57,187 nt of DNA from Carboxylicivirga fragile. Its GTDB lineage: Bacteria; Bacteroidota; Bacteroidia; Bacteroidales; Marinilabiliaceae. Every line of letters starts with the position of its first letter. The first letter of the stretch is position 1. The notes below the pieces were generated by a model that did no database searches, was not told where the DNA came from, and worked only from the letters and a program-made list of their open reading frames with translations. The translations under genes and the position numbers were made by a program. Of the stretch, positions 1 through 57,187 are shown in pieces. The DNA lies in assembly GCA_025499625.1 (NCBI GenBank), contig JAFMVD010000038.1, positions 1 to 57,187 of the forward strand, in the 5' to 3' direction.

Positions 1-8
1 GAAAATCA

Positions 9-87
9 CCATTTTGGTTTTTCTCCAAAATGGATGAGATACTATATCGCTATGCATTTGGGCTTAATTTTTATTTCAAATGCATAG
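9..87. repeat. Two adjacent inverted repeats at the 3' end of the HAD gene
   Basis: CCATTTTGG (9-17) pairs with CCAAAATGG (25-33). Separately, CTATGCATTTG (50-60) pairs perfectly with CAAATGCATAG (77-87) across a 16-nt loop that contains the stop codon of the minus-strand HAD gene. Neither is followed by a strong T tract on the minus strand, so they may be mRNA 3'-end structures rather than classical terminators. Confidence 0.45.
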
Positions 88-745
88 ATTGGGTTAATAG
101 ATCAAAAAGTTCCTTGGTAGTATGGCATAGGTGGTCAGCTCCAGCATCCAACAATACCTTCCCATTAAGCTTGCCAGTATTAACAGCTACAGTATAAAGC
201 CCTGCTGCCTTTGCCGATTCAACTCCCAGCGGTGCATTTTCAACTACTATGCAATTTTTCGCATCGAAGCCTGAACGATCTAACGCAATTAAATAGGGCT
301 CGGGGTGAGGTTTGCCTTGCTTTACATCCTTTGCAGAAACAATATTTTCAGCCGCCACATCAAAATCATCCGCCAATTTATTGATTAAGCTTGGTTGCCT
401 CGATCCAGTTACAACAAATATATCTATGCCTTCTGATCTGAGATGTTTATGAAGTTCTTGCATGTACGGCAAAATAGGTGCTTTGGGCCGCCTTTGCATC
501 AAATTGGTTTTGAATTCGTAAATTCTGTTTTCTTCCTCAATAGTAGCCTCTCTGTTTAGATACTTCTTGATGGCATTGCGAATAGTAGAGTGCCCGGTTC
601 TACCTTCATTCAGATAAGCTTCTTCTGATGGAAAATCAATCCCAATGGTTTTAAAACTCTCAATCCAGGTGTATTCGTGGTTGGGCATTGAATCGTAGAG
701 TACCCCATCCATATCAAAAAAGACAGCTTTTATATTTTGAATCAT
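71..745 (-). CDS. HAD-superfamily hydrolase, beta-phosphoglucomutase-like subgroup
   Basis: A 224-residue cytosolic phosphatase or phosphomutase of the HAD superfamily. Motif I, DMDGVLYDS (D11 nucleophile, D13 acid/base), is at the N terminus and is followed by the helical cap typical of the beta-PGM/phosphatase subgroup. Motif II is VVTGSRQ near residue 115, motif III the lysine of GKPHPEPY near 145, and motif IV VVENAPLGVESAKAAG near 167. The length is normal. The substrate cannot be read from sequence; family members act on small sugar phosphates or phosphoglycolate. The gene stands alone and diverges from the B3/B4-domain gene across about 70 bp. Its last codons lie within an 11-bp inverted repeat. 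Confidence 0.88.
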   Translation of the reverse strand: MIQNIKAVFFDMDGVLYDSMPNHEYTWIESFKTIGIDFPSEEAYLNEGRTGHSTIRNAIKKYLNREATIEEENRIYEFKTNLMQRRPKAPILPYMQELHKHLRSEGIDIFVVTGSRQPSLINKLADDFDVAAENIVSAKDVKQGKPHPEPYLIALDRSGFDAKNCIVVENAPLGVESAKAAGLYTVAVNTGKLNGKVLLDAGADHLCHTTKELFDLLTQSMHLK

Positions 746-816
746 TGTGCTACAGTTTAAGAAGCTGCAAAAATGAGTATTTTTTGTTTATTTTGCGCTT
801 CTAATCACATTTCTTT

Positions 817-1476
817 ATGACCATTACAATCGATCCGTTTATTAAAGAAACTTTACCTGATTTATTATTGGGTGGTTTTATCTTTGATATTGAAGTAAAA
901 GCTTCTAGTGATGACCTGATGAAACTCTTGAATGATGAGATAAAGGTACTGGAACCCAAACTAACACCAGAATCTATTCGGGAAATGGATACGGTGAAGG
1001 CCAATAAAAATGCGTATCGCGCATTGGGTAAGGATCCTAATCGTTATCGACCATCGGCAGAGGCTTTGTTAAGACGAGTAGCTAATGGTAAAGGATTGTA
1101 CCATATCAATAATGTGGTGGACATACTCAATCTGATATCCGTAAAAACAGGTTATTCAATCTGTGGTTATGATCTTGATAAGGTAGAAGGTGATATTGTA
1201 ATGGGGAAGGGACAAAATGCTGAACCTTATGAAGGGATTGGACGCGGTGAATTAAATATTGAGAATTTACCAGTTTTTCGAGATGATATTGGCGCTTTTG
1301 GAACGCCAACAAGTGATTCGGTTCGTACAATGGTGACTGATAAGACGACTCGATTTCTAATGATTATTATTGGCTTTAACGACAGGACAAAAATTGAGCG
1401 AGCATTGGATGAGGCCAGTGAGTTATATAAGCAATTCGCTTCTGGAAAAGAGCTGGAACGATTTTTTATTAGTTAG
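817..1476 (+). CDS. B3/B4 tRNA-binding-domain protein (PheT editing-domain-like)
   Basis: A stand-alone relative of the B3/B4 domain of the phenylalanyl-tRNA synthetase beta subunit, 219 aa. The segment AYRALGKDPNRYRPSAEALLRRV (about residues 66-88) and the following LYHINNVVDILNLIS, FRDDIGAFGTPTSDSVRT and the late MIIIGF strand are the usual signature of free B3/B4 proteins. In the synthetase this domain hydrolyses misacylated Tyr-tRNAPhe, so an editing or deacylase role is possible but unproven for free copies. No signal peptide, so cytosolic. No operon partner: the next gene follows after 172 bp of repeat-like intergenic DNA. Confidence 0.85.
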   Translation: MTITIDPFIKETLPDLLLGGFIFDIEVKASSDDLMKLLNDEIKVLEPKLTPESIREMDTVKANKNAYRALGKDPNRYRPSAEALLRRVANGKGLYHINNVVDILNLISVKTGYSICGYDLDKVEGDIVMGKGQNAEPYEGIGRGELNIENLPVFRDDIGAFGTPTSDSVRTMVTDKTTRFLMIIIGFNDRTKIERALDEASELYKQFASGKELERFFIS

Positions 1477-1648
1477 TCTGTAGTTATTAGTCCGTGGCTC
1501 GAAGTCCGCAGTCCACAGAGGACAGGGTGATATGTGAAATTATACATTGAGCTTGTCGAAATGCAATAGGATTGAAAGTGCTAGATTTATTTATACGATA
1601 TAAAATATGCTATTAGCTGTCGGCTAGTAGCTAATAGCTTTAAGAAGA
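1477..1648. repeat. Intergenic block of short degenerate repeats and an inverted repeat
   Basis: The 172 bp before the metallo-hydrolase gene contain low-complexity phrases such as AGTCCGTGG / AGTCCGCAG / AGTCCACAG, and an inverted repeat GCTATTAGC (1609-1617) / GCTAATAGC (1630-1638) with a 12-nt loop ending 10 bp before the start codon. They look like the scattered short repeats common in intergenic DNA of this phylum. No gene is seen. Confidence 0.4.
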
Positions 1649-2455
1649 ATGGTAGAAATTTGTGCGTTGGCATCGGGTAGTAATGGTAATTGCTACTATG
1701 TGGGAAATGAAGATGAGGCGGTATTGATAGATGTGGGCATTAGTCGCAGACAGGTGTTGAAACGCATGAAAGAAGTCAAGTTGAACATTAATAAGGTGAA
1801 GGCAATATTTATATCGCACGAGCATGCCGATCATATTCGAGGTTTGCGCGTATTGTCTGATATGAATGAAATTGATGCTTATTTAACTAAGGCTACTTTT
1901 TCTAAAACACGAAATGATAATCAGCCAAAGCGAATTGGTATTTTTAAGGCAGGCGATATCATCACAGTAGGCAATATAAAAGTGCATTCCTTCGCCAAGA
2001 AACACGATGCTATTGATCCAACAAGCTTTAGGGTGGAAATAGATGGTGTTAATGTTGGAGTACTAACGGATTTGGGAACAGCTGATACAATCGTAAAGCA
2101 GCAAGTGAAGCAATGTCATGCTTTATTTTTGGAGAGTAACTACGACGAGCGTTTACTGGAAGAAGGCCCGTATCCAATCTATCTAAAGAATAGAGTTAAG
2201 TCAGATCGTGGGCATTTAAGCAATGACCAGGCGGTTAAATTGGTCGATTCATTGAAGGATACACCCTTAGAAACCATTTTGCTATCGCATATTTCGGCTG
2301 ATAACAACCAGGTAGAGATAGCCATGAAATCTTTTCAAATGGTTAGTGATCGATATAAAATATATCCTACCTCGCGTTATGCTGCAACGCCTATATACAC
2401 ATTTGAGAAGGCGCTTAATGAAAATGAGCAGGCTTCGCAATTAAAAATGTTCTAG
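1649..2455 (+). CDS. MBL-fold metallo-hydrolase, YycJ/WalJ-like
   Basis: A 268-aa metallo-beta-lactamase-fold hydrolase. The N terminus VEICALASGSNGNCYYVG is the hallmark of the YycJ (WalJ) group. The metal-binding motif SHEHADH (H57, H59, D61, H62) follows, with a further conserved SDRGHLSNDQA near residue 190 and LLSHIS near 212. Family members are two-metal phosphodiesterases; YycJ homologues have been linked to nuclease activity in DNA repair. Cytosolic, single-gene unit. The fold is certain, the in vivo substrate is not. Confidence 0.88.
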   Translation: MVEICALASGSNGNCYYVGNEDEAVLIDVGISRRQVLKRMKEVKLNINKVKAIFISHEHADHIRGLRVLSDMNEIDAYLTKATFSKTRNDNQPKRIGIFKAGDIITVGNIKVHSFAKKHDAIDPTSFRVEIDGVNVGVLTDLGTADTIVKQQVKQCHALFLESNYDERLLEEGPYPIYLKNRVKSDRGHLSNDQAVKLVDSLKDTPLETILLSHISADNNQVEIAMKSFQMVSDRYKIYPTSRYAATPIYTFEKALNENEQASQLKMF

Positions 2456-2558
2456 TCGAGTTTTCAGAAAGTACTATGGAACCGTTCTTTATTGCCAGTC
2501 ACGCATAGAGAACCGTTCCTTATGCTTATAAAACATACCGTAAATTAAAGTCATCGTA

Positions 2559-4475
2559 TTAATTATGATTTTCAATTGCTTTCAAAACGTCCTGAAAGCG
2601 GTATTTTTCGGTTAAACCAAATCCCCCGAGTTTATTCGCTTTTAAACTTGAAAGTTTGGGCGAACTAATACCACACAAAAACTTGCATAGTAGGATAGGT
2701 GATAATGGCTGTGTTGATTTAGCTGATAGTTCGTTAAGGTATTCCGATAAGTTTAAAGATTGCAATTCGGGCAGACTTTGTGTTTGGCTTAACTTAATGC
2801 CACCATCAAGGCAAGAAGAACAAGTGCCACATTTATCCCAATCAGTGCTTTCTCCAAAGTAGGCGGCCAGTTGTTTCGAAAGACAATCTTGACTGTTGAA
2901 GAAATCACACATCATGCCAATGCGTTTAATTTCGGCCTCTTCTTTCATTCTGAATTTACTAATTAACTCCTTGCTTGTTGATGTAATATCAAATTCAGGT
3001 TTCAGAACTTTAAAGACTTCTGTCATTTGTTTGGTCTCAAGCTGAATCCAATTTTTCTCATGAAAGTAGTCCAAAGCAGTGCTGATGCGTTTACGGTCGC
3101 AATTGTAATTGGTCGCAATGGCATCAAAATCAACAGCTGTCCATAAACGAGCTTTCTTCGAATGTTCAAATATGGCGGATACAAAAGCGTGGTGTTCGCC
3201 TTTAAACTTTTGAATAATACTTTCAGTCTCTTTAATGTTTTTAAAGCGATAAGAACTGAAATAGCTATACGATGGTAAAATAATACCCATGGTTTCGAGG
3301 TAAACCAAAAGTGTTTTAAGCGGTAGAGCACGCATGTTCGAATCTTTACTCAGACTCAAAAGTTGTGTTTCCCACGAGCTTTCAGCATTCTTAATTTGTT
3401 TTAATACTACCTCAATGTTATTGGCTTCGGGCGTATCGCCGTATACAAAGTTTTCCAGAGTGTGTATGCCATCCAGATTACCAAGTACCAGGCATTCACT
3501 TTTTTCATTATCACGCCCGGCACGTCCTATTTCTTGTGAGTAGTTTTCGAGCGATTTAGGCATGTCGTAATGAACAACCCGGCGAATGTTTGCTTTATCA
3601 ATGCCCATACCAAAGGCAATGGTGGCTACAATAATTGGGGTTTCGCCACTCATGAATCTATTTTGAATACTTTCACGATAATCATTGGCCATTCCAGCAT
3701 GATAGGCACTTGAGTTTAGTCCATTTTGCTTAAGATAGCTGGCAACATCCTCAGCTGTTTTCTGAAGCGTAACATATACAATGGTTGCCTCTTCTGGTGT
3801 GCTTGAAAGGTTTCTCAGAAGCTGCGCATTTTTTTCTGTTTCTGCGCATGCCATTACTTTTAAGTGAAGATTTGAGCGATGAAAGCCGGTAACACAAATG
3901 TTTTGTTTTGGTATTTGAAATTCGCGTTCCATATCTTCGATAACGCGAGGAGTAGCTGTTGCAGTTAAAAGCAAAACCTGCTCAATATTAAAGTCTTTGC
4001 GATAAATTGGCAGCTTTAAATAATCGGGGCGAAAGTTGTGCCCCCACTCCGAAATACAATGCGCCTCGTCGACCACTAACATGGATGTTTTAACCTGACT
4101 TAAAAAATTACGAAAGCGTTCGTTTTTGAAACGTTCTACCGAAATGAAGAGGATTTTAATTTCGCCATTTCTAACTTGGTTCTGAATGTCGATTAATTCC
4201 TTGTATTGAAGAGTAGAATCAATTCGGGCAGCCGGAATATTTTTAGATTGTAAGAAATCCAACTGATCGCTAATTAAAGCAAGTAATGGAGAAACCACCA
4301 AAGTAAGGTGGGGGAGTTGCATGGCTGAAAATTGATAACACAATGATTTACCCGATCCGGTTGGAAAGATAGCCGCGGCTGATTCACCTTTTAGTATATT
4401 GTTGACTACTTCTTTCTGACCAGTTTTAAATTCGCTAAAACCAAAGGTGCTTTTTAATGTGCTCTCAATCGTCAT
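2559..4475 (-). CDS. recQ: RecQ-family ATP-dependent DNA helicase
   Basis: SF2 3'-5' DNA helicase acting in recombination and replication-fork repair. From the chosen start (MTIESTL...) the order is: Walker A FPTGSGKS near residues 37-44, DEAH box VVDEAHCISEWGHNFRPDY near 130, motif V/VI region ATIAFGMGIDKANIRR and QEIGRAGRD, then a RecQ zinc-binding region ending in CGTCSSC near 545. I chose the start at 4475 rather than the longer frame at 4535 because GAGGAAAG lies just upstream and the extra 20 residues match nothing in the family. The protein is 638 aa. No HRDC domain is evident at the C terminus, so this is a variant or second-type RecQ, and the symbol is used loosely. Confidence 0.86.
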   Translation of the reverse strand: MTIESTLKSTFGFSEFKTGQKEVVNNILKGESAAAIFPTGSGKSLCYQFSAMQLPHLTLVVSPLLALISDQLDFLQSKNIPAARIDSTLQYKELIDIQNQVRNGEIKILFISVERFKNERFRNFLSQVKTSMLVVDEAHCISEWGHNFRPDYLKLPIYRKDFNIEQVLLLTATATPRVIEDMEREFQIPKQNICVTGFHRSNLHLKVMACAETEKNAQLLRNLSSTPEEATIVYVTLQKTAEDVASYLKQNGLNSSAYHAGMANDYRESIQNRFMSGETPIIVATIAFGMGIDKANIRRVVHYDMPKSLENYSQEIGRAGRDNEKSECLVLGNLDGIHTLENFVYGDTPEANNIEVVLKQIKNAESSWETQLLSLSKDSNMRALPLKTLLVYLETMGIILPSYSYFSSYRFKNIKETESIIQKFKGEHHAFVSAIFEHSKKARLWTAVDFDAIATNYNCDRKRISTALDYFHEKNWIQLETKQMTEVFKVLKPEFDITSTSKELISKFRMKEEAEIKRIGMMCDFFNSQDCLSKQLAAYFGESTDWDKCGTCSSCLDGGIKLSQTQSLPELQSLNLSEYLNELSAKSTQPLSPILLCKFLCGISSPKLSSLKANKLGGFGLTEKYRFQDVLKAIENHN

Positions 4476-4563
4476 ACTTTCCTCTTTTATGCAAAAGTAG
4501 GCTTTGGCAGGAACAAAAAAAATAGCTGATCGCATTTCGCAAACAGCTATTTTTATTTCATTA

Positions 4564-4583
4564 TTAAACCCAGAATGGTTTAA
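4564..4583 (-). terminator. Possible hairpin terminator after the TonB-dependent receptor
   Basis: TTAAACC (4564-4570) pairs with GGTTTAA (4577-4583) directly downstream of the minus-strand receptor stop codon. The stem is only 7 bp and the following tract is A/T-mixed, so this is a weak call. Confidence 0.35.
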
Positions 4584-4592
4584 TCGTATTTT

Positions 4593-6773
4593 TTACAAAT
4601 TAATGTTCAAACCGAGTAAGTACAATGCACTAGTTTGATCTGCAAATCCGAATTCTCGTTCGCTTGATCCGCTTAAGTTACGAGCATTAACAAATACCGA
4701 ATTGTTTTTGTAGAATTTATAAGAAATCTTAGCGTTTAATAATGCTTTCGCATTAACTGTTGTGGCTCCTGATCCCATACCTGTTAACTCTCCATATAAA
4801 GCGTAATCATGGCGATACTCTTGTTCGGATATGAAATTTAACCCTGCAAAAATATTCAATTTTTCAATGGGACGATAATTGGCTGTAACACCACCAAAAT
4901 AGCTAGGGGTTTGCTTATGCTCTTCAGTAACTCGTTGGTATTGTGGATTAATAAATAAACCATTAGCAGGATCGATAATTAAAGGGGATATCTTTTTATC
5001 ATAGTCCTTTAATTCTGTTTTCTGAACTGTAGCAAAAGCCCTAATGTTCCATTGTTTGTTTGGAGCATAAAGTAAAGATGCTGTTGTGCCCATTTGAACA
5101 GCTTTAGCTGAGATGTTATCGTATTGGTAAATAACATGTACATATGGTTTTTCAGCACTTGGCGCTTCTACCGTGGGTTCAAATGATGGGAAATCTTCAG
5201 TTGCTGAATAGAATGCTTCAATATCAACCTGAAGCTTAGGACTTAACTGACCGCGATAGCCTAGTTCTATAACATGACTGGTAGGCAAAAGCATGTCTTC
5301 CTTGCCTTGATACTGAATGATTTGTTGCCTTTCGATACTACCCTCAGTGTAATTTGCATAAAAGTCGATCATTACTGGGCCACGATTAGCTTTTGAGTAC
5401 GAACCTCTTAATAAATGCTTTTCAGTCGGTTTAAAGGTTCCAATTAGTTGGTATGTAAAGTAAGCATCATTTGGCTTGTTGTAATGATCCATTCGTAATG
5501 CTGCAATGAATCTTAGTTTTTCAGTAGCTTTATAATCGCCTCGAAGATAATAAGCAAAATTACTTAGATCTGAATCACCATTTAGGAAACCTGAACCAGG
5601 TTTGTCAACATAGGGTGAATCATCGTAGTGTATACTCTGGTAGCTCACTCCTGGACGTAAAGTTAAATCGCCAAGAGTATAGTCATATTCTGCGATAAAG
5701 TCTAAATGACCAAAATCAAACTCGGACGCGATAGGGTTAGCTTTAGCTATATCCTGTGTGCCGAAGTTACCCGAAACCTGAATGCTCAAGCCATAAATGT
5801 TACTTAGTGCATTAAAATAATATGATTCTGATTCGCGTACACTAATTGGGGTAACGCTTGATTCCATAAACACAGTGTTTGCTTTTGAGTTTTGTAATCC
5901 ACCAGCAATACTGAAAAAGATGTCTTCATTAAGCTCATAGTTTAATGAGGCATTAACTCCTAGGCGATCCTTCGCCATTACTGAATCCTGATATGTTGGG
6001 TGATTTGGTCCAGATACGCCATTGTGTGGTGAGGTGTAATCTATTTGTTGACTGCTAGGTAAATATTCACCCTGTAACCAAGAATAGTAATCTGTTGTAA
6101 AACGATCGCGTTTCTCATAATTAGCACTTATGCGTGCCTTTAATTTATTATCATTAGAAGAAGTATTAACGGCAAAATCTCCAATTAATGTACTGGCGCT
6201 TCCTCCCTGAATACTACCATCAACAGCAATAGTTTTATCGGGTGATTTTTTAGTAATGATATTAACCATACCATTTACGGCATTTGGACCATATAGAGCG
6301 GTTGAAGCGCCTCTAATAATTTCAATACGTTCAACATCAGTTATACTGATTGGAAGTGTTTCCCAGAAAGTACCACCGTTAAGGTTATTAAAAACTTTTC
6401 GGCCATCGATCATAATTAACGACATCGAGTTTTCACTAAAGAAAGTGAAGTTACCCGGAGGAATGTTGTCATTACCTCTAATGTGAATGTCATAATTTCC
6501 ATTAGTCTCTTCACGAACTATAAATCCCGGTACAAGACGAAAGGCTTCTTCAATGGTAGTAGCTCCTGAATTAATTAATTCTTCCTTTGTTATAATTGAT
6601 GAAGATAAAGGTGCATCAAATGAGCTTTCTGCTTTTTTAGAAACAGCTACAATTTCCAGGTTCATTAAATCTTCCAACGACATGTTGAAATAATCAAGTG
6701 AGTCTGTTTGTGCATTCAAATTCCCCATGCCTATGATAAAACTACATAGGATTATCCCAATTTTAATTTTCAT
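4593..6773 (-). CDS. TonB-dependent outer-membrane receptor (orphan)
   Basis: A 726-aa TonB-dependent receptor. A signal peptide of about 21 residues ends in NLNAQ. The plug domain (about 50-165) contains SSSIITKEELINSGATTIEE, VPGF, the IRGN segment, IMIDGRKVF, and the end-of-plug signature VERIEIIRGASTALYGPNAVNGMVNIITK. The rest is a beta-barrel ending in the aromatic-poor strand YLLGLNINL. There is no carboxypeptidase-D-like N-terminal domain and no SusD neighbour, so it belongs with siderophore/vitamin-type receptors rather than SusC. The ligand is unknown. It is transcribed alone behind a 547-bp leader/intergenic region that may hold structured RNA. Confidence 0.9.
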   Translation of the reverse strand: MKIKIGIILCSFIIGMGNLNAQTDSLDYFNMSLEDLMNLEIVAVSKKAESSFDAPLSSSIITKEELINSGATTIEEAFRLVPGFIVREETNGNYDIHIRGNDNIPPGNFTFFSENSMSLIMIDGRKVFNNLNGGTFWETLPISITDVERIEIIRGASTALYGPNAVNGMVNIITKKSPDKTIAVDGSIQGGSASTLIGDFAVNTSSNDNKLKARISANYEKRDRFTTDYYSWLQGEYLPSSQQIDYTSPHNGVSGPNHPTYQDSVMAKDRLGVNASLNYELNEDIFFSIAGGLQNSKANTVFMESSVTPISVRESESYYFNALSNIYGLSIQVSGNFGTQDIAKANPIASEFDFGHLDFIAEYDYTLGDLTLRPGVSYQSIHYDDSPYVDKPGSGFLNGDSDLSNFAYYLRGDYKATEKLRFIAALRMDHYNKPNDAYFTYQLIGTFKPTEKHLLRGSYSKANRGPVMIDFYANYTEGSIERQQIIQYQGKEDMLLPTSHVIELGYRGQLSPKLQVDIEAFYSATEDFPSFEPTVEAPSAEKPYVHVIYQYDNISAKAVQMGTTASLLYAPNKQWNIRAFATVQKTELKDYDKKISPLIIDPANGLFINPQYQRVTEEHKQTPSYFGGVTANYRPIEKLNIFAGLNFISEQEYRHDYALYGELTGMGSGATTVNAKALLNAKISYKFYKNNSVFVNARNLSGSSEREFGFADQTSALYLLGLNINL

Positions 6774-7320
6774 TACGATCTTCTTTTATTAGATATTAAG
6801 TTATTTTTTACTGAAATAAGTAGGGATGAAACCATGTTGCGCAGACTTCATATGCATTTATTAATTATGAGTCTGATTTGCAACTAAGTTCTTATAATAT
6901 CCCGATTCATTTTACCACTCTAAGCCTATAAAAAGTGGAGTGCCCCCCAGCACTCATTTCCCTAGAGTTTCGCAGGTAATACGAAGCTTGTTATGCTTTG
7001 TTACATAGGTTTTGAATCTCACATTTGGAATGCTTGCAGAAGTGTTTGTAAGTATAAGTTAATTAAGTAATTGAATAGTTAATTAATAAGTGTTAAAAAT
7101 AAATATTTTTTGAACATTGTGATTTTGTAGTGTGTAAAGTGTTTGGAATATAGTCGTTTGCATTTCGACTTTTTGATTTTAATATGTTTTTGTTCGATAG
7201 TGTTTCGATATATTATTCATGCATTAAAGTTGTGTTTTAAACATTAGGATTGACTTAAATGAAAATCGCCTAGTACTGAATTCTTATTTTATTAATAACT
7301 TCGAGCAATTATTTGGGACT
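6774..7320. other. 547-bp divergent intergenic region
   Basis: Separates the minus-strand receptor gene from the plus-strand EamA gene. The right two thirds are very AT-rich with no readable frame. The left part is unusually GC-containing (about 6910-7010) and holds several short hairpins, described separately. No consensus TAnnTTTG promoter was found with certainty for either gene. Confidence 0.5.
6915..7000 (-). promoter_or_regulatory. Possible structured 5' leader of the receptor mRNA
   Basis: On the minus strand, 140-230 nt upstream of the receptor start, several hairpins occur in a row: TTCG/CGAA stems around CAGGTAATA (about 6968-6987), GAGTGC (6938-6943) / GCACTC (6950-6955) around a run of C/G, and CCACT (6915-6919) / AGTGG (6934-6938), which overlaps the previous stem and could be its alternative. 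A TAGGGAA motif lies between the first two. This GC-richer island in AT-rich DNA resembles a riboswitch-type leader, but it did not match the cobalamin or TPP consensus well enough to name a class. Confidence 0.3.
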
Positions 7321-8178
7321 ATGAAGCGAGAAGGAACAAGTTATGGTATTTTATTAATGGTATTGTCGGTTATAGCATTTGCTATAATGGCAACTTTAGT
7401 TAAAACCATGTCGCATGTTAGTACCTTTGTTACTGTCTTTGTTCGATTCTCTGTGGGTGTTGGAATACTTGGTTTTCTAGCCTTAATGCGGCGTATTGAT
7501 CTATCGTTTGTAAGGAGTCCTCTTTTGTTACTACGCGGTATTACAGGCACCTTATCGGTTGCGCTTTTTTATTTGGCTATTGTAAAAATTGGTATGGGTA
7601 AAGGCTCGGTCTATTCTTACTCATACCCTGTATTTGCATCGCTTTTAAGTGCTTTAGTGTTAAAGGAACGCATTACTATAATGAATTGGCTGTTAATATT
7701 TTCAGCCTTTATCGGAATTATTTTTGTCTCTTATAACGTGAATGGAACATATGCATTTGGAATATTTGATATTTTGGCAATGTTTAGTGCCATTACAAAT
7801 GCAGTTTCCATTTTGTTGGTAAAAAAGCTACATGGTACTGATAATTCCTATGCCATATTTTTTGCTCAAAGCATTGTTGGTTTCTGGGTGTTTATTATCC
7901 CGGCCAATTTACCGCAATTAACAGGGCCGGTTTCTGGAAGTTACATATTAATTATAATAGGAATAGCATCGGCCTTTGCACAATTGTTAAATACCGAAGG
8001 ATACCGTCATGTATCCATTGCCACAGGATCACCTTTTCATATGTTGATTCCGGTAGTGAATGTAATTATTGGAGTCTTTGTTTTTAATGAATCCTTCAGC
8101 ACCATGGAAACAATCGGCGCCTCACTCGTTGTGTTATCGTGCCTTGGAATAATGTTGATCAATCGTAGAAAGAAATGA
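7321..8178 (+). CDS. EamA/DMT-family inner-membrane transporter
   Basis: A 285-aa drug/metabolite-superfamily permease with about ten hydrophobic segments in two EamA repeats (roughly residues 8-140 and 145-282). The second repeat has the common features FAQLLNTEGYRHVSIATGSPFHMLIPV and a C-terminal GASLVVLSCLGIMLINRRKK. The cargo is unknown; relatives export amino acids, nucleosides or metabolites. The stop codon overlaps the start of the radical SAM gene by ATGA (8175-8178), so the two are probably translationally coupled and may share a pathway. Confidence 0.87.
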   Translation: MKREGTSYGILLMVLSVIAFAIMATLVKTMSHVSTFVTVFVRFSVGVGILGFLALMRRIDLSFVRSPLLLLRGITGTLSVALFYLAIVKIGMGKGSVYSYSYPVFASLLSALVLKERITIMNWLLIFSAFIGIIFVSYNVNGTYAFGIFDILAMFSAITNAVSILLVKKLHGTDNSYAIFFAQSIVGFWVFIIPANLPQLTGPVSGSYILIIIGIASAFAQLLNTEGYRHVSIATGSPFHMLIPVVNVIIGVFVFNESFSTMETIGASLVVLSCLGIMLINRRKK

Positions 8179-10373
8179 AAGATATCGAACCTAAAGTACT
8201 GTTGGTAACTCCGCCTTTAACGCAGCTTAATACACCATATCCGGCAACATGTTATCTGAAAGGATATTTAAACACCATTGGAGTTGCTTGTAATCAGGTT
8301 GATTTAGGTATCGAAGTGATTAATCATTTGTTCTCTTATGAAGGCTTATCTAAACTTTTTGAAGGAAAACAAGTGCAAAAGGATTGGTCAGAGAATTCTC
8401 AACGTATTTTTCATTTGAAGAAGTTCTACCTGGCTAGTATACCAAAGGTGATGGATTTTTTGCATGAGCCAAAAGTGGAAATGGCACATGTGATATGCAG
8501 TGGCAATGTGTTACCCGAAGCTTCACGATTTGAACAACTTGAAGAATTGGAATGGGCTTTTGGCAATATGGGTTTGCTTGATAAGGCCAAACATTTTTGT
8601 ACTCTTTATTTAGAAGATATATGTGATTTTATAACAGAAGTTATCGATCCGCATTTTGGTTTTAGTAGATATGCAGAGCGTCTGGGGCGATCGGCAAGTT
8701 CATTTGATTCTATTGATGAGGCATTGAATTTACCCTTATCATATGTTGAGGAAATATTAATAAAAGAACTTTCGAAAGCAGTTAACCAGCACCAACCAAC
8801 TTTAATAAGTCTTTCCGTTCCCTTTCCAGGAAACCTGATGGGAGCATTGCGCATTGGTCAATGGATAAAACAAAATCAACCCGAAATAACAGTTTCGATG
8901 GGTGGAGGTTATCCTAATACCGAGTTAAGGGCATTAAAGGATGATCGTATTTTTCAGTATCTTGATTTTATCACTTTAGATGATGGGGAAACACCATTAA
9001 AACGATTAATAGAATATTTATCAGGGCAGTGCGATTCAAACAAGTTGGTTCGTACTTGGATGATTGAGAATGGCGAATTGGTTTATCTTAATGATAATTC
9101 AGCTCAAGATGTGCCTCAGGAAAAGCTTGGTACACCTGATTATTCCGATTTACCCTTACATAAGTATCTTTCAGTCATTGAAGTGGCCAATCCAATGTTT
9201 CGACTATGGAGCGATGGTAAATGGATGAAACTTACTTTGGCGCATGGTTGCTATTGGGGTAAGTGTACATTTTGTGATGGATCTCTTGATTATATCGGAC
9301 GTTATGAACCATCTCATGTAAAAATGATTGTGGATAGAATGCAGGCCATGATGTTGCAAACGGGTATGAATGGCTTTCATTTCGTTGATGAAGCTGCGCC
9401 GCCTGCGTTATTAAAAGAATTAGCGCTAGAAATTCTGCGAAGACAAATAAGGGTGGTTTGGTGGACTAATGTGCGTTTCGAAAAAAGTTTTACGCCCGAT
9501 GTTTGTCGTTTATTAAAACTAAGTGGTTGTATCGCTGTTTCTGGCGGTATTGAAGTTGCATCAGAGCGGATTTTAAAGCTTATTAATAAAGGTGTAGATA
9601 TTGCACAAGTGAGTAATGTCAGTCTAAATTTTACTCAAGCTGGAATCATGGTGCATGCTTATTTGATGTACGGTTTTCCTACCCAAACGGAACAAGAAAC
9701 CATTGATTCGTTGGAGGTTGTCAGGCAGTTGTTTGAGTTGAATATAATTGATTCGGGCTTTTGGCATCAGTTTGCAATGACGGCACATAGTGATGTTGGC
9801 CTGCAGCCCGATAAGTATAAGGTGAAAATAACAAAGGGCTTGGATGGGGAATTTGCGAACAACGATTTATACCATCAAGATCCATTGGGAGCAGATCATT
9901 CTAAATTTGGAGAAGGTTTGAAGAAAGCCATTTTTAATTTTATGCATGGCGTGTGTTTGGATTATCATTTAAGTGAATGGTTTGAATTTAAAGCACCCCA
10001 GACTTCATTGCCACCAAATTACATTGAGAAGTGTTTGTCGGATTCTGTCATTGTTTCTGAGCGTTCGAGCTTAGTGTGGTTGCACGAGATACCTTTGGTG
10101 CGACACTATGAAAAACGAAAGAAGGGTAGTGCTCTGTCAATGGCAGAATTAACCTTTGTTTTACCCCAGGAGCAGTATGCTTTAAACCTTAAAGCAAATT
10201 TGGCAGATTGGTTATTGTTAGTGCTGTCTGAAATGTCACTAGCTAAGCTTGAACGCTACAGCTTAAATGATTTACACATGAGTTTTGAAGCTCATGAATT
10301 AGGCGATTTCGATGTTTTTTGGCAGAGCAATACGTGTACTCAGCTACGTGAAATAGGGCTTTTGATTCTTTAA
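8175..10373 (+). CDS. B12-binding-domain radical SAM protein with CX4CX2C cluster motif
   Basis: A 732-aa cytosolic protein. The N terminus (KVLLVTPPLTQLNTPYPATC and the region up to about 300, with SLSVPFPGNLMGALRIGQWIK and VSMGGGYPNTE) fits a cobalamin-binding Rossmann domain. The radical SAM core starts near 350 and carries GCYWGKCTFC, with Cys359, Cys364 and Cys367 as likely [4Fe-4S] ligands. The spacing is CX4CX2C, not the classical CX3CX2C. A late motif VHAYLMYGFPTQTEQE supports the family. The C-terminal about 180 residues are not recognised. The substrate is unknown. Coupled to an EamA transporter, it could make or modify a metabolite that this transporter moves. Confidence 0.82.
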   Translation: MKDIEPKVLLVTPPLTQLNTPYPATCYLKGYLNTIGVACNQVDLGIEVINHLFSYEGLSKLFEGKQVQKDWSENSQRIFHLKKFYLASIPKVMDFLHEPKVEMAHVICSGNVLPEASRFEQLEELEWAFGNMGLLDKAKHFCTLYLEDICDFITEVIDPHFGFSRYAERLGRSASSFDSIDEALNLPLSYVEEILIKELSKAVNQHQPTLISLSVPFPGNLMGALRIGQWIKQNQPEITVSMGGGYPNTELRALKDDRIFQYLDFITLDDGETPLKRLIEYLSGQCDSNKLVRTWMIENGELVYLNDNSAQDVPQEKLGTPDYSDLPLHKYLSVIEVANPMFRLWSDGKWMKLTLAHGCYWGKCTFCDGSLDYIGRYEPSHVKMIVDRMQAMMLQTGMNGFHFVDEAAPPALLKELALEILRRQIRVVWWTNVRFEKSFTPDVCRLLKLSGCIAVSGGIEVASERILKLINKGVDIAQVSNVSLNFTQAGIMVHAYLMYGFPTQTEQETIDSLEVVRQLFELNIIDSGFWHQFAMTAHSDVGLQPDKYKVKITKGLDGEFANNDLYHQDPLGADHSKFGEGLKKAIFNFMHGVCLDYHLSEWFEFKAPQTSLPPNYIEKCLSDSVIVSERSSLVWLHEIPLVRHYEKRKKGSALSMAELTFVLPQEQYALNLKANLADWLLLVLSEMSLAKLERYSLNDLHMSFEAHELGDFDVFWQSNTCTQLREIGLLIL

Positions 10374-10561
10374 GTGCTTGTGTTTTCTATTTCCGCAAAC
10401 CGTTTCGGAACTTACTTTTAAAATACTTGAGTGAAGGTGACTGTGGTTTAAGTTTCAGTATAAGAGGTTTTTAATTGTATTTTGTGATTTTGTCAAAACA
10501 GTGCTTTTTTCGATATCACTGTTGAATGTTTAAATTTACATTCAAACTAAGAACTATCAGG

Positions 10562-12229
10562 ATGAAAAATCTACTACTACTTTCATTTACCTTATTGCTT
10601 GCTTTGCAATCTTGTAATAATCAAACAACAACTTCAACTGAAAAACCAAATGTTCCCTTTGTATGGGAAAATGCCAATGTTTATTTCCTATTAACCGATC
10701 GGTTTAATAACGGAGATAAATCAAATGATGTGAATTTCAATCGTGTCGAAATATCGGCTCCATTGCGAGGTTTTATGGGTGGTGATTTTAAGGGAATTAC
10801 ACAAAAGATAAATGAAGGCTATTTCTCAAAACTGGGTATTACTGCTTTGTGGTTTAGTCCAATTTTTGAACAGGTTCATGGATCGGTTGATGAAGGTACT
10901 GGTTTAACCTTTGCTTTCCATGGATATTGGACTAAGGATTGGACCGCAATTGAGCCTAACTTTGGCACAGAACAAGAATTTGCTGCCCTTGTTGATGCGG
11001 CGCATGCCAATGGCATCAGAATATTAATGGATGTCATCATTAACCATACAGGCCCAGTAACGCCACAGGATCCTGTGTGGGATGATGCGTGGGTTAGGAC
11101 TTCACCACAATGTAAATATCAGGACTATGAATCAACAGTTACTTGTACTTTGGTTGAAAATTTACCTGATGTGAAAACTGAAAGTGATGAGCATGTGGAT
11201 TTACCAAAGCCACTCATGGAAAAGTGGGCCGAAGAGGGAAGATTGGAGCAAGAGGTAAATGAGTTGGAGGCCTATTTTGCCAGTACAGGATATGCGCGTG
11301 CACCACGATTCTATATTATAAAATGGCTAACTGATTTTATTCGAAAGTATGGAATCGATGGATTTCGTTTGGATACAGTAAAACACACCGAAGAAACAGT
11401 TTGGGCCGATTTATGGAAGGAAGCAACTAAAGCTTTTAATGAATGGAAAGCGGCTAATCCTGATAAGGTAATGGATGATAATGAATTCTTCATGGTGGGA
11501 GAAGTATACGGTTATGGAATCTCGGGTGTTCGCATGTATGATTTTGGCGACCGAAAGGTTGACTACTTCAGTAATGGGATGAAAAGCTTAATTAATTTTG
11601 AGTTTAAGTCAGATGCGCATAATGATTACGAAACTATTTTTTCAAAATATAGTCAACTGTTAAATGATTCATTAAAAGGCTTAAGTGTTATGAATTATAT
11701 AAGTTCGCACGATGATGGTCAACCATATGATCAAAAACGAATGAATACGCTTGAGTCTGCTACCAAACTTTTATTGTGTCCGGGTGCATCACAAGTATAT
11801 TACGGAGATGAATCGGCACGTAGTTTAATGATAGATGGAACTTCAGGTGATGCTACTTTACGTTCGTTTATGAACTGGGAAGAAATTCTGGAAAATAAGC
11901 AAGTCAATGGTGTTGCTCTGCAAGATTTGCTTTCGCATTGGCAAAAACTTGGGCAGTTCAGAAGTGAGCATCCAGCAGTTGGAGCGGGTGTGCATGCTAT
12001 GATCCAGGAGAAACCTTATTATTTTAAACGTACTTATTCATCAAGCAATTATGATGATAGAGTGGTTGTGGGGCTCGATTTAGATAAGGGAATGAAACAA
12101 GTTGATGTGGAAGGGATATTTGAAGAGGGAGAGTTGTTGACTGATTTTTATTCGGGTAAAACGGTTAAAGTACAGAATGGAAAAGTGCAGTTTGATAGTG
12201 ACAAAACAATTGTTCTTCTGGCTCAATAA
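10562..12229 (+). CDS. GH13 alpha-amylase-family lipoprotein
   Basis: An exported alpha-glucan hydrolase, 555 aa from the chosen start. A lipoprotein signal ends in LALQSC (Cys18). The upstream ATG at 10526 would add 12 residues before the signal peptide and is less likely. GH13 motifs run in order: LTDRFNNGD near the N terminus, MDVIINHTG, GFRLDTVKH with nucleophile D271, GEVYG with acid/base E314, and ISSHDDG with D384. A C-terminal beta domain follows. It is probably anchored in the outer membrane or periplasm and would cut starch or maltooligosaccharides. It is monocistronic and no SusCD lies beside it, so it is not part of a visible starch locus. A clear terminator follows. Confidence 0.9.
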   Translation: MKNLLLLSFTLLLALQSCNNQTTTSTEKPNVPFVWENANVYFLLTDRFNNGDKSNDVNFNRVEISAPLRGFMGGDFKGITQKINEGYFSKLGITALWFSPIFEQVHGSVDEGTGLTFAFHGYWTKDWTAIEPNFGTEQEFAALVDAAHANGIRILMDVIINHTGPVTPQDPVWDDAWVRTSPQCKYQDYESTVTCTLVENLPDVKTESDEHVDLPKPLMEKWAEEGRLEQEVNELEAYFASTGYARAPRFYIIKWLTDFIRKYGIDGFRLDTVKHTEETVWADLWKEATKAFNEWKAANPDKVMDDNEFFMVGEVYGYGISGVRMYDFGDRKVDYFSNGMKSLINFEFKSDAHNDYETIFSKYSQLLNDSLKGLSVMNYISSHDDGQPYDQKRMNTLESATKLLLCPGASQVYYGDESARSLMIDGTSGDATLRSFMNWEEILENKQVNGVALQDLLSHWQKLGQFRSEHPAVGAGVHAMIQEKPYYFKRTYSSSNYDDRVVVGLDLDKGMKQVDVEGIFEEGELLTDFYSGKTVKVQNGKVQFDSDKTIVLLAQ

Positions 12230-12250
12230 AATCTTAATTTAAAGAATTTA

Positions 12251-12276
12251 AATCCAGGCTAGTCCTGGATTTTTTA
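12251..12276 (+). terminator. Rho-independent terminator after the alpha-amylase gene
   Basis: AATCCAGG (12251-12258), loop CTAGT, CCTGGATT (12264-12271), then a T run. Confidence 0.8.
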
Positions 12277-12303
12277 TATCTTAAGGTTTTATTTTTTTTC
12301 GTT

Positions 12304-13098
12304 ATGGGCTTAATAAAAATTTATCAAGTTGATGCTTTTACATCCGAGCTGTTTAAAGGAAATCCTGCTGCCGTCTGTTTGTTTGAGGAATTTCCTGAGG
12401 ATAGTGTTATGCAGAGCATTGCATTCGAAAATAATTTAGCAGAAACAGCATTTGTTAAACCTTTGGGAGGGAATCAATTTTTTATTAGGTGGTTCACACC
12501 ATGTGTTGAAGTAAATTTGTGCGGGCATGCCACACTGGCTAGTTCCTATGTTTTGTTCCATCACGAAGGCATTAACTCTAATGAACTCGTGTTTCAAACT
12601 AAGAATATTGGACAACTTCGTGTAGAAAGAAATGCCGATTGGTTGGTTCTGGATTTTCCGGCTGATGAACTTGTTGAAATTGACTGGCCTGAAAATGAAA
12701 TAAAAGCAATGGGTATTCGTCCTGAAGCTGTTTTTAAAGGGCGATGCGATTTGTTATTTATATATAGCTCACAACGGCAGATTGAGCTGCTGCAACCAAA
12801 TTTTGATCAGCTTGCTAAATCTGAATCAGAAGGCGTTATTGCCACAGCAAAAGGTGATGAGGTGGATTTTGTTTCGCGCTATTTTGGTCCTAAGGTTGGC
12901 ATTGACGAGGACTCTGTAACGGGTTCGGCGCACACAACATTAACGCCATATTGGGCAAAAAATCTTAATAAAAAGCAACTAACAGCACGGCAAATATCAT
13001 TTAGACAAGGCGAGTTAAAATGTGAATTGCTTAATGATCGCGTTAAAATTGCTGGCCAGGCAAAGTTATATTTGAAAGGGCAATTGTATTTGCCATAA
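12304..13098 (+). CDS. PhzF-family isomerase/epimerase-like protein
   Basis: A 264-aa cytosolic member of the PhzF/diaminopimelate-epimerase fold family. The N terminus IYQVDAFTSELFKGNPAAVC, the catalytic glutamate region NNLAETAFV (E47), the CGHATLASSYVLF motif, and the late DEDSVTGSAHTTLTPYW are diagnostic. PhzF itself isomerises a dihydroxyanthranilate in phenazine synthesis, but no other phenazine genes are present, so this is one of the many PhzF-like proteins of unassigned substrate. Single-gene unit between two terminators. Confidence 0.9.
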   Translation: MGLIKIYQVDAFTSELFKGNPAAVCLFEEFPEDSVMQSIAFENNLAETAFVKPLGGNQFFIRWFTPCVEVNLCGHATLASSYVLFHHEGINSNELVFQTKNIGQLRVERNADWLVLDFPADELVEIDWPENEIKAMGIRPEAVFKGRCDLLFIYSSQRQIELLQPNFDQLAKSESEGVIATAKGDEVDFVSRYFGPKVGIDEDSVTGSAHTTLTPYWAKNLNKKQLTARQISFRQGELKCELLNDRVKIAGQAKLYLKGQLYLP

Positions 13099-13101
13099 AA
13101 A

Positions 13102-13131
13102 AGACCTTCCGTTTGGAAGGTCTCAGTAAGT
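13102..13131 (-). terminator. Terminator for the minus-strand DUF4251 gene
   Basis: AGACCTTCC (13102-13110) and GGAAGGTCT (13115-13123) form a perfect 9-bp stem. Read on the minus strand, the stem is followed by a run of T (13097-13101 region), so it mainly terminates the leftward gene; it may also serve the convergent PhzF gene. Confidence 0.78.
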
Positions 13132-13147
13132 ACTGTTATTAAGTAAT

Positions 13148-13669
13148 CTATTTTTTGCTCTCTTTTTCTTCTATTTTATCAATTTCTCCCTGATAACTTA
13201 TATGGCTGCGATTGTTACTCGTTACGTTAACCGAGGTATTACCATTGTAGCTAATTTCCATTGATACTCTATAATGGTCCTTGTCTTTAACTTCAAATGA
13301 AAAAGTGATTGTTCGTTTCTTTTCATTGATTTCGACCTTCTTATTTTCCATAGTACCATTAAACTTAATACCACCGTCGTTGCCATAATGAGATTGGAAT
13401 CCTCGTCCAAAAAATGGTAGATCTCCTTCTGCATTATCACCTGTAATTTTTATAAAACCATAATTCGTTGTAAGGTCGATAGATTGACCTCCTTGTGGAA
13501 ATGCACGGTTTGGTACATAAATAAATTGAGCACTATCCACCAATGTTTTGGTTTCTGTAAAGGCTTCATTTTTTTTATTTTCTCTTTCTTGTTTTTTTTG
13601 TGAAAAGGCGTTTTGACTGCTGAGCAATAATAAAAGACTAAATATTGTATAGCTAATAATTGTTTTCAT
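13148..13669 (-). CDS. DUF4251-type secreted protein
   Basis: A 173-aa exported protein with a signal peptide ending in NAFSQ, a short charged linker rich in K/E, and a beta-rich domain. QFIYVPNRAFPQGGQSIDLT, the FFGRGFQSHYGNDGGIKF stretch and the C-terminal SYQGEI strand match the Bacteroidota-specific DUF4251 pattern. No function is known for the family. It is a stand-alone gene with its own terminator. Confidence 0.75.
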   Translation of the reverse strand: MKTIISYTIFSLLLLLSSQNAFSQKKQERENKKNEAFTETKTLVDSAQFIYVPNRAFPQGGQSIDLTTNYGFIKITGDNAEGDLPFFGRGFQSHYGNDGGIKFNGTMENKKVEINEKKRTITFSFEVKDKDHYRVSMEISYNGNTSVNVTSNNRSHISYQGEIDKIEEKESKK

Positions 13670-13712
13670 AACTTATAGATCTTAATTTTGAATTATATTC
13701 ATATCAAAACGT

Positions 13713-13910
13713 ATGCCAAATATAAAGAATAAAGCGGAAGGAATGACTTGCTTTGTTTGTGAAACAAGTATTACCGATACTTTGTTTATGATTCATTCTC
13801 AAGTTCATTTGCCACTTTGTTTAGCTTGTAAAGAAACTAATCAGGAGAAAGATAAAGTGAAGGAATTGTTGGAAGGCTTAGCTGAGGATCTTGGCATTGG
13901 ATGCATTTAA
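13713..13910 (+). CDS. Small CxxC/CxxC zinc-ribbon-like protein
   Basis: A 65-aa protein with two cysteine pairs, CFVC near residue 13 and CLAC near 37, arranged as in a treble-clef or zinc-ribbon knuckle. An acidic helical tail ends in a further cysteine. A TAATTTTG element (13683-13690), a good -7 match for Bacteroidota, lies 22 bp before the start codon and supports the gene being real. It is 20 bp upstream of the outer-membrane protein gene and probably cotranscribed with it. Function unknown. Confidence 0.6.
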   Translation: MPNIKNKAEGMTCFVCETSITDTLFMIHSQVHLPLCLACKETNQEKDKVKELLEGLAEDLGIGCI

Positions 13911-13930
13911 CTTAACTTAACGATAATACA

Positions 13931-14464
13931 ATGAAAACTAAACTACTGCCTTTTCTGCTGCTCTTTATTGTTGGAGCTTTCAGTATTTCTGCTCAAGAGA
14001 ATGAAGGAAAGAAATTTAAGGATAAGATTTACACCGGAGGAAACCTGGGCTTGACTTTTGGAACCTATACTAACATAATGATTAGTCCTATCATAGGTGC
14101 CCGTTTGAACGAAAAAATATATGCCGGACTCGGATTTGAATACCAGTATACGAAGGACAAATCTATAGAGCCAGCTTTGACCTATAATCAATTTGGTGCC
14201 CGTTTGTTTTCTCAGTATAATATTATTCCGCAGTTATTTGCTCACCTTGAGTTTGCCGGATATAGTATGGAGAGGTATAATATTCGCTACGAGAAGGAAC
14301 GAAATTTTGTACCATTTATTTATGTGGGCGGTGGTTATCGACAAATGATATCCCAAAGAAGCTTTGTCTCATTTCGCATTTTGTTTGATGTACTGCAAAA
14401 TACCAATTCGCCATACAATGCATGGGATCCTATTTATAGCATTGGGTTTGGTGTTGGTATTTAA
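13931..14464 (+). CDS. Small outer-membrane beta-barrel protein
   Basis: A 177-aa exported protein: the signal peptide ends in SISAQ and is followed by amphipathic strands rich in Gly, Tyr and Phe (GGNLGLTFGTYTNIMISP, YAGLGFEYQYT, PFIYVGGGYRQMI) and a final strand YSIGFGVGI. This is the pattern of an 8-strand OmpW/OmpX-like barrel. Ligand or role unknown. It converges on the YdcF-like gene with only 10 bp between stops. Confidence 0.72.
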   Translation: MKTKLLPFLLLFIVGAFSISAQENEGKKFKDKIYTGGNLGLTFGTYTNIMISPIIGARLNEKIYAGLGFEYQYTKDKSIEPALTYNQFGARLFSQYNIIPQLFAHLEFAGYSMERYNIRYEKERNFVPFIYVGGGYRQMISQRSFVSFRILFDVLQNTNSPYNAWDPIYSIGFGVGI

Positions 14465-14474
14465 TGTCAAAATA

Positions 14475-15239
14475 TCAGATATAACCATTTATTTTATACA
14501 TGAGCAAACCCAACCATTCTTTAAGAAGTAGTGGCCATTGGTTGAGAGTGGCTAGTGATGGAATAAAGTATTCACCCGGTTTAAGTTGATTGGTGTGTTG
14601 CAAGAAGTGGGAGTAGTAGGGTGTAACTTTAATTCCCGTTTTTTCGAAGCACATTTTTGCTCGCCTCATATGAAAAGCAGAAGTAATTAAAATAACGTCT
14701 AGGTTTGAATTAATGCTTGAGAGCACTTGTTTGGTGTGAATGGCATTTTCATTTGTGTTACGAGAGTGTGATTCAACAAATATATCCTTTTCAGGAATGT
14801 TGATGGAAACTAAATAATCTTTGAGATAGGTTGCTTCTGGCGTTTCTTCAAACATGATTTCCGCAGAACCACCTGAAAGAATAATCTTGCTACCTGGATT
14901 TTGATGATAAATGGGTAAGGCTTGTAATAAACGATCTACCGATTGAAAAAAGAGGATTTTATTTGATTTTGAATTAATGGACGAGTAGCCACCCAAAATG
15001 ACAATATTTGACGCCTTACTGATCTCTACTTGGGTATTTTCCATGGGACCTTCCCATTTGGTAATTGTCCAGTTAAATAAGGCCGTATTTGAAAAAAGAA
15101 GAAAAATAGCGAAAGCAGAAAATCGAAGTACTTTTTTGTAATTCGCTTTTTTCATAAATCGAGAAAGAACTAATAAGAAGAGGCACCATAAAAATGGAGA
15201 TATTAGAAAGGATAATATTTTAGATAGGAAGAAAAACAT
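14475..15239 (-). CDS. YdcF/ElyC-family (DUF218) membrane protein
   Basis: A 254-aa inner-membrane protein with two N-terminal transmembrane helices (about 1-25 and 37-55) followed by a periplasmic-type DUF218 domain. Diagnostic segments are SNIVILGGY, KIILSGGSAE, the TNENAIHTKQVL helix and VILITSAFHMRRAKMCFEKTG. ElyC/SanA relatives act in envelope integrity and polysaccharide carrier handling, but the reaction is not established. Monocistronic, divergent from the nitroreductase gene. Confidence 0.82.
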   Translation of the reverse strand: MFFFLSKILSFLISPFLWCLFLLVLSRFMKKANYKKVLRFSAFAIFLLFSNTALFNWTITKWEGPMENTQVEISKASNIVILGGYSSINSKSNKILFFQSVDRLLQALPIYHQNPGSKIILSGGSAEIMFEETPEATYLKDYLVSINIPEKDIFVESHSRNTNENAIHTKQVLSSINSNLDVILITSAFHMRRAKMCFEKTGIKVTPYYSHFLQHTNQLKPGEYFIPSLATLNQWPLLLKEWLGLLMYKINGYI

Positions 15240-15254
15240 TTGTTTTGCTTAAAG

Positions 15255-15285
15255 TTTGTTAGTTAACCAAGGACTTTTATTTTTG
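15255..15285 (+). promoter_or_regulatory. Promoter of the nitroreductase gene
   Basis: TTTG (15255-15258), a 19-bp spacer, then TATTTTTG (15278-15285): a full match to the Bacteroidota -33/-7 consensus, 49 bp before the start codon at 15335. Confidence 0.6.
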
Positions 15286-15334
15286 TATAAGAACAAAAGT
15301 AAGCATTAAGTCATACTTCAAAAAACCACAGGAT

Positions 15335-15868
15335 ATGCATTTTAACCAATTACTTCGTGAACGATACTCGGTACGTGAATTTAAACCCTTGAAAGTGTCA
15401 AAAGCTTTATTAGTGGAAGTGCTGGAGGCAGGTCGCATGGCGCCATCGGCAGCTAATAAACAACCATGGAAATTCATTCTTGTTTCCGAAGATGATAACT
15501 TAAAGAAATTAAAAAAAGCATATAAAAGAGATTGGTTTAAAGCGGCGCCACAGATAATTGTTATTTGCGGAGATCATGATGCTTCGTGGAAACGCTCGTT
15601 CGATGGAAAAGACCATTGTGATATTGATGCGGCTATCGCAATTGACCATATGACTATACGAGCTGCTGAATTAGGTTTGGGTACCTGCTGGGTTTGTCAT
15701 TTTCAACCTGATTTAATTAAGGAAGCATTAGAATTGCCTGAGGGTATTGAGCCCATTGCTTTGTTACCAATTGGTTACCCGATTGTAAGTAAAGCTCCTT
15801 TGAAAAATAGAAAGCAACTTAACGAGGTGGTATTTGAAGAGAAATTTGGTCAACAATTAAAGAAGTAA
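15335..15868 (+). CDS. Nitroreductase-family flavoprotein
   Basis: A 177-aa FMN-dependent oxidoreductase of the nitroreductase superfamily. The N-terminal LLRERYSVREFKPLKVS and the phosphate-binding AGRMAPSAANKQPWKFI are typical, as are the central DAAIAIDHMTIRAAELGLGTCWV and the C-terminal LLPIGYP. The length matches small single-domain members. The natural electron acceptor is unknown. It has its own promoter and converges on the next gene with a 1-bp gap. Confidence 0.9.
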   Translation: MHFNQLLRERYSVREFKPLKVSKALLVEVLEAGRMAPSAANKQPWKFILVSEDDNLKKLKKAYKRDWFKAAPQIIVICGDHDASWKRSFDGKDHCDIDAAIAIDHMTIRAAELGLGTCWVCHFQPDLIKEALELPEGIEPIALLPIGYPIVSKAPLKNRKQLNEVVFEEKFGQQLKK

Positions 15869-15869
15869 T

Positions 15870-16868
15870 TTAGAAAGTAATACCTGCTGCCAACGAAACA
15901 GCCGAATAATTACTGTAGTGATAGCTCGCCTGTAAACTCAAAAAATAAAGGTTTACTTGAACGCCGGCTTCGTACTCGGCTCCAGAGAAATCGTATTCCA
16001 TTTTTAGGGGATCACTTATGGTGCTTGTTTCTCCAACTATTCCAGTATAATCACCTAATAAATCGATTGTTGTGTTATGCGAACCATAGCCAGCACTTCC
16101 ATATAGGTTGAAAGAATGAAATACAAAACCTAACATAAAACGACCTGAGATAACGGAACTATTTACATCAAGGGATTGATTTTTTTGTTGCTCATAACTT
16201 ACTTCAGAGTTAGCATTGAGCTGGGTGTAAGTTAACATTAAAGAGGTTTCTAAAAATGGATACTTTTGTAGGAATTTGAAATATGGTACCAAGCTATGTT
16301 TTACCCCAGCACCCCACAATAAAGTTTTGCCAAGCTGATTGTATTCTATTGGTGGTGTTAATTTTAAGTTTATTTCGGTGCCCCATGGTATTCCAATGGC
16401 AAACGAAATCATAGGCAATTGTAGCGAAGAGATATCTTCACCATTGGGAACGTCATTGTCCTGCCCTAAATATGATAGAGTTGGTAATTCTTGACCGGTT
16501 AAAAATCGATGCACAGCAGTTGGGGCTCTATAAACTTCTGGGTTATTTAGGCTGATATCAGTTAGTTTGCCTGATTCAATCATTGAATTTAAATCCGTTA
16601 TTTGATCGGCTGATTTTGAATAACTCTGATTATGGACATATCTTAAAGTAAATCTGCCTGTGCGCAAAACACTTGGAGAACTATTCCAACCTCCATTTAA
16701 GTTGGCATCAATCATTCCAGCATAGGGATGTAAGTATGTTTTCGATAAAACCTGGGCATTTTGAACACCATAGTTTAGATAATCAACAATATTCTTTTGA
16801 GCAAAGCTTAAGTTGCTAATTAATAGCATTATCGATAGGGTAGTGTATGGTTTGTTTAATAATCTCAT
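15870..16868 (-). CDS. Outer-membrane beta-barrel-like protein, paralogue B of a duplicated pair
   Basis: A 332-aa exported protein. A signal peptide ends in LSFAQ. The following NIVDYLNYGVQNAQVLSKTY...PYAGMIDANLNGGWNSS matches the start of the 17986-18957 protein (residues IIDILKGGTHDANLIANEY, PYGEMLGVNLNSGWYNS). The remainder is strand-rich and ends in an aromatic strand, as in outer-membrane barrels. It resembles the Bacteroidota DUF6588 group as I remember it (not checked). Its start overlaps the stop of the SPOR gene by ATGA, so the two are translationally coupled. Function unknown. Confidence 0.7.
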   Translation of the reverse strand: MRLLNKPYTTLSIMLLISNLSFAQKNIVDYLNYGVQNAQVLSKTYLHPYAGMIDANLNGGWNSSPSVLRTGRFTLRYVHNQSYSKSADQITDLNSMIESGKLTDISLNNPEVYRAPTAVHRFLTGQELPTLSYLGQDNDVPNGEDISSLQLPMISFAIGIPWGTEINLKLTPPIEYNQLGKTLLWGAGVKHSLVPYFKFLQKYPFLETSLMLTYTQLNANSEVSYEQQKNQSLDVNSSVISGRFMLGFVFHSFNLYGSAGYGSHNTTIDLLGDYTGIVGETSTISDPLKMEYDFSGAEYEAGVQVNLYFLSLQASYHYSNYSAVSLAAGITF

Positions 16869-17869
16869 GGAGTAGATTTTAAAAGTGCTTTTGCTTCGGA
16901 TGTTGAGATGCGTTGACTGCCATGGTAGGCAACCACGTAGCCCTTAATTTTTTCATCCTTCATACAGGAATAGGCTTTTTGGTATTCATTGAATTTACCA
17001 ACAGAATATCTGTACCAACCATCGCCTTTATTTTCTATGGTTTTGCGATTTCCCTTGTATATAGTTGACAATTGCACATTGGTGGCAGGCTTGCGATCAG
17101 CCATGATTTGAATTGTAAAATATACTTCTGGACCAGTAGTTTCTGCAATTGTTTCTTTAGGAGGTGGAACTTTCTTTTCTTCAAGTACCACGACGGTGTC
17201 TTTTTTGATAGGAAGATCAATTTCTGGTTTACTTATTTCTTCCACTGCAGCAACAGTAACAACTGCTTCACTTACCGGTGAAGTAGTGCTTACTTGTGTT
17301 TCGATAGGTTTGCTAACCAATGTTTCGGTAAACTGATTCTTACATAATTGGTTGTATAAATCACTTTGAATGCTTTGATGTAAATCGATTGATAATACCG
17401 CATATTTAAGGGCATCATTCACCTGCCGTGTATCACGAGATTGTTTGAAGTATTTGTGTGCTTTTTTCGAGTTTGCTTTGTTGTCATGCAGTAGTTTATC
17501 TATGTCTAAATCATGCTTATTTTCAAACTCATTATTGTTAATGTGCTTTAAGTAGACATCCGATTTTTTTGACATACCCACATAATACACACGTAAAGCT
17601 CTTAGGCTGTTTGTTCGTTTATTTTTATCTGAATTAGAAAGCTTAGTACTTGTCCCTTCTGAGTTTTTATAAACATGAATTAAGGAATCTAATTGCACAT
17701 CCATGTTTAAACCTTGATTTAACAAGGCATCGCCTTTTTGTAATTGGCCGATCTCTTTAGCAGAAAATAATTGCTCCAGTGTGTCTTGCTTAGTTTGCGC
17801 ACTAACATTAACAGCCACAGAAAGCATGATCACAGCAATACAATATTGCAATGTTAAATTCGATTTCAA
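16865..17869 (-). CDS. SPOR-domain secreted protein, paralogue B
   Basis: A 334-aa exported protein: a signal peptide ending in NVSAQ, a helical region of about 160 residues rich in K, N and D, a Pro/Val/Glu-rich linker, and a C-terminal SPOR-like domain (about 250-334, YFTIQIMADRKPATN ... GDGWYRYSVGKF ... GYVVAYHGSQRIS). SPOR domains bind denuded peptidoglycan, so a periplasmic wall-associated role is likely. It is the upstream partner of the barrel gene at 15870-16868, and a clear paralogue of the 18983-20125 product. Confidence 0.75.
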   Translation of the reverse strand: MKSNLTLQYCIAVIMLSVAVNVSAQTKQDTLEQLFSAKEIGQLQKGDALLNQGLNMDVQLDSLIHVYKNSEGTSTKLSNSDKNKRTNSLRALRVYYVGMSKKSDVYLKHINNNEFENKHDLDIDKLLHDNKANSKKAHKYFKQSRDTRQVNDALKYAVLSIDLHQSIQSDLYNQLCKNQFTETLVSKPIETQVSTTSPVSEAVVTVAAVEEISKPEIDLPIKKDTVVVLEEKKVPPPKETIAETTGPEVYFTIQIMADRKPATNVQLSTIYKGNRKTIENKGDGWYRYSVGKFNEYQKAYSCMKDEKIKGYVVAYHGSQRISTSEAKALLKSTP

Positions 17870-17985
17870 GATGTTTGGTTTTTGTGTTTTATGTTCTGCT
17901 AGTATAGCAGGTTTACCCTATTAAAGGTAAAAAGACTTTAAGCATATTGCAAGTTATGAAGCTTACAATATGCTTTATGTGGTTT

Positions 17986-18957
17986 TTATCTGAAGTTGAT
18001 ACCTATTCCTCCAGTGATAACAGAATATTCACCAACAGAATAATCGGCATGAAGTGAAAAGATGGCCAAACGTAAACGCATGCCCACATTAAAATCAAAA
18101 GCACCTGTTGTATAGGCTAAAGATATCGGATTTGCACTAGCCTCTGGTTCATTCGGTACATCAAAATCACCTACTACATCAAAATTACTTTTAGTATTCC
18201 CGTATCCCATTCCTGTATAAAAGGAAACAACGGGAAGGTTGGCGCCAATTAATAAACGACCGGTATATGCGTTGGCCGACGTTTCAAGATTTCCTGCTCC
18301 AATATCACCTCCATCTACACCAAGGCTTGATTCAAAATGGGTGTAAGCACCCAATACTGATAATTGAAGAAATGGTAAACGCTTAACAAAAGGGATATAG
18401 TCTTTAAGTGAGTGTTTTAAACCCAATCCCCACATGTAAGCTTTACCAAAATCGCCATATTCAACACGTGGCATAAAGCGTCCCATTACTTCAGTATGAT
18501 ATGGTAAACCAACCGCCGCTTGTAACATGGGACTTACAAAAGTATTAGCTCCTGCACCTTTTAAGGTTGCAATTTCAGTGTTCGGGAATTCTTGTAATGC
18601 AAACCTGGTTTGCTGATCCTTACTACCTGCCATAGTTGGAGCAGTGGAGCCATCCATTGATTCTAATGACTTTAAATTGCTGGGTACTTGAAAGCTTTTT
18701 TTGCTATCAGGGGCTTTGGTATAACTTGCCGTTAAGGTTAAATCAAAACCACCAATCTTATGCACCTTAGCACTATTGTACCAACCACTATTTAAATTAA
18801 CACCTAACATTTCACCATATGGGCGAAGGTATTCGTTGGCAATTAGGTTAGCATCGTGGGTACCACCCTTCAGTATATCTATTATCTGATCTTGAGCTTG
18901 AAGGCTACTGCCTGTAATCAAGATGATTGAGAAAATGTAAATTAGTTTCTTCTTCAT
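17986..18957 (-). CDS. Outer-membrane beta-barrel-like protein, paralogue A
   Basis: A 323-aa exported protein with a signal peptide ending in SLQAQ, the shared N-terminal DIL..G..DAN module, and strand-rich repeats (GLPYHTEVMGRFMPRVEYG, GLGLKHSLKDYIPFVKRLPF, GMRLRLAIFSLHADYSVGEY) that align with the 15870-16868 protein. It probably forms an outer-membrane barrel. It follows the SPOR gene at 18983-20125 by 25 bp. Function not known. Confidence 0.7.
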   Translation of the reverse strand: MKKKLIYIFSIILITGSSLQAQDQIIDILKGGTHDANLIANEYLRPYGEMLGVNLNSGWYNSAKVHKIGGFDLTLTASYTKAPDSKKSFQVPSNLKSLESMDGSTAPTMAGSKDQQTRFALQEFPNTEIATLKGAGANTFVSPMLQAAVGLPYHTEVMGRFMPRVEYGDFGKAYMWGLGLKHSLKDYIPFVKRLPFLQLSVLGAYTHFESSLGVDGGDIGAGNLETSANAYTGRLLIGANLPVVSFYTGMGYGNTKSNFDVVGDFDVPNEPEASANPISLAYTTGAFDFNVGMRLRLAIFSLHADYSVGEYSVITGGIGINFR

Positions 18958-18982
18958 GACAAGGATGTTTATTGTGCGTGTA

Positions 18983-20125
18983 TTATTGTTTTAGCAATTC
19001 CATGGCTTCTCTTACTGAGATGCGTTCTTCCTTATTGTAGGCTACTATAAAACCTTTTATACTTTCATCTTTCATTGTATTTCTCGCAGTTTCTACATCA
19101 GTGAACTTACCTATTGAATAGCGATACCATCCATCGCCAATCATTTCAATAACTTCCATGTTTCCAGCATAAGCCTGTTTTAGTTTTTCAGAAGAAGCTT
19201 GTTGTTTATCTGCCAAAAATTGTATGCTCAAGAAAACTTGTGATTCAACAATAGGTTTCGTAATCACTTCTTCTTGAATAATTTCGGGGCTTGCTTCTTC
19301 TTCTTCGATAGGTACTTGGCTAGTTTCTGTTTCTTCTGTTGGTGTGGTAATAATAGCTGCTGCACCAACACCTGCACCCGCAACAACCAAGGCTGCATTT
19401 GGATCTACTACATTAGGAGTTGTTAAGTCTGGATTTGCTTCCAGCTCCAAATTTTCAGCTACAGGTGATTGATTTACAGGTTCCGGCTCGTGACTAATGC
19501 TATCCTGTACAAGCGCCTCATTACTAGCTACGGGTTCTTCTTCGATTACTTCTTCAACAATGGCAACCGTAGTTCCAGCTGCTAATATTTTTAATAAACT
19601 TGATTCTTGAATCTCAATCGCTTTGTTTTGATTTTCCTGAGCCAGTTCTACCAATTCAACCATTTCGTCAGGCGATGACAAACGTTCTGCCTTATTATAT
19701 TGTTTCTGGGCTTTTTTCTGTAGTTGCTTCACTTCATCTCTAACTTTTTCGGCCTCGGAGTTACCAGCTTTTTCAAGGCCTTTTAAGCGTCCATCGAGTG
19801 TTTTTATGTGTTTGTTGTAGCCGTCTTCAAAATAAACAGCTGCCTTCATTTTATTTTCAGCAATCTTCTTATTGAGTTTGTTTATCTTTTTAGTTTTAAT
19901 GCGGCCATCTGCATTTTTCAAGGCTTCAACTTCCTTTTCATATTCCTCAGATTCAAGAAGTATACTATTGCCTTTTTTTATGAGCTTTTGCGACGATTCG
20001 ATTTTTTTATTTTCTTTTTCATCGAGCTGAGCACTTAGTTTATTGCTTTGCGCAATGCTAGTTAATGGCAAAATGAATAAGCAGATTAAAATAAAATATA
20101 ATGGAAGTTTGCTAAAATTTTTCAT
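18983..20125 (-). CDS. SPOR-domain secreted coiled-coil protein, paralogue A
   Basis: A 380-aa exported protein. The signal peptide ends in TSIAQ. A long charged helical segment (about 28-180, many K/E heptads) suggests coiled coil. An acidic Glu/Pro/Val linker (about 185-290) and a C-terminal SPOR-like domain (about 295-380, FLSIQFLADKQQASS ... GDGWYRYSIGKF ... GFIVAYNKEERIS) follow. It heads the four-gene leftward block with its own barrel partner. A structural role linking peptidoglycan to an outer-membrane barrel is a reasonable guess only. Confidence 0.75.
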   Translation of the reverse strand: MKNFSKLPLYFILICLFILPLTSIAQSNKLSAQLDEKENKKIESSQKLIKKGNSILLESEEYEKEVEALKNADGRIKTKKINKLNKKIAENKMKAAVYFEDGYNKHIKTLDGRLKGLEKAGNSEAEKVRDEVKQLQKKAQKQYNKAERLSSPDEMVELVELAQENQNKAIEIQESSLLKILAAGTTVAIVEEVIEEEPVASNEALVQDSISHEPEPVNQSPVAENLELEANPDLTTPNVVDPNAALVVAGAGVGAAAIITTPTEETETSQVPIEEEEASPEIIQEEVITKPIVESQVFLSIQFLADKQQASSEKLKQAYAGNMEVIEMIGDGWYRYSIGKFTDVETARNTMKDESIKGFIVAYNKEERISVREAMELLKQ

Positions 20126-20291
20126 CGAATATGTTAATTGTAATCGTTTTAATTATAAAGACTAGGTGTAATTTAAGCCTAATTTATAGGTTTTAACGAA
20201 CGTTATGGTAAAAGGTTTGTTGTATGAGTATTATTTTTACTGGGATAAGCTGCTTATTTTTGTTGACGAATAGGAAAAAAAGAAATATATC

Positions 20292-22325
20292 ATGATAAAT
20301 CCATTATTAGAAACATTTAATACAACACATCAAGTTCCTCCATTTAACGAAATTAAAGAGGAACATTATTTACCGGCTTTTAAGCAATTGATTAAGGATG
20401 CCAAGCATGGTATTGAAGATATTGCAAATTCAAATGAGCAGGAAAGCTTCGAGAACACGATTGAAGCTATGGAAATGGTTGGTAAGCAACTTAATGTTGT
20501 GAGTCATGTGTTTTTTAATTTGAACCATGCCGAAACGAATGAAGAGATTCAAGGCATCGCACGCGAGGTTTCACCTTTACTAACCGAATATTCTAATGAT
20601 ATTTGGCTTAATCCAAAATTGTTTGCCCGTGTTAAAGCTGTCAATGATCATTTTGATGAGGGGGCTTATTCGAAAGAACAAATAAAACTACTGCAAGATA
20701 CCTATAAGGCCTTTGTGCGAAAAGGTGCTTTGTTGAAGGGAGATGCTCAAGTTCGATATAGAGAGATAACCAATAAGTTGGCTAAATTAAGTTTGAAGTT
20801 TGGCGAGAATTTATTGGCTGAAACTAACGATTATAACTTGCATATTATCGATGAAGCTCAATTAAGTGGATTGCCGCAAGGATTAAAAGATGCGGCAGCG
20901 GAAGTAGCTAAAGGAATGGATAAAGAAGGTTGGGTTTTTACTTTGCAGTTTCCGAGTTATGTACCATTTATGAAATATGCCTCAGATAGAACATTGCGTA
21001 AAGAAATGTTTATGGCCTACTCAAACAGAGGCAATAATGCGAATAAACACGATAACAATGACATCATCAAACAATTAGTTTCGTTACGCTACGAGAAAGC
21101 GCAATTATTGGGTTATAATACGCATGCTGATTATGTACTTGAAGAACATATGGCGGTTGATCCTAAAACAGTCAATGCCTTTTTAAATGAATTACTGGAG
21201 GCTTCAATTGGATTTGGAAGGAGCGATGTTAAGGCGGTGGAAGAGTTTGCCCAATCCTTAGGTTTTGAAGGCCCACTGCAACGATGGGATTATCCGTACT
21301 ATAGCGAGCAATTAAAAGCTGACAAGTATGGGTTGGACGATGAAGCAACTCGTCCTTATTTTGAATTGGAAAAAGTTGAAACAGGAATTTTTAGTTTGGC
21401 AACTGGTTTATATGGCTTAAGTTTTAAGCCCAATAATTCAGCACCTGTGTACCACGATGAAGTTAGGGTATATGATGTTTATGATGGTGATGGGCAGTTT
21501 CTAAGTGTTTTTTACGTGGATTATTTTCCCAGAAATACAAAACAAGGCGGAGCCTGGATGACTTCTTTCAGAGAGCAATATAAAACATCAAAAGAAGATG
21601 TGCGACCTCATGTTTCTATCGTTTGCAACTTTACTCGACCAGTTGGTGATAAACCTTCGTTGTTGACCTTTAACGAGGTAAAGACTTTCTTGCATGAGTT
21701 TGGTCATGCACTGCATGGCATGCTAAGTAAGGTAAGTTACGAAAGTCTTTCCGGCACTAATGTTTATCGCGATTTTGTGGAATTGCCCTCACAAATAATG
21801 GAAAATTGGGCAACGCAAAAGCAATGGTTGCAAGATGTTGGCGTACATTATAAGACGGGGGAACTTATACCGGATGAAATGATTAATAGCATTATCGAGA
21901 GTGATAATTACCAAAGTGGTTATGCTACTGTACGTCAATTGAGTTTTGGTTTAAATGACATGGCATGGCACTCGCTTGATAAAACATTTAATGGTGAAGT
22001 ATGCGATTTCGAAAAGCAAGCAATGTCTGCCACAGAACTATTCCCCGAAGTTGAAGGAACGGTTTTTTCAACTGGTTTCTCACATATTTTTGATGGTGGT
22101 TATGCAGCTGGATATTATGGCTACAAATGGGCAGAAGTGTTAGATGCTGATGCTTTTGATTCATTTTTGGGAAAAGGTATCTACGATAAAGAAACCGCTA
22201 AGCGTTTTCGAGAGAGTATACTAGAAAAAGGGGGGACGGAACACCCGATGGAATTGTACAAACGATTTAAAGGGCAAGAACCTTCTATAGAACCTCTTTT
22301 AAAACGAAGTGGACTGAAGAAGTAA
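20292..22325 (+). CDS. dcp: M3-family metallopeptidase (peptidyl-dipeptidase Dcp / oligopeptidase A type)
   Basis: A 677-aa zinc peptidase of the thimet-oligopeptidase family, close to the usual length of Dcp and oligopeptidase A. The active site HEFGH has H468, E469 and H472, with the downstream Glu of the family in the ENWATQ region. N-terminal NPLLETFNTTHQVPPFNEIKEEHYLPAF is typical of this group. There is no signal peptide, so it degrades short peptides in the cytosol. Dcp and oligopeptidase A are hard to separate by eye, so the symbol is tentative. A TATTTTTG -7-like element lies at 20255-20262. Confidence 0.9.
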   Translation: MINPLLETFNTTHQVPPFNEIKEEHYLPAFKQLIKDAKHGIEDIANSNEQESFENTIEAMEMVGKQLNVVSHVFFNLNHAETNEEIQGIAREVSPLLTEYSNDIWLNPKLFARVKAVNDHFDEGAYSKEQIKLLQDTYKAFVRKGALLKGDAQVRYREITNKLAKLSLKFGENLLAETNDYNLHIIDEAQLSGLPQGLKDAAAEVAKGMDKEGWVFTLQFPSYVPFMKYASDRTLRKEMFMAYSNRGNNANKHDNNDIIKQLVSLRYEKAQLLGYNTHADYVLEEHMAVDPKTVNAFLNELLEASIGFGRSDVKAVEEFAQSLGFEGPLQRWDYPYYSEQLKADKYGLDDEATRPYFELEKVETGIFSLATGLYGLSFKPNNSAPVYHDEVRVYDVYDGDGQFLSVFYVDYFPRNTKQGGAWMTSFREQYKTSKEDVRPHVSIVCNFTRPVGDKPSLLTFNEVKTFLHEFGHALHGMLSKVSYESLSGTNVYRDFVELPSQIMENWATQKQWLQDVGVHYKTGELIPDEMINSIIESDNYQSGYATVRQLSFGLNDMAWHSLDKTFNGEVCDFEKQAMSATELFPEVEGTVFSTGFSHIFDGGYAAGYYGYKWAEVLDADAFDSFLGKGIYDKETAKRFRESILEKGGTEHPMELYKRFKGQEPSIEPLLKRSGLKK

Positions 22326-22386
22326 ATGATTAAGAAAATCTAAGTAAATTGTGCTAAAGTAAAATGTGTAAAGTTTAAATCAATTT

Positions 22387-23457
22387 ATGATGTCAGCATT
22401 AAACGAACTAGGGTATAATAACGAATTAGAAAGATATCGAATTGAGCATGAGCTAAGTTCGTTTGATGTTGGTCGGGTTATATCTGAGCACAAGGAACGA
22501 TACACTGTTCAGGGAGAAAACAATGAATTTGATGCTGAGTTAATTGGTAATCTACGATTTACGGCCAGTAGTCGGAATGATTTCCCGGCTGTTGGCGATT
22601 GGGTTGCTTTTTCCGAGTTTGACGAGGGTAAAGCACTCATTCATGCCATTTATGAGCGACATTCAATTATTGAGCGACAAGCTGTTGGTAAAACGGGTGA
22701 AGTACAAATAATAGCTAGCAATATTGATTTCGGAATGATTGTGCAGGCGGTTGATAGAGATTTTAATTTAAACCGCTTGGAGAGGTATTTGACCATTTGT
22801 AATGCATCAAGAGTGACTCCTCTTATAGTATTAAGTAAAATAGATTTAATTGATACTGATGATTTGGAAAATATACTCATGCAGATTACTCAGCGCATAA
22901 AAGATGTAGAGCTTGTTTGTGTAAGTAATCAGCTTGATGGTTACGAGCCATTGCGTAAAATAGTTAAAAGCGGCAGAACATACTGCTTATTGGGTTCGTC
23001 AGGGGTTGGGAAATCTACACTTTTAAATGGACTCTCGGGTAAAGAAGAAATGAAAACTTCTGAAATAAGCACAAGTGTTAATAAAGGACGTCATACTACC
23101 ACCCATCGTGAATTAATAGTATTAGAAGGTGGAGGAATACTGATTGATAATCCGGGCATGCGTGAAGTGGGTATAACCGATTTAGGCGATGGACTGGAAA
23201 CCACTTTTGAATCAATACTGTCGTATGCTAAAGATTGTCGTTATAAGGATTGCACCCACATGCACGAAAGTGGCTGTGCAATAATCGAAGCCGTTGACAA
23301 TGGCGATATTGATGAATCTGCTTACAATAATTATCGTAAGATGGAAAAAGAACGCATGCATTTTGAATCAGATGCTCAGGATCGTAAAAAGAAGGACAAA
23401 GATCTGGGTAAGTTAATTAAGCAGGTGAAGAAGCAAAGGAAGAATAATAAGTACTAG
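22387..23457 (+). CDS. rsgA: Ribosome small-subunit-dependent GTPase RsgA (YjeQ)
   Basis: A 356-aa circularly permuted GTPase that helps late 30S subunit maturation. An OB-fold domain (about 15-105) precedes the G domain, in permuted order: G4 SKID (about 155), G1 GSSGVGKST (203-211), G3 NPGMRE (about 255). A C-terminal zinc domain has CRYKDCTHMHESGC. The Lys-rich tail RKKKDKDLGKLIKQVKKQRK probably contacts rRNA. The length is normal. It lies 62 bp after the M3 peptidase gene and 99 bp before lacI. Confidence 0.95.
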   Translation: MMSALNELGYNNELERYRIEHELSSFDVGRVISEHKERYTVQGENNEFDAELIGNLRFTASSRNDFPAVGDWVAFSEFDEGKALIHAIYERHSIIERQAVGKTGEVQIIASNIDFGMIVQAVDRDFNLNRLERYLTICNASRVTPLIVLSKIDLIDTDDLENILMQITQRIKDVELVCVSNQLDGYEPLRKIVKSGRTYCLLGSSGVGKSTLLNGLSGKEEMKTSEISTSVNKGRHTTTHRELIVLEGGGILIDNPGMREVGITDLGDGLETTFESILSYAKDCRYKDCTHMHESGCAIIEAVDNGDIDESAYNNYRKMEKERMHFESDAQDRKKKDKDLGKLIKQVKKQRKNNKY

Positions 23458-23488
23458 CTCAATAATGTGATTTTTGAAAATAAATAGA

Positions 23489-23496
23489 TATATTTG
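23489..23496 (+). promoter_or_regulatory. Probable -7 promoter element of the lacI gene
   Basis: TATATTTG fits TAnnTTTG. No well-spaced -33 TTTG was found. The predicted transcription start would fall at the left edge of the operator at 23506. Confidence 0.4.
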
Positions 23497-23505
23497 TGAA
23501 CATTG

Positions 23506-23521
23506 GCTAAAACGATTTAGC
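23506..23521. promoter_or_regulatory. LacI-family operator before the regulator gene
   Basis: GCTAAAACGATTTAGC, a near-perfect 16-bp palindrome with a central CG, the hallmark of LacI-family sites. It is identical to the site at 47770-47785. It sits 35 bp before the lacI start codon, so autoregulation is likely. A partial direct copy of its right half (GATTTAAGCAC) follows at once. Confidence 0.82.
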
Positions 23522-23556
23522 ACGATTTAAGCACATCTTTTTACTTCGCTTTAAAT

Positions 23557-24579
23557 ATGAAGAAAGCATCTATCAAGGACATTGCAAAGCATTTAAACGT
23601 TTCGGTACCGACGGTTTCACTGGTAATGAACGGTAGAGGAGACGAAAAACGTATAAGTAAAGAAACTCAAGAAAGAATTCTGAAATACGCACAGGAACAA
23701 AATTATAAGCCTAATATCTTTGCCAAAGGATTAAAGAAGGGGCGTAGTGAAATGCTCGGCGTTATAATCCCTAATATATCCGATGTGTTTTATGCGAGAA
23801 TTGTAAGCAGAATTGAAAAGGATGCTGCTAAGCATGGCTATACTGTAATATTTAGTAGCTCACAAGAAAGTGGTAAAAAGGAAAGCGAACTGATTAGATC
23901 AATGTTTGATCGTCAGGTTGAAGGCTTAATTATAGCTTCATCACAAAAAAATGCAGATGATATATTGGCGCTAAAAAAGATTAATTTCCCTTTTGTTTTA
24001 GTGGATAGGCATTATCCGGATATTGAGACGGATTATGTTATTGTTGATAATATTGGTGGCGTTAAAAGTGCAGTTAATCACCTTGTAAAGTGTGGTGCAC
24101 AGCGTATTGGATTTATTTCCTTGAAACCAGAGTTGGATGCGATTAAAAATCGTTTTTTAGGTTATCAACAGGGACTGGAAGATAATGAAATGGAATATAT
24201 TTCTGAGTATGTACAGGAACTGAAGAGTGATACATTTGAAGAAGAAATGTCAGACGCCTTGGATTGTTTATTGCAAAAGCATACTGCCGTAGATGCTATT
24301 ATATTCTCCACTCACTATTTGACTACCTGCGGCATCAGAGAACTACGAAGCCGTAACCTTATTATTCCGAATGATATTAAGATTGTAAGTTTCGATCAAT
24401 TTAAGGCATTTGACTTATTAGAACCACCAATTACTGTTGTTACTCAACCGGTGTTAGATATGGGGGATAGAGCAGTTGATATCTTATTAGAAAAATTACG
24501 CCTCAAGGATAAAGTAACGCGACAGGAAGTTTTAAATACTGGTTTCATTGTTAGAAAATCATGTGGTGAAATTAAGTAG
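23557..24579 (+). CDS. LacI-family transcriptional regulator of the mannoglycan locus
   Basis: A 340-aa DNA-binding regulator. The helix-turn-helix and hinge helix occupy residues 3-60 (IKDIAKHLNVSVPTVSLVMNGRG...YKPNIFAKGLKKGRS), then a periplasmic-binding-protein-like effector domain (MLGVIIPNISDVFYARIV, VEGLIIASSQ, FVLVDRHY, the late FDLLEPPITVVTQPVLDMG). The length is normal. It sits between rsgA and susC, and matching operators occur before itself, susC and two downstream operons. The effector is probably mannose, a manno-oligosaccharide or a catabolic intermediate (inference). Local regulation of a PUL by LacI rather than by a hybrid two-component system or ECF sigma/anti-sigma pair is less usual. 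Confidence 0.93.
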   Translation: MKKASIKDIAKHLNVSVPTVSLVMNGRGDEKRISKETQERILKYAQEQNYKPNIFAKGLKKGRSEMLGVIIPNISDVFYARIVSRIEKDAAKHGYTVIFSSSQESGKKESELIRSMFDRQVEGLIIASSQKNADDILALKKINFPFVLVDRHYPDIETDYVIVDNIGGVKSAVNHLVKCGAQRIGFISLKPELDAIKNRFLGYQQGLEDNEMEYISEYVQELKSDTFEEEMSDALDCLLQKHTAVDAIIFSTHYLTTCGIRELRSRNLIIPNDIKIVSFDQFKAFDLLEPPITVVTQPVLDMGDRAVDILLEKLRLKDKVTRQEVLNTGFIVRKSCGEIK

Positions 24580-24717
24580 AATTGGATCTTAAGAGTATTA
24601 TTTTATCACTCAAATAAAGTCAAGTTTTATCCAATATCGCTTAAAGACAATAAATCACCGTTTCCGAACCATTTATTTATTAATGTTAGTTAGTGAAGGG
24701 TGTTTTTTGTCTCTTTT

Positions 24718-24733
24718 GCCAAAACGATTTGGC
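24718..24733. promoter_or_regulatory. LacI-family operator upstream of susC
   Basis: GCCAAAACGATTTGGC has the same core as the other sites, with the outer T/A pair changed to C/G in both arms. The paired change keeps the palindrome. It lies about 105 bp upstream of the promoter -33 element. Confidence 0.8.
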
Positions 24734-24837
24734 GAAAATAGAGCGATTGTAATAGTTTGAAAATGAGAATAAAGTGATTGGGTATTTTTTTATGACGTGA
24801 AAAGGTAATAAATGACGGGTTTAGCGTAATCAATAAA

Positions 24838-24869
24838 TTTGTTAATCGTTTTAGTGCACTCTAATTTTG
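24838..24869 (+). promoter_or_regulatory. susC promoter overlapping a degenerate LacI operator
   Basis: TTTG (24838-24841), a 20-bp spacer and TAATTTTG (24862-24869) match the Bacteroidota promoter consensus. The spacer contains GTTAATCGTTTTAGTG (24841-24856), the reverse complement of a site resembling CTAAAACGATT. Binding there would block sigma access directly. Together with the upstream operator at 24718, about 123 bp away centre to centre, repression by looping is possible. Confidence 0.6.
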
Positions 24870-25030
24870 CTTTCACATAATTTACAAATCACAAACACAA
24901 ATTAACACTTAATTATTTTTCACAAATCACGCTAGTCATGAATTAATAAGTCTACTAACCAAAACAAGATGCAATACCATGTAAATGGTTACTGACTTAA
25001 TCGAAATGAATTATTTATGAAAAAATCTAA

Positions 25031-28000
25031 ATGGAGATGAAAACTATGATGAAAAATTTAGTTAGTCTTTTTTTACTTGTTTTACTGGTATCGGCAACAT
25101 CATTTGCCCAACATACTGTAACAGGTACTGTAATTGATGAGACCGGCGAACCTATCCCCGGAGCTAATGTAATTGAGAAAGAGAATGTAACCAATGGAAC
25201 TATTACCGACATTGACGGTAATTACACTTTGGTGGTTCAAAGCACTGAAGCTATTGTATCTTATTCATTTATTGGATTTGAGACAGTAGAAGAAGCCGTT
25301 GGTGGACGAACTGAAATTAATGTTACTTTAACTTCAGATGTTGAAGGACTTGACGAAGTAATTGTGACTGCCTTAGGTATTAAGCGTGAGAAGAAAGCGC
25401 TTGGTTATGCCGTGCAAGATGTTAAATCGGAGCAATTGACGCAAACTGGTAGTCCTGACCTTATTAATTCACTTGAAGGTAAAGTTGCCGGTGTGAATAT
25501 TAATCAATCTGGTGGTGGTGTCGGAGGTACTTCACGTATCGATATTCGCGGTTCCAGTTCATTAATTGGAAATGACCAACCTATATGGGTGGTTGATGGT
25601 GTTCCTTTTGATAATGGTGGTGACAGAGATGGAACTGTTTGGGGGGGAACCTCACGCTCAGGTGGAGCATTTGATTTAAATCCTGATGATATCGAAACAA
25701 TATCTATTTTGAAAGGCCCTAATGCCGCGGCCCTTTACGGTGAACGTGGTGGTAATGGTGTTATTTTAGTAACCACTAAAAAAGGTTCAAGAAATAAAGG
25801 ATTAGGTATTTCATATTCTGGCGTATTTACTGCTTCTGAAGCGGCTTATATGTTGGATCTGCAAGATCGTTATGGTCAAGGTAACGACGGAGCTTACGAT
25901 AACCAGGCAACTGGTTCTTGGGGGCCAGAGATGAATGGTCAAGACCTCGAATCGTGGACAGGTGAAACCATACCTTATACAGCGCAGAAAGATCGTTTAA
26001 AAGATTTTACAAGAACCGGAACTACGCAAAAGCACACATTAGCTTTTACTGGAGGTAATGATGATGGAACATACCGTGTCTCTATTGGTAAAGATATTAT
26101 CAATGGTATTTATGAAGGACATGAAGTTGAAAAAACATCATTTGATGTAAGAGCTGATTACGATATTAACCCTTGGTTAAATGTGGATACTAAGATTTCG
26201 TTTTTTAATACAACAGGTAATAATCGTCCTGAAATAGGAAACTATTCTTACGTATCTTATTTTAACTCAATGCCTATGAATATTCGTAATGAGGATTTAG
26301 CGCCTGGATACGATATAATTGGTGGAAAGCATGTTGAGAAGCTGTACACGACCGCTAATGCAAATTACCGTAACCCATATTTCTTGCAAGCTCAAACAGT
26401 TAATAACGATGAGAAAAATAGAACTTTTGGTTATGTAGCTGCAAATCTAAAACTTGCTCCTGGCTTAACAGGTAAACTGAAATATGGTATGGATTTTTAC
26501 CAAATGTCTACCGTGGAGGGTTACCTATATGGTGATAATGTTGATGCTAATCGACCAAATTATAATCCAGCGCAGCAGAAGTTTAAAGAAGAGAATACAG
26601 AGTTTTTGTTATCTTATAATAAAGCCATTAATGATGATTTTACTATAGGATTGAATGTTGGTGGAAATAATAGATATTCGCATCGAGCTACACTTTCAGC
26701 GAGTTCTGGAAAATTGACTTCAGAAGGAGACTTCTTTCTAGGTGCAGGTTCTAATATCAATGCAAATGAACGCTTTGAAGAATTAGAGGTACGTTCGATT
26801 TATGGATTTGGACAAGTAGCCTACAAGAATTATTTATTCTTCGATTTTACGGGGCGTAAGGATTGGTCTTCAACTTTAACGTCTAATCATACAGATTTTA
26901 ATAACGGTTATTTTTACCCATCATTTAGTTTAAGTGGAATCATATCAGATATGATTGAGATGCCACAGTGGATAACATTGGCAAAGATTAGAGGATCGTG
27001 GGCGAGAGTTGGAAAAGCAACTGAACCATATTTTACAGCTCAAAACTATTCTATTAGTAATTGGAATTATGATTTATCTGTAGGAAATGTACCTGATTAT
27101 AATGTTGATTCAAATTTGGAATCAGAACTATCAACATCTACTGAGATAGGTGCAGATTTGAGATTCTTTCAAAATCGTTTAGGGCTTGATTTTACTTACT
27201 ATTATGAAGCTACTGAAAACCAAATTGGTTATGTGAAAGCTGTTGAGGAACACGGTTCTAGTCAAACTTTAACAAATATTGGTAAAATTTTAAACGAAGG
27301 TATTGAAGTAACCTTATCAACGGTGCCATTTAAAAACAACGATTGGCGAATTGGCCTAGACTTTAATTTTGCCATGAACGAAGGAACTTTAGTCAAACTT
27401 AAGGAAGGTATTCCTAGATATGATTTTGGATCAAGTGTAGTAGCCTACGAAGGTGGGAAATTAGGAGATATACTTGGTAGTGTTTATAATCGAAATGAAG
27501 AAGGACAGCTTATCGTAGATGAGAATGGATTAATGACTATAAATACTGACGATAACATTGTTATAGGTAATATTCAAGCTGACTGGACCGGAGCTATTAA
27601 TTTAAGTGTTGATTATAAAGGATTATTCTTAACTTCTTTAATTTCAGTTCAGGAAGGTGGCGATATTGTATCTTCGTCTGAGCGCAGCGCAACATCGGCT
27701 GGTACTGCAGCACAAACAACAGAAAATAATCGTATTTCTTTCTTTGTAGATGGTGTAACCGAAGATGGAGGAATAAATACAACCATGATTTCTGCTGAAG
27801 AGTATTGGAGGCAAGTTTCAAAAGTGGACGAGGAGTTTGTTTACGATGCATCTCACATGAAGCTTAGGGAATTGGCTATTGGATATAATTTGCCTAAATC
27901 CTTACTTGCAAAGATACCAAGTAACCCTGTACAATCAGTTCGTCTCTCATTTGTGGGAAGAAACCTTTGGTATTTCTATAAAAATACACCAGGAACCGTA

Positions 28001-28105
28001 CCTGACGCAAGTGCGTATAGCACCAATTACGCGGCTCAGGCTTATGACTTTTCACCTGTTCCTTCTACTCGAACATATGGTTTCTCGCTTAATGTTGGTT
28101 TTTAA
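25031..28105 (+). CDS. susC: SusC/RagA-family TonB-linked outer-membrane transporter
   Basis: A 1024-aa outer-membrane transporter that imports glycan fragments with SusD. A signal peptide ends in TSFAQ. A carboxypeptidase-D-like regulatory domain follows (about 30-110, TVTGTVIDETGEPIPGANV), then the plug (about 115-230, with VDGVPFDNGG and ETISILKGPNAAALYGERGGNGVILVTTKKG, the SusC-type plug end) and the barrel to the C terminus, ending in TYGFSLNVGF. Starts at 25037, 25046 or 25049 are also possible; GGAGATGA precedes the latter two. It heads the susC-susD-LamG-GH18 unit. The symbol indicates family, not starch specificity. Confidence 0.95.
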   Translation: MEMKTMMKNLVSLFLLVLLVSATSFAQHTVTGTVIDETGEPIPGANVIEKENVTNGTITDIDGNYTLVVQSTEAIVSYSFIGFETVEEAVGGRTEINVTLTSDVEGLDEVIVTALGIKREKKALGYAVQDVKSEQLTQTGSPDLINSLEGKVAGVNINQSGGGVGGTSRIDIRGSSSLIGNDQPIWVVDGVPFDNGGDRDGTVWGGTSRSGGAFDLNPDDIETISILKGPNAAALYGERGGNGVILVTTKKGSRNKGLGISYSGVFTASEAAYMLDLQDRYGQGNDGAYDNQATGSWGPEMNGQDLESWTGETIPYTAQKDRLKDFTRTGTTQKHTLAFTGGNDDGTYRVSIGKDIINGIYEGHEVEKTSFDVRADYDINPWLNVDTKISFFNTTGNNRPEIGNYSYVSYFNSMPMNIRNEDLAPGYDIIGGKHVEKLYTTANANYRNPYFLQAQTVNNDEKNRTFGYVAANLKLAPGLTGKLKYGMDFYQMSTVEGYLYGDNVDANRPNYNPAQQKFKEENTEFLLSYNKAINDDFTIGLNVGGNNRYSHRATLSASSGKLTSEGDFFLGAGSNINANERFEELEVRSIYGFGQVAYKNYLFFDFTGRKDWSSTLTSNHTDFNNGYFYPSFSLSGIISDMIEMPQWITLAKIRGSWARVGKATEPYFTAQNYSISNWNYDLSVGNVPDYNVDSNLESELSTSTEIGADLRFFQNRLGLDFTYYYEATENQIGYVKAVEEHGSSQTLTNIGKILNEGIEVTLSTVPFKNNDWRIGLDFNFAMNEGTLVKLKEGIPRYDFGSSVVAYEGGKLGDILGSVYNRNEEGQLIVDENGLMTINTDDNIVIGNIQADWTGAINLSVDYKGLFLTSLISVQEGGDIVSSSERSATSAGTAAQTTENNRISFFVDGVTEDGGINTTMISAEEYWRQVSKVDEEFVYDASHMKLRELAIGYNLPKSLLAKIPSNPVQSVRLSFVGRNLWYFYKNTPGTVPDASAYSTNYAAQAYDFSPVPSTRTYGFSLNVGF

Positions 28106-28124
28106 TTGAAAAAAGAAATTTATT

Positions 28125-29687
28125 ATGAAAAAATATAATGTAATACTATTTGTAATAGGACTTTTAGTCTTAAACATTAGTTGTTCAGATGACTTTGGCG
28201 ATATGAATACGCCTTCTGATTCGGTAACAAAGGTGGAGCCTAAATTCTTTTTTAATGCAATGCAACAAGAAGTTTCGCAGAATTATCAGCGTAATGTAAA
28301 CTTGTTTTCTGATTTGTACTCTCAATATTGGGCGAATACGGTATCTGGTTTTCCATCTTCTCGTTACGAGTATGTTGATGGTTGGATCGGTAATCAATGG
28401 CGCGAGCATTATACTCGTAATGTTAAACGAGCAGTAGCCATGGATGATATGGTTGGGGCAGATCCAAACTATGTGGATGCGATTGCTATTAAGAACATTT
28501 GGATGTGTTATGCATGGTCGAGAATGACTGATATGTATGGTGACATTACTTACTTTGGAGCGAGTACTGGCGAAGATGTTCCTTACAATACTCAGAAAGA
28601 TATTTACTACGATTTATTCAAAACATTAGATGAGTCAGTAAATGCGATTACTGGTAGTGCTGAGCAATATGTATATGGTGAAGATTATGATTTAGTGTTT
28701 AAAAGTGATATCGTAAAATGGCAAAAGTTTGCTAACTCTTTGCGTTTACGTTTAGCTATGCGTATCTCAAATGTTGATCCTGCTAAAGCAGAAGCTGAAG
28801 CTAAAGCTGCTGTTAATGGACCCAATGGTTTGATGAGTAGTAATGATGATGTAGCCAAAGTGCCATTATGGAGTAAAGGATGGTTTGATTACTTAAATCA
28901 AATGGCCTGGAATTGGAATAACATTAGAATGTCTAAAACCTTTTCTAATTATTTATATAACCAGTCAAGTGTTGGTGAAGACCCACGCGCACCAATTTGG
29001 TTTGCTTATCAGGTGGATGGTGAGCCTAAAACAAAAGAAGAAGCAGGTTTCCCAATTTATGATGGTATCGAGAACGGTTACAATTTGGTTCCGAGTAATT
29101 CGGACGAAGAATTTGCCACAATTAACCTTGAAGGTGGTTATATCGATTTTGTTGGAAATGGAGCCGAGGATGGTATGTATGTGCCAGTAATGTTTTATTC
29201 TGAGGTATTGTTTCTGCAGTCAGAAGCTGCCATGCGAGGGTGGATAGCAGGCGATGCTAATGCTTTATATTTACAAGGAGTTGAAGCTTCGATGGCATAT
29301 GTTGGTGTTGATGCATCTGCTGCTACTGATTACGTAGCTGGCTTACCAAGTCTTACTGGTGTTGATGAAAGCTCATTAAAACAGATAATTACTCAAAAAT
29401 GGTTAGCTAATTTCCCAAATGGGGTTGAAGCTTGGTCTGATTTCAGAAGAACAGATTATCCGGACATTACTTTACCAAAAGACGGAGTTAGTGGAAGTTC
29501 TTCCGTTGCCTCAGGTAAGTGGGTGAAAAGAATTCGTTATTCTGATGCCGCTCATTTATTAAACGAAAAAAATATGCCTGCTGATTTGAATACCATCGAA
29601 AAAGATAGAATGGATATTAAAGTGTGGTGGGATACTGCCGATACCAGCACTAAAGGAAGCAATGGTTTAATGGATAGTAATTTGTAA
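28125..29687 (+). CDS. susD: SusD/RagB-family glycan-binding surface lipoprotein
   Basis: A 520-aa lipoprotein partner of the SusC transporter, 19 bp downstream of it. The lipobox ends in LNISC (Cys20) and is followed by SDDFGD, an acidic tract matching the Bacteroidota lipoprotein export signal for the cell surface. Helical TPR-like repeats hold features of the SusD group (FFNAMQQEVSQNYQRNVNLF, FANSLRLRLAMRISNVD, FLQSEAAMRGW, ITQKWLANFPNGVEAWSDFRRTDYP). It should cap the SusC barrel and bind the mannoglycan. The symbol indicates family only. Confidence 0.94.
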   Translation: MKKYNVILFVIGLLVLNISCSDDFGDMNTPSDSVTKVEPKFFFNAMQQEVSQNYQRNVNLFSDLYSQYWANTVSGFPSSRYEYVDGWIGNQWREHYTRNVKRAVAMDDMVGADPNYVDAIAIKNIWMCYAWSRMTDMYGDITYFGASTGEDVPYNTQKDIYYDLFKTLDESVNAITGSAEQYVYGEDYDLVFKSDIVKWQKFANSLRLRLAMRISNVDPAKAEAEAKAAVNGPNGLMSSNDDVAKVPLWSKGWFDYLNQMAWNWNNIRMSKTFSNYLYNQSSVGEDPRAPIWFAYQVDGEPKTKEEAGFPIYDGIENGYNLVPSNSDEEFATINLEGGYIDFVGNGAEDGMYVPVMFYSEVLFLQSEAAMRGWIAGDANALYLQGVEASMAYVGVDASAATDYVAGLPSLTGVDESSLKQIITQKWLANFPNGVEAWSDFRRTDYPDITLPKDGVSGSSSVASGKWVKRIRYSDAAHLLNEKNMPADLNTIEKDRMDIKVWWDTADTSTKGSNGLMDSNL

Positions 29688-29704
29688 TAATATTAACAGA
29701 TGAT

Positions 29705-29732
29705 AGTATTCCAAACCTAGGTTTGGAATACT
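29705..29732. repeat. 28-bp perfect palindrome between susD and the LamG gene
   Basis: The arm AGTATTCCAAACCT (29705-29718) is followed immediately by its exact reverse complement (29719-29732). In mRNA it would form a 12-13 bp hairpin with almost no loop, 18 bp after the susD stop. No T run follows, so it is more likely an mRNA stabiliser or processing site than a terminator; an operator is also possible. Confidence 0.6.
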
Positions 29733-29750
29733 TCATTTAAATTTTGTAAT

Positions 29751-31616
29751 ATGAAAACACGTTTTAATATAAAATTTTTGTCTTACCTGACTGCTTTCAT
29801 AATGGTATTTGCCATTTCGGCTTGTGAGGATGATAAACAATTAGGCGGTTTTGATGCACAATCGCTTGATGCGCTAATTCTGGAGGCTAATAACCTGCTT
29901 GAAACTACAGAGGAAGGTGTTGAATTAGGATTGCAACAGCCTGGATCTAAAGATGAATTAAGAGAAGTTTTAACATGGGTGGATTGGCAGATTGCTAATG
30001 CTGAATCCGACCAAGATATAGCTGATGCTGTAGTCAGACTGCGAACTTACATTGATAAATATAAAGCAAATGTTGTACAACTTGCTATACCGCTTTTTAA
30101 TAATACATCCGGTTCGTGGATTGAAATTTCTGAAAATATAAAACCTTTATTGGCTGACAATTTTACAATAGAAATTGAGTCGTATTTTACTGGTTCAGGA
30201 TGGATTGAAACAATGTTCTCAGCAGGAGAAGGTGACTCAGGTGGTGCTTGGGGATTTAATCTACGTATTTTTGGTGATAGACTTGATTTAGTAATTGGAG
30301 ATGGAGGCTGGAGTGAGTCTTATGTTACAGGTGGGAATGGTATTAAAGTTGGTGACTGGGTGCATTATGCTGTTACTAAAAGCGGTTCTGTTTGGAAAGT
30401 ATACATGAATGGAGTTGAAGTTATCTCGGAAACAGATTTTCCAGCTCAAACAAGCTTTAATGCAGACGTGCCATTTACTTTGGGAGAAACTCCTTTCTGG
30501 CCTGGCCGTGCATGGAACGGAATGTTACGTGATTTCCGTGTTTGGAGTGAGGTGAGAACTGCTGAGCAACTTATTGCTAATAAAGATGAAAGTCTTGACG
30601 GTAGTGAAGCTGGGTTGGAATTAATCTTCCCACTTAATGCAGATTTAGGAACCAATTTTACTGACTTAACTGGTGACTATACTGCAAAAATTGTAGGTAA
30701 TGGTATCACATGGGCAGAAGGTGGTATTCCTCCTGTGATTGAGTTGGACTATACAGGTTTAAATAGTGCAATAGTTTCCGCAACTGAACTACAAGGGACT
30801 GTTGTAGAAGGAACTAACGATGGCGATTATCCTATTGGAACAAAAGAGTATTTACAAAGTTTGATTGATAGTGGTAATGATGTAGTTGCTGATGCTAAAA
30901 AGCAAGATGAACTTGATGGTGCAGCTAATAGCTTAAAAGCTAAAATTAAAGCTGTAAACAAATTTCTTGTTGCCGATGCAAATGGTGTTTTAATTGATCG
31001 TGATAATGCAGATGCTGTCGGTTTCCGAATTACACCAAATTATACGCCGCAAGGTGACTATACCGTAGAGTTTAATGTAAAAGTGAAATCCTTATTAGGA
31101 TATGGAACAGGTGAGTTCTTTAATAATGGAAACTATGGTGTATGGGTTTATGGTTATTCAGAATTAACAGAGGAGAATGTACTTAAATCAGGAGGATTAT
31201 GGAACTTTACAAATGCTGGAAGTGGCTGGCAAGGGCCTAAAACCGATCCACTTGTTATGCGTACAGGAGAGTGGCAGCATGTGGCACTTGTTCATGATAA
31301 TACAGCACGTACAACTAAGATTTTTGTTGACGGTGAAGAAAAAGCTTCATTTGAGGATATTGGCGCACCAGTAGAATCAGGTTGGGGCGAAATGTGGCTC
31401 GGTAATGGCTGGGGCAAGATGGACGGATACATGAAAGATTTCCGTTTATGGGATGTTGCCCGTGATGCTGCTGATTTGGATGCTGAAATTGATGGTACAG
31501 AATCAGGGCTTAATGTTTATTTCCCACTTGACCGTGTAAAAGGCGTAATGTTTAATGATGTTACAGGTAATTACCAAGGTGAAATGAGAGGAATTGATTG
31601 GGAAACAGTAGAGTAG
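29751..31616 (+). CDS. Surface lipoprotein with two LamG-like glycan-binding domains
   Basis: A 621-aa lipoprotein: the lipobox ends in AISAC (Cys25) and is followed by EDDK, an acidic surface-export signal. Domain order: helical FIVAR-like module (about 34-110), LamG/concanavalin-type beta-sandwich (about 111-325, ending FRVWSEVRTAEQL...), second helical module (about 330-410), second LamG (about 415-621, FRLWDVARDAADL...). No glycosidase motif is present, so it is probably a surface glycan-binding protein in the SusE/F position. The first three domains are paralogous to those of the following GH18 protein. Confidence 0.82.
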   Translation: MKTRFNIKFLSYLTAFIMVFAISACEDDKQLGGFDAQSLDALILEANNLLETTEEGVELGLQQPGSKDELREVLTWVDWQIANAESDQDIADAVVRLRTYIDKYKANVVQLAIPLFNNTSGSWIEISENIKPLLADNFTIEIESYFTGSGWIETMFSAGEGDSGGAWGFNLRIFGDRLDLVIGDGGWSESYVTGGNGIKVGDWVHYAVTKSGSVWKVYMNGVEVISETDFPAQTSFNADVPFTLGETPFWPGRAWNGMLRDFRVWSEVRTAEQLIANKDESLDGSEAGLELIFPLNADLGTNFTDLTGDYTAKIVGNGITWAEGGIPPVIELDYTGLNSAIVSATELQGTVVEGTNDGDYPIGTKEYLQSLIDSGNDVVADAKKQDELDGAANSLKAKIKAVNKFLVADANGVLIDRDNADAVGFRITPNYTPQGDYTVEFNVKVKSLLGYGTGEFFNNGNYGVWVYGYSELTEENVLKSGGLWNFTNAGSGWQGPKTDPLVMRTGEWQHVALVHDNTARTTKIFVDGEEKASFEDIGAPVESGWGEMWLGNGWGKMDGYMKDFRLWDVARDAADLDAEIDGTESGLNVYFPLDRVKGVMFNDVTGNYQGEMRGIDWETVE

Positions 31617-31632
31617 TGAAATAGTGTGAGTG

Positions 31633-31670
31633 AAAAAGTGCTTTGGGTATAAGCCCAAAGCACTTTTTTT
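31633..31670 (+). terminator. Strong intercistronic hairpin terminator before the GH18 gene
   Basis: AAAAAGTGCTTTGGG (31633-31647), loop TATAAG, CCCAAAGCACTTTTT (31654-31668) plus further T. It is a classical terminator inside the PUL, so GH18 may be expressed at lower level by read-through, or from its own unseen promoter. Confidence 0.85.
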
Positions 31671-31734
31671 AGTTTAACCAACCTAATAAATGAAAACATG
31701 CCCGTACCGTGCATGTTCATAATACCTAATACTA

Positions 31735-33789
31735 ATGAAATTAAAAAAGATAAGTTTTCTTTTGGCATTTGTACTGAGTGCACTAATTATTCTGTTTTTG
31801 GCTTTGGCTTGTGATGATAGTAACCCTGAAGAATTAATACTTGAGACAACTTCAATAGAATCTTTAATTACTGAGGCAGATGCATTAGTTAAGAATAGTG
31901 TAGAAGGTATGCAGCCTGGATTATATATGCCTGGATCTATTGATGAATTAGAAAAAGAATTAAACCTTGCAAAATCTGTTGTTGAAGCATATAAGTCGCA
32001 GGAATCCATTGCTGATGCCGCAGATAAGTTAAAAGAAGCTATTGATACTTTTAAAACTAAAGTATTAAGAGCTGCAATACCCTATATTAAACAAAAGGCC
32101 GGCTCGTACATTAAAATATCAGATGAAATAAAATATACTACAAGAACAAAATTTACCATGGAGACAGATTATTACTTCATGGATCTAAATCCCATTGGTT
32201 ACAGTAATACAATATTTTCATGTGCTCAGATGGAACCTGATAGCGGTTTTGATATTCGAACTTTTGCTGATGGTCATGTAGAGATAGTAATTGGAAACGG
32301 TGATTGGACAGATGCTAAATCCGAACCAGGTGTTATTAAGGTTGGGGAGTGGATGAATTTTGCATTTACAAGCACAGGACAAAGCCATAAGTTTTATGTT
32401 AATGGTGTGGAAGTTATTTCTCTTGATGCAAAACACTTACCGGCGAATGATGCAGCTGTTGTGATTGGAAATGGATATGTTTTTAACGATCGTGTTGTGA
32501 ATGCGATGGTTAAAGATGTCAGAGTTTGGAATACTGTTCGCACTCAAGCAGAGATTAGTGAGAATATGGATAATGAATTGAATGGTAAAGAATCTGGACT
32601 AAAAGCCTATTTTCCATTAAGTGTTGACCTGGGTACTGAGTTTTATGATTTAACCAATAGTTTTAAAGCTAACTTAGTTGGTAGCATTGAGTTGATATAT
32701 GATGGCGGTATGCCAGAGATTATTTTAAATTATTCAAAATTGGAAGCGGCTATCACGGCTGCTGAAGAATTAAAAAATACAATTGTTGAGGGTAGTGCCG
32801 ATGGAGAATATCCTGCTGGAACCAAGGATTTTATCCAAAAACTAATAGATGGTGGGGAGTCAGCGAAGAATGATGCTAAATGGCAAAAGGATGTTGATAA
32901 AGAGACCAATAATATTGTAGATGCTTTAGAAATAGTAAAAGGAATTAATATTGCTCCTACTTTGCCTTCTACAGGAAAATACTCGGCTGTATTTGGTGGA
33001 GGAAGTTTTTATTCAGGTGGTGATGCAGCCATATTGGATATGAAGAACTCTGGTTTTACAACGGCTATACTTTGGACTGTGCATATTGGAGAAGATGCAA
33101 GCATGGTATTTAATGATAAAGGAGTAATTGATCAAAATGGGAATTACATTGGAGATCCTGAATGGGGAACGCGCTTGGCCACACTTCTGGAAGCGCCGAC
33201 TACTGTTGATCGAATTGAGCTAGGGATTGGAGCTTGGGGAGCTAAATCTTGGGAAAATATTAAGAAGTTGATTGATGCAGATGGTACCGGTTCGGATACT
33301 AAATTATATAAGGCGATAAAGAAACTTGTTGATGTTACTGGCGCAACTGCTATTAATTACGATGATGAGTTGACTTATGATGTTGAATCAACGGTAGCAT
33401 TTAGTTTGATGCTTGCTGATATGGGGCTGAAGGTAAGTTTATGTCCATATACACAAACATCATATTGGCAATCGGTTTACCAACAAGTGGAAGCCGAAAA
33501 ACCTGGAACAATCGATAGAGTATATTTACAATGTTATGCTGGGGGAGCTAGTAACTCACCTTCTGGTTGGAATCAATATTTTGGCGATTTAAAAGTGTCA
33601 ATGGGATTGTGGTGTAGACATGGAAGTTCGTGCAACGAAGGCGACTCACCATCGCAAATTCAAAATAAAATTAGTGCAAATAAAGATAATATTGACGGCG
33701 GATTTATTTGGCTTTACGATGATATCAGAGCATGTTCTAATAATGCTAAAACCCAGGAATATGCTACTGCTATAAATACAGAACTGTAA
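31735..33789 (+). CDS. Surface lipoprotein endo-beta-N-acetylglucosaminidase-like GH18 with LamG domain
   Basis: A 684-aa lipoprotein: lipobox LALAC (Cys26) followed by DDSNPEE, a surface-export signal. Domain order: helical FIVAR-like (about 35-112), LamG (about 113-330), helical (about 333-405), GH18 TIM barrel (about 412-684). The catalytic strand reads GATAINYDDELTYD, aligning with the DGxDxDDE motif of EndoH-type GH18: acid/base E545 and its supporting D543 are present, but the first two Asp positions are Thr and Asn. Further barrel strands are IELGIGAWG, KVSLCPYT, VYLQCYAGG and GGFIWLYDD. The expected role is to release the glycan from N-glycoproteins at the cell surface. Confidence 0.82.
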   Translation: MKLKKISFLLAFVLSALIILFLALACDDSNPEELILETTSIESLITEADALVKNSVEGMQPGLYMPGSIDELEKELNLAKSVVEAYKSQESIADAADKLKEAIDTFKTKVLRAAIPYIKQKAGSYIKISDEIKYTTRTKFTMETDYYFMDLNPIGYSNTIFSCAQMEPDSGFDIRTFADGHVEIVIGNGDWTDAKSEPGVIKVGEWMNFAFTSTGQSHKFYVNGVEVISLDAKHLPANDAAVVIGNGYVFNDRVVNAMVKDVRVWNTVRTQAEISENMDNELNGKESGLKAYFPLSVDLGTEFYDLTNSFKANLVGSIELIYDGGMPEIILNYSKLEAAITAAEELKNTIVEGSADGEYPAGTKDFIQKLIDGGESAKNDAKWQKDVDKETNNIVDALEIVKGINIAPTLPSTGKYSAVFGGGSFYSGGDAAILDMKNSGFTTAILWTVHIGEDASMVFNDKGVIDQNGNYIGDPEWGTRLATLLEAPTTVDRIELGIGAWGAKSWENIKKLIDADGTGSDTKLYKAIKKLVDVTGATAINYDDELTYDVESTVAFSLMLADMGLKVSLCPYTQTSYWQSVYQQVEAEKPGTIDRVYLQCYAGGASNSPSGWNQYFGDLKVSMGLWCRHGSSCNEGDSPSQIQNKISANKDNIDGGFIWLYDDIRACSNNAKTQEYATAINTEL

Positions 33790-33817
33790 TAGTTTGTTTC
33801 ATTGATTTGGAGTATGT

Positions 33818-33864
33818 AGACTTTTAGGCCGATAGGCGATATTGTTTATCGGCTTAAAAAGTCT
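33818..33864 (+). terminator. Hairpin terminator after the GH18 gene
   Basis: AGACTTTTAGGCCGATA (33818-33834) pairs with TATCGGCTTAAAAAGTCT (33847-33864), with small bulges, then CTTTTG. Ends the susC transcription unit. Confidence 0.6.
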
Positions 33865-34001
33865 CTTTTGTATTAAAAAATTGAAAAAGATGTTAGCACT
33901 AGACTTAAGTGATTCAATTACAATAAAAATTAGGTATATTTACGCCGTTGAAATTAAGATGTAATGAATTGAATATGGGCGAAAGCCTTTTTTTTGAAAA
34001 G

Positions 34002-34023
34002 TTTGCTAAAACGTTTTAGCAAA
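34002..34023. promoter_or_regulatory. LacI-family operator before the catabolic operon
   Basis: A perfect 22-bp palindrome with core GCTAAAACGTTTTAGC (34005-34020) flanked by TTT and AAA. It is the most symmetric of the sites, 61 bp before the GH38 start codon, and should control the whole operon 34084-47570. Confidence 0.85.
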
Positions 34024-34083
34024 AATTCAAAAGGCGATTAAAAGCTTGTGATTAATCAGAATATTAATAATTAAATATATAAT

Positions 34084-36948
34084 ATGAAGAAATTAACTCT
34101 ATTAATGCTACTTGCTTTTCTATTGCAGATAAAATTAGTTGCTGCAGAAAGAAGTATGCTATTTTCATACCCGACACCTTATGAATATGAGTTGGTGGAT
34201 GGATCGTATAAAGTACTATCCATTGTGAAAAAGGAAAATTGGATTAAAGGTTCTAAACTGACATTTAAAGGGGAGCTTATTGAGGTTAGAGAGTTAAAGA
34301 ATGGAGATGTCGAATTGTGGTTGCCATTAATAGGTCAGCCCGACGTGATTTCTATTTCAAATAAAGTTAATGGAAAGAGGACAGTTACAAAACAGCTTTT
34401 TGAGCCGCTTATTCCAAGTGATTGGGATTATTTTGGGGAAGGAATGATTCATGTAATTGTTTCATCTCATCAAGATATTGCATGGATGAATTCGCCGGAC
34501 AGTTGCCGTGAAGAACGTGTTGAGAAAATTGTAATACCTGCCTTGGACTTAATGGAAGAATCGCCAGAGTTTAAGTTCGAAATGGAACAGTCATTAAATT
34601 TGATGGAAGCTCTTGAGGATTCACCAGAAAATAGACAACGTTTAATCGACACCTATAAAACGGGTAATTTTGAATGGGGAGCAACATTTACCCAGCCATA
34701 CGAAGGTTTAGAGTCTGGTGAACAATTGGTACGCCAATCCTATCTGGGGCGACGATGGATTAAGAAAACGCTTCCAGGAATGGATGCACACGTAGCTTAC
34801 AATATCGATGTACCTGGACGATCAATTCAGGTCCCTCAGTTATTTAAGAAATCAGGAATAGACTATTTATTCGTATCACGAATGAAGGAAGGGTTTTACA
34901 ATTGGTACAGCCCCGATGGATCAAGTATTTTCACATACAGTCCTGGTAATTATGGATGGTATCATTATCATCACAAGGTGCTTGATGAAGATGCCATTAC
35001 TGCTATTCATGAAATGCATAAAATCTTAAAAAGCTGGAATGCCTATTACCGTGAAAGAAATATTCCGCCACATTACGGTGCTGTTATTAGTGCCGATGCT
35101 GGTGGACCAAAATATTACAAGGAACTAATTGAAGGATGGAATGAGATTGCAAAGAATGCCGGGATAAAAATGCCGGAGATGGAGCATTCAACAGCTTTAG
35201 ATTTCTTACATGAAGTTGATGTGCCCGAAGCTAAGATTGATTCTATTTATGGCGAGCGACCAAATCTTTGGTTATACATTCATGGAGCAGCGCACTATCA
35301 GGCAATCTTGGCTAAAAAAGAAGCCGCAGTTAACATTCCTTCAGCCGAAATTTTCAACACAATTAACTGTGAATTGAATAATGATTTCTCGACTTATCCA
35401 CAAGAGGAGTTGGACAAAGCATGGTACAATGCCATTTATCCCGATCATGGTTGGGGTGGTAAGAATGGCGATATTACCGATAGTCTTTTCTGTGTAGCAT
35501 TGGAAACAGGTAATGAAATAGGAAAAAAGTTATTAGATCAATCTTTAGAAAGCATTTCTGAGAAGGTGGAGTTAAAGAATACACAAAACATTGTTGTTTT
35601 TAACGATTTATCGTGGAGTAGAGATGGATATGCTACTATTAACATATCACATTTGCAAGGAACAAATTGGTTTGTGGCTACAAGTGATGGTAAAAAAGTA
35701 CCAACGCAGTTAGTAAAAAGCGAAGGCAAAAAAGAGTTGGTATTTAGTTTAAACGATATGCCTTCAATTGGATATAAAACTTTTACAATTAAAAAAGGAA
35801 AGCGTCAAAGTGCAGAGATTGAAGCAGGTTCTAACTACTGCGATAATCAATTCTACAAAGTTGAATTTGGGCAAGGGGGAATTACTCGATTATTCGACAA
35901 GAACTTAAATAAGGAAGTATTTAATACCACGGCAATGGTTGGTGGCGACTTGTTTCACATGGGCTATGAAGGTAGTGGTGCAGGTGAGTTCGTTACTGTT
36001 ACAGCTCCTCACTATGGAGGCATGGAACGTGGACATCAGCAAGAAAGTACATGGAGCTTGATAGAATCTGGAGCTATATATTCTAAATTCCAATGTGAGT
36101 TTGAGATGGATACCTTTAAGGTTGAGCAGAACATAACAGTGTTTCACCAAAAGAAACAGATCGATTTAGAATACACCATTCCAGATTGGCCGGGAGTTCA
36201 CAATCGTCAGGTACGAGTTATGTTTCCATTAAATATGAATAAGGAATCACAGATATCGTATGATGTACCTATGGGAATGGTTCATGTGGGGCAAGATGAA
36301 TTAACTATGCGTCCGGGAGGATCAGCCTGGGGAGGTACTTATCTTCAAAAGTCTGAAGAGATTCATCCGCGTGAGATTCAGAATTTCATGACGGCTAATG
36401 GAAGTGGATTTGGATTTACAATGTCAACCAATGTGGTGACTGCCGATTGGGTTGACCCAAGCATGAATTCAGCTGATTATCCGGTTATTAATTCTATTCT
36501 TTTATCATCACACAAAAGTTGTCATTGGCAAGGCCCTTGGTATCACCAAACCGGAAGTCATACTTTCAAATTTTCTATCACATCGCACGAGGAAGGCTGG
36601 AAGAATGGATTTCATTTTGGAGTTGCTGAAAATCATCCAATGCACACTGTGTTAAAAGAAGAAAAGCAAAAAGGAGAATTACCTGCTGAGAAAAGTTTTG
36701 TGAGTACTAATGATCCTTTAACTGTAATTACCACTATCAAAAAAGCTGAAGATGATTCTGATGTGGTTATTCGTGTATTAGAAGCAGAGAATAAGGATAA
36801 AACTGTGAAGATTGAACTTCATAAATCTATTAAGTCCATATCTAAGACAGATATGATTGAAGATAATCCGGTTAAGCTGAATCAGAAGGGAAAAATTGTT
36901 GAGTTGGAGTTGGGTAAGAGTGCAGTTGAGACTTATAAAATGAAGTAG
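34084..36948 (+). CDS. GH38 alpha-mannosidase, exported (first copy)
   Basis: A 954-aa zinc-dependent retaining alpha-mannosidase with a signal peptide of about 20 residues (LLQIKLVAAE), so probably periplasmic. The catalytic domain begins near 118: VSSHQDIAWMNSP gives zinc ligands H129 and D131, and AYNIDVPGRS carries the nucleophile D242. RPNLWLYIHGAAHYQ and YPDHGWGGKNGDITD complete the active site. A large beta-sandwich C-terminal region follows (about 480-954). Length and layout fit exported bacterial GH38. It heads the operon running to the KDPG aldolase gene, with gaps mostly under 60 bp. It should remove terminal alpha-mannose and supply free mannose to the adjacent symporter. Confidence 0.9.
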   Translation: MKKLTLLMLLAFLLQIKLVAAERSMLFSYPTPYEYELVDGSYKVLSIVKKENWIKGSKLTFKGELIEVRELKNGDVELWLPLIGQPDVISISNKVNGKRTVTKQLFEPLIPSDWDYFGEGMIHVIVSSHQDIAWMNSPDSCREERVEKIVIPALDLMEESPEFKFEMEQSLNLMEALEDSPENRQRLIDTYKTGNFEWGATFTQPYEGLESGEQLVRQSYLGRRWIKKTLPGMDAHVAYNIDVPGRSIQVPQLFKKSGIDYLFVSRMKEGFYNWYSPDGSSIFTYSPGNYGWYHYHHKVLDEDAITAIHEMHKILKSWNAYYRERNIPPHYGAVISADAGGPKYYKELIEGWNEIAKNAGIKMPEMEHSTALDFLHEVDVPEAKIDSIYGERPNLWLYIHGAAHYQAILAKKEAAVNIPSAEIFNTINCELNNDFSTYPQEELDKAWYNAIYPDHGWGGKNGDITDSLFCVALETGNEIGKKLLDQSLESISEKVELKNTQNIVVFNDLSWSRDGYATINISHLQGTNWFVATSDGKKVPTQLVKSEGKKELVFSLNDMPSIGYKTFTIKKGKRQSAEIEAGSNYCDNQFYKVEFGQGGITRLFDKNLNKEVFNTTAMVGGDLFHMGYEGSGAGEFVTVTAPHYGGMERGHQQESTWSLIESGAIYSKFQCEFEMDTFKVEQNITVFHQKKQIDLEYTIPDWPGVHNRQVRVMFPLNMNKESQISYDVPMGMVHVGQDELTMRPGGSAWGGTYLQKSEEIHPREIQNFMTANGSGFGFTMSTNVVTADWVDPSMNSADYPVINSILLSSHKSCHWQGPWYHQTGSHTFKFSITSHEEGWKNGFHFGVAENHPMHTVLKEEKQKGELPAEKSFVSTNDPLTVITTIKKAEDDSDVVIRVLEAENKDKTVKIELHKSIKSISKTDMIEDNPVKLNQKGKIVELELGKSAVETYKMK

Positions 36949-36982
36949 TTAAAGACAAACCTCGATACAATAATTATTTAGT

Positions 36983-38431
36983 ATGGAAAAAAGAAAAGGT
37001 TCATTATATCTGTTAGTCATTAGTTTCGTTTCGACCATTGGCGGTTTTTTGTTTGGATACGACACGGCGATTATTTCTGGTTGTAATTCATTTCTGCAGT
37101 CTCATTTCGATTTAACGCCTGCAATGTTAGGTTGGGTAGTGTCTTCTGCACTTCTTGGAACCATTTTCGGATGTGTAGTTTCAGGTATAATAACCGATCG
37201 TATAGGGCGAAAGAATGCACTCATTGTCGCAGCAAGTTGTTTGACAATTTCGGCTATTGGTTCGATGTTGCCACCACAGTTTTTGGGTAATCCTGAACAT
37301 GCTCACTGGTTGACTGCTAACACGAGTTTCTCTTTTAATTTTCTAATTATATTTCGTGTAATTGGTGGTATTGGAGTAGGAATTACATCAGTTGTAGCTC
37401 CAATTTATATTTCAGAATTAACTAAACCAGAAAGTAGAGGTAAATTTGTATCTATCTATCAGTTATCCATAACATTAGGGATTTTGTTAGCTTTCATGGT
37501 AGACTGGATTGTATTGAGTGGGGCTGGTGAATCGGCAGGTGTCATTACAAATGAGCCTCATGGTTTGTGGAGTTGGTTGTTTGTTCATGAAATTTGGAGA
37601 GGCATGTTTGGTACTGAAATTCCAATAGCCTTACTGTTTCTCACTTTGTTGTTTTTCTCGCCTAAAAGTCCAAGATGGTTGGTTTCAAAAGGTAGAAAAG
37701 CTGAGGCTTTAACAATCATGACTAGAATTAGTGGATCTGAACAAGCCGAAAAGCAAATGGTAGAAATTAATGAGATGGTTGAAGCTGAAGAAGGTGGATT
37801 CAAAGAATTATTTAAACCATTCATGAGAACACCTCTTATGATCGGAATTTTACTTCCTATGTTTTCACATTTAAGCGGAATTGCTGCCATTATGTATTTT
37901 GCTCCCAACATCTTAAACGAATCGTTTCAAAGTGTTGAAAGCTCATTTTTAGGAGCCGTATTAGTTGGTGTAGTAAACTCAGTTTTCACCTTTGTGGCAA
38001 TTCTTAATATTGAGAGGTTTGGTCGTCGTAAGTTACTGCTAATAGGAGTAACAGGTGCTTTCTTATCGCTAACTGGAGTTGGTGTTCTTTTTGCCATAGG
38101 GTCCAATTTGGTAATTATACCATTATTGTGTTACGTAGCTAGTTTTGCGTTCTCATTTGGACCAGTAGTTTGGGTTATTATCAGTGAAATTTTCCCAACA
38201 CGAATTAGAGGCCTTGCTGTTTCAATTGGAAGTTTCTCGCTTATGGTAACTGGCTTTTTTATAACACTTACCAATCCAGTTTTTATAAAAACGATTGAAC
38301 CTAGTGGAACATTCTTTTTATACGGAGCACTCACACTTCCTGCCATTTGGTTCATTTGGAAATTTGTACCAGAGACGAAAGGAAAAACTCTAGAGCAAAT
38401 TGAGAAATACTGGAAAACTAAGAAGTGGTAA
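36983..38431 (+). CDS. MFS sugar porter (sugar:proton symporter)
   Basis: A 482-aa inner-membrane transporter with 12 predicted helices. Sugar-porter signatures are present: GGFLFGYDTAIISG in helix 1, the loop motif GIITDRIGRKNAL, PIYISELTKPESRGK near 145, SPKSPRWLVSKGR, and the C-terminal PETKGKTLEQIEKYW. It resembles XylE/GalP-type symporters. Because it brings sugar in unphosphorylated, it fits a cytosolic pathway that starts with oxidation of free mannose. Located 34 bp after the GH38 gene. Confidence 0.92.
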   Translation: MEKRKGSLYLLVISFVSTIGGFLFGYDTAIISGCNSFLQSHFDLTPAMLGWVVSSALLGTIFGCVVSGIITDRIGRKNALIVAASCLTISAIGSMLPPQFLGNPEHAHWLTANTSFSFNFLIIFRVIGGIGVGITSVVAPIYISELTKPESRGKFVSIYQLSITLGILLAFMVDWIVLSGAGESAGVITNEPHGLWSWLFVHEIWRGMFGTEIPIALLFLTLLFFSPKSPRWLVSKGRKAEALTIMTRISGSEQAEKQMVEINEMVEAEEGGFKELFKPFMRTPLMIGILLPMFSHLSGIAAIMYFAPNILNESFQSVESSFLGAVLVGVVNSVFTFVAILNIERFGRRKLLLIGVTGAFLSLTGVGVLFAIGSNLVIIPLLCYVASFAFSFGPVVWVIISEIFPTRIRGLAVSIGSFSLMVTGFFITLTNPVFIKTIEPSGTFFLYGALTLPAIWFIWKFVPETKGKTLEQIEKYWKTKKW

Positions 38432-38443
38432 GTAAAGAATAAA

Positions 38444-38878
38444 ATGAGAAGTATGAGTTTGATTGAAAAATATGCGGTTAAAGATAGTGGCTACCATCCC
38501 TTTTTAATTCGAGAAGGTTGGCAGGTTGCACAACTTAATGCAGACGAAAACCAAAAGATTGAGAACATTACAAAGTTGGATGTTCACTTTCAAACTGATG
38601 AAGTGTTTCTTTTGCTGAAAGGTAAAGCAGTTCTTATTACGGCATCCATAGAGAGTGGGAAGCCATTATTTGAAATGGAATTGATGCAAGCTGAGGTAAG
38701 TTACAATATCCCAAAGAATGTATGGCATAACATTGCCATGTATGACGGGTGTGAAGTCATTATCGTTGAGAAGTCGGATACCCATTTGTCCGATTTTGAA
38801 TTTCATCAATTATCGGAAGATGAGCAAATGGAAATGAGAGAGAAAGTGACAAGTTTAATTGAAAACGATAAAAAATAA
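38444..38878 (+). CDS. Small cupin-fold protein of unknown function
   Basis: A 144-aa protein (a start at 38453 is also possible) with a cupin-like core: KLDVHFQTDEVFLLLKGKAVLIT is the first cupin motif with its His and Glu, and VSYNIPKNVWHNIAMY provides the second-motif His. This can bind a metal and a sugar. No signal peptide. It is 12 bp after the symporter and 3 bp before the RraA-like gene, so it belongs to the mannose pathway operon. Possible roles are sugar epimerase, mutarotase/isomerase or lactone handling, but none can be assigned. Confidence 0.65.
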   Translation: MRSMSLIEKYAVKDSGYHPFLIREGWQVAQLNADENQKIENITKLDVHFQTDEVFLLLKGKAVLITASIESGKPLFEMELMQAEVSYNIPKNVWHNIAMYDGCEVIIVEKSDTHLSDFEFHQLSEDEQMEMREKVTSLIENDKK

Positions 38879-38881
38879 GAT

Positions 38882-39574
38882 ATGGCAATTTGGAAAGATG
38901 ATAAGGAGCTATTCAAGATAGCTAAAAAAGAATTGTTTGTTGCGTTAGTTGGCGATGTGTTGGATAAACTAGGTTATCAGCATCAATTTCTTTCACCTCA
39001 GCTTAAGCCGGTGAATACTGATTTTGTGGTTATTGGAAGAGCTATGCCTGTTCTAGAGGCTGATGTGTTTGAAGAGGTAGCAGATAAAACCAATAATCCA
39101 CTGATGAAGAAGCCTTTCGGGATTATGTTTGAGGCGCTTGATAGCTTGAAAGAAAACGAAGTGTATATATGTAGTGGATCTTCTCCAAGATATGCCCTAT
39201 GGGGTGGATTGATGAGTACCAGAGCCCTCAAACTAAAAGCGGCCGGAGCAGTTGTTAATGGTTACTCGAGAGATACAAACGAGATTTTGAGTCTTGAATT
39301 TCCAACTTTTTCAATGGGAGGATATGCACAGGACCAAGGCCCTCGTGGAAAAGTGATTGACTATAGGGTTCCAATTGAAATTGATGGAGTAAGGGTTAAT
39401 CCAGGCGATATTGTGTATGGTGACCGTGATGGTGTATTGATTGTACCTCAAGAAGTGGCTGATGAAGCCTTTACGGGAGCCATTGAGAAATCACGTGGCG
39501 AACAGCTCGTTAAAGAAGCGCTGGAAGCGGGCATGAGTACGGTTGACGCCTTTGATAAATTTGGAATAATGTAA
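38882..39574 (+). CDS. RraA-like / HMG-CHA aldolase-family protein
   Basis: A 230-aa cytosolic protein of the RraA fold. Segments such as YALWGGLMSTRALKLKAAGAVVNGYSRDTNEI (the Gly-rich loop and Arg-Asp pair that bind pyruvate and metal in the class II aldolases) and GDIVYGDRDGVLIVPQEV are diagnostic. In this fold, aldolases cleave 4-hydroxy-2-oxo acids, while RraA proper inhibits RNase E; the retained Arg-Asp pair and a sugar-acid operon favour an enzyme. A 2-keto-3-deoxy acid aldolase, decarboxylase or dehydratase role beside KDG metabolism is plausible. Not required for the deduced main route. Confidence 0.75.
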   Translation: MAIWKDDKELFKIAKKELFVALVGDVLDKLGYQHQFLSPQLKPVNTDFVVIGRAMPVLEADVFEEVADKTNNPLMKKPFGIMFEALDSLKENEVYICSGSSPRYALWGGLMSTRALKLKAAGAVVNGYSRDTNEILSLEFPTFSMGGYAQDQGPRGKVIDYRVPIEIDGVRVNPGDIVYGDRDGVLIVPQEVADEAFTGAIEKSRGEQLVKEALEAGMSTVDAFDKFGIM

Positions 39575-39591
39575 GCCTAAAAACTATCAAA

Positions 39592-40380
39592 ATGAGAGAG
39601 ATTGATTTAAAAGGAAAAAAGGCTTTGGTTACAGGCGGTAGCCAAGGCATAGGATCTGAAATATGTCGAGAGCTAGCCAGGTGCGGAGCTGATGTGCTTA
39701 TAAATTATTACTCCAATAAGGAAAAAGCTGAAATATTAGCTGAAGAGATCAAAAAGGAGCATAAGGTAAAAGCTGTTGTGGCAGGCGCAAATGTCGCCGA
39801 TTCAGCGCAAGTAAAAGATATGTTCTTATTATTGGATAAAGAGCTTGGGGGCATCGATATTTTGGTAAATAATGCAGGAACTGAAACGGTTGAGCACGTA
39901 CTGGATTTAGAAGAGGACGCATGGGATAAAGTGATGAATATAAATCTTAAAGGTCCTTGGTTGTGCTCGCGCGAAGCAGGCAGACGAATGCAGGGAAAAG
40001 GTGGAGTTATCATCAATATTTCGTCCATTCATGATGTGGTGCCACGTAAGGGCTTAATTCATTATTGCTCTGCTAAAGCGGGATTAAAGATGTTCTCTAA
40101 ATGTCTGTCATTAGAACTGGCCGAAGATAATGTACGCGTTGTATCTATCGCACCTGGTGCAATTGAGACTGAGATGAACCGTGAAGAGATAAATAAATTT
40201 GGTCGTCACAAGTTCGAAGAGTGGATTCCACAAGGAAGAGTTGGCGTTGTTCAAGATGTAGCGCCTTCTGTTGCATTTTTTGCTAGCGACTTGGCCAGCT
40301 ATGCCACAGGTACCGATGTGTATCTCGATGGATCATATATGAATCATACGATCCAATACGATCCACGACCACAAAAGTAA
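39592..40380 (+). CDS. SDR aldose 1-dehydrogenase (glucose-dehydrogenase-like; predicted mannose dehydrogenase)
   Basis: A 262-aa classical short-chain dehydrogenase. The cofactor motif TGGSQGIG is at 14-21, NNAG near 92, and the triad is S145, Y158, K162. The region SSIHDVVPRKGLIHYCSAKAG closely resembles the [21 protein letters not shown] segment of Bacillus glucose 1-dehydrogenase from memory, and INYYSNKEKAE matches the same enzyme's second beta strand. The predicted reaction is aldohexose + NAD(P)+ to the 1,5-lactone. Followed by a lactonase and mannonate dehydratase, the substrate is most likely D-mannose (inference). An alternative is a mannonate/fructuronate oxidoreductase of the SDR type. 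Confidence 0.85.
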   Translation: MREIDLKGKKALVTGGSQGIGSEICRELARCGADVLINYYSNKEKAEILAEEIKKEHKVKAVVAGANVADSAQVKDMFLLLDKELGGIDILVNNAGTETVEHVLDLEEDAWDKVMNINLKGPWLCSREAGRRMQGKGGVIINISSIHDVVPRKGLIHYCSAKAGLKMFSKCLSLELAEDNVRVVSIAPGAIETEMNREEINKFGRHKFEEWIPQGRVGVVQDVAPSVAFFASDLASYATGTDVYLDGSYMNHTIQYDPRPQK

Positions 40381-40482
40381 ATATTGAACAAGCGAGTTGG
40401 ATAATTATTAACATTCGCTTAAGGTTACAGAATTATAATGATGCTCAGTTTATTAGGTAAAATACTTTGTTTGAATACGATT

Positions 40483-41535
40483 ATGATTTTTTATACAGGA
40501 AGTTATACACAAGAAGGTGCGCCAGCATCCAATCCAACTGGTGAAGGTATTGGGTGTTTTACACTCGATTTAAGAAATGGAAATGTTAGTCCCTTGGGAT
40601 ATTTCAAGCAAAGAAATCCGAGTTACTTGGCCATTTCGAAGGATAAACATTTTTTGTATGCTGTTGAGGAAATGTACGAAGACCTCAATCCAGAGTTGTA
40701 TGCATATCGCATTATGCAAGATGGAAAATTGTCTTTGATAAACAAGCAAAAGCTATTTGGCGACTATGCTTGTCATATTGCAATAATAAAAGATCGATTA
40801 GTTGTGGCTAACTATGTTTCTGGAAATGTACTTTCTTATCCAATATTGGAGGATGGGAGTATAGCTCCACATAGTCAGTTGATCCAGCATTCTGGTATCG
40901 GTCCAAATGCAGAGAGACAAGAAGCTGCCCATGCGCATATGGTTTATCCCTATGGTGATAAACATATGTATGTGGTGGATTTAAGCCTCGATAAGGCTGT
41001 AGCATACCGATTTGATGAAGCAGAAAACAGCTGGTTTACTCAGGAAGAAAATGATATTAGCATTGCATCAGGTGCGGGAGCTAGACATATGATAATGGAT
41101 TCTACTGGTGAATTTGCTTATATACTTAGTGAATTAACGGGAGAGATATTTGTAGCAGAACAGAAGAAGGAACTATTTGATCTTATTCAAAACATTTCAT
41201 TTGTGCCTCAGTCATTCACCGATGCTTTTGGGGGCGCAGCAATTCGTTTGCATCCGAATGGTAAGTTTCTTTATGCTTCTTGTCGAGGAGCTAATACGCT
41301 TGCAATATTTAAGATTGATGCAGTGTCAAATAAACTGACTTTAGTTGGGCATCAATCCAGTGGAGGAGAAACGCCACGTGATTTTAATATTGATCCAACT
41401 GGTCAATGGTTGATAGCTGCCAACCAGGATTCGAACTCGTTAGTGGTTTTTAAAATAAATCAAGACTCGGGTGAGCTTACAATGCATTCCGAAATATCGG
41501 TTGATACGCCTGTAAATATAACTTGGCTCGATTAA
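40483..41535 (+). CDS. Beta-propeller lactonase (6-phosphogluconolactonase YbhE-like)
   Basis: A seven-bladed beta-propeller lactonase of about 350 aa. I prefer the start at 40483 (MIFYTGSYTQ...), which matches how the family begins; ATG codons at 40438 and 40441 would add 14-15 residues of poor fit. Features: FYTGSYT in the first strand, NPSYLAISKDKHFLYAVEE, ACHIAIIKDRLVVANYVSGNV, AHAHMVYPYGDKHMYVVDL and the C-terminal TPRDFNIDPTGQWLIAANQDSNSLVVFKI. Cytosolic. In this operon the likely substrate is the mannonolactone made by the SDR, rather than 6-phosphogluconolactone. Confidence 0.85.
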   Translation: MIFYTGSYTQEGAPASNPTGEGIGCFTLDLRNGNVSPLGYFKQRNPSYLAISKDKHFLYAVEEMYEDLNPELYAYRIMQDGKLSLINKQKLFGDYACHIAIIKDRLVVANYVSGNVLSYPILEDGSIAPHSQLIQHSGIGPNAERQEAAHAHMVYPYGDKHMYVVDLSLDKAVAYRFDEAENSWFTQEENDISIASGAGARHMIMDSTGEFAYILSELTGEIFVAEQKKELFDLIQNISFVPQSFTDAFGGAAIRLHPNGKFLYASCRGANTLAIFKIDAVSNKLTLVGHQSSGGETPRDFNIDPTGQWLIAANQDSNSLVVFKINQDSGELTMHSEISVDTPVNITWLD

Positions 41536-41577
41536 GTGCTGACTTACTAAAGTTTACTATCAGTAAAGAAAAATACA

Positions 41578-42717
41578 ATGATTGAATTAAAAGGGATGGC
41601 TTGGGATCATCCGCGAGGATATGAGCCTTTAAGAGCGGCATCAAAGGAGTTTTCAAAACTTCATCTAGAAGTCTCCATTAAATGGGATGTTAGGTCGTTA
41701 AAGGAGTTTGGCGACATGCCTATTGAATCTTTAATCGAAAGGTATGATTTGATTACCATCGATCATCCTTATATGGGGCAAGCCGATAAAAATGGCTTAC
41801 TTCAAGCTCTTGAGTCGCATATTTCAAAAGCATCGTTAAACAAGCTTGAAGAACAATCGGTTGGACCAAGTTTTAAGTCCTATCAATATAATAATCATAT
41901 TTATGCCTTACCTATTGATGCGGCTGCTTTAGTTGGTGCCTATCGTAACGATATTGTTGAGAATAGAGGGCTTGTTTTGCCTAAAACGAAAGAGGAGTTA
42001 AAACGCTTTTATTGTCATTTGCCGAATGATTTATCAATAGCATGGGCACTTTGTCCGACTGATTTCTGGTGTACATTTTTAACCTTATGCGCACAGAGTA
42101 ATGGTCGCGATTTTATTAATGGTCAAGGTATTGATTTGGAAATTGGCATAAGGGTTCTGGACGAGATAAAGAGTCATCTTGACTATTTGCATCCAAGATC
42201 AATGGAGTGGAACCCTATTCAGATACTTGATCACATGGGAGCTAATGACGATATTGTTTATTCGCCTTACTTATTTGGGTATACCAATTATTCACGCTTA
42301 GGATATGCGAAAAACTTGGTTCACTTCTGTAATAGCCCACAAAATAAGGAAGGAATATCTACAATACTTGGCGGCGTTGGACTTGCGGTATCCTCTCACA
42401 GCTCAGTAGCCGACTTGGCTGCTAAATTTGTTGAGTTCGTGGCAGGAGAAGTGATTCAAGAGGGAATCTTTACCGATAATGGTGGACAGCCAGGAAACCT
42501 AAGGGCATGGACAAGCAGTAAGAACAATGAGTTGTGCAATAACTTTTTTAAGGATACTCTACATACGCTTGAAACAGCCTATGTGCGTCCTCAGTTCCCA
42601 GGATGGAACCAGTTTCAAGAACAAGGGGCTGATATGTTACATGCAGGTGTTGCAGCCTATCGGAATAGTAGAAGTGTGATTAAGAACTTGAACGAACTAT
42701 ACCAAACAATTATATAA
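41578..42717 (+). CDS. Cytosolic extracellular-solute-binding-protein-like protein, no export signal
   Basis: A 379-aa protein with the fold signature of ABC-transporter sugar-binding proteins (YDLITIDHPYMGQADKNGLLQAL, YALPIDAAALVGAYRND, GGVGLAVSSHSSVADLAAKFVEFVAGEVIQ, FTDNGGQPGNL). It starts MIELKGMAWDHPRG with no signal peptide or lipobox, and no ABC permease or ATPase is near. It therefore probably works in the cytosol, as an enzyme or sensor built on a binding-protein fold. The next gene, an enoyl-CoA hydratase, starts 1 bp after its stop. Together with the CoA-transferase they form a tight three-gene set. Function unknown. Confidence 0.75.
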   Translation: MIELKGMAWDHPRGYEPLRAASKEFSKLHLEVSIKWDVRSLKEFGDMPIESLIERYDLITIDHPYMGQADKNGLLQALESHISKASLNKLEEQSVGPSFKSYQYNNHIYALPIDAAALVGAYRNDIVENRGLVLPKTKEELKRFYCHLPNDLSIAWALCPTDFWCTFLTLCAQSNGRDFINGQGIDLEIGIRVLDEIKSHLDYLHPRSMEWNPIQILDHMGANDDIVYSPYLFGYTNYSRLGYAKNLVHFCNSPQNKEGISTILGGVGLAVSSHSSVADLAAKFVEFVAGEVIQEGIFTDNGGQPGNLRAWTSSKNNELCNNFFKDTLHTLETAYVRPQFPGWNQFQEQGADMLHAGVAAYRNSRSVIKNLNELYQTII

Positions 42718-42718
42718 G

Positions 42719-43489
42719 ATGACAAACTTTGAAACAGTTGTAATAGAGAAAGTGGATAAGGTAGCCATTCTTAAATTCAATCGTCCTGAACAGTTGAATG
42801 CCATGAATAGGCAAATGATGGATGAAATTATCGAAGCCATTGATTTGATTAATTGTGATGAAGATGTTTGTGTGGCAATGATTTGTGGTGAAGGACGAGC
42901 ATTTATGGCTGGAGCTGATATTAAAGAATATGGTAGCCAGACCAATGAAGAATTTATTGCTTTTCAACAGAAAGGAAAACGTTTATACGAATCCATTGAA
43001 AATTCAAGTAAACCATGGATTGCAGCAGTTGATGGCTTTGCGCTAGGAGGTGGTTTAGAAATAGCCCTATCGTGCGATATGCTCGTGGCTTCAGATCAAT
43101 CTAAAATGGGCTTACCCGAAGTTTTCTTGAGCCTTATCCCTGGTGGAGGAGGAACTCAACGTTTAATCCAAAAAATTGGAATTAATCGGGTTAAGGAGAT
43201 GTTGTTTTTTGGTGCACAATATAATGCCAAAGAGTTAAACAACTGGGGAATTATCAATCGAGTTTTTAGCAACAATTCCTTTATGGACGAAGCATTGACC
43301 TTTGCTAGTAAATTATCCCGCCGTTCGGCACAATCCATTACTCAATTAAAGCGCTTGGCTAATTTGAGTACGACAACTCTGGATTTTAATCAACGAATAG
43401 AAGATGAGGCTCAGACGGTTAAAGATTTGTTTCTTCAAGATGAAGCACAGGCGGCCATACAGAATTTCATTAAAAAATCAGAAAAGTAG
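42719..43489 (+). CDS. Enoyl-CoA hydratase/isomerase (crotonase family)
   Basis: A 256-aa crotonase-fold enzyme. LKFNRPEQLNAMN, the oxyanion-hole motif AGADIKEY and VDGFALGGGLEIALSCD are standard. Both catalytic glutamates of true hydratases are present with the canonical 20-residue spacing: E114 in GGGLEIAL and E134 in GLPEVFLSLIPGGGGTQRL. So it should add or remove water from a 2-enoyl-CoA. It lies between the binding-protein-like gene and the CoA-transferase gene with gaps of 1 and 3 bp. Its acyl-CoA substrate in a sugar operon is not evident. Confidence 0.9.
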   Translation: MTNFETVVIEKVDKVAILKFNRPEQLNAMNRQMMDEIIEAIDLINCDEDVCVAMICGEGRAFMAGADIKEYGSQTNEEFIAFQQKGKRLYESIENSSKPWIAAVDGFALGGGLEIALSCDMLVASDQSKMGLPEVFLSLIPGGGGTQRLIQKIGINRVKEMLFFGAQYNAKELNNWGIINRVFSNNSFMDEALTFASKLSRRSAQSITQLKRLANLSTTTLDFNQRIEDEAQTVKDLFLQDEAQAAIQNFIKKSEK

Positions 43490-43492
43490 ATC

Positions 43493-44683
43493 ATGGAAAA
43501 TAACGGACCATTAAAAGGCTTGGTTGTTGCAGATTTTTCACAATTGGCTCAAGGCCCTTGGGCTACTCAACAACTAGGCGACATGGGTGCTGATATCATT
43601 AAGATTGAGCCCCCAAAAGGAGATTGGATGCGACATTATTCGTATGGGAACCTCTATCCCGAAGGAGAAAGCATCTCGTTTGTAAGTTTCAATAGGAATA
43701 AAAAAAGCATTGCGCTTGACCTTAAATCGGAAGAGGGCAAGAAAATTGCCAAGGATATTATTTTGAAGGCGGATATTCTTCTGGAGAATTTCCGCCCTGG
43801 GGTAATGGAGCGTTTAGGTTTAGGTTATGAAGAAATTAGGAAGTTACATCCCGGCATCGTTTATTGTTCTAGTTCAGGTTATGGAGCTTCTGGTCCCTAC
43901 TTAAAACGACCCGGACAAGATTTAATGGCCCAATCCATAAGTGGAGGAGCGGCACTTAATGGCAAAAGAGGAGACGTACCTGTTGTTACTGCTGTTGGCC
44001 AAGCCGATTTACTAACAAGTTTGTTTATTGTACAATCGGTACTAGCTGCTATCTATTCGAGAAGTATTTCGGGAAAAGGGCAAAAGATTGAAGCCAACTT
44101 AATGAACTCTGCAGTTGGTTTTCATATTCAGGAAGTAACAGCCTTCTTGCATAAAGGAGAGAATCCAGAGAAGAGCGCTAGTGGCATTCCAAACCCTTGG
44201 TTAGGTGCACCTTATGGCTTGTATAATACAAAGGATAGTTTTGTGGCAATTGGTATGAACTCTGTTCAGAAAGTTGCACAAGCCATTGGTTTTGAGAAGT
44301 ATGATTCTGCTGAGTTTGATTCCAATAACATTATTGAGGGAAGAGATGAAATTCGTTTCGATTTTGACGAGGTATTCAAGACCAAGACAACAGATGAATG
44401 GTTAGAAATTCTTTTGGAACATGATATCTGGTGCTCTCAGGTCAATACATTTAATGAGATGGTTGAAGATCCTCAGATCAAGCACAACCAGATGATTATT
44501 GAGTATGAACACCCAACAATTGGAAAAGTGAAAACGACAGGATTTCCAGTGTCATTTGGCGAAACACCTCAGCAGATTTACAAACCAGCTCCTTTACTAA
44601 ATGAGCATGCAGGGGAGATATTAAAGGAGTTTTGCAATTTTAATGATGATGAGGTAACATCATTTTTAAATGCTCCAAAGTAG
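43493..44683 (+). CDS. CaiB/BaiF-type class III CoA-transferase
   Basis: A 396-aa family III CoA-transferase. VADFSQLAQGPWATQQLGDMGADIIKIEPPKGD at the N terminus, RNKKSIALDLKSEEGK, and RPGQDLMAQS with the catalytic Asp143 are diagnostic. It moves CoA between carboxylic acids, suggesting that an acid made in this pathway, perhaps a sugar acid or a deoxy-keto acid, is activated as a CoA thioester and then handled by the adjacent hydratase. No donor or acceptor can be named. No signal peptide. Confidence 0.9.
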   Translation: MENNGPLKGLVVADFSQLAQGPWATQQLGDMGADIIKIEPPKGDWMRHYSYGNLYPEGESISFVSFNRNKKSIALDLKSEEGKKIAKDIILKADILLENFRPGVMERLGLGYEEIRKLHPGIVYCSSSGYGASGPYLKRPGQDLMAQSISGGAALNGKRGDVPVVTAVGQADLLTSLFIVQSVLAAIYSRSISGKGQKIEANLMNSAVGFHIQEVTAFLHKGENPEKSASGIPNPWLGAPYGLYNTKDSFVAIGMNSVQKVAQAIGFEKYDSAEFDSNNIIEGRDEIRFDFDEVFKTKTTDEWLEILLEHDIWCSQVNTFNEMVEDPQIKHNQMIIEYEHPTIGKVKTTGFPVSFGETPQQIYKPAPLLNEHAGEILKEFCNFNDDEVTSFLNAPK

Positions 44684-44732
44684 TTTATTTAAGATAGAAA
44701 TCGTCTAATATCTTGATACTAAAAACAAACAC

Positions 44733-45809
44733 ATGAAACTAGGATTCGGATTATATAAGCACATGCTCAACGAAGAGCACTATAAGTTTGCCAAGCAATG
44801 TGGTGCAACACATTTAGTTGTTCATTTAGTCGATTACTTTGGTAACGATGATAATAATAAGGAAAATGCCAATCAACCTATTGGAGAGAAAGATGGCTGG
44901 GGAGGTGCAGGTAATGGGCAACTTTGGAGTTTAGAAGAAATTTTAAGAATTAAAAAAGAAATCAATAGTCACGGTTTGGAATGGGAAGCTATTGAAAACT
45001 TTGATCCTGCAATATGGCACGATATTCTTTTGGATGGTCCCAAAAAAGAAGAGCAGATTGAATTAGTTAAAGAACAAATTCGGATTGTTGGTAAGGCCGG
45101 TATCCCATATTTTGGATATAACTTTTCTTTAGCTGGCGTTTCGAGCCGCGATATTGGACCTTATGCGCGTGGAGGGGCCGAGTCGGTAGGAATGAATGGA
45201 GCGGTTGATGAAACACCTATTCCAAATGGTATGGTTTGGAACATGGTATATGATAAAAATGCTTCAGAAGGAACATTAGCTCGTATCGGCCATGACGAAT
45301 TGTGGAAACGTCTGGAGTACTTTTTGAAAAATTTGGTTCCTGTTGCCGAAGAAGCTGGTGTAATATTGGCTGCTCACCCCGATGATCCCCCGATGCCGTA
45401 TGTAAGAAATACACCACGTTTGGTTTATCAACCGGATATGTATCAGCGTTTAATTGACATCAAACCAAGTGATAATAGTAAACTAGAGTTTTGTTTAGGT
45501 TCGGTTGCTGAAATGACTGAAGGAGATGTATACGAAGCCACCGATCGCTACTCAAAACAAAACAAGGTAGGATACATTCATTTCCGAAATATTATTGGCA
45601 AAGTGCCAAACTATAAAGAGGTGTTTGTTGACGAAGGAGATATCGATATGATTAAGATACTACGCATTTTGAAAAAGAATAATTTTCAAGGCGCTTTAAT
45701 TCCCGATCACACACCACAAATGAGTTGCGCGGCACCTTGGCACGCAGGAATGGCTTATGCCATGGGATTTATGAAAGCAGCTATTTCGAGAGTTAACGAA
45801 GAAAAATAA
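44733..45809 (+). CDS. uxuA: Mannonate dehydratase (UxuA family)
   Basis: A 358-aa TIM-barrel enzyme that dehydrates D-mannonate to 2-keto-3-deoxy-D-gluconate. The likely metal ligands H215 (AAHPDDPP), C254 (EFCLGS), H283 (YIHFRN) and D325 (IPDHTPQ) match the His/Cys/His/Asp set of UxuA in order and spacing. The length equals the shorter Gram-positive-type UxuA (about 360 aa). No uronate isomerase (UxaC) or fructuronate reductase (UxuB) is in the operon, so mannonate probably comes from mannose oxidation, not glucuronate. KDG kinase follows after 22 bp. Confidence 0.9.
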   Translation: MKLGFGLYKHMLNEEHYKFAKQCGATHLVVHLVDYFGNDDNNKENANQPIGEKDGWGGAGNGQLWSLEEILRIKKEINSHGLEWEAIENFDPAIWHDILLDGPKKEEQIELVKEQIRIVGKAGIPYFGYNFSLAGVSSRDIGPYARGGAESVGMNGAVDETPIPNGMVWNMVYDKNASEGTLARIGHDELWKRLEYFLKNLVPVAEEAGVILAAHPDDPPMPYVRNTPRLVYQPDMYQRLIDIKPSDNSKLEFCLGSVAEMTEGDVYEATDRYSKQNKVGYIHFRNIIGKVPNYKEVFVDEGDIDMIKILRILKKNNFQGALIPDHTPQMSCAAPWHAGMAYAMGFMKAAISRVNEEK

Positions 45810-45831
45810 GGACGATTAATATATTAAAAGC

Positions 45832-46875
45832 ATGAATAAAGGGAAAGTTATAACATTTGGAGAAATAATGTTGAGGTTATCAACGCCGGGTTATTTAAGG
45901 TTTTCTCAAGTGTCTGAATTTACTGCTACCTATGGAGGAGGTGAAGCTAATGTGGCTGTCTCATTAGCCAATTATGGTATACCTGTTGATTTTGTTACAC
46001 GTCTGCCAGAAAATGATTTGGGACGAGCTTGTACCATGGATCTACGAAAACATGCAGTTGGCGTAGATAACATTATCTATGGAGGGGAGCGTTTAGGTAT
46101 CTATTTTCTAGAAACAGGAGCAGTAAGTCGTGCCAGTAAGGTAGTTTACGATCGTGCATACTCAGCTATCTCAACCATAAAAAGTGGAATGGTAAAGTGG
46201 GATAAGGTGTTTGAAGGAGCCACTTGGTTTCATTGGACAGGAATTACACCTGCAATTTCACAAGGAGCTGCTGATGTTTGTTTGGAAGCAATCGAAGAAG
46301 CGAATAAAAGAGGTATTACAGTTTCAACGGATTTGAATTATAGAAAGAACCTGTGGAACTACGGTAAGGAAGCCAATGAGGTAATGCCTAAGTTGGTTTC
46401 GGGATGCGATGTTATTTTGGGTAACGAAGAAGATGCTGAAAAAGTATTAGGCATTAAACCATTTGGCATTGATGTAACCGGAGGGCATATCGAAGCGGAT
46501 GCTTACTTATCGGTATCGCAACAAATAGTTGAGCAATTTCCAAGATGTAAGAAGGTGATTACCACCTTACGTGGATCAATCAGTGCCAATCATAACTCAT
46601 GGACTGGTGTTCTTTACGATGGAAAAACACTTTACAAAGCCAACAATACCTACCAGATAACGCATATCGTTGATCGTGTTGGTGGTGGTGATTCTTTTAT
46701 GGGAGGTTTAATATATGGACTTCTTACTTATCCAACTGATGATCAGAAAGCGCTCGATTTTGCCGTGGCAGCATCGTGCCTTAAGCACACCATCTTTGGC
46801 GATTATAATCAGGTAAGCGTTGAGGAAGTTGAGAAGTTGATGAATGGTGATAGTTCAGGTCGTGTTTCACGTTAA
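45832..46875 (+). CDS. kdgK: 2-keto-3-deoxygluconate kinase (PfkB family)
   Basis: A 347-aa PfkB-type sugar kinase that phosphorylates KDG to KDPG. The N terminus VITFGEIMLRLSTPGYLRFSQ and FTATYGGGEANVAVSLANYG match KdgK proteins; GNEEDAEKVLG lies in the middle. The ATP and catalytic-base signature VDRVGGGDSFMGGLIYGLL is near the C terminus. The order dehydratase-kinase-aldolase fixes the substrate fairly well. Confidence 0.92.
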   Translation: MNKGKVITFGEIMLRLSTPGYLRFSQVSEFTATYGGGEANVAVSLANYGIPVDFVTRLPENDLGRACTMDLRKHAVGVDNIIYGGERLGIYFLETGAVSRASKVVYDRAYSAISTIKSGMVKWDKVFEGATWFHWTGITPAISQGAADVCLEAIEEANKRGITVSTDLNYRKNLWNYGKEANEVMPKLVSGCDVILGNEEDAEKVLGIKPFGIDVTGGHIEADAYLSVSQQIVEQFPRCKKVITTLRGSISANHNSWTGVLYDGKTLYKANNTYQITHIVDRVGGGDSFMGGLIYGLLTYPTDDQKALDFAVAASCLKHTIFGDYNQVSVEEVEKLMNGDSSGRVSR

Positions 46876-46892
46876 TTGTAGATAAAACTAAG

Positions 46893-47570
46893 ATGGCTAG
46901 ATTTTCAAGAATTGAAGTAGCATTAAAAATGAAAGAAATTGGCATGGTTCCAGTTTTCTTTCATTCCGATCTAGAGGTATGTAAGCTGGTTGTAAAGGCT
47001 TGTTATATAGGTGGGGCAAGATTGTTTGAGTTCGTTAATCGTGGCGATTATGCACATGAGGTATTTAGTAATTTAAATAAATGGTGTGAACAAGAATGTC
47101 CTGAAATGATCCTTGGTGTTGGCTCTGTGATTGATGCAGGAACCACCGCTTTGTATTTGCAACTAGGTGCCAATTTTATTATTTCGCCCATATTAAATGC
47201 TGAGATGGCTAAAGTATGTAATCGTCGTAAGGTTGCTTGGTCGCCAGGTTGCGGTTCTTTAAGCGAAATATCGCAAGCCGAAGAATTAGGAGCTGAAGTG
47301 GTAAAAATATTTCCTGGTGAGCAAGTTGGTGGATCTGAATTTGTAAAAGCCGTGTTAGGGCCTTTCTCGTGGTCGTCAATAATGCCAACCGGAGGTGTGA
47401 GGCCGGAGTACGATAATTTAAAGAAGTGGTTTGATGCTGGTGTTCATTGTGTTGGCATGGGTTCGCAACTTATTCCTCAAAAGGTGATTGAGGCAGGTTC
47501 GTACACTGAGCTTACATTAAATGTTAGGTCTACTTTAGATATGATTTGTGCGATACGTCAAAAGTCATAA
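46893..47570 (+). CDS. eda: KDPG aldolase (2-dehydro-3-deoxy-6-phosphogluconate aldolase)
   Basis: A 225-aa class I aldolase cleaving KDPG to pyruvate and glyceraldehyde-3-phosphate. The Schiff-base lysine is K138 in VVKIFPGEQVGG. The catalytic Glu is in LFEFVNRG, and the phosphate-binding PTGGVRP is present. It is the last gene of the operon that starts at the first GH38. Confidence 0.93.
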   Translation: MARFSRIEVALKMKEIGMVPVFFHSDLEVCKLVVKACYIGGARLFEFVNRGDYAHEVFSNLNKWCEQECPEMILGVGSVIDAGTTALYLQLGANFIISPILNAEMAKVCNRRKVAWSPGCGSLSEISQAEELGAEVVKIFPGEQVGGSEFVKAVLGPFSWSSIMPTGGVRPEYDNLKKWFDAGVHCVGMGSQLIPQKVIEAGSYTELTLNVRSTLDMICAIRQKS

Positions 47571-47873
47571 TGAATAATCAACTTTTAAATAATAATGGTT
47601 TGATATGATGGAAGTGATAATTATTCATGCTTTAGGGCTATAATTTGTCGTTATAGGACAATGATTCTGACTTGTTCTTTAGTCTGATAAATTGTAATTT
47701 TAAACATCATCAAATAGTAGTTTTTAGTTCGAGTTGATGCATAATATTCAACTTTTTTTACTATAACAAGCTAAAACGATTTAGCGGAAGAATGAGGAAA
47801 GTATAATGCCTGATTAATTGAAGATTAATACTTTCTTCATTATGATATTGGGCGATTATAGTAACAGCGTAAA
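47571..47873 (+). promoter_or_regulatory. 303-bp regulatory region before the second GH38
   Basis: No gene. It has a spaced inverted repeat ATGAATAAT (47570-47578) / ATTATTCAT (47620-47628) just after the aldolase stop, possibly part of a transcript end, and a LacI operator at 47770-47785. No clear -33/-7 pair was recognised. Confidence 0.5.
47770..47785. promoter_or_regulatory. LacI-family operator before the GH38-GH92 unit
   Basis: GCTAAAACGATTTAGC, identical over 16 bp to the site before lacI, located 88 bp before the GH38 start codon. Confidence 0.83.
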
Positions 47874-50800
47874 ATGAAAAACATGAATTATATACAGATG
47901 AAGACAAAAGCATTTTCTGAAATAGCTATTATCAGATACGCCTTTTTAAGTATTGTGATGTTATCTACATTGAGTTTGAAAGCGCATGAAAGTGCTGGTA
48001 GAAGTCAAATTCATGAGATGAATGACAACTATAAGTTGTACCAAATTTGTAAAAATGATATTGAAGGATTCTCTAGCCAATTAAGTGGAGGTATGTATCC
48101 TTATCCTTCCTTACGCGCCGATGTGTACAATGCAATGATCGCTAGGGCATCAACAGGTGAGTCGGGTTTTGATTTCCTTACTGCTGTGGTACCAGTCGAA
48201 TATTCTGGTGATATGGTCAATTTCTTCTTTTATTCAGACATTGACTTAAATAACCTTGAACCATATGACATTAAGGTTAACGATAAGCCTTTGTTATCTT
48301 TTGTTCCTGAGAAAAATGGCAACTTAGAAATATTGAGCAATCCGGGACATGGTGATGCAAAATACATTTTGCAAAAACGTGATCATAATGGAGACGGAGT
48401 AGGAGCATTTCGATTAAGTGTACCTGCTAATATGTTGGTAAAAGGTGAACAAGCTAAAATATCTGTGTATGGGCAGGCTAAAGGCACCAATGCTTGGTTC
48501 ATGTTATTCAAATCCACCAATATAGTACATTGGTTAAAGAATTCAACTCAGCACGAGGTTTCGTTTTCGATTAAGCAGTTTACTGATAAGTTGTTAATTG
48601 ATGCGCCTGCACATTGGGTTGGAAAGAAAGTGTCTGTTGTTTCTGATGGTAAGAAAAGTAAACCAGCTACGTTTAAATTACAAGGGGAAATGGCAAAAGC
48701 TGCTGTATCAGCCGATGCCCCTAGAAAATCGTTCCAGATAAAATATGGCGATGCTGTTTACAGTGTTGAATTTCCTAAAGGAGATGGAGATGTTAGTGAG
48801 AATATCGTGAAGGGAGATTTCTATTTCGCATCGCATGCGCATTCACACAATGGTTGGTTAGGTGATTTTAGTAAACGTTATCGTCCTGAATATTACCAGG
48901 CATACAAGCCGTTTTTTGAAAATAAGTATGAGAAGGGTTTGCTTTCAATCATGAATTCAAGTCATCAGGATATTGCTTGGGTCGACCGTCCGGAGGCTTG
49001 TATAATAATGCGCGATACGCTGCTTTTCACCCCTATTATTAAAGCTGCTTTGGCTCGCGAAGATTATGGTTTTGATATTGAAGATGGATTAATGTTACGC
49101 GAGTATATTGAACGTCATCCTGAATCGAAGGCAAAACTGACCGAATTATTAAATCGCAAATTACTTTCGGTAGGAGCCACTTACAATTGTCCTTACGAAG
49201 ATATGTACGATGGCGAGGATTTAGTGCGTCAATTGTATTTAGGTAAGTTATGGGTTAAGAAGAATTTTGGAGGATACGATTCCAAAGTTTATTGGAATGT
49301 GGATGTTCCTGGAAAAACAGCTCAATTACCTCAGATTCTGAAAAAGGCAGGTGTTGATTACATGATCATTAGTCGCCATGCTAAAACAATGGTGCATTGG
49401 GCAAGTCCGGATGGCAGTTCAGTATTTACTTATTCTCCGGGACATTATGGTGCTGATTTATTACAATTAGAAAAAGGCATTGATGAGCAAATGAAATATG
49501 GAGCCGAGCAAGTTGTTTGGTGGAGTCAATATTTTGAAGGAGGAGAAACACAAACGCCACTTCTTTCAAGTCAGGACATGCTTCCGGCTATCGATTACTC
49601 TGAGTTTATCGATAAATGGAATGAAACAGAATCAGTAATAGATAATGAAGATACTGAAAGAGACGTTTATTTGCCGTCAATGGAGTTAATGACTGTTGAT
49701 GAGTTTATGCCATTGGCTGAGCAAAATGCAAGGTCTATCGATACCATTAGAGGCGAGCGTCCTAATGTATGGGTTTATATACATGGCCCAGCCCATCACG
49801 ATGCGTTGACGGCCAGTCGTAAAGCATCAAAGTTATTGCCTGCAGCAGAGAAATTCCTAACAGTAGCTTCTGTGTTAGATGAAGAAAAAATGCCTTATCC
49901 ATATCAAGAACTCGATGCCGGATGGCAAGCAAAAATATATCCCGATCATGGTTGGGGAGGTCACGATGGCGATATCACTGATAACTTATTTAAAGAGAGT
50001 TTGGTGGAGTCGCAAGTAATAGGAGAGAAGTTATTAGATAAGGCTACTAACTTTATTGCTCAACGCGTAAAAACGCAAGAGAAGAAAGGTATTCCAGTGG
50101 TGCTTTTCAACAGCTTATCATGGGAAAGAACGGATCCAGTAAATATTGCCTTAGATTTCCTTAAGGGAAAAGCAATGGGGTTAAGTGTGATTAACGCTGA
50201 AAAAGTAAATGTACCAATTCAATATACAGAAGTTATTAAACATGATGATGGCAGTATCAAACATGCCAAAATTGTATTTGTAGCTGAAAATATTCCTTCG
50301 GTTGGATACAAAACATTCTATGTTAAACCTGAGATGAAAAGTAATTATTCGGATGCAACACCTAATTACAAAGGGGTATATGAGAATGATTTTTACAAAA
50401 TTAATTTTGTTGATGGAGGAATTGACCAGGTTTACGATAAAGAATTAAAGAAGAATTTATTTGCGACTAATGAATTCAAGGTTGGAGAGATTTTTACGCT
50501 TCAATCGGAAGGTAACGGAGCCGGTGAGTTTGGTGATGTACAGCAACCATTCATGAAGAATTTTGATCAGGTAAGTATCCATAATCCAAAATGGACACTT
50601 GTTGCTTCGGGTGAAGTATTCTCAACTTATCGTTTAGAGCAACAAATCAGACATGCGAAAGTGGAAAAAAACGTCACCATTTATCACAAATTAAAACGTA
50701 TTCAATTCGATAACAGATTGCACAATTGGGATGGTGAAATGTATCGAGAATTCAGAACGGCTTATCCGGTTGCGATCAACAATTCAACTGTATCTCATGA

Positions 50801-51455
50801 AGTTCCTTACGGAGCAGTACAAGTTGGTAGAGATGAAATTAATAGTGCAGGCGAGCGTTATACACCTCTTTGCAAAGATGTTCATCCTAGAGCAATTATG
50901 GATTGGATCTCAGCTGAAGATAATGAGCATGTTATTACGCTTAGTTCTTCTGTTGCTGCTGCCGATTGGATTAACCCAACTAAAGATGGTGATGCTGATT
51001 TGTTACAGCATGTATTATTGGCTAGTAGAAAATCATGCCATTGGGAAGGAAACGAGTATTCTCAAGCAGGTAGTCACTCATACAGCCATGTTTTAACTTC
51101 TAACCGAGTAGGAGATGTAAATGGGTCAAGAGTTTCGAAGCAGTTTAATGAGCCAATTAAAGTAGTTATTAATCCTGAAAAATCTACCAAAGCTAGTTTG
51201 GCTGAAAATGTTGAGTTCTTTAGTATTGATAAGGAGAATGTGATTGTTACAGCTATTAAAAAAGCCGAAGACGGAGAAGAGCTTGTTGTGCGCATGTATG
51301 ATACAGAAGGTAAAAAAGCTGTTGTCAGTTTAAGTTCTCATTTTGAATTAGAAAACTTAATGCATACTAACATCATTGAGGAGAATCCAAAGGAAGTTAA
51401 AGAGATTAAGGTTTCGCCGTACGGAATAGAGACATATCAGCTTGAGGTGAAGTAA
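47874..51455 (+). CDS. GH38 alpha-mannosidase, exported (second copy, long N-terminal extension)
   Basis: A 1193-aa alpha-mannosidase. The hydrophobic export segment is residues 22-37 (YAFLSIVMLSTLSLKAH); the true start may be 47874, 47883 or 47898. Residues about 40-340 form an extra beta-rich region not present in the first GH38. The catalytic domain holds NSSHQDIAWVDRP (H364, D366), YWNVDVPGKT with nucleophile D477, RPNVWVYIHGPAHHD and YPDHGWGGHDGDITD. The C-terminal beta domains align with the first copy (ILLASRKSCHWEG vs ILLSSHKSCHWQG). Probably periplasmic; the two copies likely differ in linkage preference. It heads the unit with GH92. Confidence 0.88.
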   Translation: MKNMNYIQMKTKAFSEIAIIRYAFLSIVMLSTLSLKAHESAGRSQIHEMNDNYKLYQICKNDIEGFSSQLSGGMYPYPSLRADVYNAMIARASTGESGFDFLTAVVPVEYSGDMVNFFFYSDIDLNNLEPYDIKVNDKPLLSFVPEKNGNLEILSNPGHGDAKYILQKRDHNGDGVGAFRLSVPANMLVKGEQAKISVYGQAKGTNAWFMLFKSTNIVHWLKNSTQHEVSFSIKQFTDKLLIDAPAHWVGKKVSVVSDGKKSKPATFKLQGEMAKAAVSADAPRKSFQIKYGDAVYSVEFPKGDGDVSENIVKGDFYFASHAHSHNGWLGDFSKRYRPEYYQAYKPFFENKYEKGLLSIMNSSHQDIAWVDRPEACIIMRDTLLFTPIIKAALAREDYGFDIEDGLMLREYIERHPESKAKLTELLNRKLLSVGATYNCPYEDMYDGEDLVRQLYLGKLWVKKNFGGYDSKVYWNVDVPGKTAQLPQILKKAGVDYMIISRHAKTMVHWASPDGSSVFTYSPGHYGADLLQLEKGIDEQMKYGAEQVVWWSQYFEGGETQTPLLSSQDMLPAIDYSEFIDKWNETESVIDNEDTERDVYLPSMELMTVDEFMPLAEQNARSIDTIRGERPNVWVYIHGPAHHDALTASRKASKLLPAAEKFLTVASVLDEEKMPYPYQELDAGWQAKIYPDHGWGGHDGDITDNLFKESLVESQVIGEKLLDKATNFIAQRVKTQEKKGIPVVLFNSLSWERTDPVNIALDFLKGKAMGLSVINAEKVNVPIQYTEVIKHDDGSIKHAKIVFVAENIPSVGYKTFYVKPEMKSNYSDATPNYKGVYENDFYKINFVDGGIDQVYDKELKKNLFATNEFKVGEIFTLQSEGNGAGEFGDVQQPFMKNFDQVSIHNPKWTLVASGEVFSTYRLEQQIRHAKVEKNVTIYHKLKRIQFDNRLHNWDGEMYREFRTAYPVAINNSTVSHEVPYGAVQVGRDEINSAGERYTPLCKDVHPRAIMDWISAEDNEHVITLSSSVAAADWINPTKDGDADLLQHVLLASRKSCHWEGNEYSQAGSHSYSHVLTSNRVGDVNGSRVSKQFNEPIKVVINPEKSTKASLAENVEFFSIDKENVIVTAIKKAEDGEELVVRMYDTEGKKAVVSLSSHFELENLMHTNIIEENPKEVKEIKVSPYGIETYQLEVK

Positions 51456-51478
51456 AGAAAATCGTCAAAATAGTATAT

Positions 51479-54124
51479 ATGAAAGTCATAGGTAAAAGTT
51501 TTGTAGCCATAGTATTGGCACTTGTAGGCATAAATGCATGCAATGTCCCTTCTAAATCGACTATTGAATTAGCAAATAAAGGAGCATTAAAATATGTTGA
51601 TACGCGAGTTGGAACTGCAGCCAGTATTGCTGATATTACAGTTACCGAAGTTGAGGAGCCTATGGGTTATGTTTCGCCAATTGTAGGTAATCCATCTGCT
51701 TTAACGCATTGGACACCGCAAACGGCGGTCTGGACAGATCGTGTGATTACTGTACCCGTACCTTATTGGTACGATCAAGAAACGATACAAGGTTTTCGTG
51801 GTACGCGTTACCCTAATGGTGCAGTAGTTGGCGACTGGGGTGCCATGTGTGTGATGCCAATGACAGGTGATGTCGTAATAGATGCAGATGATCGCGCCTC
51901 AAAATTTAGCCACGATAGTGAGATTGCTAAACCGCACTATTACTCAGTTCAATTAGATGATTATAATATTAAAGCTGAATTAACAGCAGCCTCAAAAACG
52001 GCTTTTTTTCAATTCACTTTTCCAGAATCTAATCAATCATCCATTTTAATCGATGGTGTTTTTGTGCCTGGTTATTATAAAGTTATTCCGGAAAGGAATG
52101 AGATTGAAGGATATTCTGTTATTGCTGGCCATTTCAGAAATCATTTTGTGGCTAAGTTCGATAAGGAATTTGAAGTCTACAATATAGATAGGTTGCCTAA
52201 TGTAGTTGGTGCTGAACTGGTTCCTGATGGTTTTCGGGCAGCCTATTATAACAATGATAAGTTTGAAGGCGAACCTGATGTTTTCGTGAACTATTCTGAA
52301 TTGAATTACGATTGGTTAAAAGAACCTGCAGAAGGTGTTGTAGCTGATTTCTTTTCGGCAAGGTACGAAGGAACAATGCATGCAAGGCATTCGGGAGATC
52401 ATACATTCGAACTAACCACTAAAGATGGTACTCGAATGTATATTAACGATGCTTTGGTAATCGACAAATGGGAGTATAGAGCAACGGGTACTAACACTCA
52501 TACAGTTAATCTAACCAAAGGCGAAAAATATGATATTCGCATTGACTATTATGACGGATCAAGTACCACAGAGATGCATCTAAGATGTGCAGAACCTGTG
52601 AAACCAAATCCTGAACTTGGACCTCAAATGGCACTTAAAGGAGCCGATGGAAATGCGGTTTACGTAAGTTTTGCTACCAAAGCTAATGAAGTGATAAAAA
52701 TGAAAGTTGGTACTTCTTTAATTGATATAGCACAGGCGCGTGCTAATATGGATGAAGAGTTTGCTGATTTTGACTTTGATAAAGCTGTAGCTAAAGGAGC
52801 TGATGTTTGGGAGAATGAATTAGATATGATTCAGGTAGACGGTTCAGAAGATGATAAAGCTATTTTTTATACAGCCTTAACCAAGTGTTTTGTTAATCCT
52901 CGTAATTTAAATGAAGATGGTCGATACTTTAGCCCATTTGATTATCAAGTTCATGAAGGGGTAATGTACACCGATTTATCTATTTGGGATACTTTCCGTT
53001 CTTTACATCCGCTTTGGGTTATTGTTAAACCTCAGGAAACAACCGACATCATTAACGGTATGTTGAATACTTATCAACAAGGAGGTTGGTTGCCTAAATG
53101 GCCAAATCCATGGTATCGAAGTATAATGATGGGAACGCATGCTGATGCTGTTATTGCCGATGCGTACTTAAAAGGCATTAGAGGTTTTGATACTGAAATG
53201 GCTTTCGAAGCCATGCTTAAAAATGCCAATGAAAAAGGAAATCGTGGTTTCTCAGGTCGAGTGGGAATAGATTACTTTAACGATATTGGTTATGTACCAA
53301 CCGACATTTTCGGATTTTATGGCGAACCTGTTGCACGTACATTAGAATTCTCTTACGATGATTATTGTATTGCTCAAATGGCTAAAGCTTTGGGTAAAGA
53401 TAATTATTACGAAGAGTACATGGAGCGATCAAAGCGATACATCAATGTACTGGATAAAGAAACCGGTTTAGTTCGCGGGAAGAAAACAAATGGCGAATGG
53501 TTAGAACCTTTCGATAAGAGTATAAGTGTGTGGGCACAAGGAACAGATCATGATACAGAAGTGTATTATAAGAATCACACTTTGCTAGTCCCTCACGATG
53601 TGCCAGGATTGGCTGAGTTTATGGGAGGCGAAGACCAATTAGAGGCTTATCTTGATGACTTCTTTGATAATGATATGTATTATGTGGGTGACGAGTTTTC
53701 GATGCATGCCCCTTATATGTACAACTTTATTGGTACACCCTGGAAAACTCAAAAGGTTGTTCGTGATATGCTGTTTAAGTATTTCTTTAACGATGTAGGT
53801 GGCCTTCCCGGAAACGACGACTGTGGTCAGGTATCATCGTGGTATGTTTTTGGAGCAATGGGATTTTATCCGGCATGTCCCGGTGACCCAATTTATCAAC
53901 TTTGTAGCCCTGTGTTAGACAAAGTGAGTATTAATGTTGGAGAGGGAAAAACCTTTACTGTAATTGCCAACAATAACTCCAGAGAGAACGCCTATATTCA
54001 ATCGACTACTTTAAATGGTAAGCCGTATAATAGGTGCATTTTAGACCATACTGATCTAATGAATGGTGGCGAACTAGTGTTTGAGATGGGGGCGGAGCCG
54101 AACATAAAATGGGGATTAAAGTAG
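51479..54124 (+). CDS. GH92 alpha-mannosidase lipoprotein with inserted PA14 domain
   Basis: An 881-aa calcium-dependent inverting exo-alpha-mannosidase. The lipobox ends in GINAC (Cys21) and is followed by NVPSK, without acidic residues, so it is probably periplasm-facing. The GH92 N-terminal domain (about 30-245) is interrupted by a PA14-like module (about 246-370: GFRAAYYNNDKFEG, SGDHTFELTTKDGTRMYIN, EKYDIRIDYYDG), then resumes (YVSFATKANEVIKMKVGTS). The catalytic domain has SIWDTFRSLHPL, GGWLPKWPNPW, GTHADAVIADAYLKG and the base motif GNDDCGQVSSWY (D780/D781). It lies 23 bp after GH38. Such enzymes trim alpha-mannose from N-glycans. Confidence 0.92.
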   Translation: MKVIGKSFVAIVLALVGINACNVPSKSTIELANKGALKYVDTRVGTAASIADITVTEVEEPMGYVSPIVGNPSALTHWTPQTAVWTDRVITVPVPYWYDQETIQGFRGTRYPNGAVVGDWGAMCVMPMTGDVVIDADDRASKFSHDSEIAKPHYYSVQLDDYNIKAELTAASKTAFFQFTFPESNQSSILIDGVFVPGYYKVIPERNEIEGYSVIAGHFRNHFVAKFDKEFEVYNIDRLPNVVGAELVPDGFRAAYYNNDKFEGEPDVFVNYSELNYDWLKEPAEGVVADFFSARYEGTMHARHSGDHTFELTTKDGTRMYINDALVIDKWEYRATGTNTHTVNLTKGEKYDIRIDYYDGSSTTEMHLRCAEPVKPNPELGPQMALKGADGNAVYVSFATKANEVIKMKVGTSLIDIAQARANMDEEFADFDFDKAVAKGADVWENELDMIQVDGSEDDKAIFYTALTKCFVNPRNLNEDGRYFSPFDYQVHEGVMYTDLSIWDTFRSLHPLWVIVKPQETTDIINGMLNTYQQGGWLPKWPNPWYRSIMMGTHADAVIADAYLKGIRGFDTEMAFEAMLKNANEKGNRGFSGRVGIDYFNDIGYVPTDIFGFYGEPVARTLEFSYDDYCIAQMAKALGKDNYYEEYMERSKRYINVLDKETGLVRGKKTNGEWLEPFDKSISVWAQGTDHDTEVYYKNHTLLVPHDVPGLAEFMGGEDQLEAYLDDFFDNDMYYVGDEFSMHAPYMYNFIGTPWKTQKVVRDMLFKYFFNDVGGLPGNDDCGQVSSWYVFGAMGFYPACPGDPIYQLCSPVLDKVSINVGEGKTFTVIANNNSRENAYIQSTTLNGKPYNRCILDHTDLMNGGELVFEMGAEPNIKWGLK

Positions 54125-54140
54125 TTAAAAATAGATATAG

Positions 54141-54485
54141 ATGAACTTGAAACAAGCTAGAATTGCATATTGCCTTATACTATTGTTTGTAGGAACTATA
54201 ATGAGAGTTGATGCTCAATCAAAATATGGAGAGCATCAACCGTATTCGTCCTATTGGTTTATTGATGAGTTGTTGAAATGGGATCCTGAAACTGATTCAG
54301 ATGCCAGTGTTTATCAAATCAAGGGAAAAGATAAAATTTGGTTGGGAAAAACGACAAGTTCAGATTATTATATTGCATCTTTAGAGAAGGAAGAAAATCA
54401 GAAAGAATCGATCATTCAAGTAATATCTGTAGCTAAAGATGGTTCCAAAAGTAAGGCATCAAAAAACATTGTTCACTGGAAATAA
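54141..54485 (+). CDS. Small secreted protein with Fn3-like C-terminal half
   Basis: A 114-aa exported protein; the signal peptide ends in MRVDAQ. The N-terminal mature part has HQPYSSYWFIDELLKWDPET; the rest (VYQIKGKDKIWLGKTT...YYIASL...QVISVAKDGSKSKAS) reads like one fibronectin-type-III-like beta sandwich. It lies between the GH92 gene (16-bp gap) and cutC, whose ATG follows directly after its stop, so all are cotranscribed. The phrase LLKWDPETDSDA recalls the start of GH85 endoglycosidases, but no GH85 catalytic domain exists here. Function unknown; an accessory glycan-binding role is possible. Confidence 0.6.
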   Translation: MNLKQARIAYCLILLFVGTIMRVDAQSKYGEHQPYSSYWFIDELLKWDPETDSDASVYQIKGKDKIWLGKTTSSDYYIASLEKEENQKESIIQVISVAKDGSKSKASKNIVHWK

Positions 54486-55124
54486 ATGAGTAATAAAACT
54501 AAATATATAAAGGAAGCTTGTGTTGAAGGCATAAAGCAGGCACAGAATGCTGAGAAACAAGGCGCTGATAGAATTGAACTTTGTGCTCGATTAGATTTGG
54601 ATGGTTTAACACCTGATATGGAAACTATTTCTTCGGTGTTTCAAAAGTGTAACATTCCCATTCGAGTTATCATTCGCCCGGTAGGAGGAGGTTTTATCTA
54701 CTCCAGTGCCGAGTTTGAGGAAATGAAACAATCCATTATAGCTTGTAAAGAATTGGGTGTTGAAGGCGTTGTTTTTGGGATTACTACAAAAGAGAATACT
54801 TTGGATATTTCAAAAACCAAAGAACTAGTGCAGTTGGCGCATCCTTTAAAAGTAACCATACATAAGGCTATTGATAGCGTAGAAAAACCATTAGAGGACT
54901 TAGATAGATTATTGGAGATTGAAGGGGTAGATGCAGTACTCACATCAGGTAAGGGACAAACCTGGAAAGATGGCGAAAATCTGCTTCTACAAATGATTTC
55001 CAGAGCAGGAGATAAAATGGAGATTATTGCTTGTGGAAAAGTTACTAACGATAATATGGAAACCGTCCATGAAAGCCTGCAATCTTCTGCTTATCATGGT
55101 AAATTGATTGTAGGTCAACTATAA
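54486..55124 (+). CDS. cutC: CutC-family TIM-barrel protein
   Basis: A 212-aa cytosolic CutC homologue. KEACVEGIKQAQNAEKQGADRIELC, the strand VIIRPVGGGFIYSSAEF, GVEGVVFGI, VTIHKAIDS and AVLTSGKGQTWKDG are family hallmarks. CutC was named from a copper-sensitivity phenotype, but the enzymatic function is unsettled. Placement inside a mannoglycan operon argues for a sugar-related role rather than copper. The length is slightly short of the usual about 240 aa, with the C terminus ending soon after the last barrel strand. Confidence 0.88.
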   Translation: MSNKTKYIKEACVEGIKQAQNAEKQGADRIELCARLDLDGLTPDMETISSVFQKCNIPIRVIIRPVGGGFIYSSAEFEEMKQSIIACKELGVEGVVFGITTKENTLDISKTKELVQLAHPLKVTIHKAIDSVEKPLEDLDRLLEIEGVDAVLTSGKGQTWKDGENLLLQMISRAGDKMEIIACGKVTNDNMETVHESLQSSAYHGKLIVGQL

Positions 55125-55158
55125 AAAAAGTGTAAGAATTTATATTCACAATAGTATT

Positions 55159-56733
55159 ATGAGAAGTATTTTAAAAATAGTAGGTATTGGTTTTTTAATA
55201 AGTGTAGTGCTTTTAGGATGTGGAGGAAATGCCGATAAGAAACAGGCATTGCCAAGAATTGCCATTACGGGTTTAGCAATAGAATCGAGTACGTTTTCTC
55301 CAGCTACAACCACAGAAGACGCCTTTCATGCTTATTATGGAGATGAGGTTTTTAAATACTTTCCCTTTCTAAAAGCTGATTCTGCACTAAGAAAGCAAGC
55401 CGACTATTTTCCTGCTGTAAAAGGGCATGCCATTCCTGGAGGAATTGTAACACGCGAAGCATACGAATCTTTAATGTCGAAAACTTTAGATCGCTTGCGT
55501 AATAATCTGCCTTACGATGGATTATTTTTTGATATACATGGAGCAATGAGTGTTGAAGGTCTGGACGACCCAGAGGGAGACATGATAGCTCGAATTCGAG
55601 AAGTAATAGGTTTTGATTGTGTCATATCCACTTGTATGGATTTACATGGAAATGTTTCGGAACGCTTGGCAGAAAACACTGATTTAATGACCTGTTATAG
55701 ATTGGCTCCTCATGAAGATGCTTTTGAATCTAAGAAAAGGGCATTGGTGAATTTAATTGACAGATTGGAAAGTGGAAAAGGAAAACCAAAATATAAGGCA
55801 TGGATTCCTGTGCCGATATTATTACCAGGAGAGAAAACAAGCACACGTATTGAGCCCGGTAAAAGCTTGTATGCAAAAGTAGCGCCGGAAGCTGCCAAAG
55901 AAGGCGTTATTGATGCTGCTATTTGGGTAGGCTATGCTTGGGCAGATGAGCCAAGAAATCATGCTGTGGTTATGGTTACGGGAGATGATCAGGTTCAGGT
56001 ACAAACATCTGCTGAGATGTTGGCACAAAGCTTTTGGGATGTGCGTAATGAATTTGAATTTGTGGCACCTACTTTACCATATGAAGAAGCCATTAAAAAG
56101 GCACTCAACAGTGATAAGAAACCATTTATCTTGAGTGATATGGGCGATAACCCAACAGCGGGTGGTGCTGGTGATGTAACTTGGACTTTGACTGAGTTGT
56201 TGAAAATTAAGGAGCTAAAAAGAAAAGGTGGAAAATCATTGATTTATGCATCTATTCCTGGTCCTAAATTGATAACACAAGCTATGGAGCTAGGTGTTGG
56301 AAAAACAGTTAAAGCATATGTTGGGGCTGAAGTTGATGATCGTTTTGCCAAACCAATTTTATTGGAAGGAGTAGTTAAAGCTATTCATAAAGGTGACAGA
56401 AATGCCGAAGTTGAAGTGGTGGTGCAGGTAGGTAATATATCGGTAATTGTAACTAAAAAACGTAAGCCGTATCACAATGAACACGATTTTACTCAATTGG
56501 GTTTAGAACCTCGTAAAGCGGATATTGTTGTTGTGAAAATTGGTTATCTAGTACCTGATTTATATAATATGCGTGGTGATTGGGTGATGGCCTTAACACC
56601 CGGAGGTGTTGATCAAAACTTAGAGCGCTTGGGGTATAAACGTATCAAACGGCCAATGTTTCCGTTGGATAAAGATATGACAACTCCAGATTTAAGTGTA
56701 CGATGGATTCCAATTTCAGGCTCTGAAAGATAA
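55159..56733 (+). CDS. M81-family metallopeptidase (MlrC-like) lipoprotein
   Basis: A 524-aa lipoprotein (lipobox VVLLGC, Cys21, followed by GGNADKK, no acidic surface signal). The MlrC domain shows RIAITGLAIESSTFSPATT, YDGLFFDIHGAMSVEGLDDPEG, CMDLHGNVS and RLAPHEDAFE, which supply the Asp/His metal ligands, and the C-terminal part DNPTAGGAGDVT. MlrC hydrolyses linearised microcystin in Sphingomonads; other members are found in many bacteria without toxins, and real substrates are amides or esters of unknown type. Last gene of the GH38-GH92 unit, ended by a strong terminator. Confidence 0.87.
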   Translation: MRSILKIVGIGFLISVVLLGCGGNADKKQALPRIAITGLAIESSTFSPATTTEDAFHAYYGDEVFKYFPFLKADSALRKQADYFPAVKGHAIPGGIVTREAYESLMSKTLDRLRNNLPYDGLFFDIHGAMSVEGLDDPEGDMIARIREVIGFDCVISTCMDLHGNVSERLAENTDLMTCYRLAPHEDAFESKKRALVNLIDRLESGKGKPKYKAWIPVPILLPGEKTSTRIEPGKSLYAKVAPEAAKEGVIDAAIWVGYAWADEPRNHAVVMVTGDDQVQVQTSAEMLAQSFWDVRNEFEFVAPTLPYEEAIKKALNSDKKPFILSDMGDNPTAGGAGDVTWTLTELLKIKELKRKGGKSLIYASIPGPKLITQAMELGVGKTVKAYVGAEVDDRFAKPILLEGVVKAIHKGDRNAEVEVVVQVGNISVIVTKKRKPYHNEHDFTQLGLEPRKADIVVVKIGYLVPDLYNMRGDWVMALTPGGVDQNLERLGYKRIKRPMFPLDKDMTTPDLSVRWIPISGSER

Positions 56734-56787
56734 TAGAAGGTCAAAGGTAATACCATTTTTACGGTAAATAAATAGGTATAATATGCT

Positions 56788-56824
56788 ATCCGCATCCTCT
56801 GAAAAAAGGATGCGGATTTTTTTA
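56788..56824 (+). terminator. Rho-independent terminator at the end of the locus
   Basis: ATCCGCATCC (56788-56797), loop TCTGAAAAAA, GGATGCGGAT (56808-56817), then seven T. Confidence 0.88.
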
Positions 56825-56980
56825 TAATGCAAGTATATGCTCATTTATGGTTTATGAACTCGCCATAGGAGAACAATTTGTTACTTTCAAGTAATAAACA
56901 GTGCTGGCATTGATCGTATTAAGCTTGTAAATTTGTAGAGATAAAAAAATAAAGGGCATTAGCCTATTTTTTTGAACGAA

Positions 56981-57000
56981 TTGCAAAACCGGTTTTGCAA
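56981..57000. promoter_or_regulatory. Operator-like perfect palindrome before a second LacI-type gene
   Basis: TTGCAAAACCGGTTTTGCAA, a perfect 20-bp palindrome with a central CCGG, 14 bp before the TTG start of a LacI-type reading frame. It differs from the GCTAAAACG-type sites, so it should serve another regulator, probably its own. Confidence 0.7.
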
Positions 57001-57014
57001 AAAACACAACTCAA

Positions 57015-57187
57015 TTGAAAAAGGTTTCTTTACAAGACATTGCCAGCAGATTAAATGTGGCTAAATCCACCGTGTCGATAGTTTTAATCCACCAATTATA
57101 CCAATTGTATTCCAAAATGATTGATAAATCATTTTGCTAATTACAATGGTTAATGCCGATACAAAAGCACAGATTGATTTTTTTATC
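57015..57187 (+). pseudogene. N-terminal part of a second LacI-family regulator, disrupted
   Basis: From a TTG at 57015, KKVSLQDIASRLNVAKSTVSIVL is a clear LacI helix-turn-helix. The frame then changes into residues with no similarity (IHQLYQLYSKMIDKSF) and stops at 57138-57140. The foreign part coincides with a palindromic repeat (57100-57150). After it, AATGCCGATACAAAAGCACAG could be the displaced continuation, but the window ends. It is called a pseudogene because the helix-turn-helix is cut off before the hinge; whether the rest survives cannot be seen. Confidence 0.6.
57100..57150. repeat. Small imperfect palindromic repeat inside the lacI-like frame
   Basis: Core stem CAAAATGATT (57113-57122) / AATCATTTTG (57127-57136), loop GATA; outer arms ACCAATTGTA (57100-57109) / TACAATGGT (57142-57150) with one bulge. 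About 51 bp with no coding capacity, the form of a REP/MITE-type element. No second copy was seen in the window. Confidence 0.55.

Follow-up and report, generated by a model that had tools for sequence, protein, structure and literature searches.

A twelve-gene operon of Carboxylicivirga fragile probably serves to oxidize mannose, by way of mannonolactone and mannonate, to 2-keto-3-deoxygluconate (KDG), which would then pass to KdgK and Eda or to an RraA-like protein. The operon lies in the 57,187-nucleotide stretch of DNA analyzed here, called the window (contig JAFMVD010000038.1 of assembly GCA_025499625.1). Gene content, residues, linkage, and a split of relatives between two genomic contexts were observed, and from these we infer all of the substrates and reactions of the route. 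Mannose would be released from alpha-mannosides by GH38 and GH92 enzymes and imported by the MFS transporter, the SDR would oxidize free D-mannose at C1 to mannonolactone, the propeller lactonase would open the lactone to D-mannonate, and a divergent UxuA would dehydrate mannonate to KDG. KdgK would phosphorylate KDG and Eda would perform the cleavage in the home genome, and in most relatives the RraA-like protein is the in-run candidate for KDG aldolase, giving a nonphosphorylative ending. By family assignment alone, a C1 dehydrogenase, a mannonate dehydratase, and a KDG-cleaving step are found in one cluster.

RESULTS

Organization of the operon

The twelve genes, from a GH38 gene through eda, form a run on one strand (34084-47570) with intergenic gaps of 1 to 57 bp (Table 1). 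An earlier, sequence-only reading had described an operon headed by an alpha-mannosidase and a sugar symporter, and GH38 and sugar MFS genes do come first. All seven genes that it named are real, but five others of the run were missed: those for a solute-binding-protein (SBP) homologue, an enoyl-CoA hydratase, and a family III CoA-transferase within 39592-47570 and those for a cupin and the RraA-like protein directly upstream of 39592. Compared with solved alpha-mannosidases, the first GH38 protein had only a distant best match (Ams1, 46 bits), and the matches of the second were partial.

Table 1. Features of the mannosidase locus in the window
Feature	Position	Strand	Evidence
LacI-type regulator, upstream	23557..24579	+	PF00356, PF13377
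SusC-like TonB-dependent receptor	25031..28105	+	PF07715 Plug, PF13715
SusD-like lipoprotein	28125..29687	+	PF12741/PF12771
GH38 alpha-mannosidase-family protein, first gene of run	34084..36948	+	PF01074 105.7 bits, PF07748, PF17677
MFS sugar transporter	36983..38431	+	PF00083 345.9 bits
Small cupin	38444..38878	+	WbuC cupin model 20.7 bits (cut-off 42), fold
RraA-like protein, candidate KDG aldolase	38882..39574	+	PF03737 110.7 bits
SDR, candidate NAD(P)-dependent mannose 1-dehydrogenase	39592..40380	+	NF005559 glucose 1-dehydrogenase subfamily 215.3 bits (cut-off 215)
Propeller lactonase with seven blades, putative mannonolactonase	40438..41535	+	PF10282 309 bits
Solute-binding-protein homologue	41578..42717	+	PF13416 33.9 bits
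Enoyl-CoA hydratase (crotonase family)	42719..43489	+	PF00378 189.5 bits
Family III CoA-transferase	43493..44683	+	PF02515 357.6 bits
Divergent UxuA-subfamily mannonate dehydratase (putative)	44733..45809	+	PF03786 167 bits (gathering score 23.7)
KDG kinase-like PfkB sugar kinase	45832..46875	+	PF00294 105.5 bits
KDPG/KHG aldolase (Eda)	46893..47570	+	NF005499 353.7 bits (cut-off 275), PF01081 117.1 bits
Second GH38 alpha-mannosidase-family protein	47874..51455	+	PF01074 83.8 bits, PF17677, PF07748
GH92 alpha-mannosidase-family protein with PA14 domain	51479..54124	+	PF07971 534.9 bits

Enzymes of the proposed route

The SDR carries the S145/Y158/K162 triad that had been read from its sequence, and among solved proteins it is closest to FabG proteins and glucose 1-dehydrogenases. 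The family is a promiscuous one, and sequence does not separate activity on mannose from activity on glucose. The YbhE-type lactonase was likewise recovered, with both NCBIfam 6-phosphogluconolactonase models scoring far under their cut-offs. Its presence is no proof of a lactone intermediate, because mannonolactone is described as opening spontaneously in the Thermoplasma work (PMC6901390).

The UxuA-like protein had been called a mannonate dehydratase with the full metal set, and all of the residues were found: H215, C254, H283, D325, and H326, which we take to supply the metal ligands and the catalytic His, match canonical UxuA and 3ban in the alignment. The family call is weaker than that reading implied, with scores of 146.3 bits under NF003027 (cut-off 191) and 106.1 bits under TIGR00695 (cut-off 199.55), compared to 507 and 478.2 for the canonical UxuA of the home genome. 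In the column of S. suis Y325, presumably the catalytic Tyr of UxuA, the window's subfamily has Tyr or His, with gaps close by.

The last two genes of the run encode the KDG kinase and KDPG aldolase that had been named. The first product corresponds to the kinase part of NF041633 (491 bits; the cut-off of 700 is that of a fusion model), and the second has Lys138, presumably the Schiff-base residue. The RraA-like protein carries R130-D131, and its family includes class II pyruvate aldolases.

Gene contexts of the dehydratase in relatives

The loci of the best 80 of 251 relatives were compared, and the counts below describe this nearest part of the UxuA subfamily. Three loci (L074, L075, and L081) were dropped after longest-ORF gene calling lost the UxuA ORF, leaving 77 readable ones. 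Runs were built with a 400-bp limit and labeled by an in-run glycosidase (GH38, GH76, or GH92; mannosidase type) or UxaC (glucuronate isomerase); these strict labels replaced partly circular ones that included the SDR, the cupin, and the other SDR and had given 48, 12, and 20. There were 45 mannosidase-type and 6 UxaC loci, none with both, and 26 with neither, many of which were cut by contig ends.

The window-type SDR was present in 40 of the 45 mannosidase-type runs and none of the 6 UxaC runs (Fisher p 2.6e-5), and the lactonase in 31 and none, respectively (p 0.0022), p values that overstate independence since the loci share ancestry. Conversely, the other SDR type occurred in 0/45 and 6/6, and UxaC itself was in none of the 45 mannosidase-type runs. 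With the window SDR, 46 proteins of its type share 50-93% identity and 13 of the other type 27-34%. Five mannosidase-type runs lacked the SDR by gene calls (L046, L028, L003, L032, and L031); it is actually present in L046, L028 shows its beginning at the cut end, and L003 is contig-cut, while in the 21 kb fetched for L031 the SDR, lactonase, SBP, hydratase, and CoA-transferase were all absent. The lactonase was missing from 14 of the 45. Taken together, the association of window-type SDR and lactonase with alpha-mannosidases and not with UxaC runs favors the prediction that free mannose is oxidized at C1 and enters an Entner-Doudoroff-like branch.

The ending of the route was more variable. 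KdgK and Eda were within 5 of the 45 mannosidase-type runs, versus an RraA-like gene in 42 (and in 4 of 6 UxaC runs). A semiphosphorylative pathway is therefore not supported as the general ending. Because Eda was present in all 40 genomes searched, the phosphorylated ending may still apply, and the idea that RraA is the sole KDG-cleaving enzyme was dropped. GH76 and GH85 genes lie beside the core in relatives, suggesting mannan or N-glycan, and the core operon was found in Marinilabiliaceae, Prolixibacteraceae, Flavobacteriaceae, and Chitinophagaceae, among others.

Close homologues of the window UxuA occur in UxaC runs (81% in L011 and 79% in L027). All six UxaC loci fall in a well-supported, starred 15-row clade of the UxuA tree (99/93), together with six glycosidase-type rows, window included; the other 40 glycosidase-type rows fall outside it. 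With strict labels the tree needs 2 context changes, only 1 of them forced by supported branches, the higher figures of 5 and 3 having come from labels that drew in part on SDR and cupin. One dehydratase subfamily thus seems, from these comparisons, to be combined with two front ends supplying mannonate, and the sharing with UxaC runs suggests that mannonate is its substrate. The mannosidase run of L020 is followed, 469 bp further on, by a canonical SDR-UxuA-SDR-UxaC set, and L052 has a canonical uronate set beside its UxuA-like gene, on the opposite strand, so that the zero overlap of contexts depends on the 400-bp limit. The weaker tree and these two loci lowered our confidence in the mannose route.

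Cupin, binding protein, and CoA genes

The mannose route leaves the cupin, binding protein, enoyl-CoA hydratase, and CoA-transferase unexplained. The cupin had no Pfam match; H48 is invariant and E53 and H95 are nearly so in an alignment of 21, and its structure model (pLDDT 88.8) matched best 3d0j, of unknown function, with sugar 3,4-ketoisomerases among the next matches. It might be isomerase- or mutarotase-like. The SBP homologue has the SBP fold (AF2 pLDDT 94.2; best match SmoF 7ofy, TM 0.83), and no export signal or lipobox was visible by eye in it or in 28 listed homologues, the conserved mature-like stretch beginning at its start and by about residue 20 in the homologues. It is probably cytosolic, given the lack of a visible signal peptide. 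The hydratase, closest among solved proteins to 3-hydroxypropionyl-CoA dehydratase, has E114 and E134, which we assume to be the catalytic Glu pair, and the CoA-transferase, closest to succinate-hydroxymethylglutarate CoA-transferase, has D172, presumably the active-site Asp. The SBP occurs without hydratase and CoA-transferase in L146 and L149, only fragments of the latter exist in L145, and tblastn found none in L044/L147 (one locus fetched twice); the SBP is therefore less likely to be an obligate CoA-transferase subunit.

A similar pairing of an SBP homologue (about 33-40% identity, no visible signal peptide) with a family III CoA-transferase occurs in SBP-CoAT-CoAT clusters with Gfo/Idh and MaoC genes in Flavobacteriaceae, Persicobacter, and Rufibacter, with relatives on alphaproteobacterial plasmids. 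Most of these add a hydratase and sugar oxidation genes: among 17 loci fetched, both CoA-transferases were present in 15, Gfo/Idh in 14, MaoC in 11 (a crotonase replacing it in two loci), and RhaT in 8, and a close UxuA, by gene labels, in none. One speculative and rather improbable reading is that CoA-transferase, hydratase, and cytosolic SBP make up a branch of sugar-acid catabolism that runs through CoA thioesters, in which the SBP would deliver the acid produced by sugar oxidation, CoA would be loaded, and dehydration at C2-C3 would proceed on the acyl-CoA. Clusters with a crotonase would suit D-mannonate (2S,3S), through the syn elimination geometry of crotonases, and those with MaoC its mirror image, L-rhamnonate (2R,3R). 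In line with this, the MaoC-type cluster of L155 adjoins an alpha-rhamnosidase-like gene, and GH2 genes with a Mannosidase_ig domain lie next to the two distant crotonase-bearing clusters (L153 and L157). The reading is weakened by UxuA, which would perform this dehydration itself, and by relatives that keep the binding protein without hydratase and transferase. No CoA-transferase sugar-acid route was recognized in the open-license literature searched, which is weak evidence.

Alternative substrates and routes

The same conserved CoA-transferase, hydratase, and cupin would be needless for plain mannose, and the oxidative route could instead act on another sugar or on a modified (acylated or deoxy) mannose freed by GH38 and GH92, the CoA genes treating the modification. 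The occurrence of acetylesterase-type (SASA) and M24 genes in some relatives and the distance of the window GH38 proteins from solved ones agree with this, but the UxuA shared with UxaC runs indicates mannonate, and 20 of the 45 mannosidase-type runs, some cut short, have no CoA-transferase; we consider this reading unlikely. It is also quite unlikely that mannose is mainly phosphorylated and isomerized, leaving the operon as a minor or overflow branch. The home genome does encode phosphomannose isomerase (PMI) at C104, along with five ROK proteins, but profile searches found neither a ROK-type sugar-6-kinase nor PMI in the window operon, and PMI is required in any case for GDP-mannose synthesis.

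The earlier statement that uxaC and uxuB are absent holds for the window (uxuB here in its SDR form, not the mannitol dehydrogenase family) but not for the genome. Its sole UxaC match is on another contig, with altronate dehydratase and tagaturonate reductase in a galacturonate-type operon, and a canonical UxuA elsewhere adjoins a D-mannonate-oxidoreductase-type (UxuB-type) SDR. A glucuronate (Ashwell) origin of the mannonate, with the SDR as fructuronate reductase, could draw on this UxaC, on the six UxaC-plus-SDR relatives, and on the uronate sets of L020 and L052, but we rejected it as very improbable, in agreement with the sequence-only reading, on the 0/45 count for UxaC, the different SDR of UxaC runs, a lactonase left with no role, the separate canonical UxuA and UxuB-type SDR, the galacturonate-type setting of the home UxaC, and the fact that the L020 and L052 sets bring their own UxuA (69-72 bits to the window protein).

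DISCUSSION

Bacteria are assumed to channel mannose from alpha-mannan and N-glycans into glycolysis via phosphorylation, and the oxidative route is known so far mainly from archaea. No bacterial oxidative mannose pathway was recognized in the open-license literature searched, a result that carries little weight. If the mannose route proposed here is correct, a conserved mannose-oxidizing operon would change flux models for these glycan eaters, and the UxuA subfamily and its neighboring SDR would become markers. Two questions are raised: whether RraA-like proteins act as KDG aldolases and why a cytosolic SBP and CoA enzymes accompany sugar oxidation.

A close parallel is Thermoplasma acidophilum, for which conversion of mannose to mannonate and KDG was rebuilt in vitro with AldT, ManD, and KDG aldolase (PMC6901390). 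As proposed for the window, an aldohexose dehydrogenase yields mannonolactone and a mannonate dehydratase yields KDG, followed by cleavage, and the dehydrogenase and dehydratase genes are adjacent; unlike the window, the system is archaeal and in vitro, and the portions of the paper available describe no glycan operon (PMC6901390). The aldose dehydrogenase model NF005007 ranks outside the top 25 models for the window SDR. ManD, we assume, belongs to a superfamily other than that of UxuA.

In mannan-eating haloarchaea (Natronoglomus), for which an oxidative mannose route was proposed, a mannanase cluster likewise combines mannonate dehydratases with a putative sugar dehydrogenase, RraA appears in the cluster-figure legend, and a semiphosphorylative ending was suggested (PMC10963439). 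That system differs in being archaeal, directed at beta-mannan, and a prediction, with a GH109-like oxidoreductase in place of the SDR and no CoA genes mentioned in the text available (PMC10963439). Maribacter sp. MAR_2009_72 offers, by its description, a Bacteroidota PUL with a mannonate dehydratase, which its authors see as a hint of sugar acid metabolism, although the target is arabinogalactan and the available text proposes no mannose route (PMC11036162). Mannonate uptake in Ruegeria (PMC8027193) and the GDP-mannose dehydrogenase family (PMC3973600), as far as the available text describes them, differ from the window route, and uronate genes are reported within a pectin PUL (PMC5306329). 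As in the classical UxaC-UxuB-UxuA pathway, a mannonate dehydratase, putative in the window, would yield KDG, but the window's front end has no UxaC, uses a different SDR, and adds a lactonase.

Results

The proposed mannose route lies in a run of twelve closely spaced genes within a 5.6-Mb genome (contig C72; see the table). The sequence-only reading had proposed that mannose is consumed oxidatively through a short-chain dehydrogenase (SDR), a lactonase, a UxuA-like dehydratase, KDG kinase (KdgK) and Eda, and the catalytic residues that it gave were borne out when the sequences were re-examined. The seven genes that it listed were real, but five of the twelve were missed, three of them within the interval assigned to the route (39592-47570). 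The two Laminin_G_3-containing proteins upstream are perhaps surface glycan-binding proteins. The CutC-family (PF03932) and M81/MlrC family (PF07364, PF07171) pair that follows GH92 was seen again downstream of the core in three relatives' loci (L020, L023, and L145).

Features of the window and of fetched loci of relatives (L-numbers)
Feature	Sequence	Position	Arrangement
LacI-type regulator, SusC-like, SusD-like protein	Window	upstream of twelve-gene run	
Two Laminin_G_3-containing proteins	Window	29751-33789	between SusD and first GH38
Twelve-gene run	Window	from 34084, + strand	GH38, sugar MFS, cupin, RraA-like, SDR, lactonase, SBP homologue, ECH, CoAT, UxuA-like, KDG kinase, Eda; intergenic gaps 1-57 bp
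Second GH38, then GH92	Window	303 bp past twelve-gene run	
CutC-family and M81/MlrC family proteins	Window	54486-56733	after GH92
Canonical uronate set	L020	17201-21060	SDR-UxuA-SDR-UxaC
Canonical uronate set	L052	6368-9785	opposite strand
Nramp metal transporter	L011	8721-9965	adjoins UxuA-like gene
Second MFS/SDR/CoA-transferase set	L047; also L042, L048, L066, L148	14755-18121 (L047)	downstream of core cluster
M24-family gene	L030	7621-8799	
M24-family gene	L061	6780-7994	
M24-family gene	L068	5608-6786	
RraA, divergent SBP homologue, SDRs, enolase-superfamily-like protein	L156	7606-13414	

Judged by its sequence, the UxuA-like protein of the window is not the canonical UxuA. It passed the Pfam UxuA model (167 bits), fell below both NCBIfam UxuA cut-offs, and was 25% identical to the home genome's canonical UxuA, which is encoded on contig C118 next to a D-mannonate-oxidoreductase-type SDR. 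All of the metal-site residues of canonical UxuA, which we take to be its metal ligands, were retained in the alignment. UxaC is located on contig C92 with altronate dehydratase and tagaturonate reductase, a galacturonate-type set, and thus the genome's own uronate genes are separate from the window operon.

A scan of GTDB species genomes found 251 relatives of the UxuA-like protein, the closest in Carboxylicivirga and Labilibaculum, and the best 80 of the 251 were fetched with their flanks. The gene caller recovered the UxuA gene in 77 of these 80 loci. Runs were defined as same-strand genes around it with gaps of <400 bp, gene labels came from comparison with the window's own proteins and with Pfam-identified references, and contexts were set solely by GH38/GH76/GH92 or by UxaC. 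By this measure, 45 of the 77 runs were mannosidase-type, 6 were UxaC-type, none was both, and 26 were neither. The 45 mannosidase-type runs carried RraA (42), MFS (41), SDR (40), cupin (39), lactonase (31), family III CoA-transferase (CoAT; 25), solute-binding-protein (SBP) homologue (24), enoyl-CoA hydratase (ECH; 24), KdgK (5), and Eda (5), and none carried UxaC or the other SDR type; GH85 as well as GH76 occurred in relatives' mannosidase loci. All six UxaC-type runs contained UxaC, the other SDR, and Nramp, four contained RraA, and none contained the window-type SDR, lactonase, cupin, or MFS. When four of the five SDR-less mannosidase-type runs were checked by tblastn, an SDR was found in L046, one started at the cut end of L028, the run of L003 was cut, and no SDR lay within the stretch fetched for L031. 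The split between the two contexts is made less sharp by two Flavobacteriaceae loci, in which a canonical uronate set with its own distant UxuA lies 469 bp past the mannosidase run (L020) or 216 bp from the UxuA-like gene (L052).

The Nramp metal transporter adjoined the UxuA-like gene in all six UxaC-type runs and in two others, and perhaps supplies the dehydratase metal. An M24-family (creatinase/prolidase fold) gene was present in 6 of the 45 mannosidase-type runs, either next to the SDR or separating the hydratase gene from the CoA-transferase gene. Several Flavobacteriaceae had a second set of MFS, another-type SDR, and second CoA-transferase by GH92.

The window protein was 76 to 81% identical to the four UxaC-context UxuA members aligned with it. 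In the UxuA tree, all six UxaC rows fell within one starred 15-row clade (99/93), which they shared with six glycosidase-type rows, one of them the window's, and the remaining 40 glycosidase-type rows lay outside it. Strict context labels needed two changes, of which supported branches force one, and 4% of bootstrap trees allow the UxaC group to have arisen just once. The front end that accompanies the dehydratase has been swapped at least once.

Discussion

Since the same dehydratase occurs in both contexts with little change, the simplest view is that its reaction does not differ between them. Beside UxaC this reaction is mannonate to 2-keto-3-deoxygluconate (KDG), and therefore mannonate in the mannosidase context must have another source. 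Aldonates are ordinarily made from aldoses by a lactonase working with an SDR of the glucose dehydrogenase type, and the aldose released by GH38 and GH92 (in relatives, GH76 with GH85) would be mannose. In the proposed route, GH38/GH92 would free mannose from glycan, the predicted SDR and lactonase would convert it oxidatively to mannonate, and the UxuA-like protein would dehydrate mannonate to KDG. Families and context together make this upper route probable. The oxidative mannose reading is thus supported in its upper part, its phosphorylated ending is optional, and it leaves the CoA and cupin genes unaccounted for.

The semi-phosphorylative ending suits the window but is not part of what is conserved, as KdgK and Eda shared the run in 5 of 45 loci; an earlier count placed them anywhere in the fetched locus for 7 of 43 SDR-bearing runs. 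Class II pyruvate aldolases are found among the relatives of RraA, and we offer cleavage of KDG by the RraA-like protein as a hypothesis only. The four RraA copies in UxaC-type runs were 79 to 83% identical to that of the window, and NCBIfam matches of the protein, such as 4-carboxy-4-hydroxy-2-oxoadipate aldolase, were far below cut-off. Eda was present in all 40 genomes reached via 41 of the loci, which counts against the RraA-like protein being needed.

SBP homologue, ECH, and CoAT were all present in 24 of the 45 mannosidase-type runs. ECH retains both glutamates and CoAT the aspartate that we presume to be catalytic. The SBP homologue has a predicted SBP fold, closest by Foldseek to the sulfoquinovosyl-binding SmoF, and with N termini judged by eye it opens directly with a conserved KGxxWDHPRGY stretch, so it should remain cytosolic. 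Crotonase-kind syn elimination from a 2-hydroxy acyl-CoA requires 2S,3S, which among the nine aldonates listed is found in D-mannonate only; the mirror form, which an R-specific MaoC hydratase should require, is found in L-rhamnonate only. A CoA-thioester branch formed by these three proteins, the most speculative interpretation offered here, would fit this geometry. That reading is weakened because UxuA would already perform the same dehydration, no CoAT was seen in 20 of the 45 runs, L146 and L149 have SBP but neither ECH nor CoAT, and SBP accompanies CoAT fragments in L145 and lacks CoAT in L044.

In the window's class, 7 of 295 genomes had an SBP match, the home genome among them; in the family to which L010, another relative's locus, belongs, the figure was 24 of 299. 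Distant homologues (34 to 38% identity) adjoined CoA-transferases in all six plasmid records inspected out of 146 matching ones (Persicobacter, Rufibacter, Sinorhizobium, Roseibium, Thalassospira, and Methylobacterium), with MaoC in five, Gfo/Idh/MocA in four, and RhaT or L-rhamnose mutarotase in four. Among 17 fetched loci of this distant type, 15 had SBP with two CoA-transferases, 14 Gfo/Idh, 11 MaoC, and 8 RhaT. Such clusters, often with RhaT (L100-L105, L150-L155, and L157-L160), recur in Bacteroidota and partly in alphaproteobacterial plasmids, and our literature search found no description of them. The MaoC-type cluster of L155 adjoins an alpha-rhamnosidase-like gene; in L153 and L157, crotonase replaces MaoC and the clusters adjoin GH2 genes with a weak, above-cut-off Mannosidase_ig domain. 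In L156 a further RraA lies by an SBP homologue that has diverged to 29% identity, and this locus may represent a third type of sugar-oxidising cluster.

Conversion of mannose through mannonate to KDG has been rebuilt with Thermoplasma enzymes (PMC6901390). An oxidative mannose route has been proposed for haloarchaea with mannanase clusters, and a figure legend there names RraA, a likeness to the window operon (PMC10963439). A literature search covering mainly open-licence papers recognised no bacterial oxidative mannose route; the nearest bacterial mention found concerns a Maribacter arabinogalactan PUL, whose mannonate dehydratase is said to hint at sugar acid metabolism (PMC11036162). The window operon would add to these a Bacteroidota version of mannose oxidation, with its UxuA-type dehydratase and dedicated lactonase encoded in a mannosidase operon.
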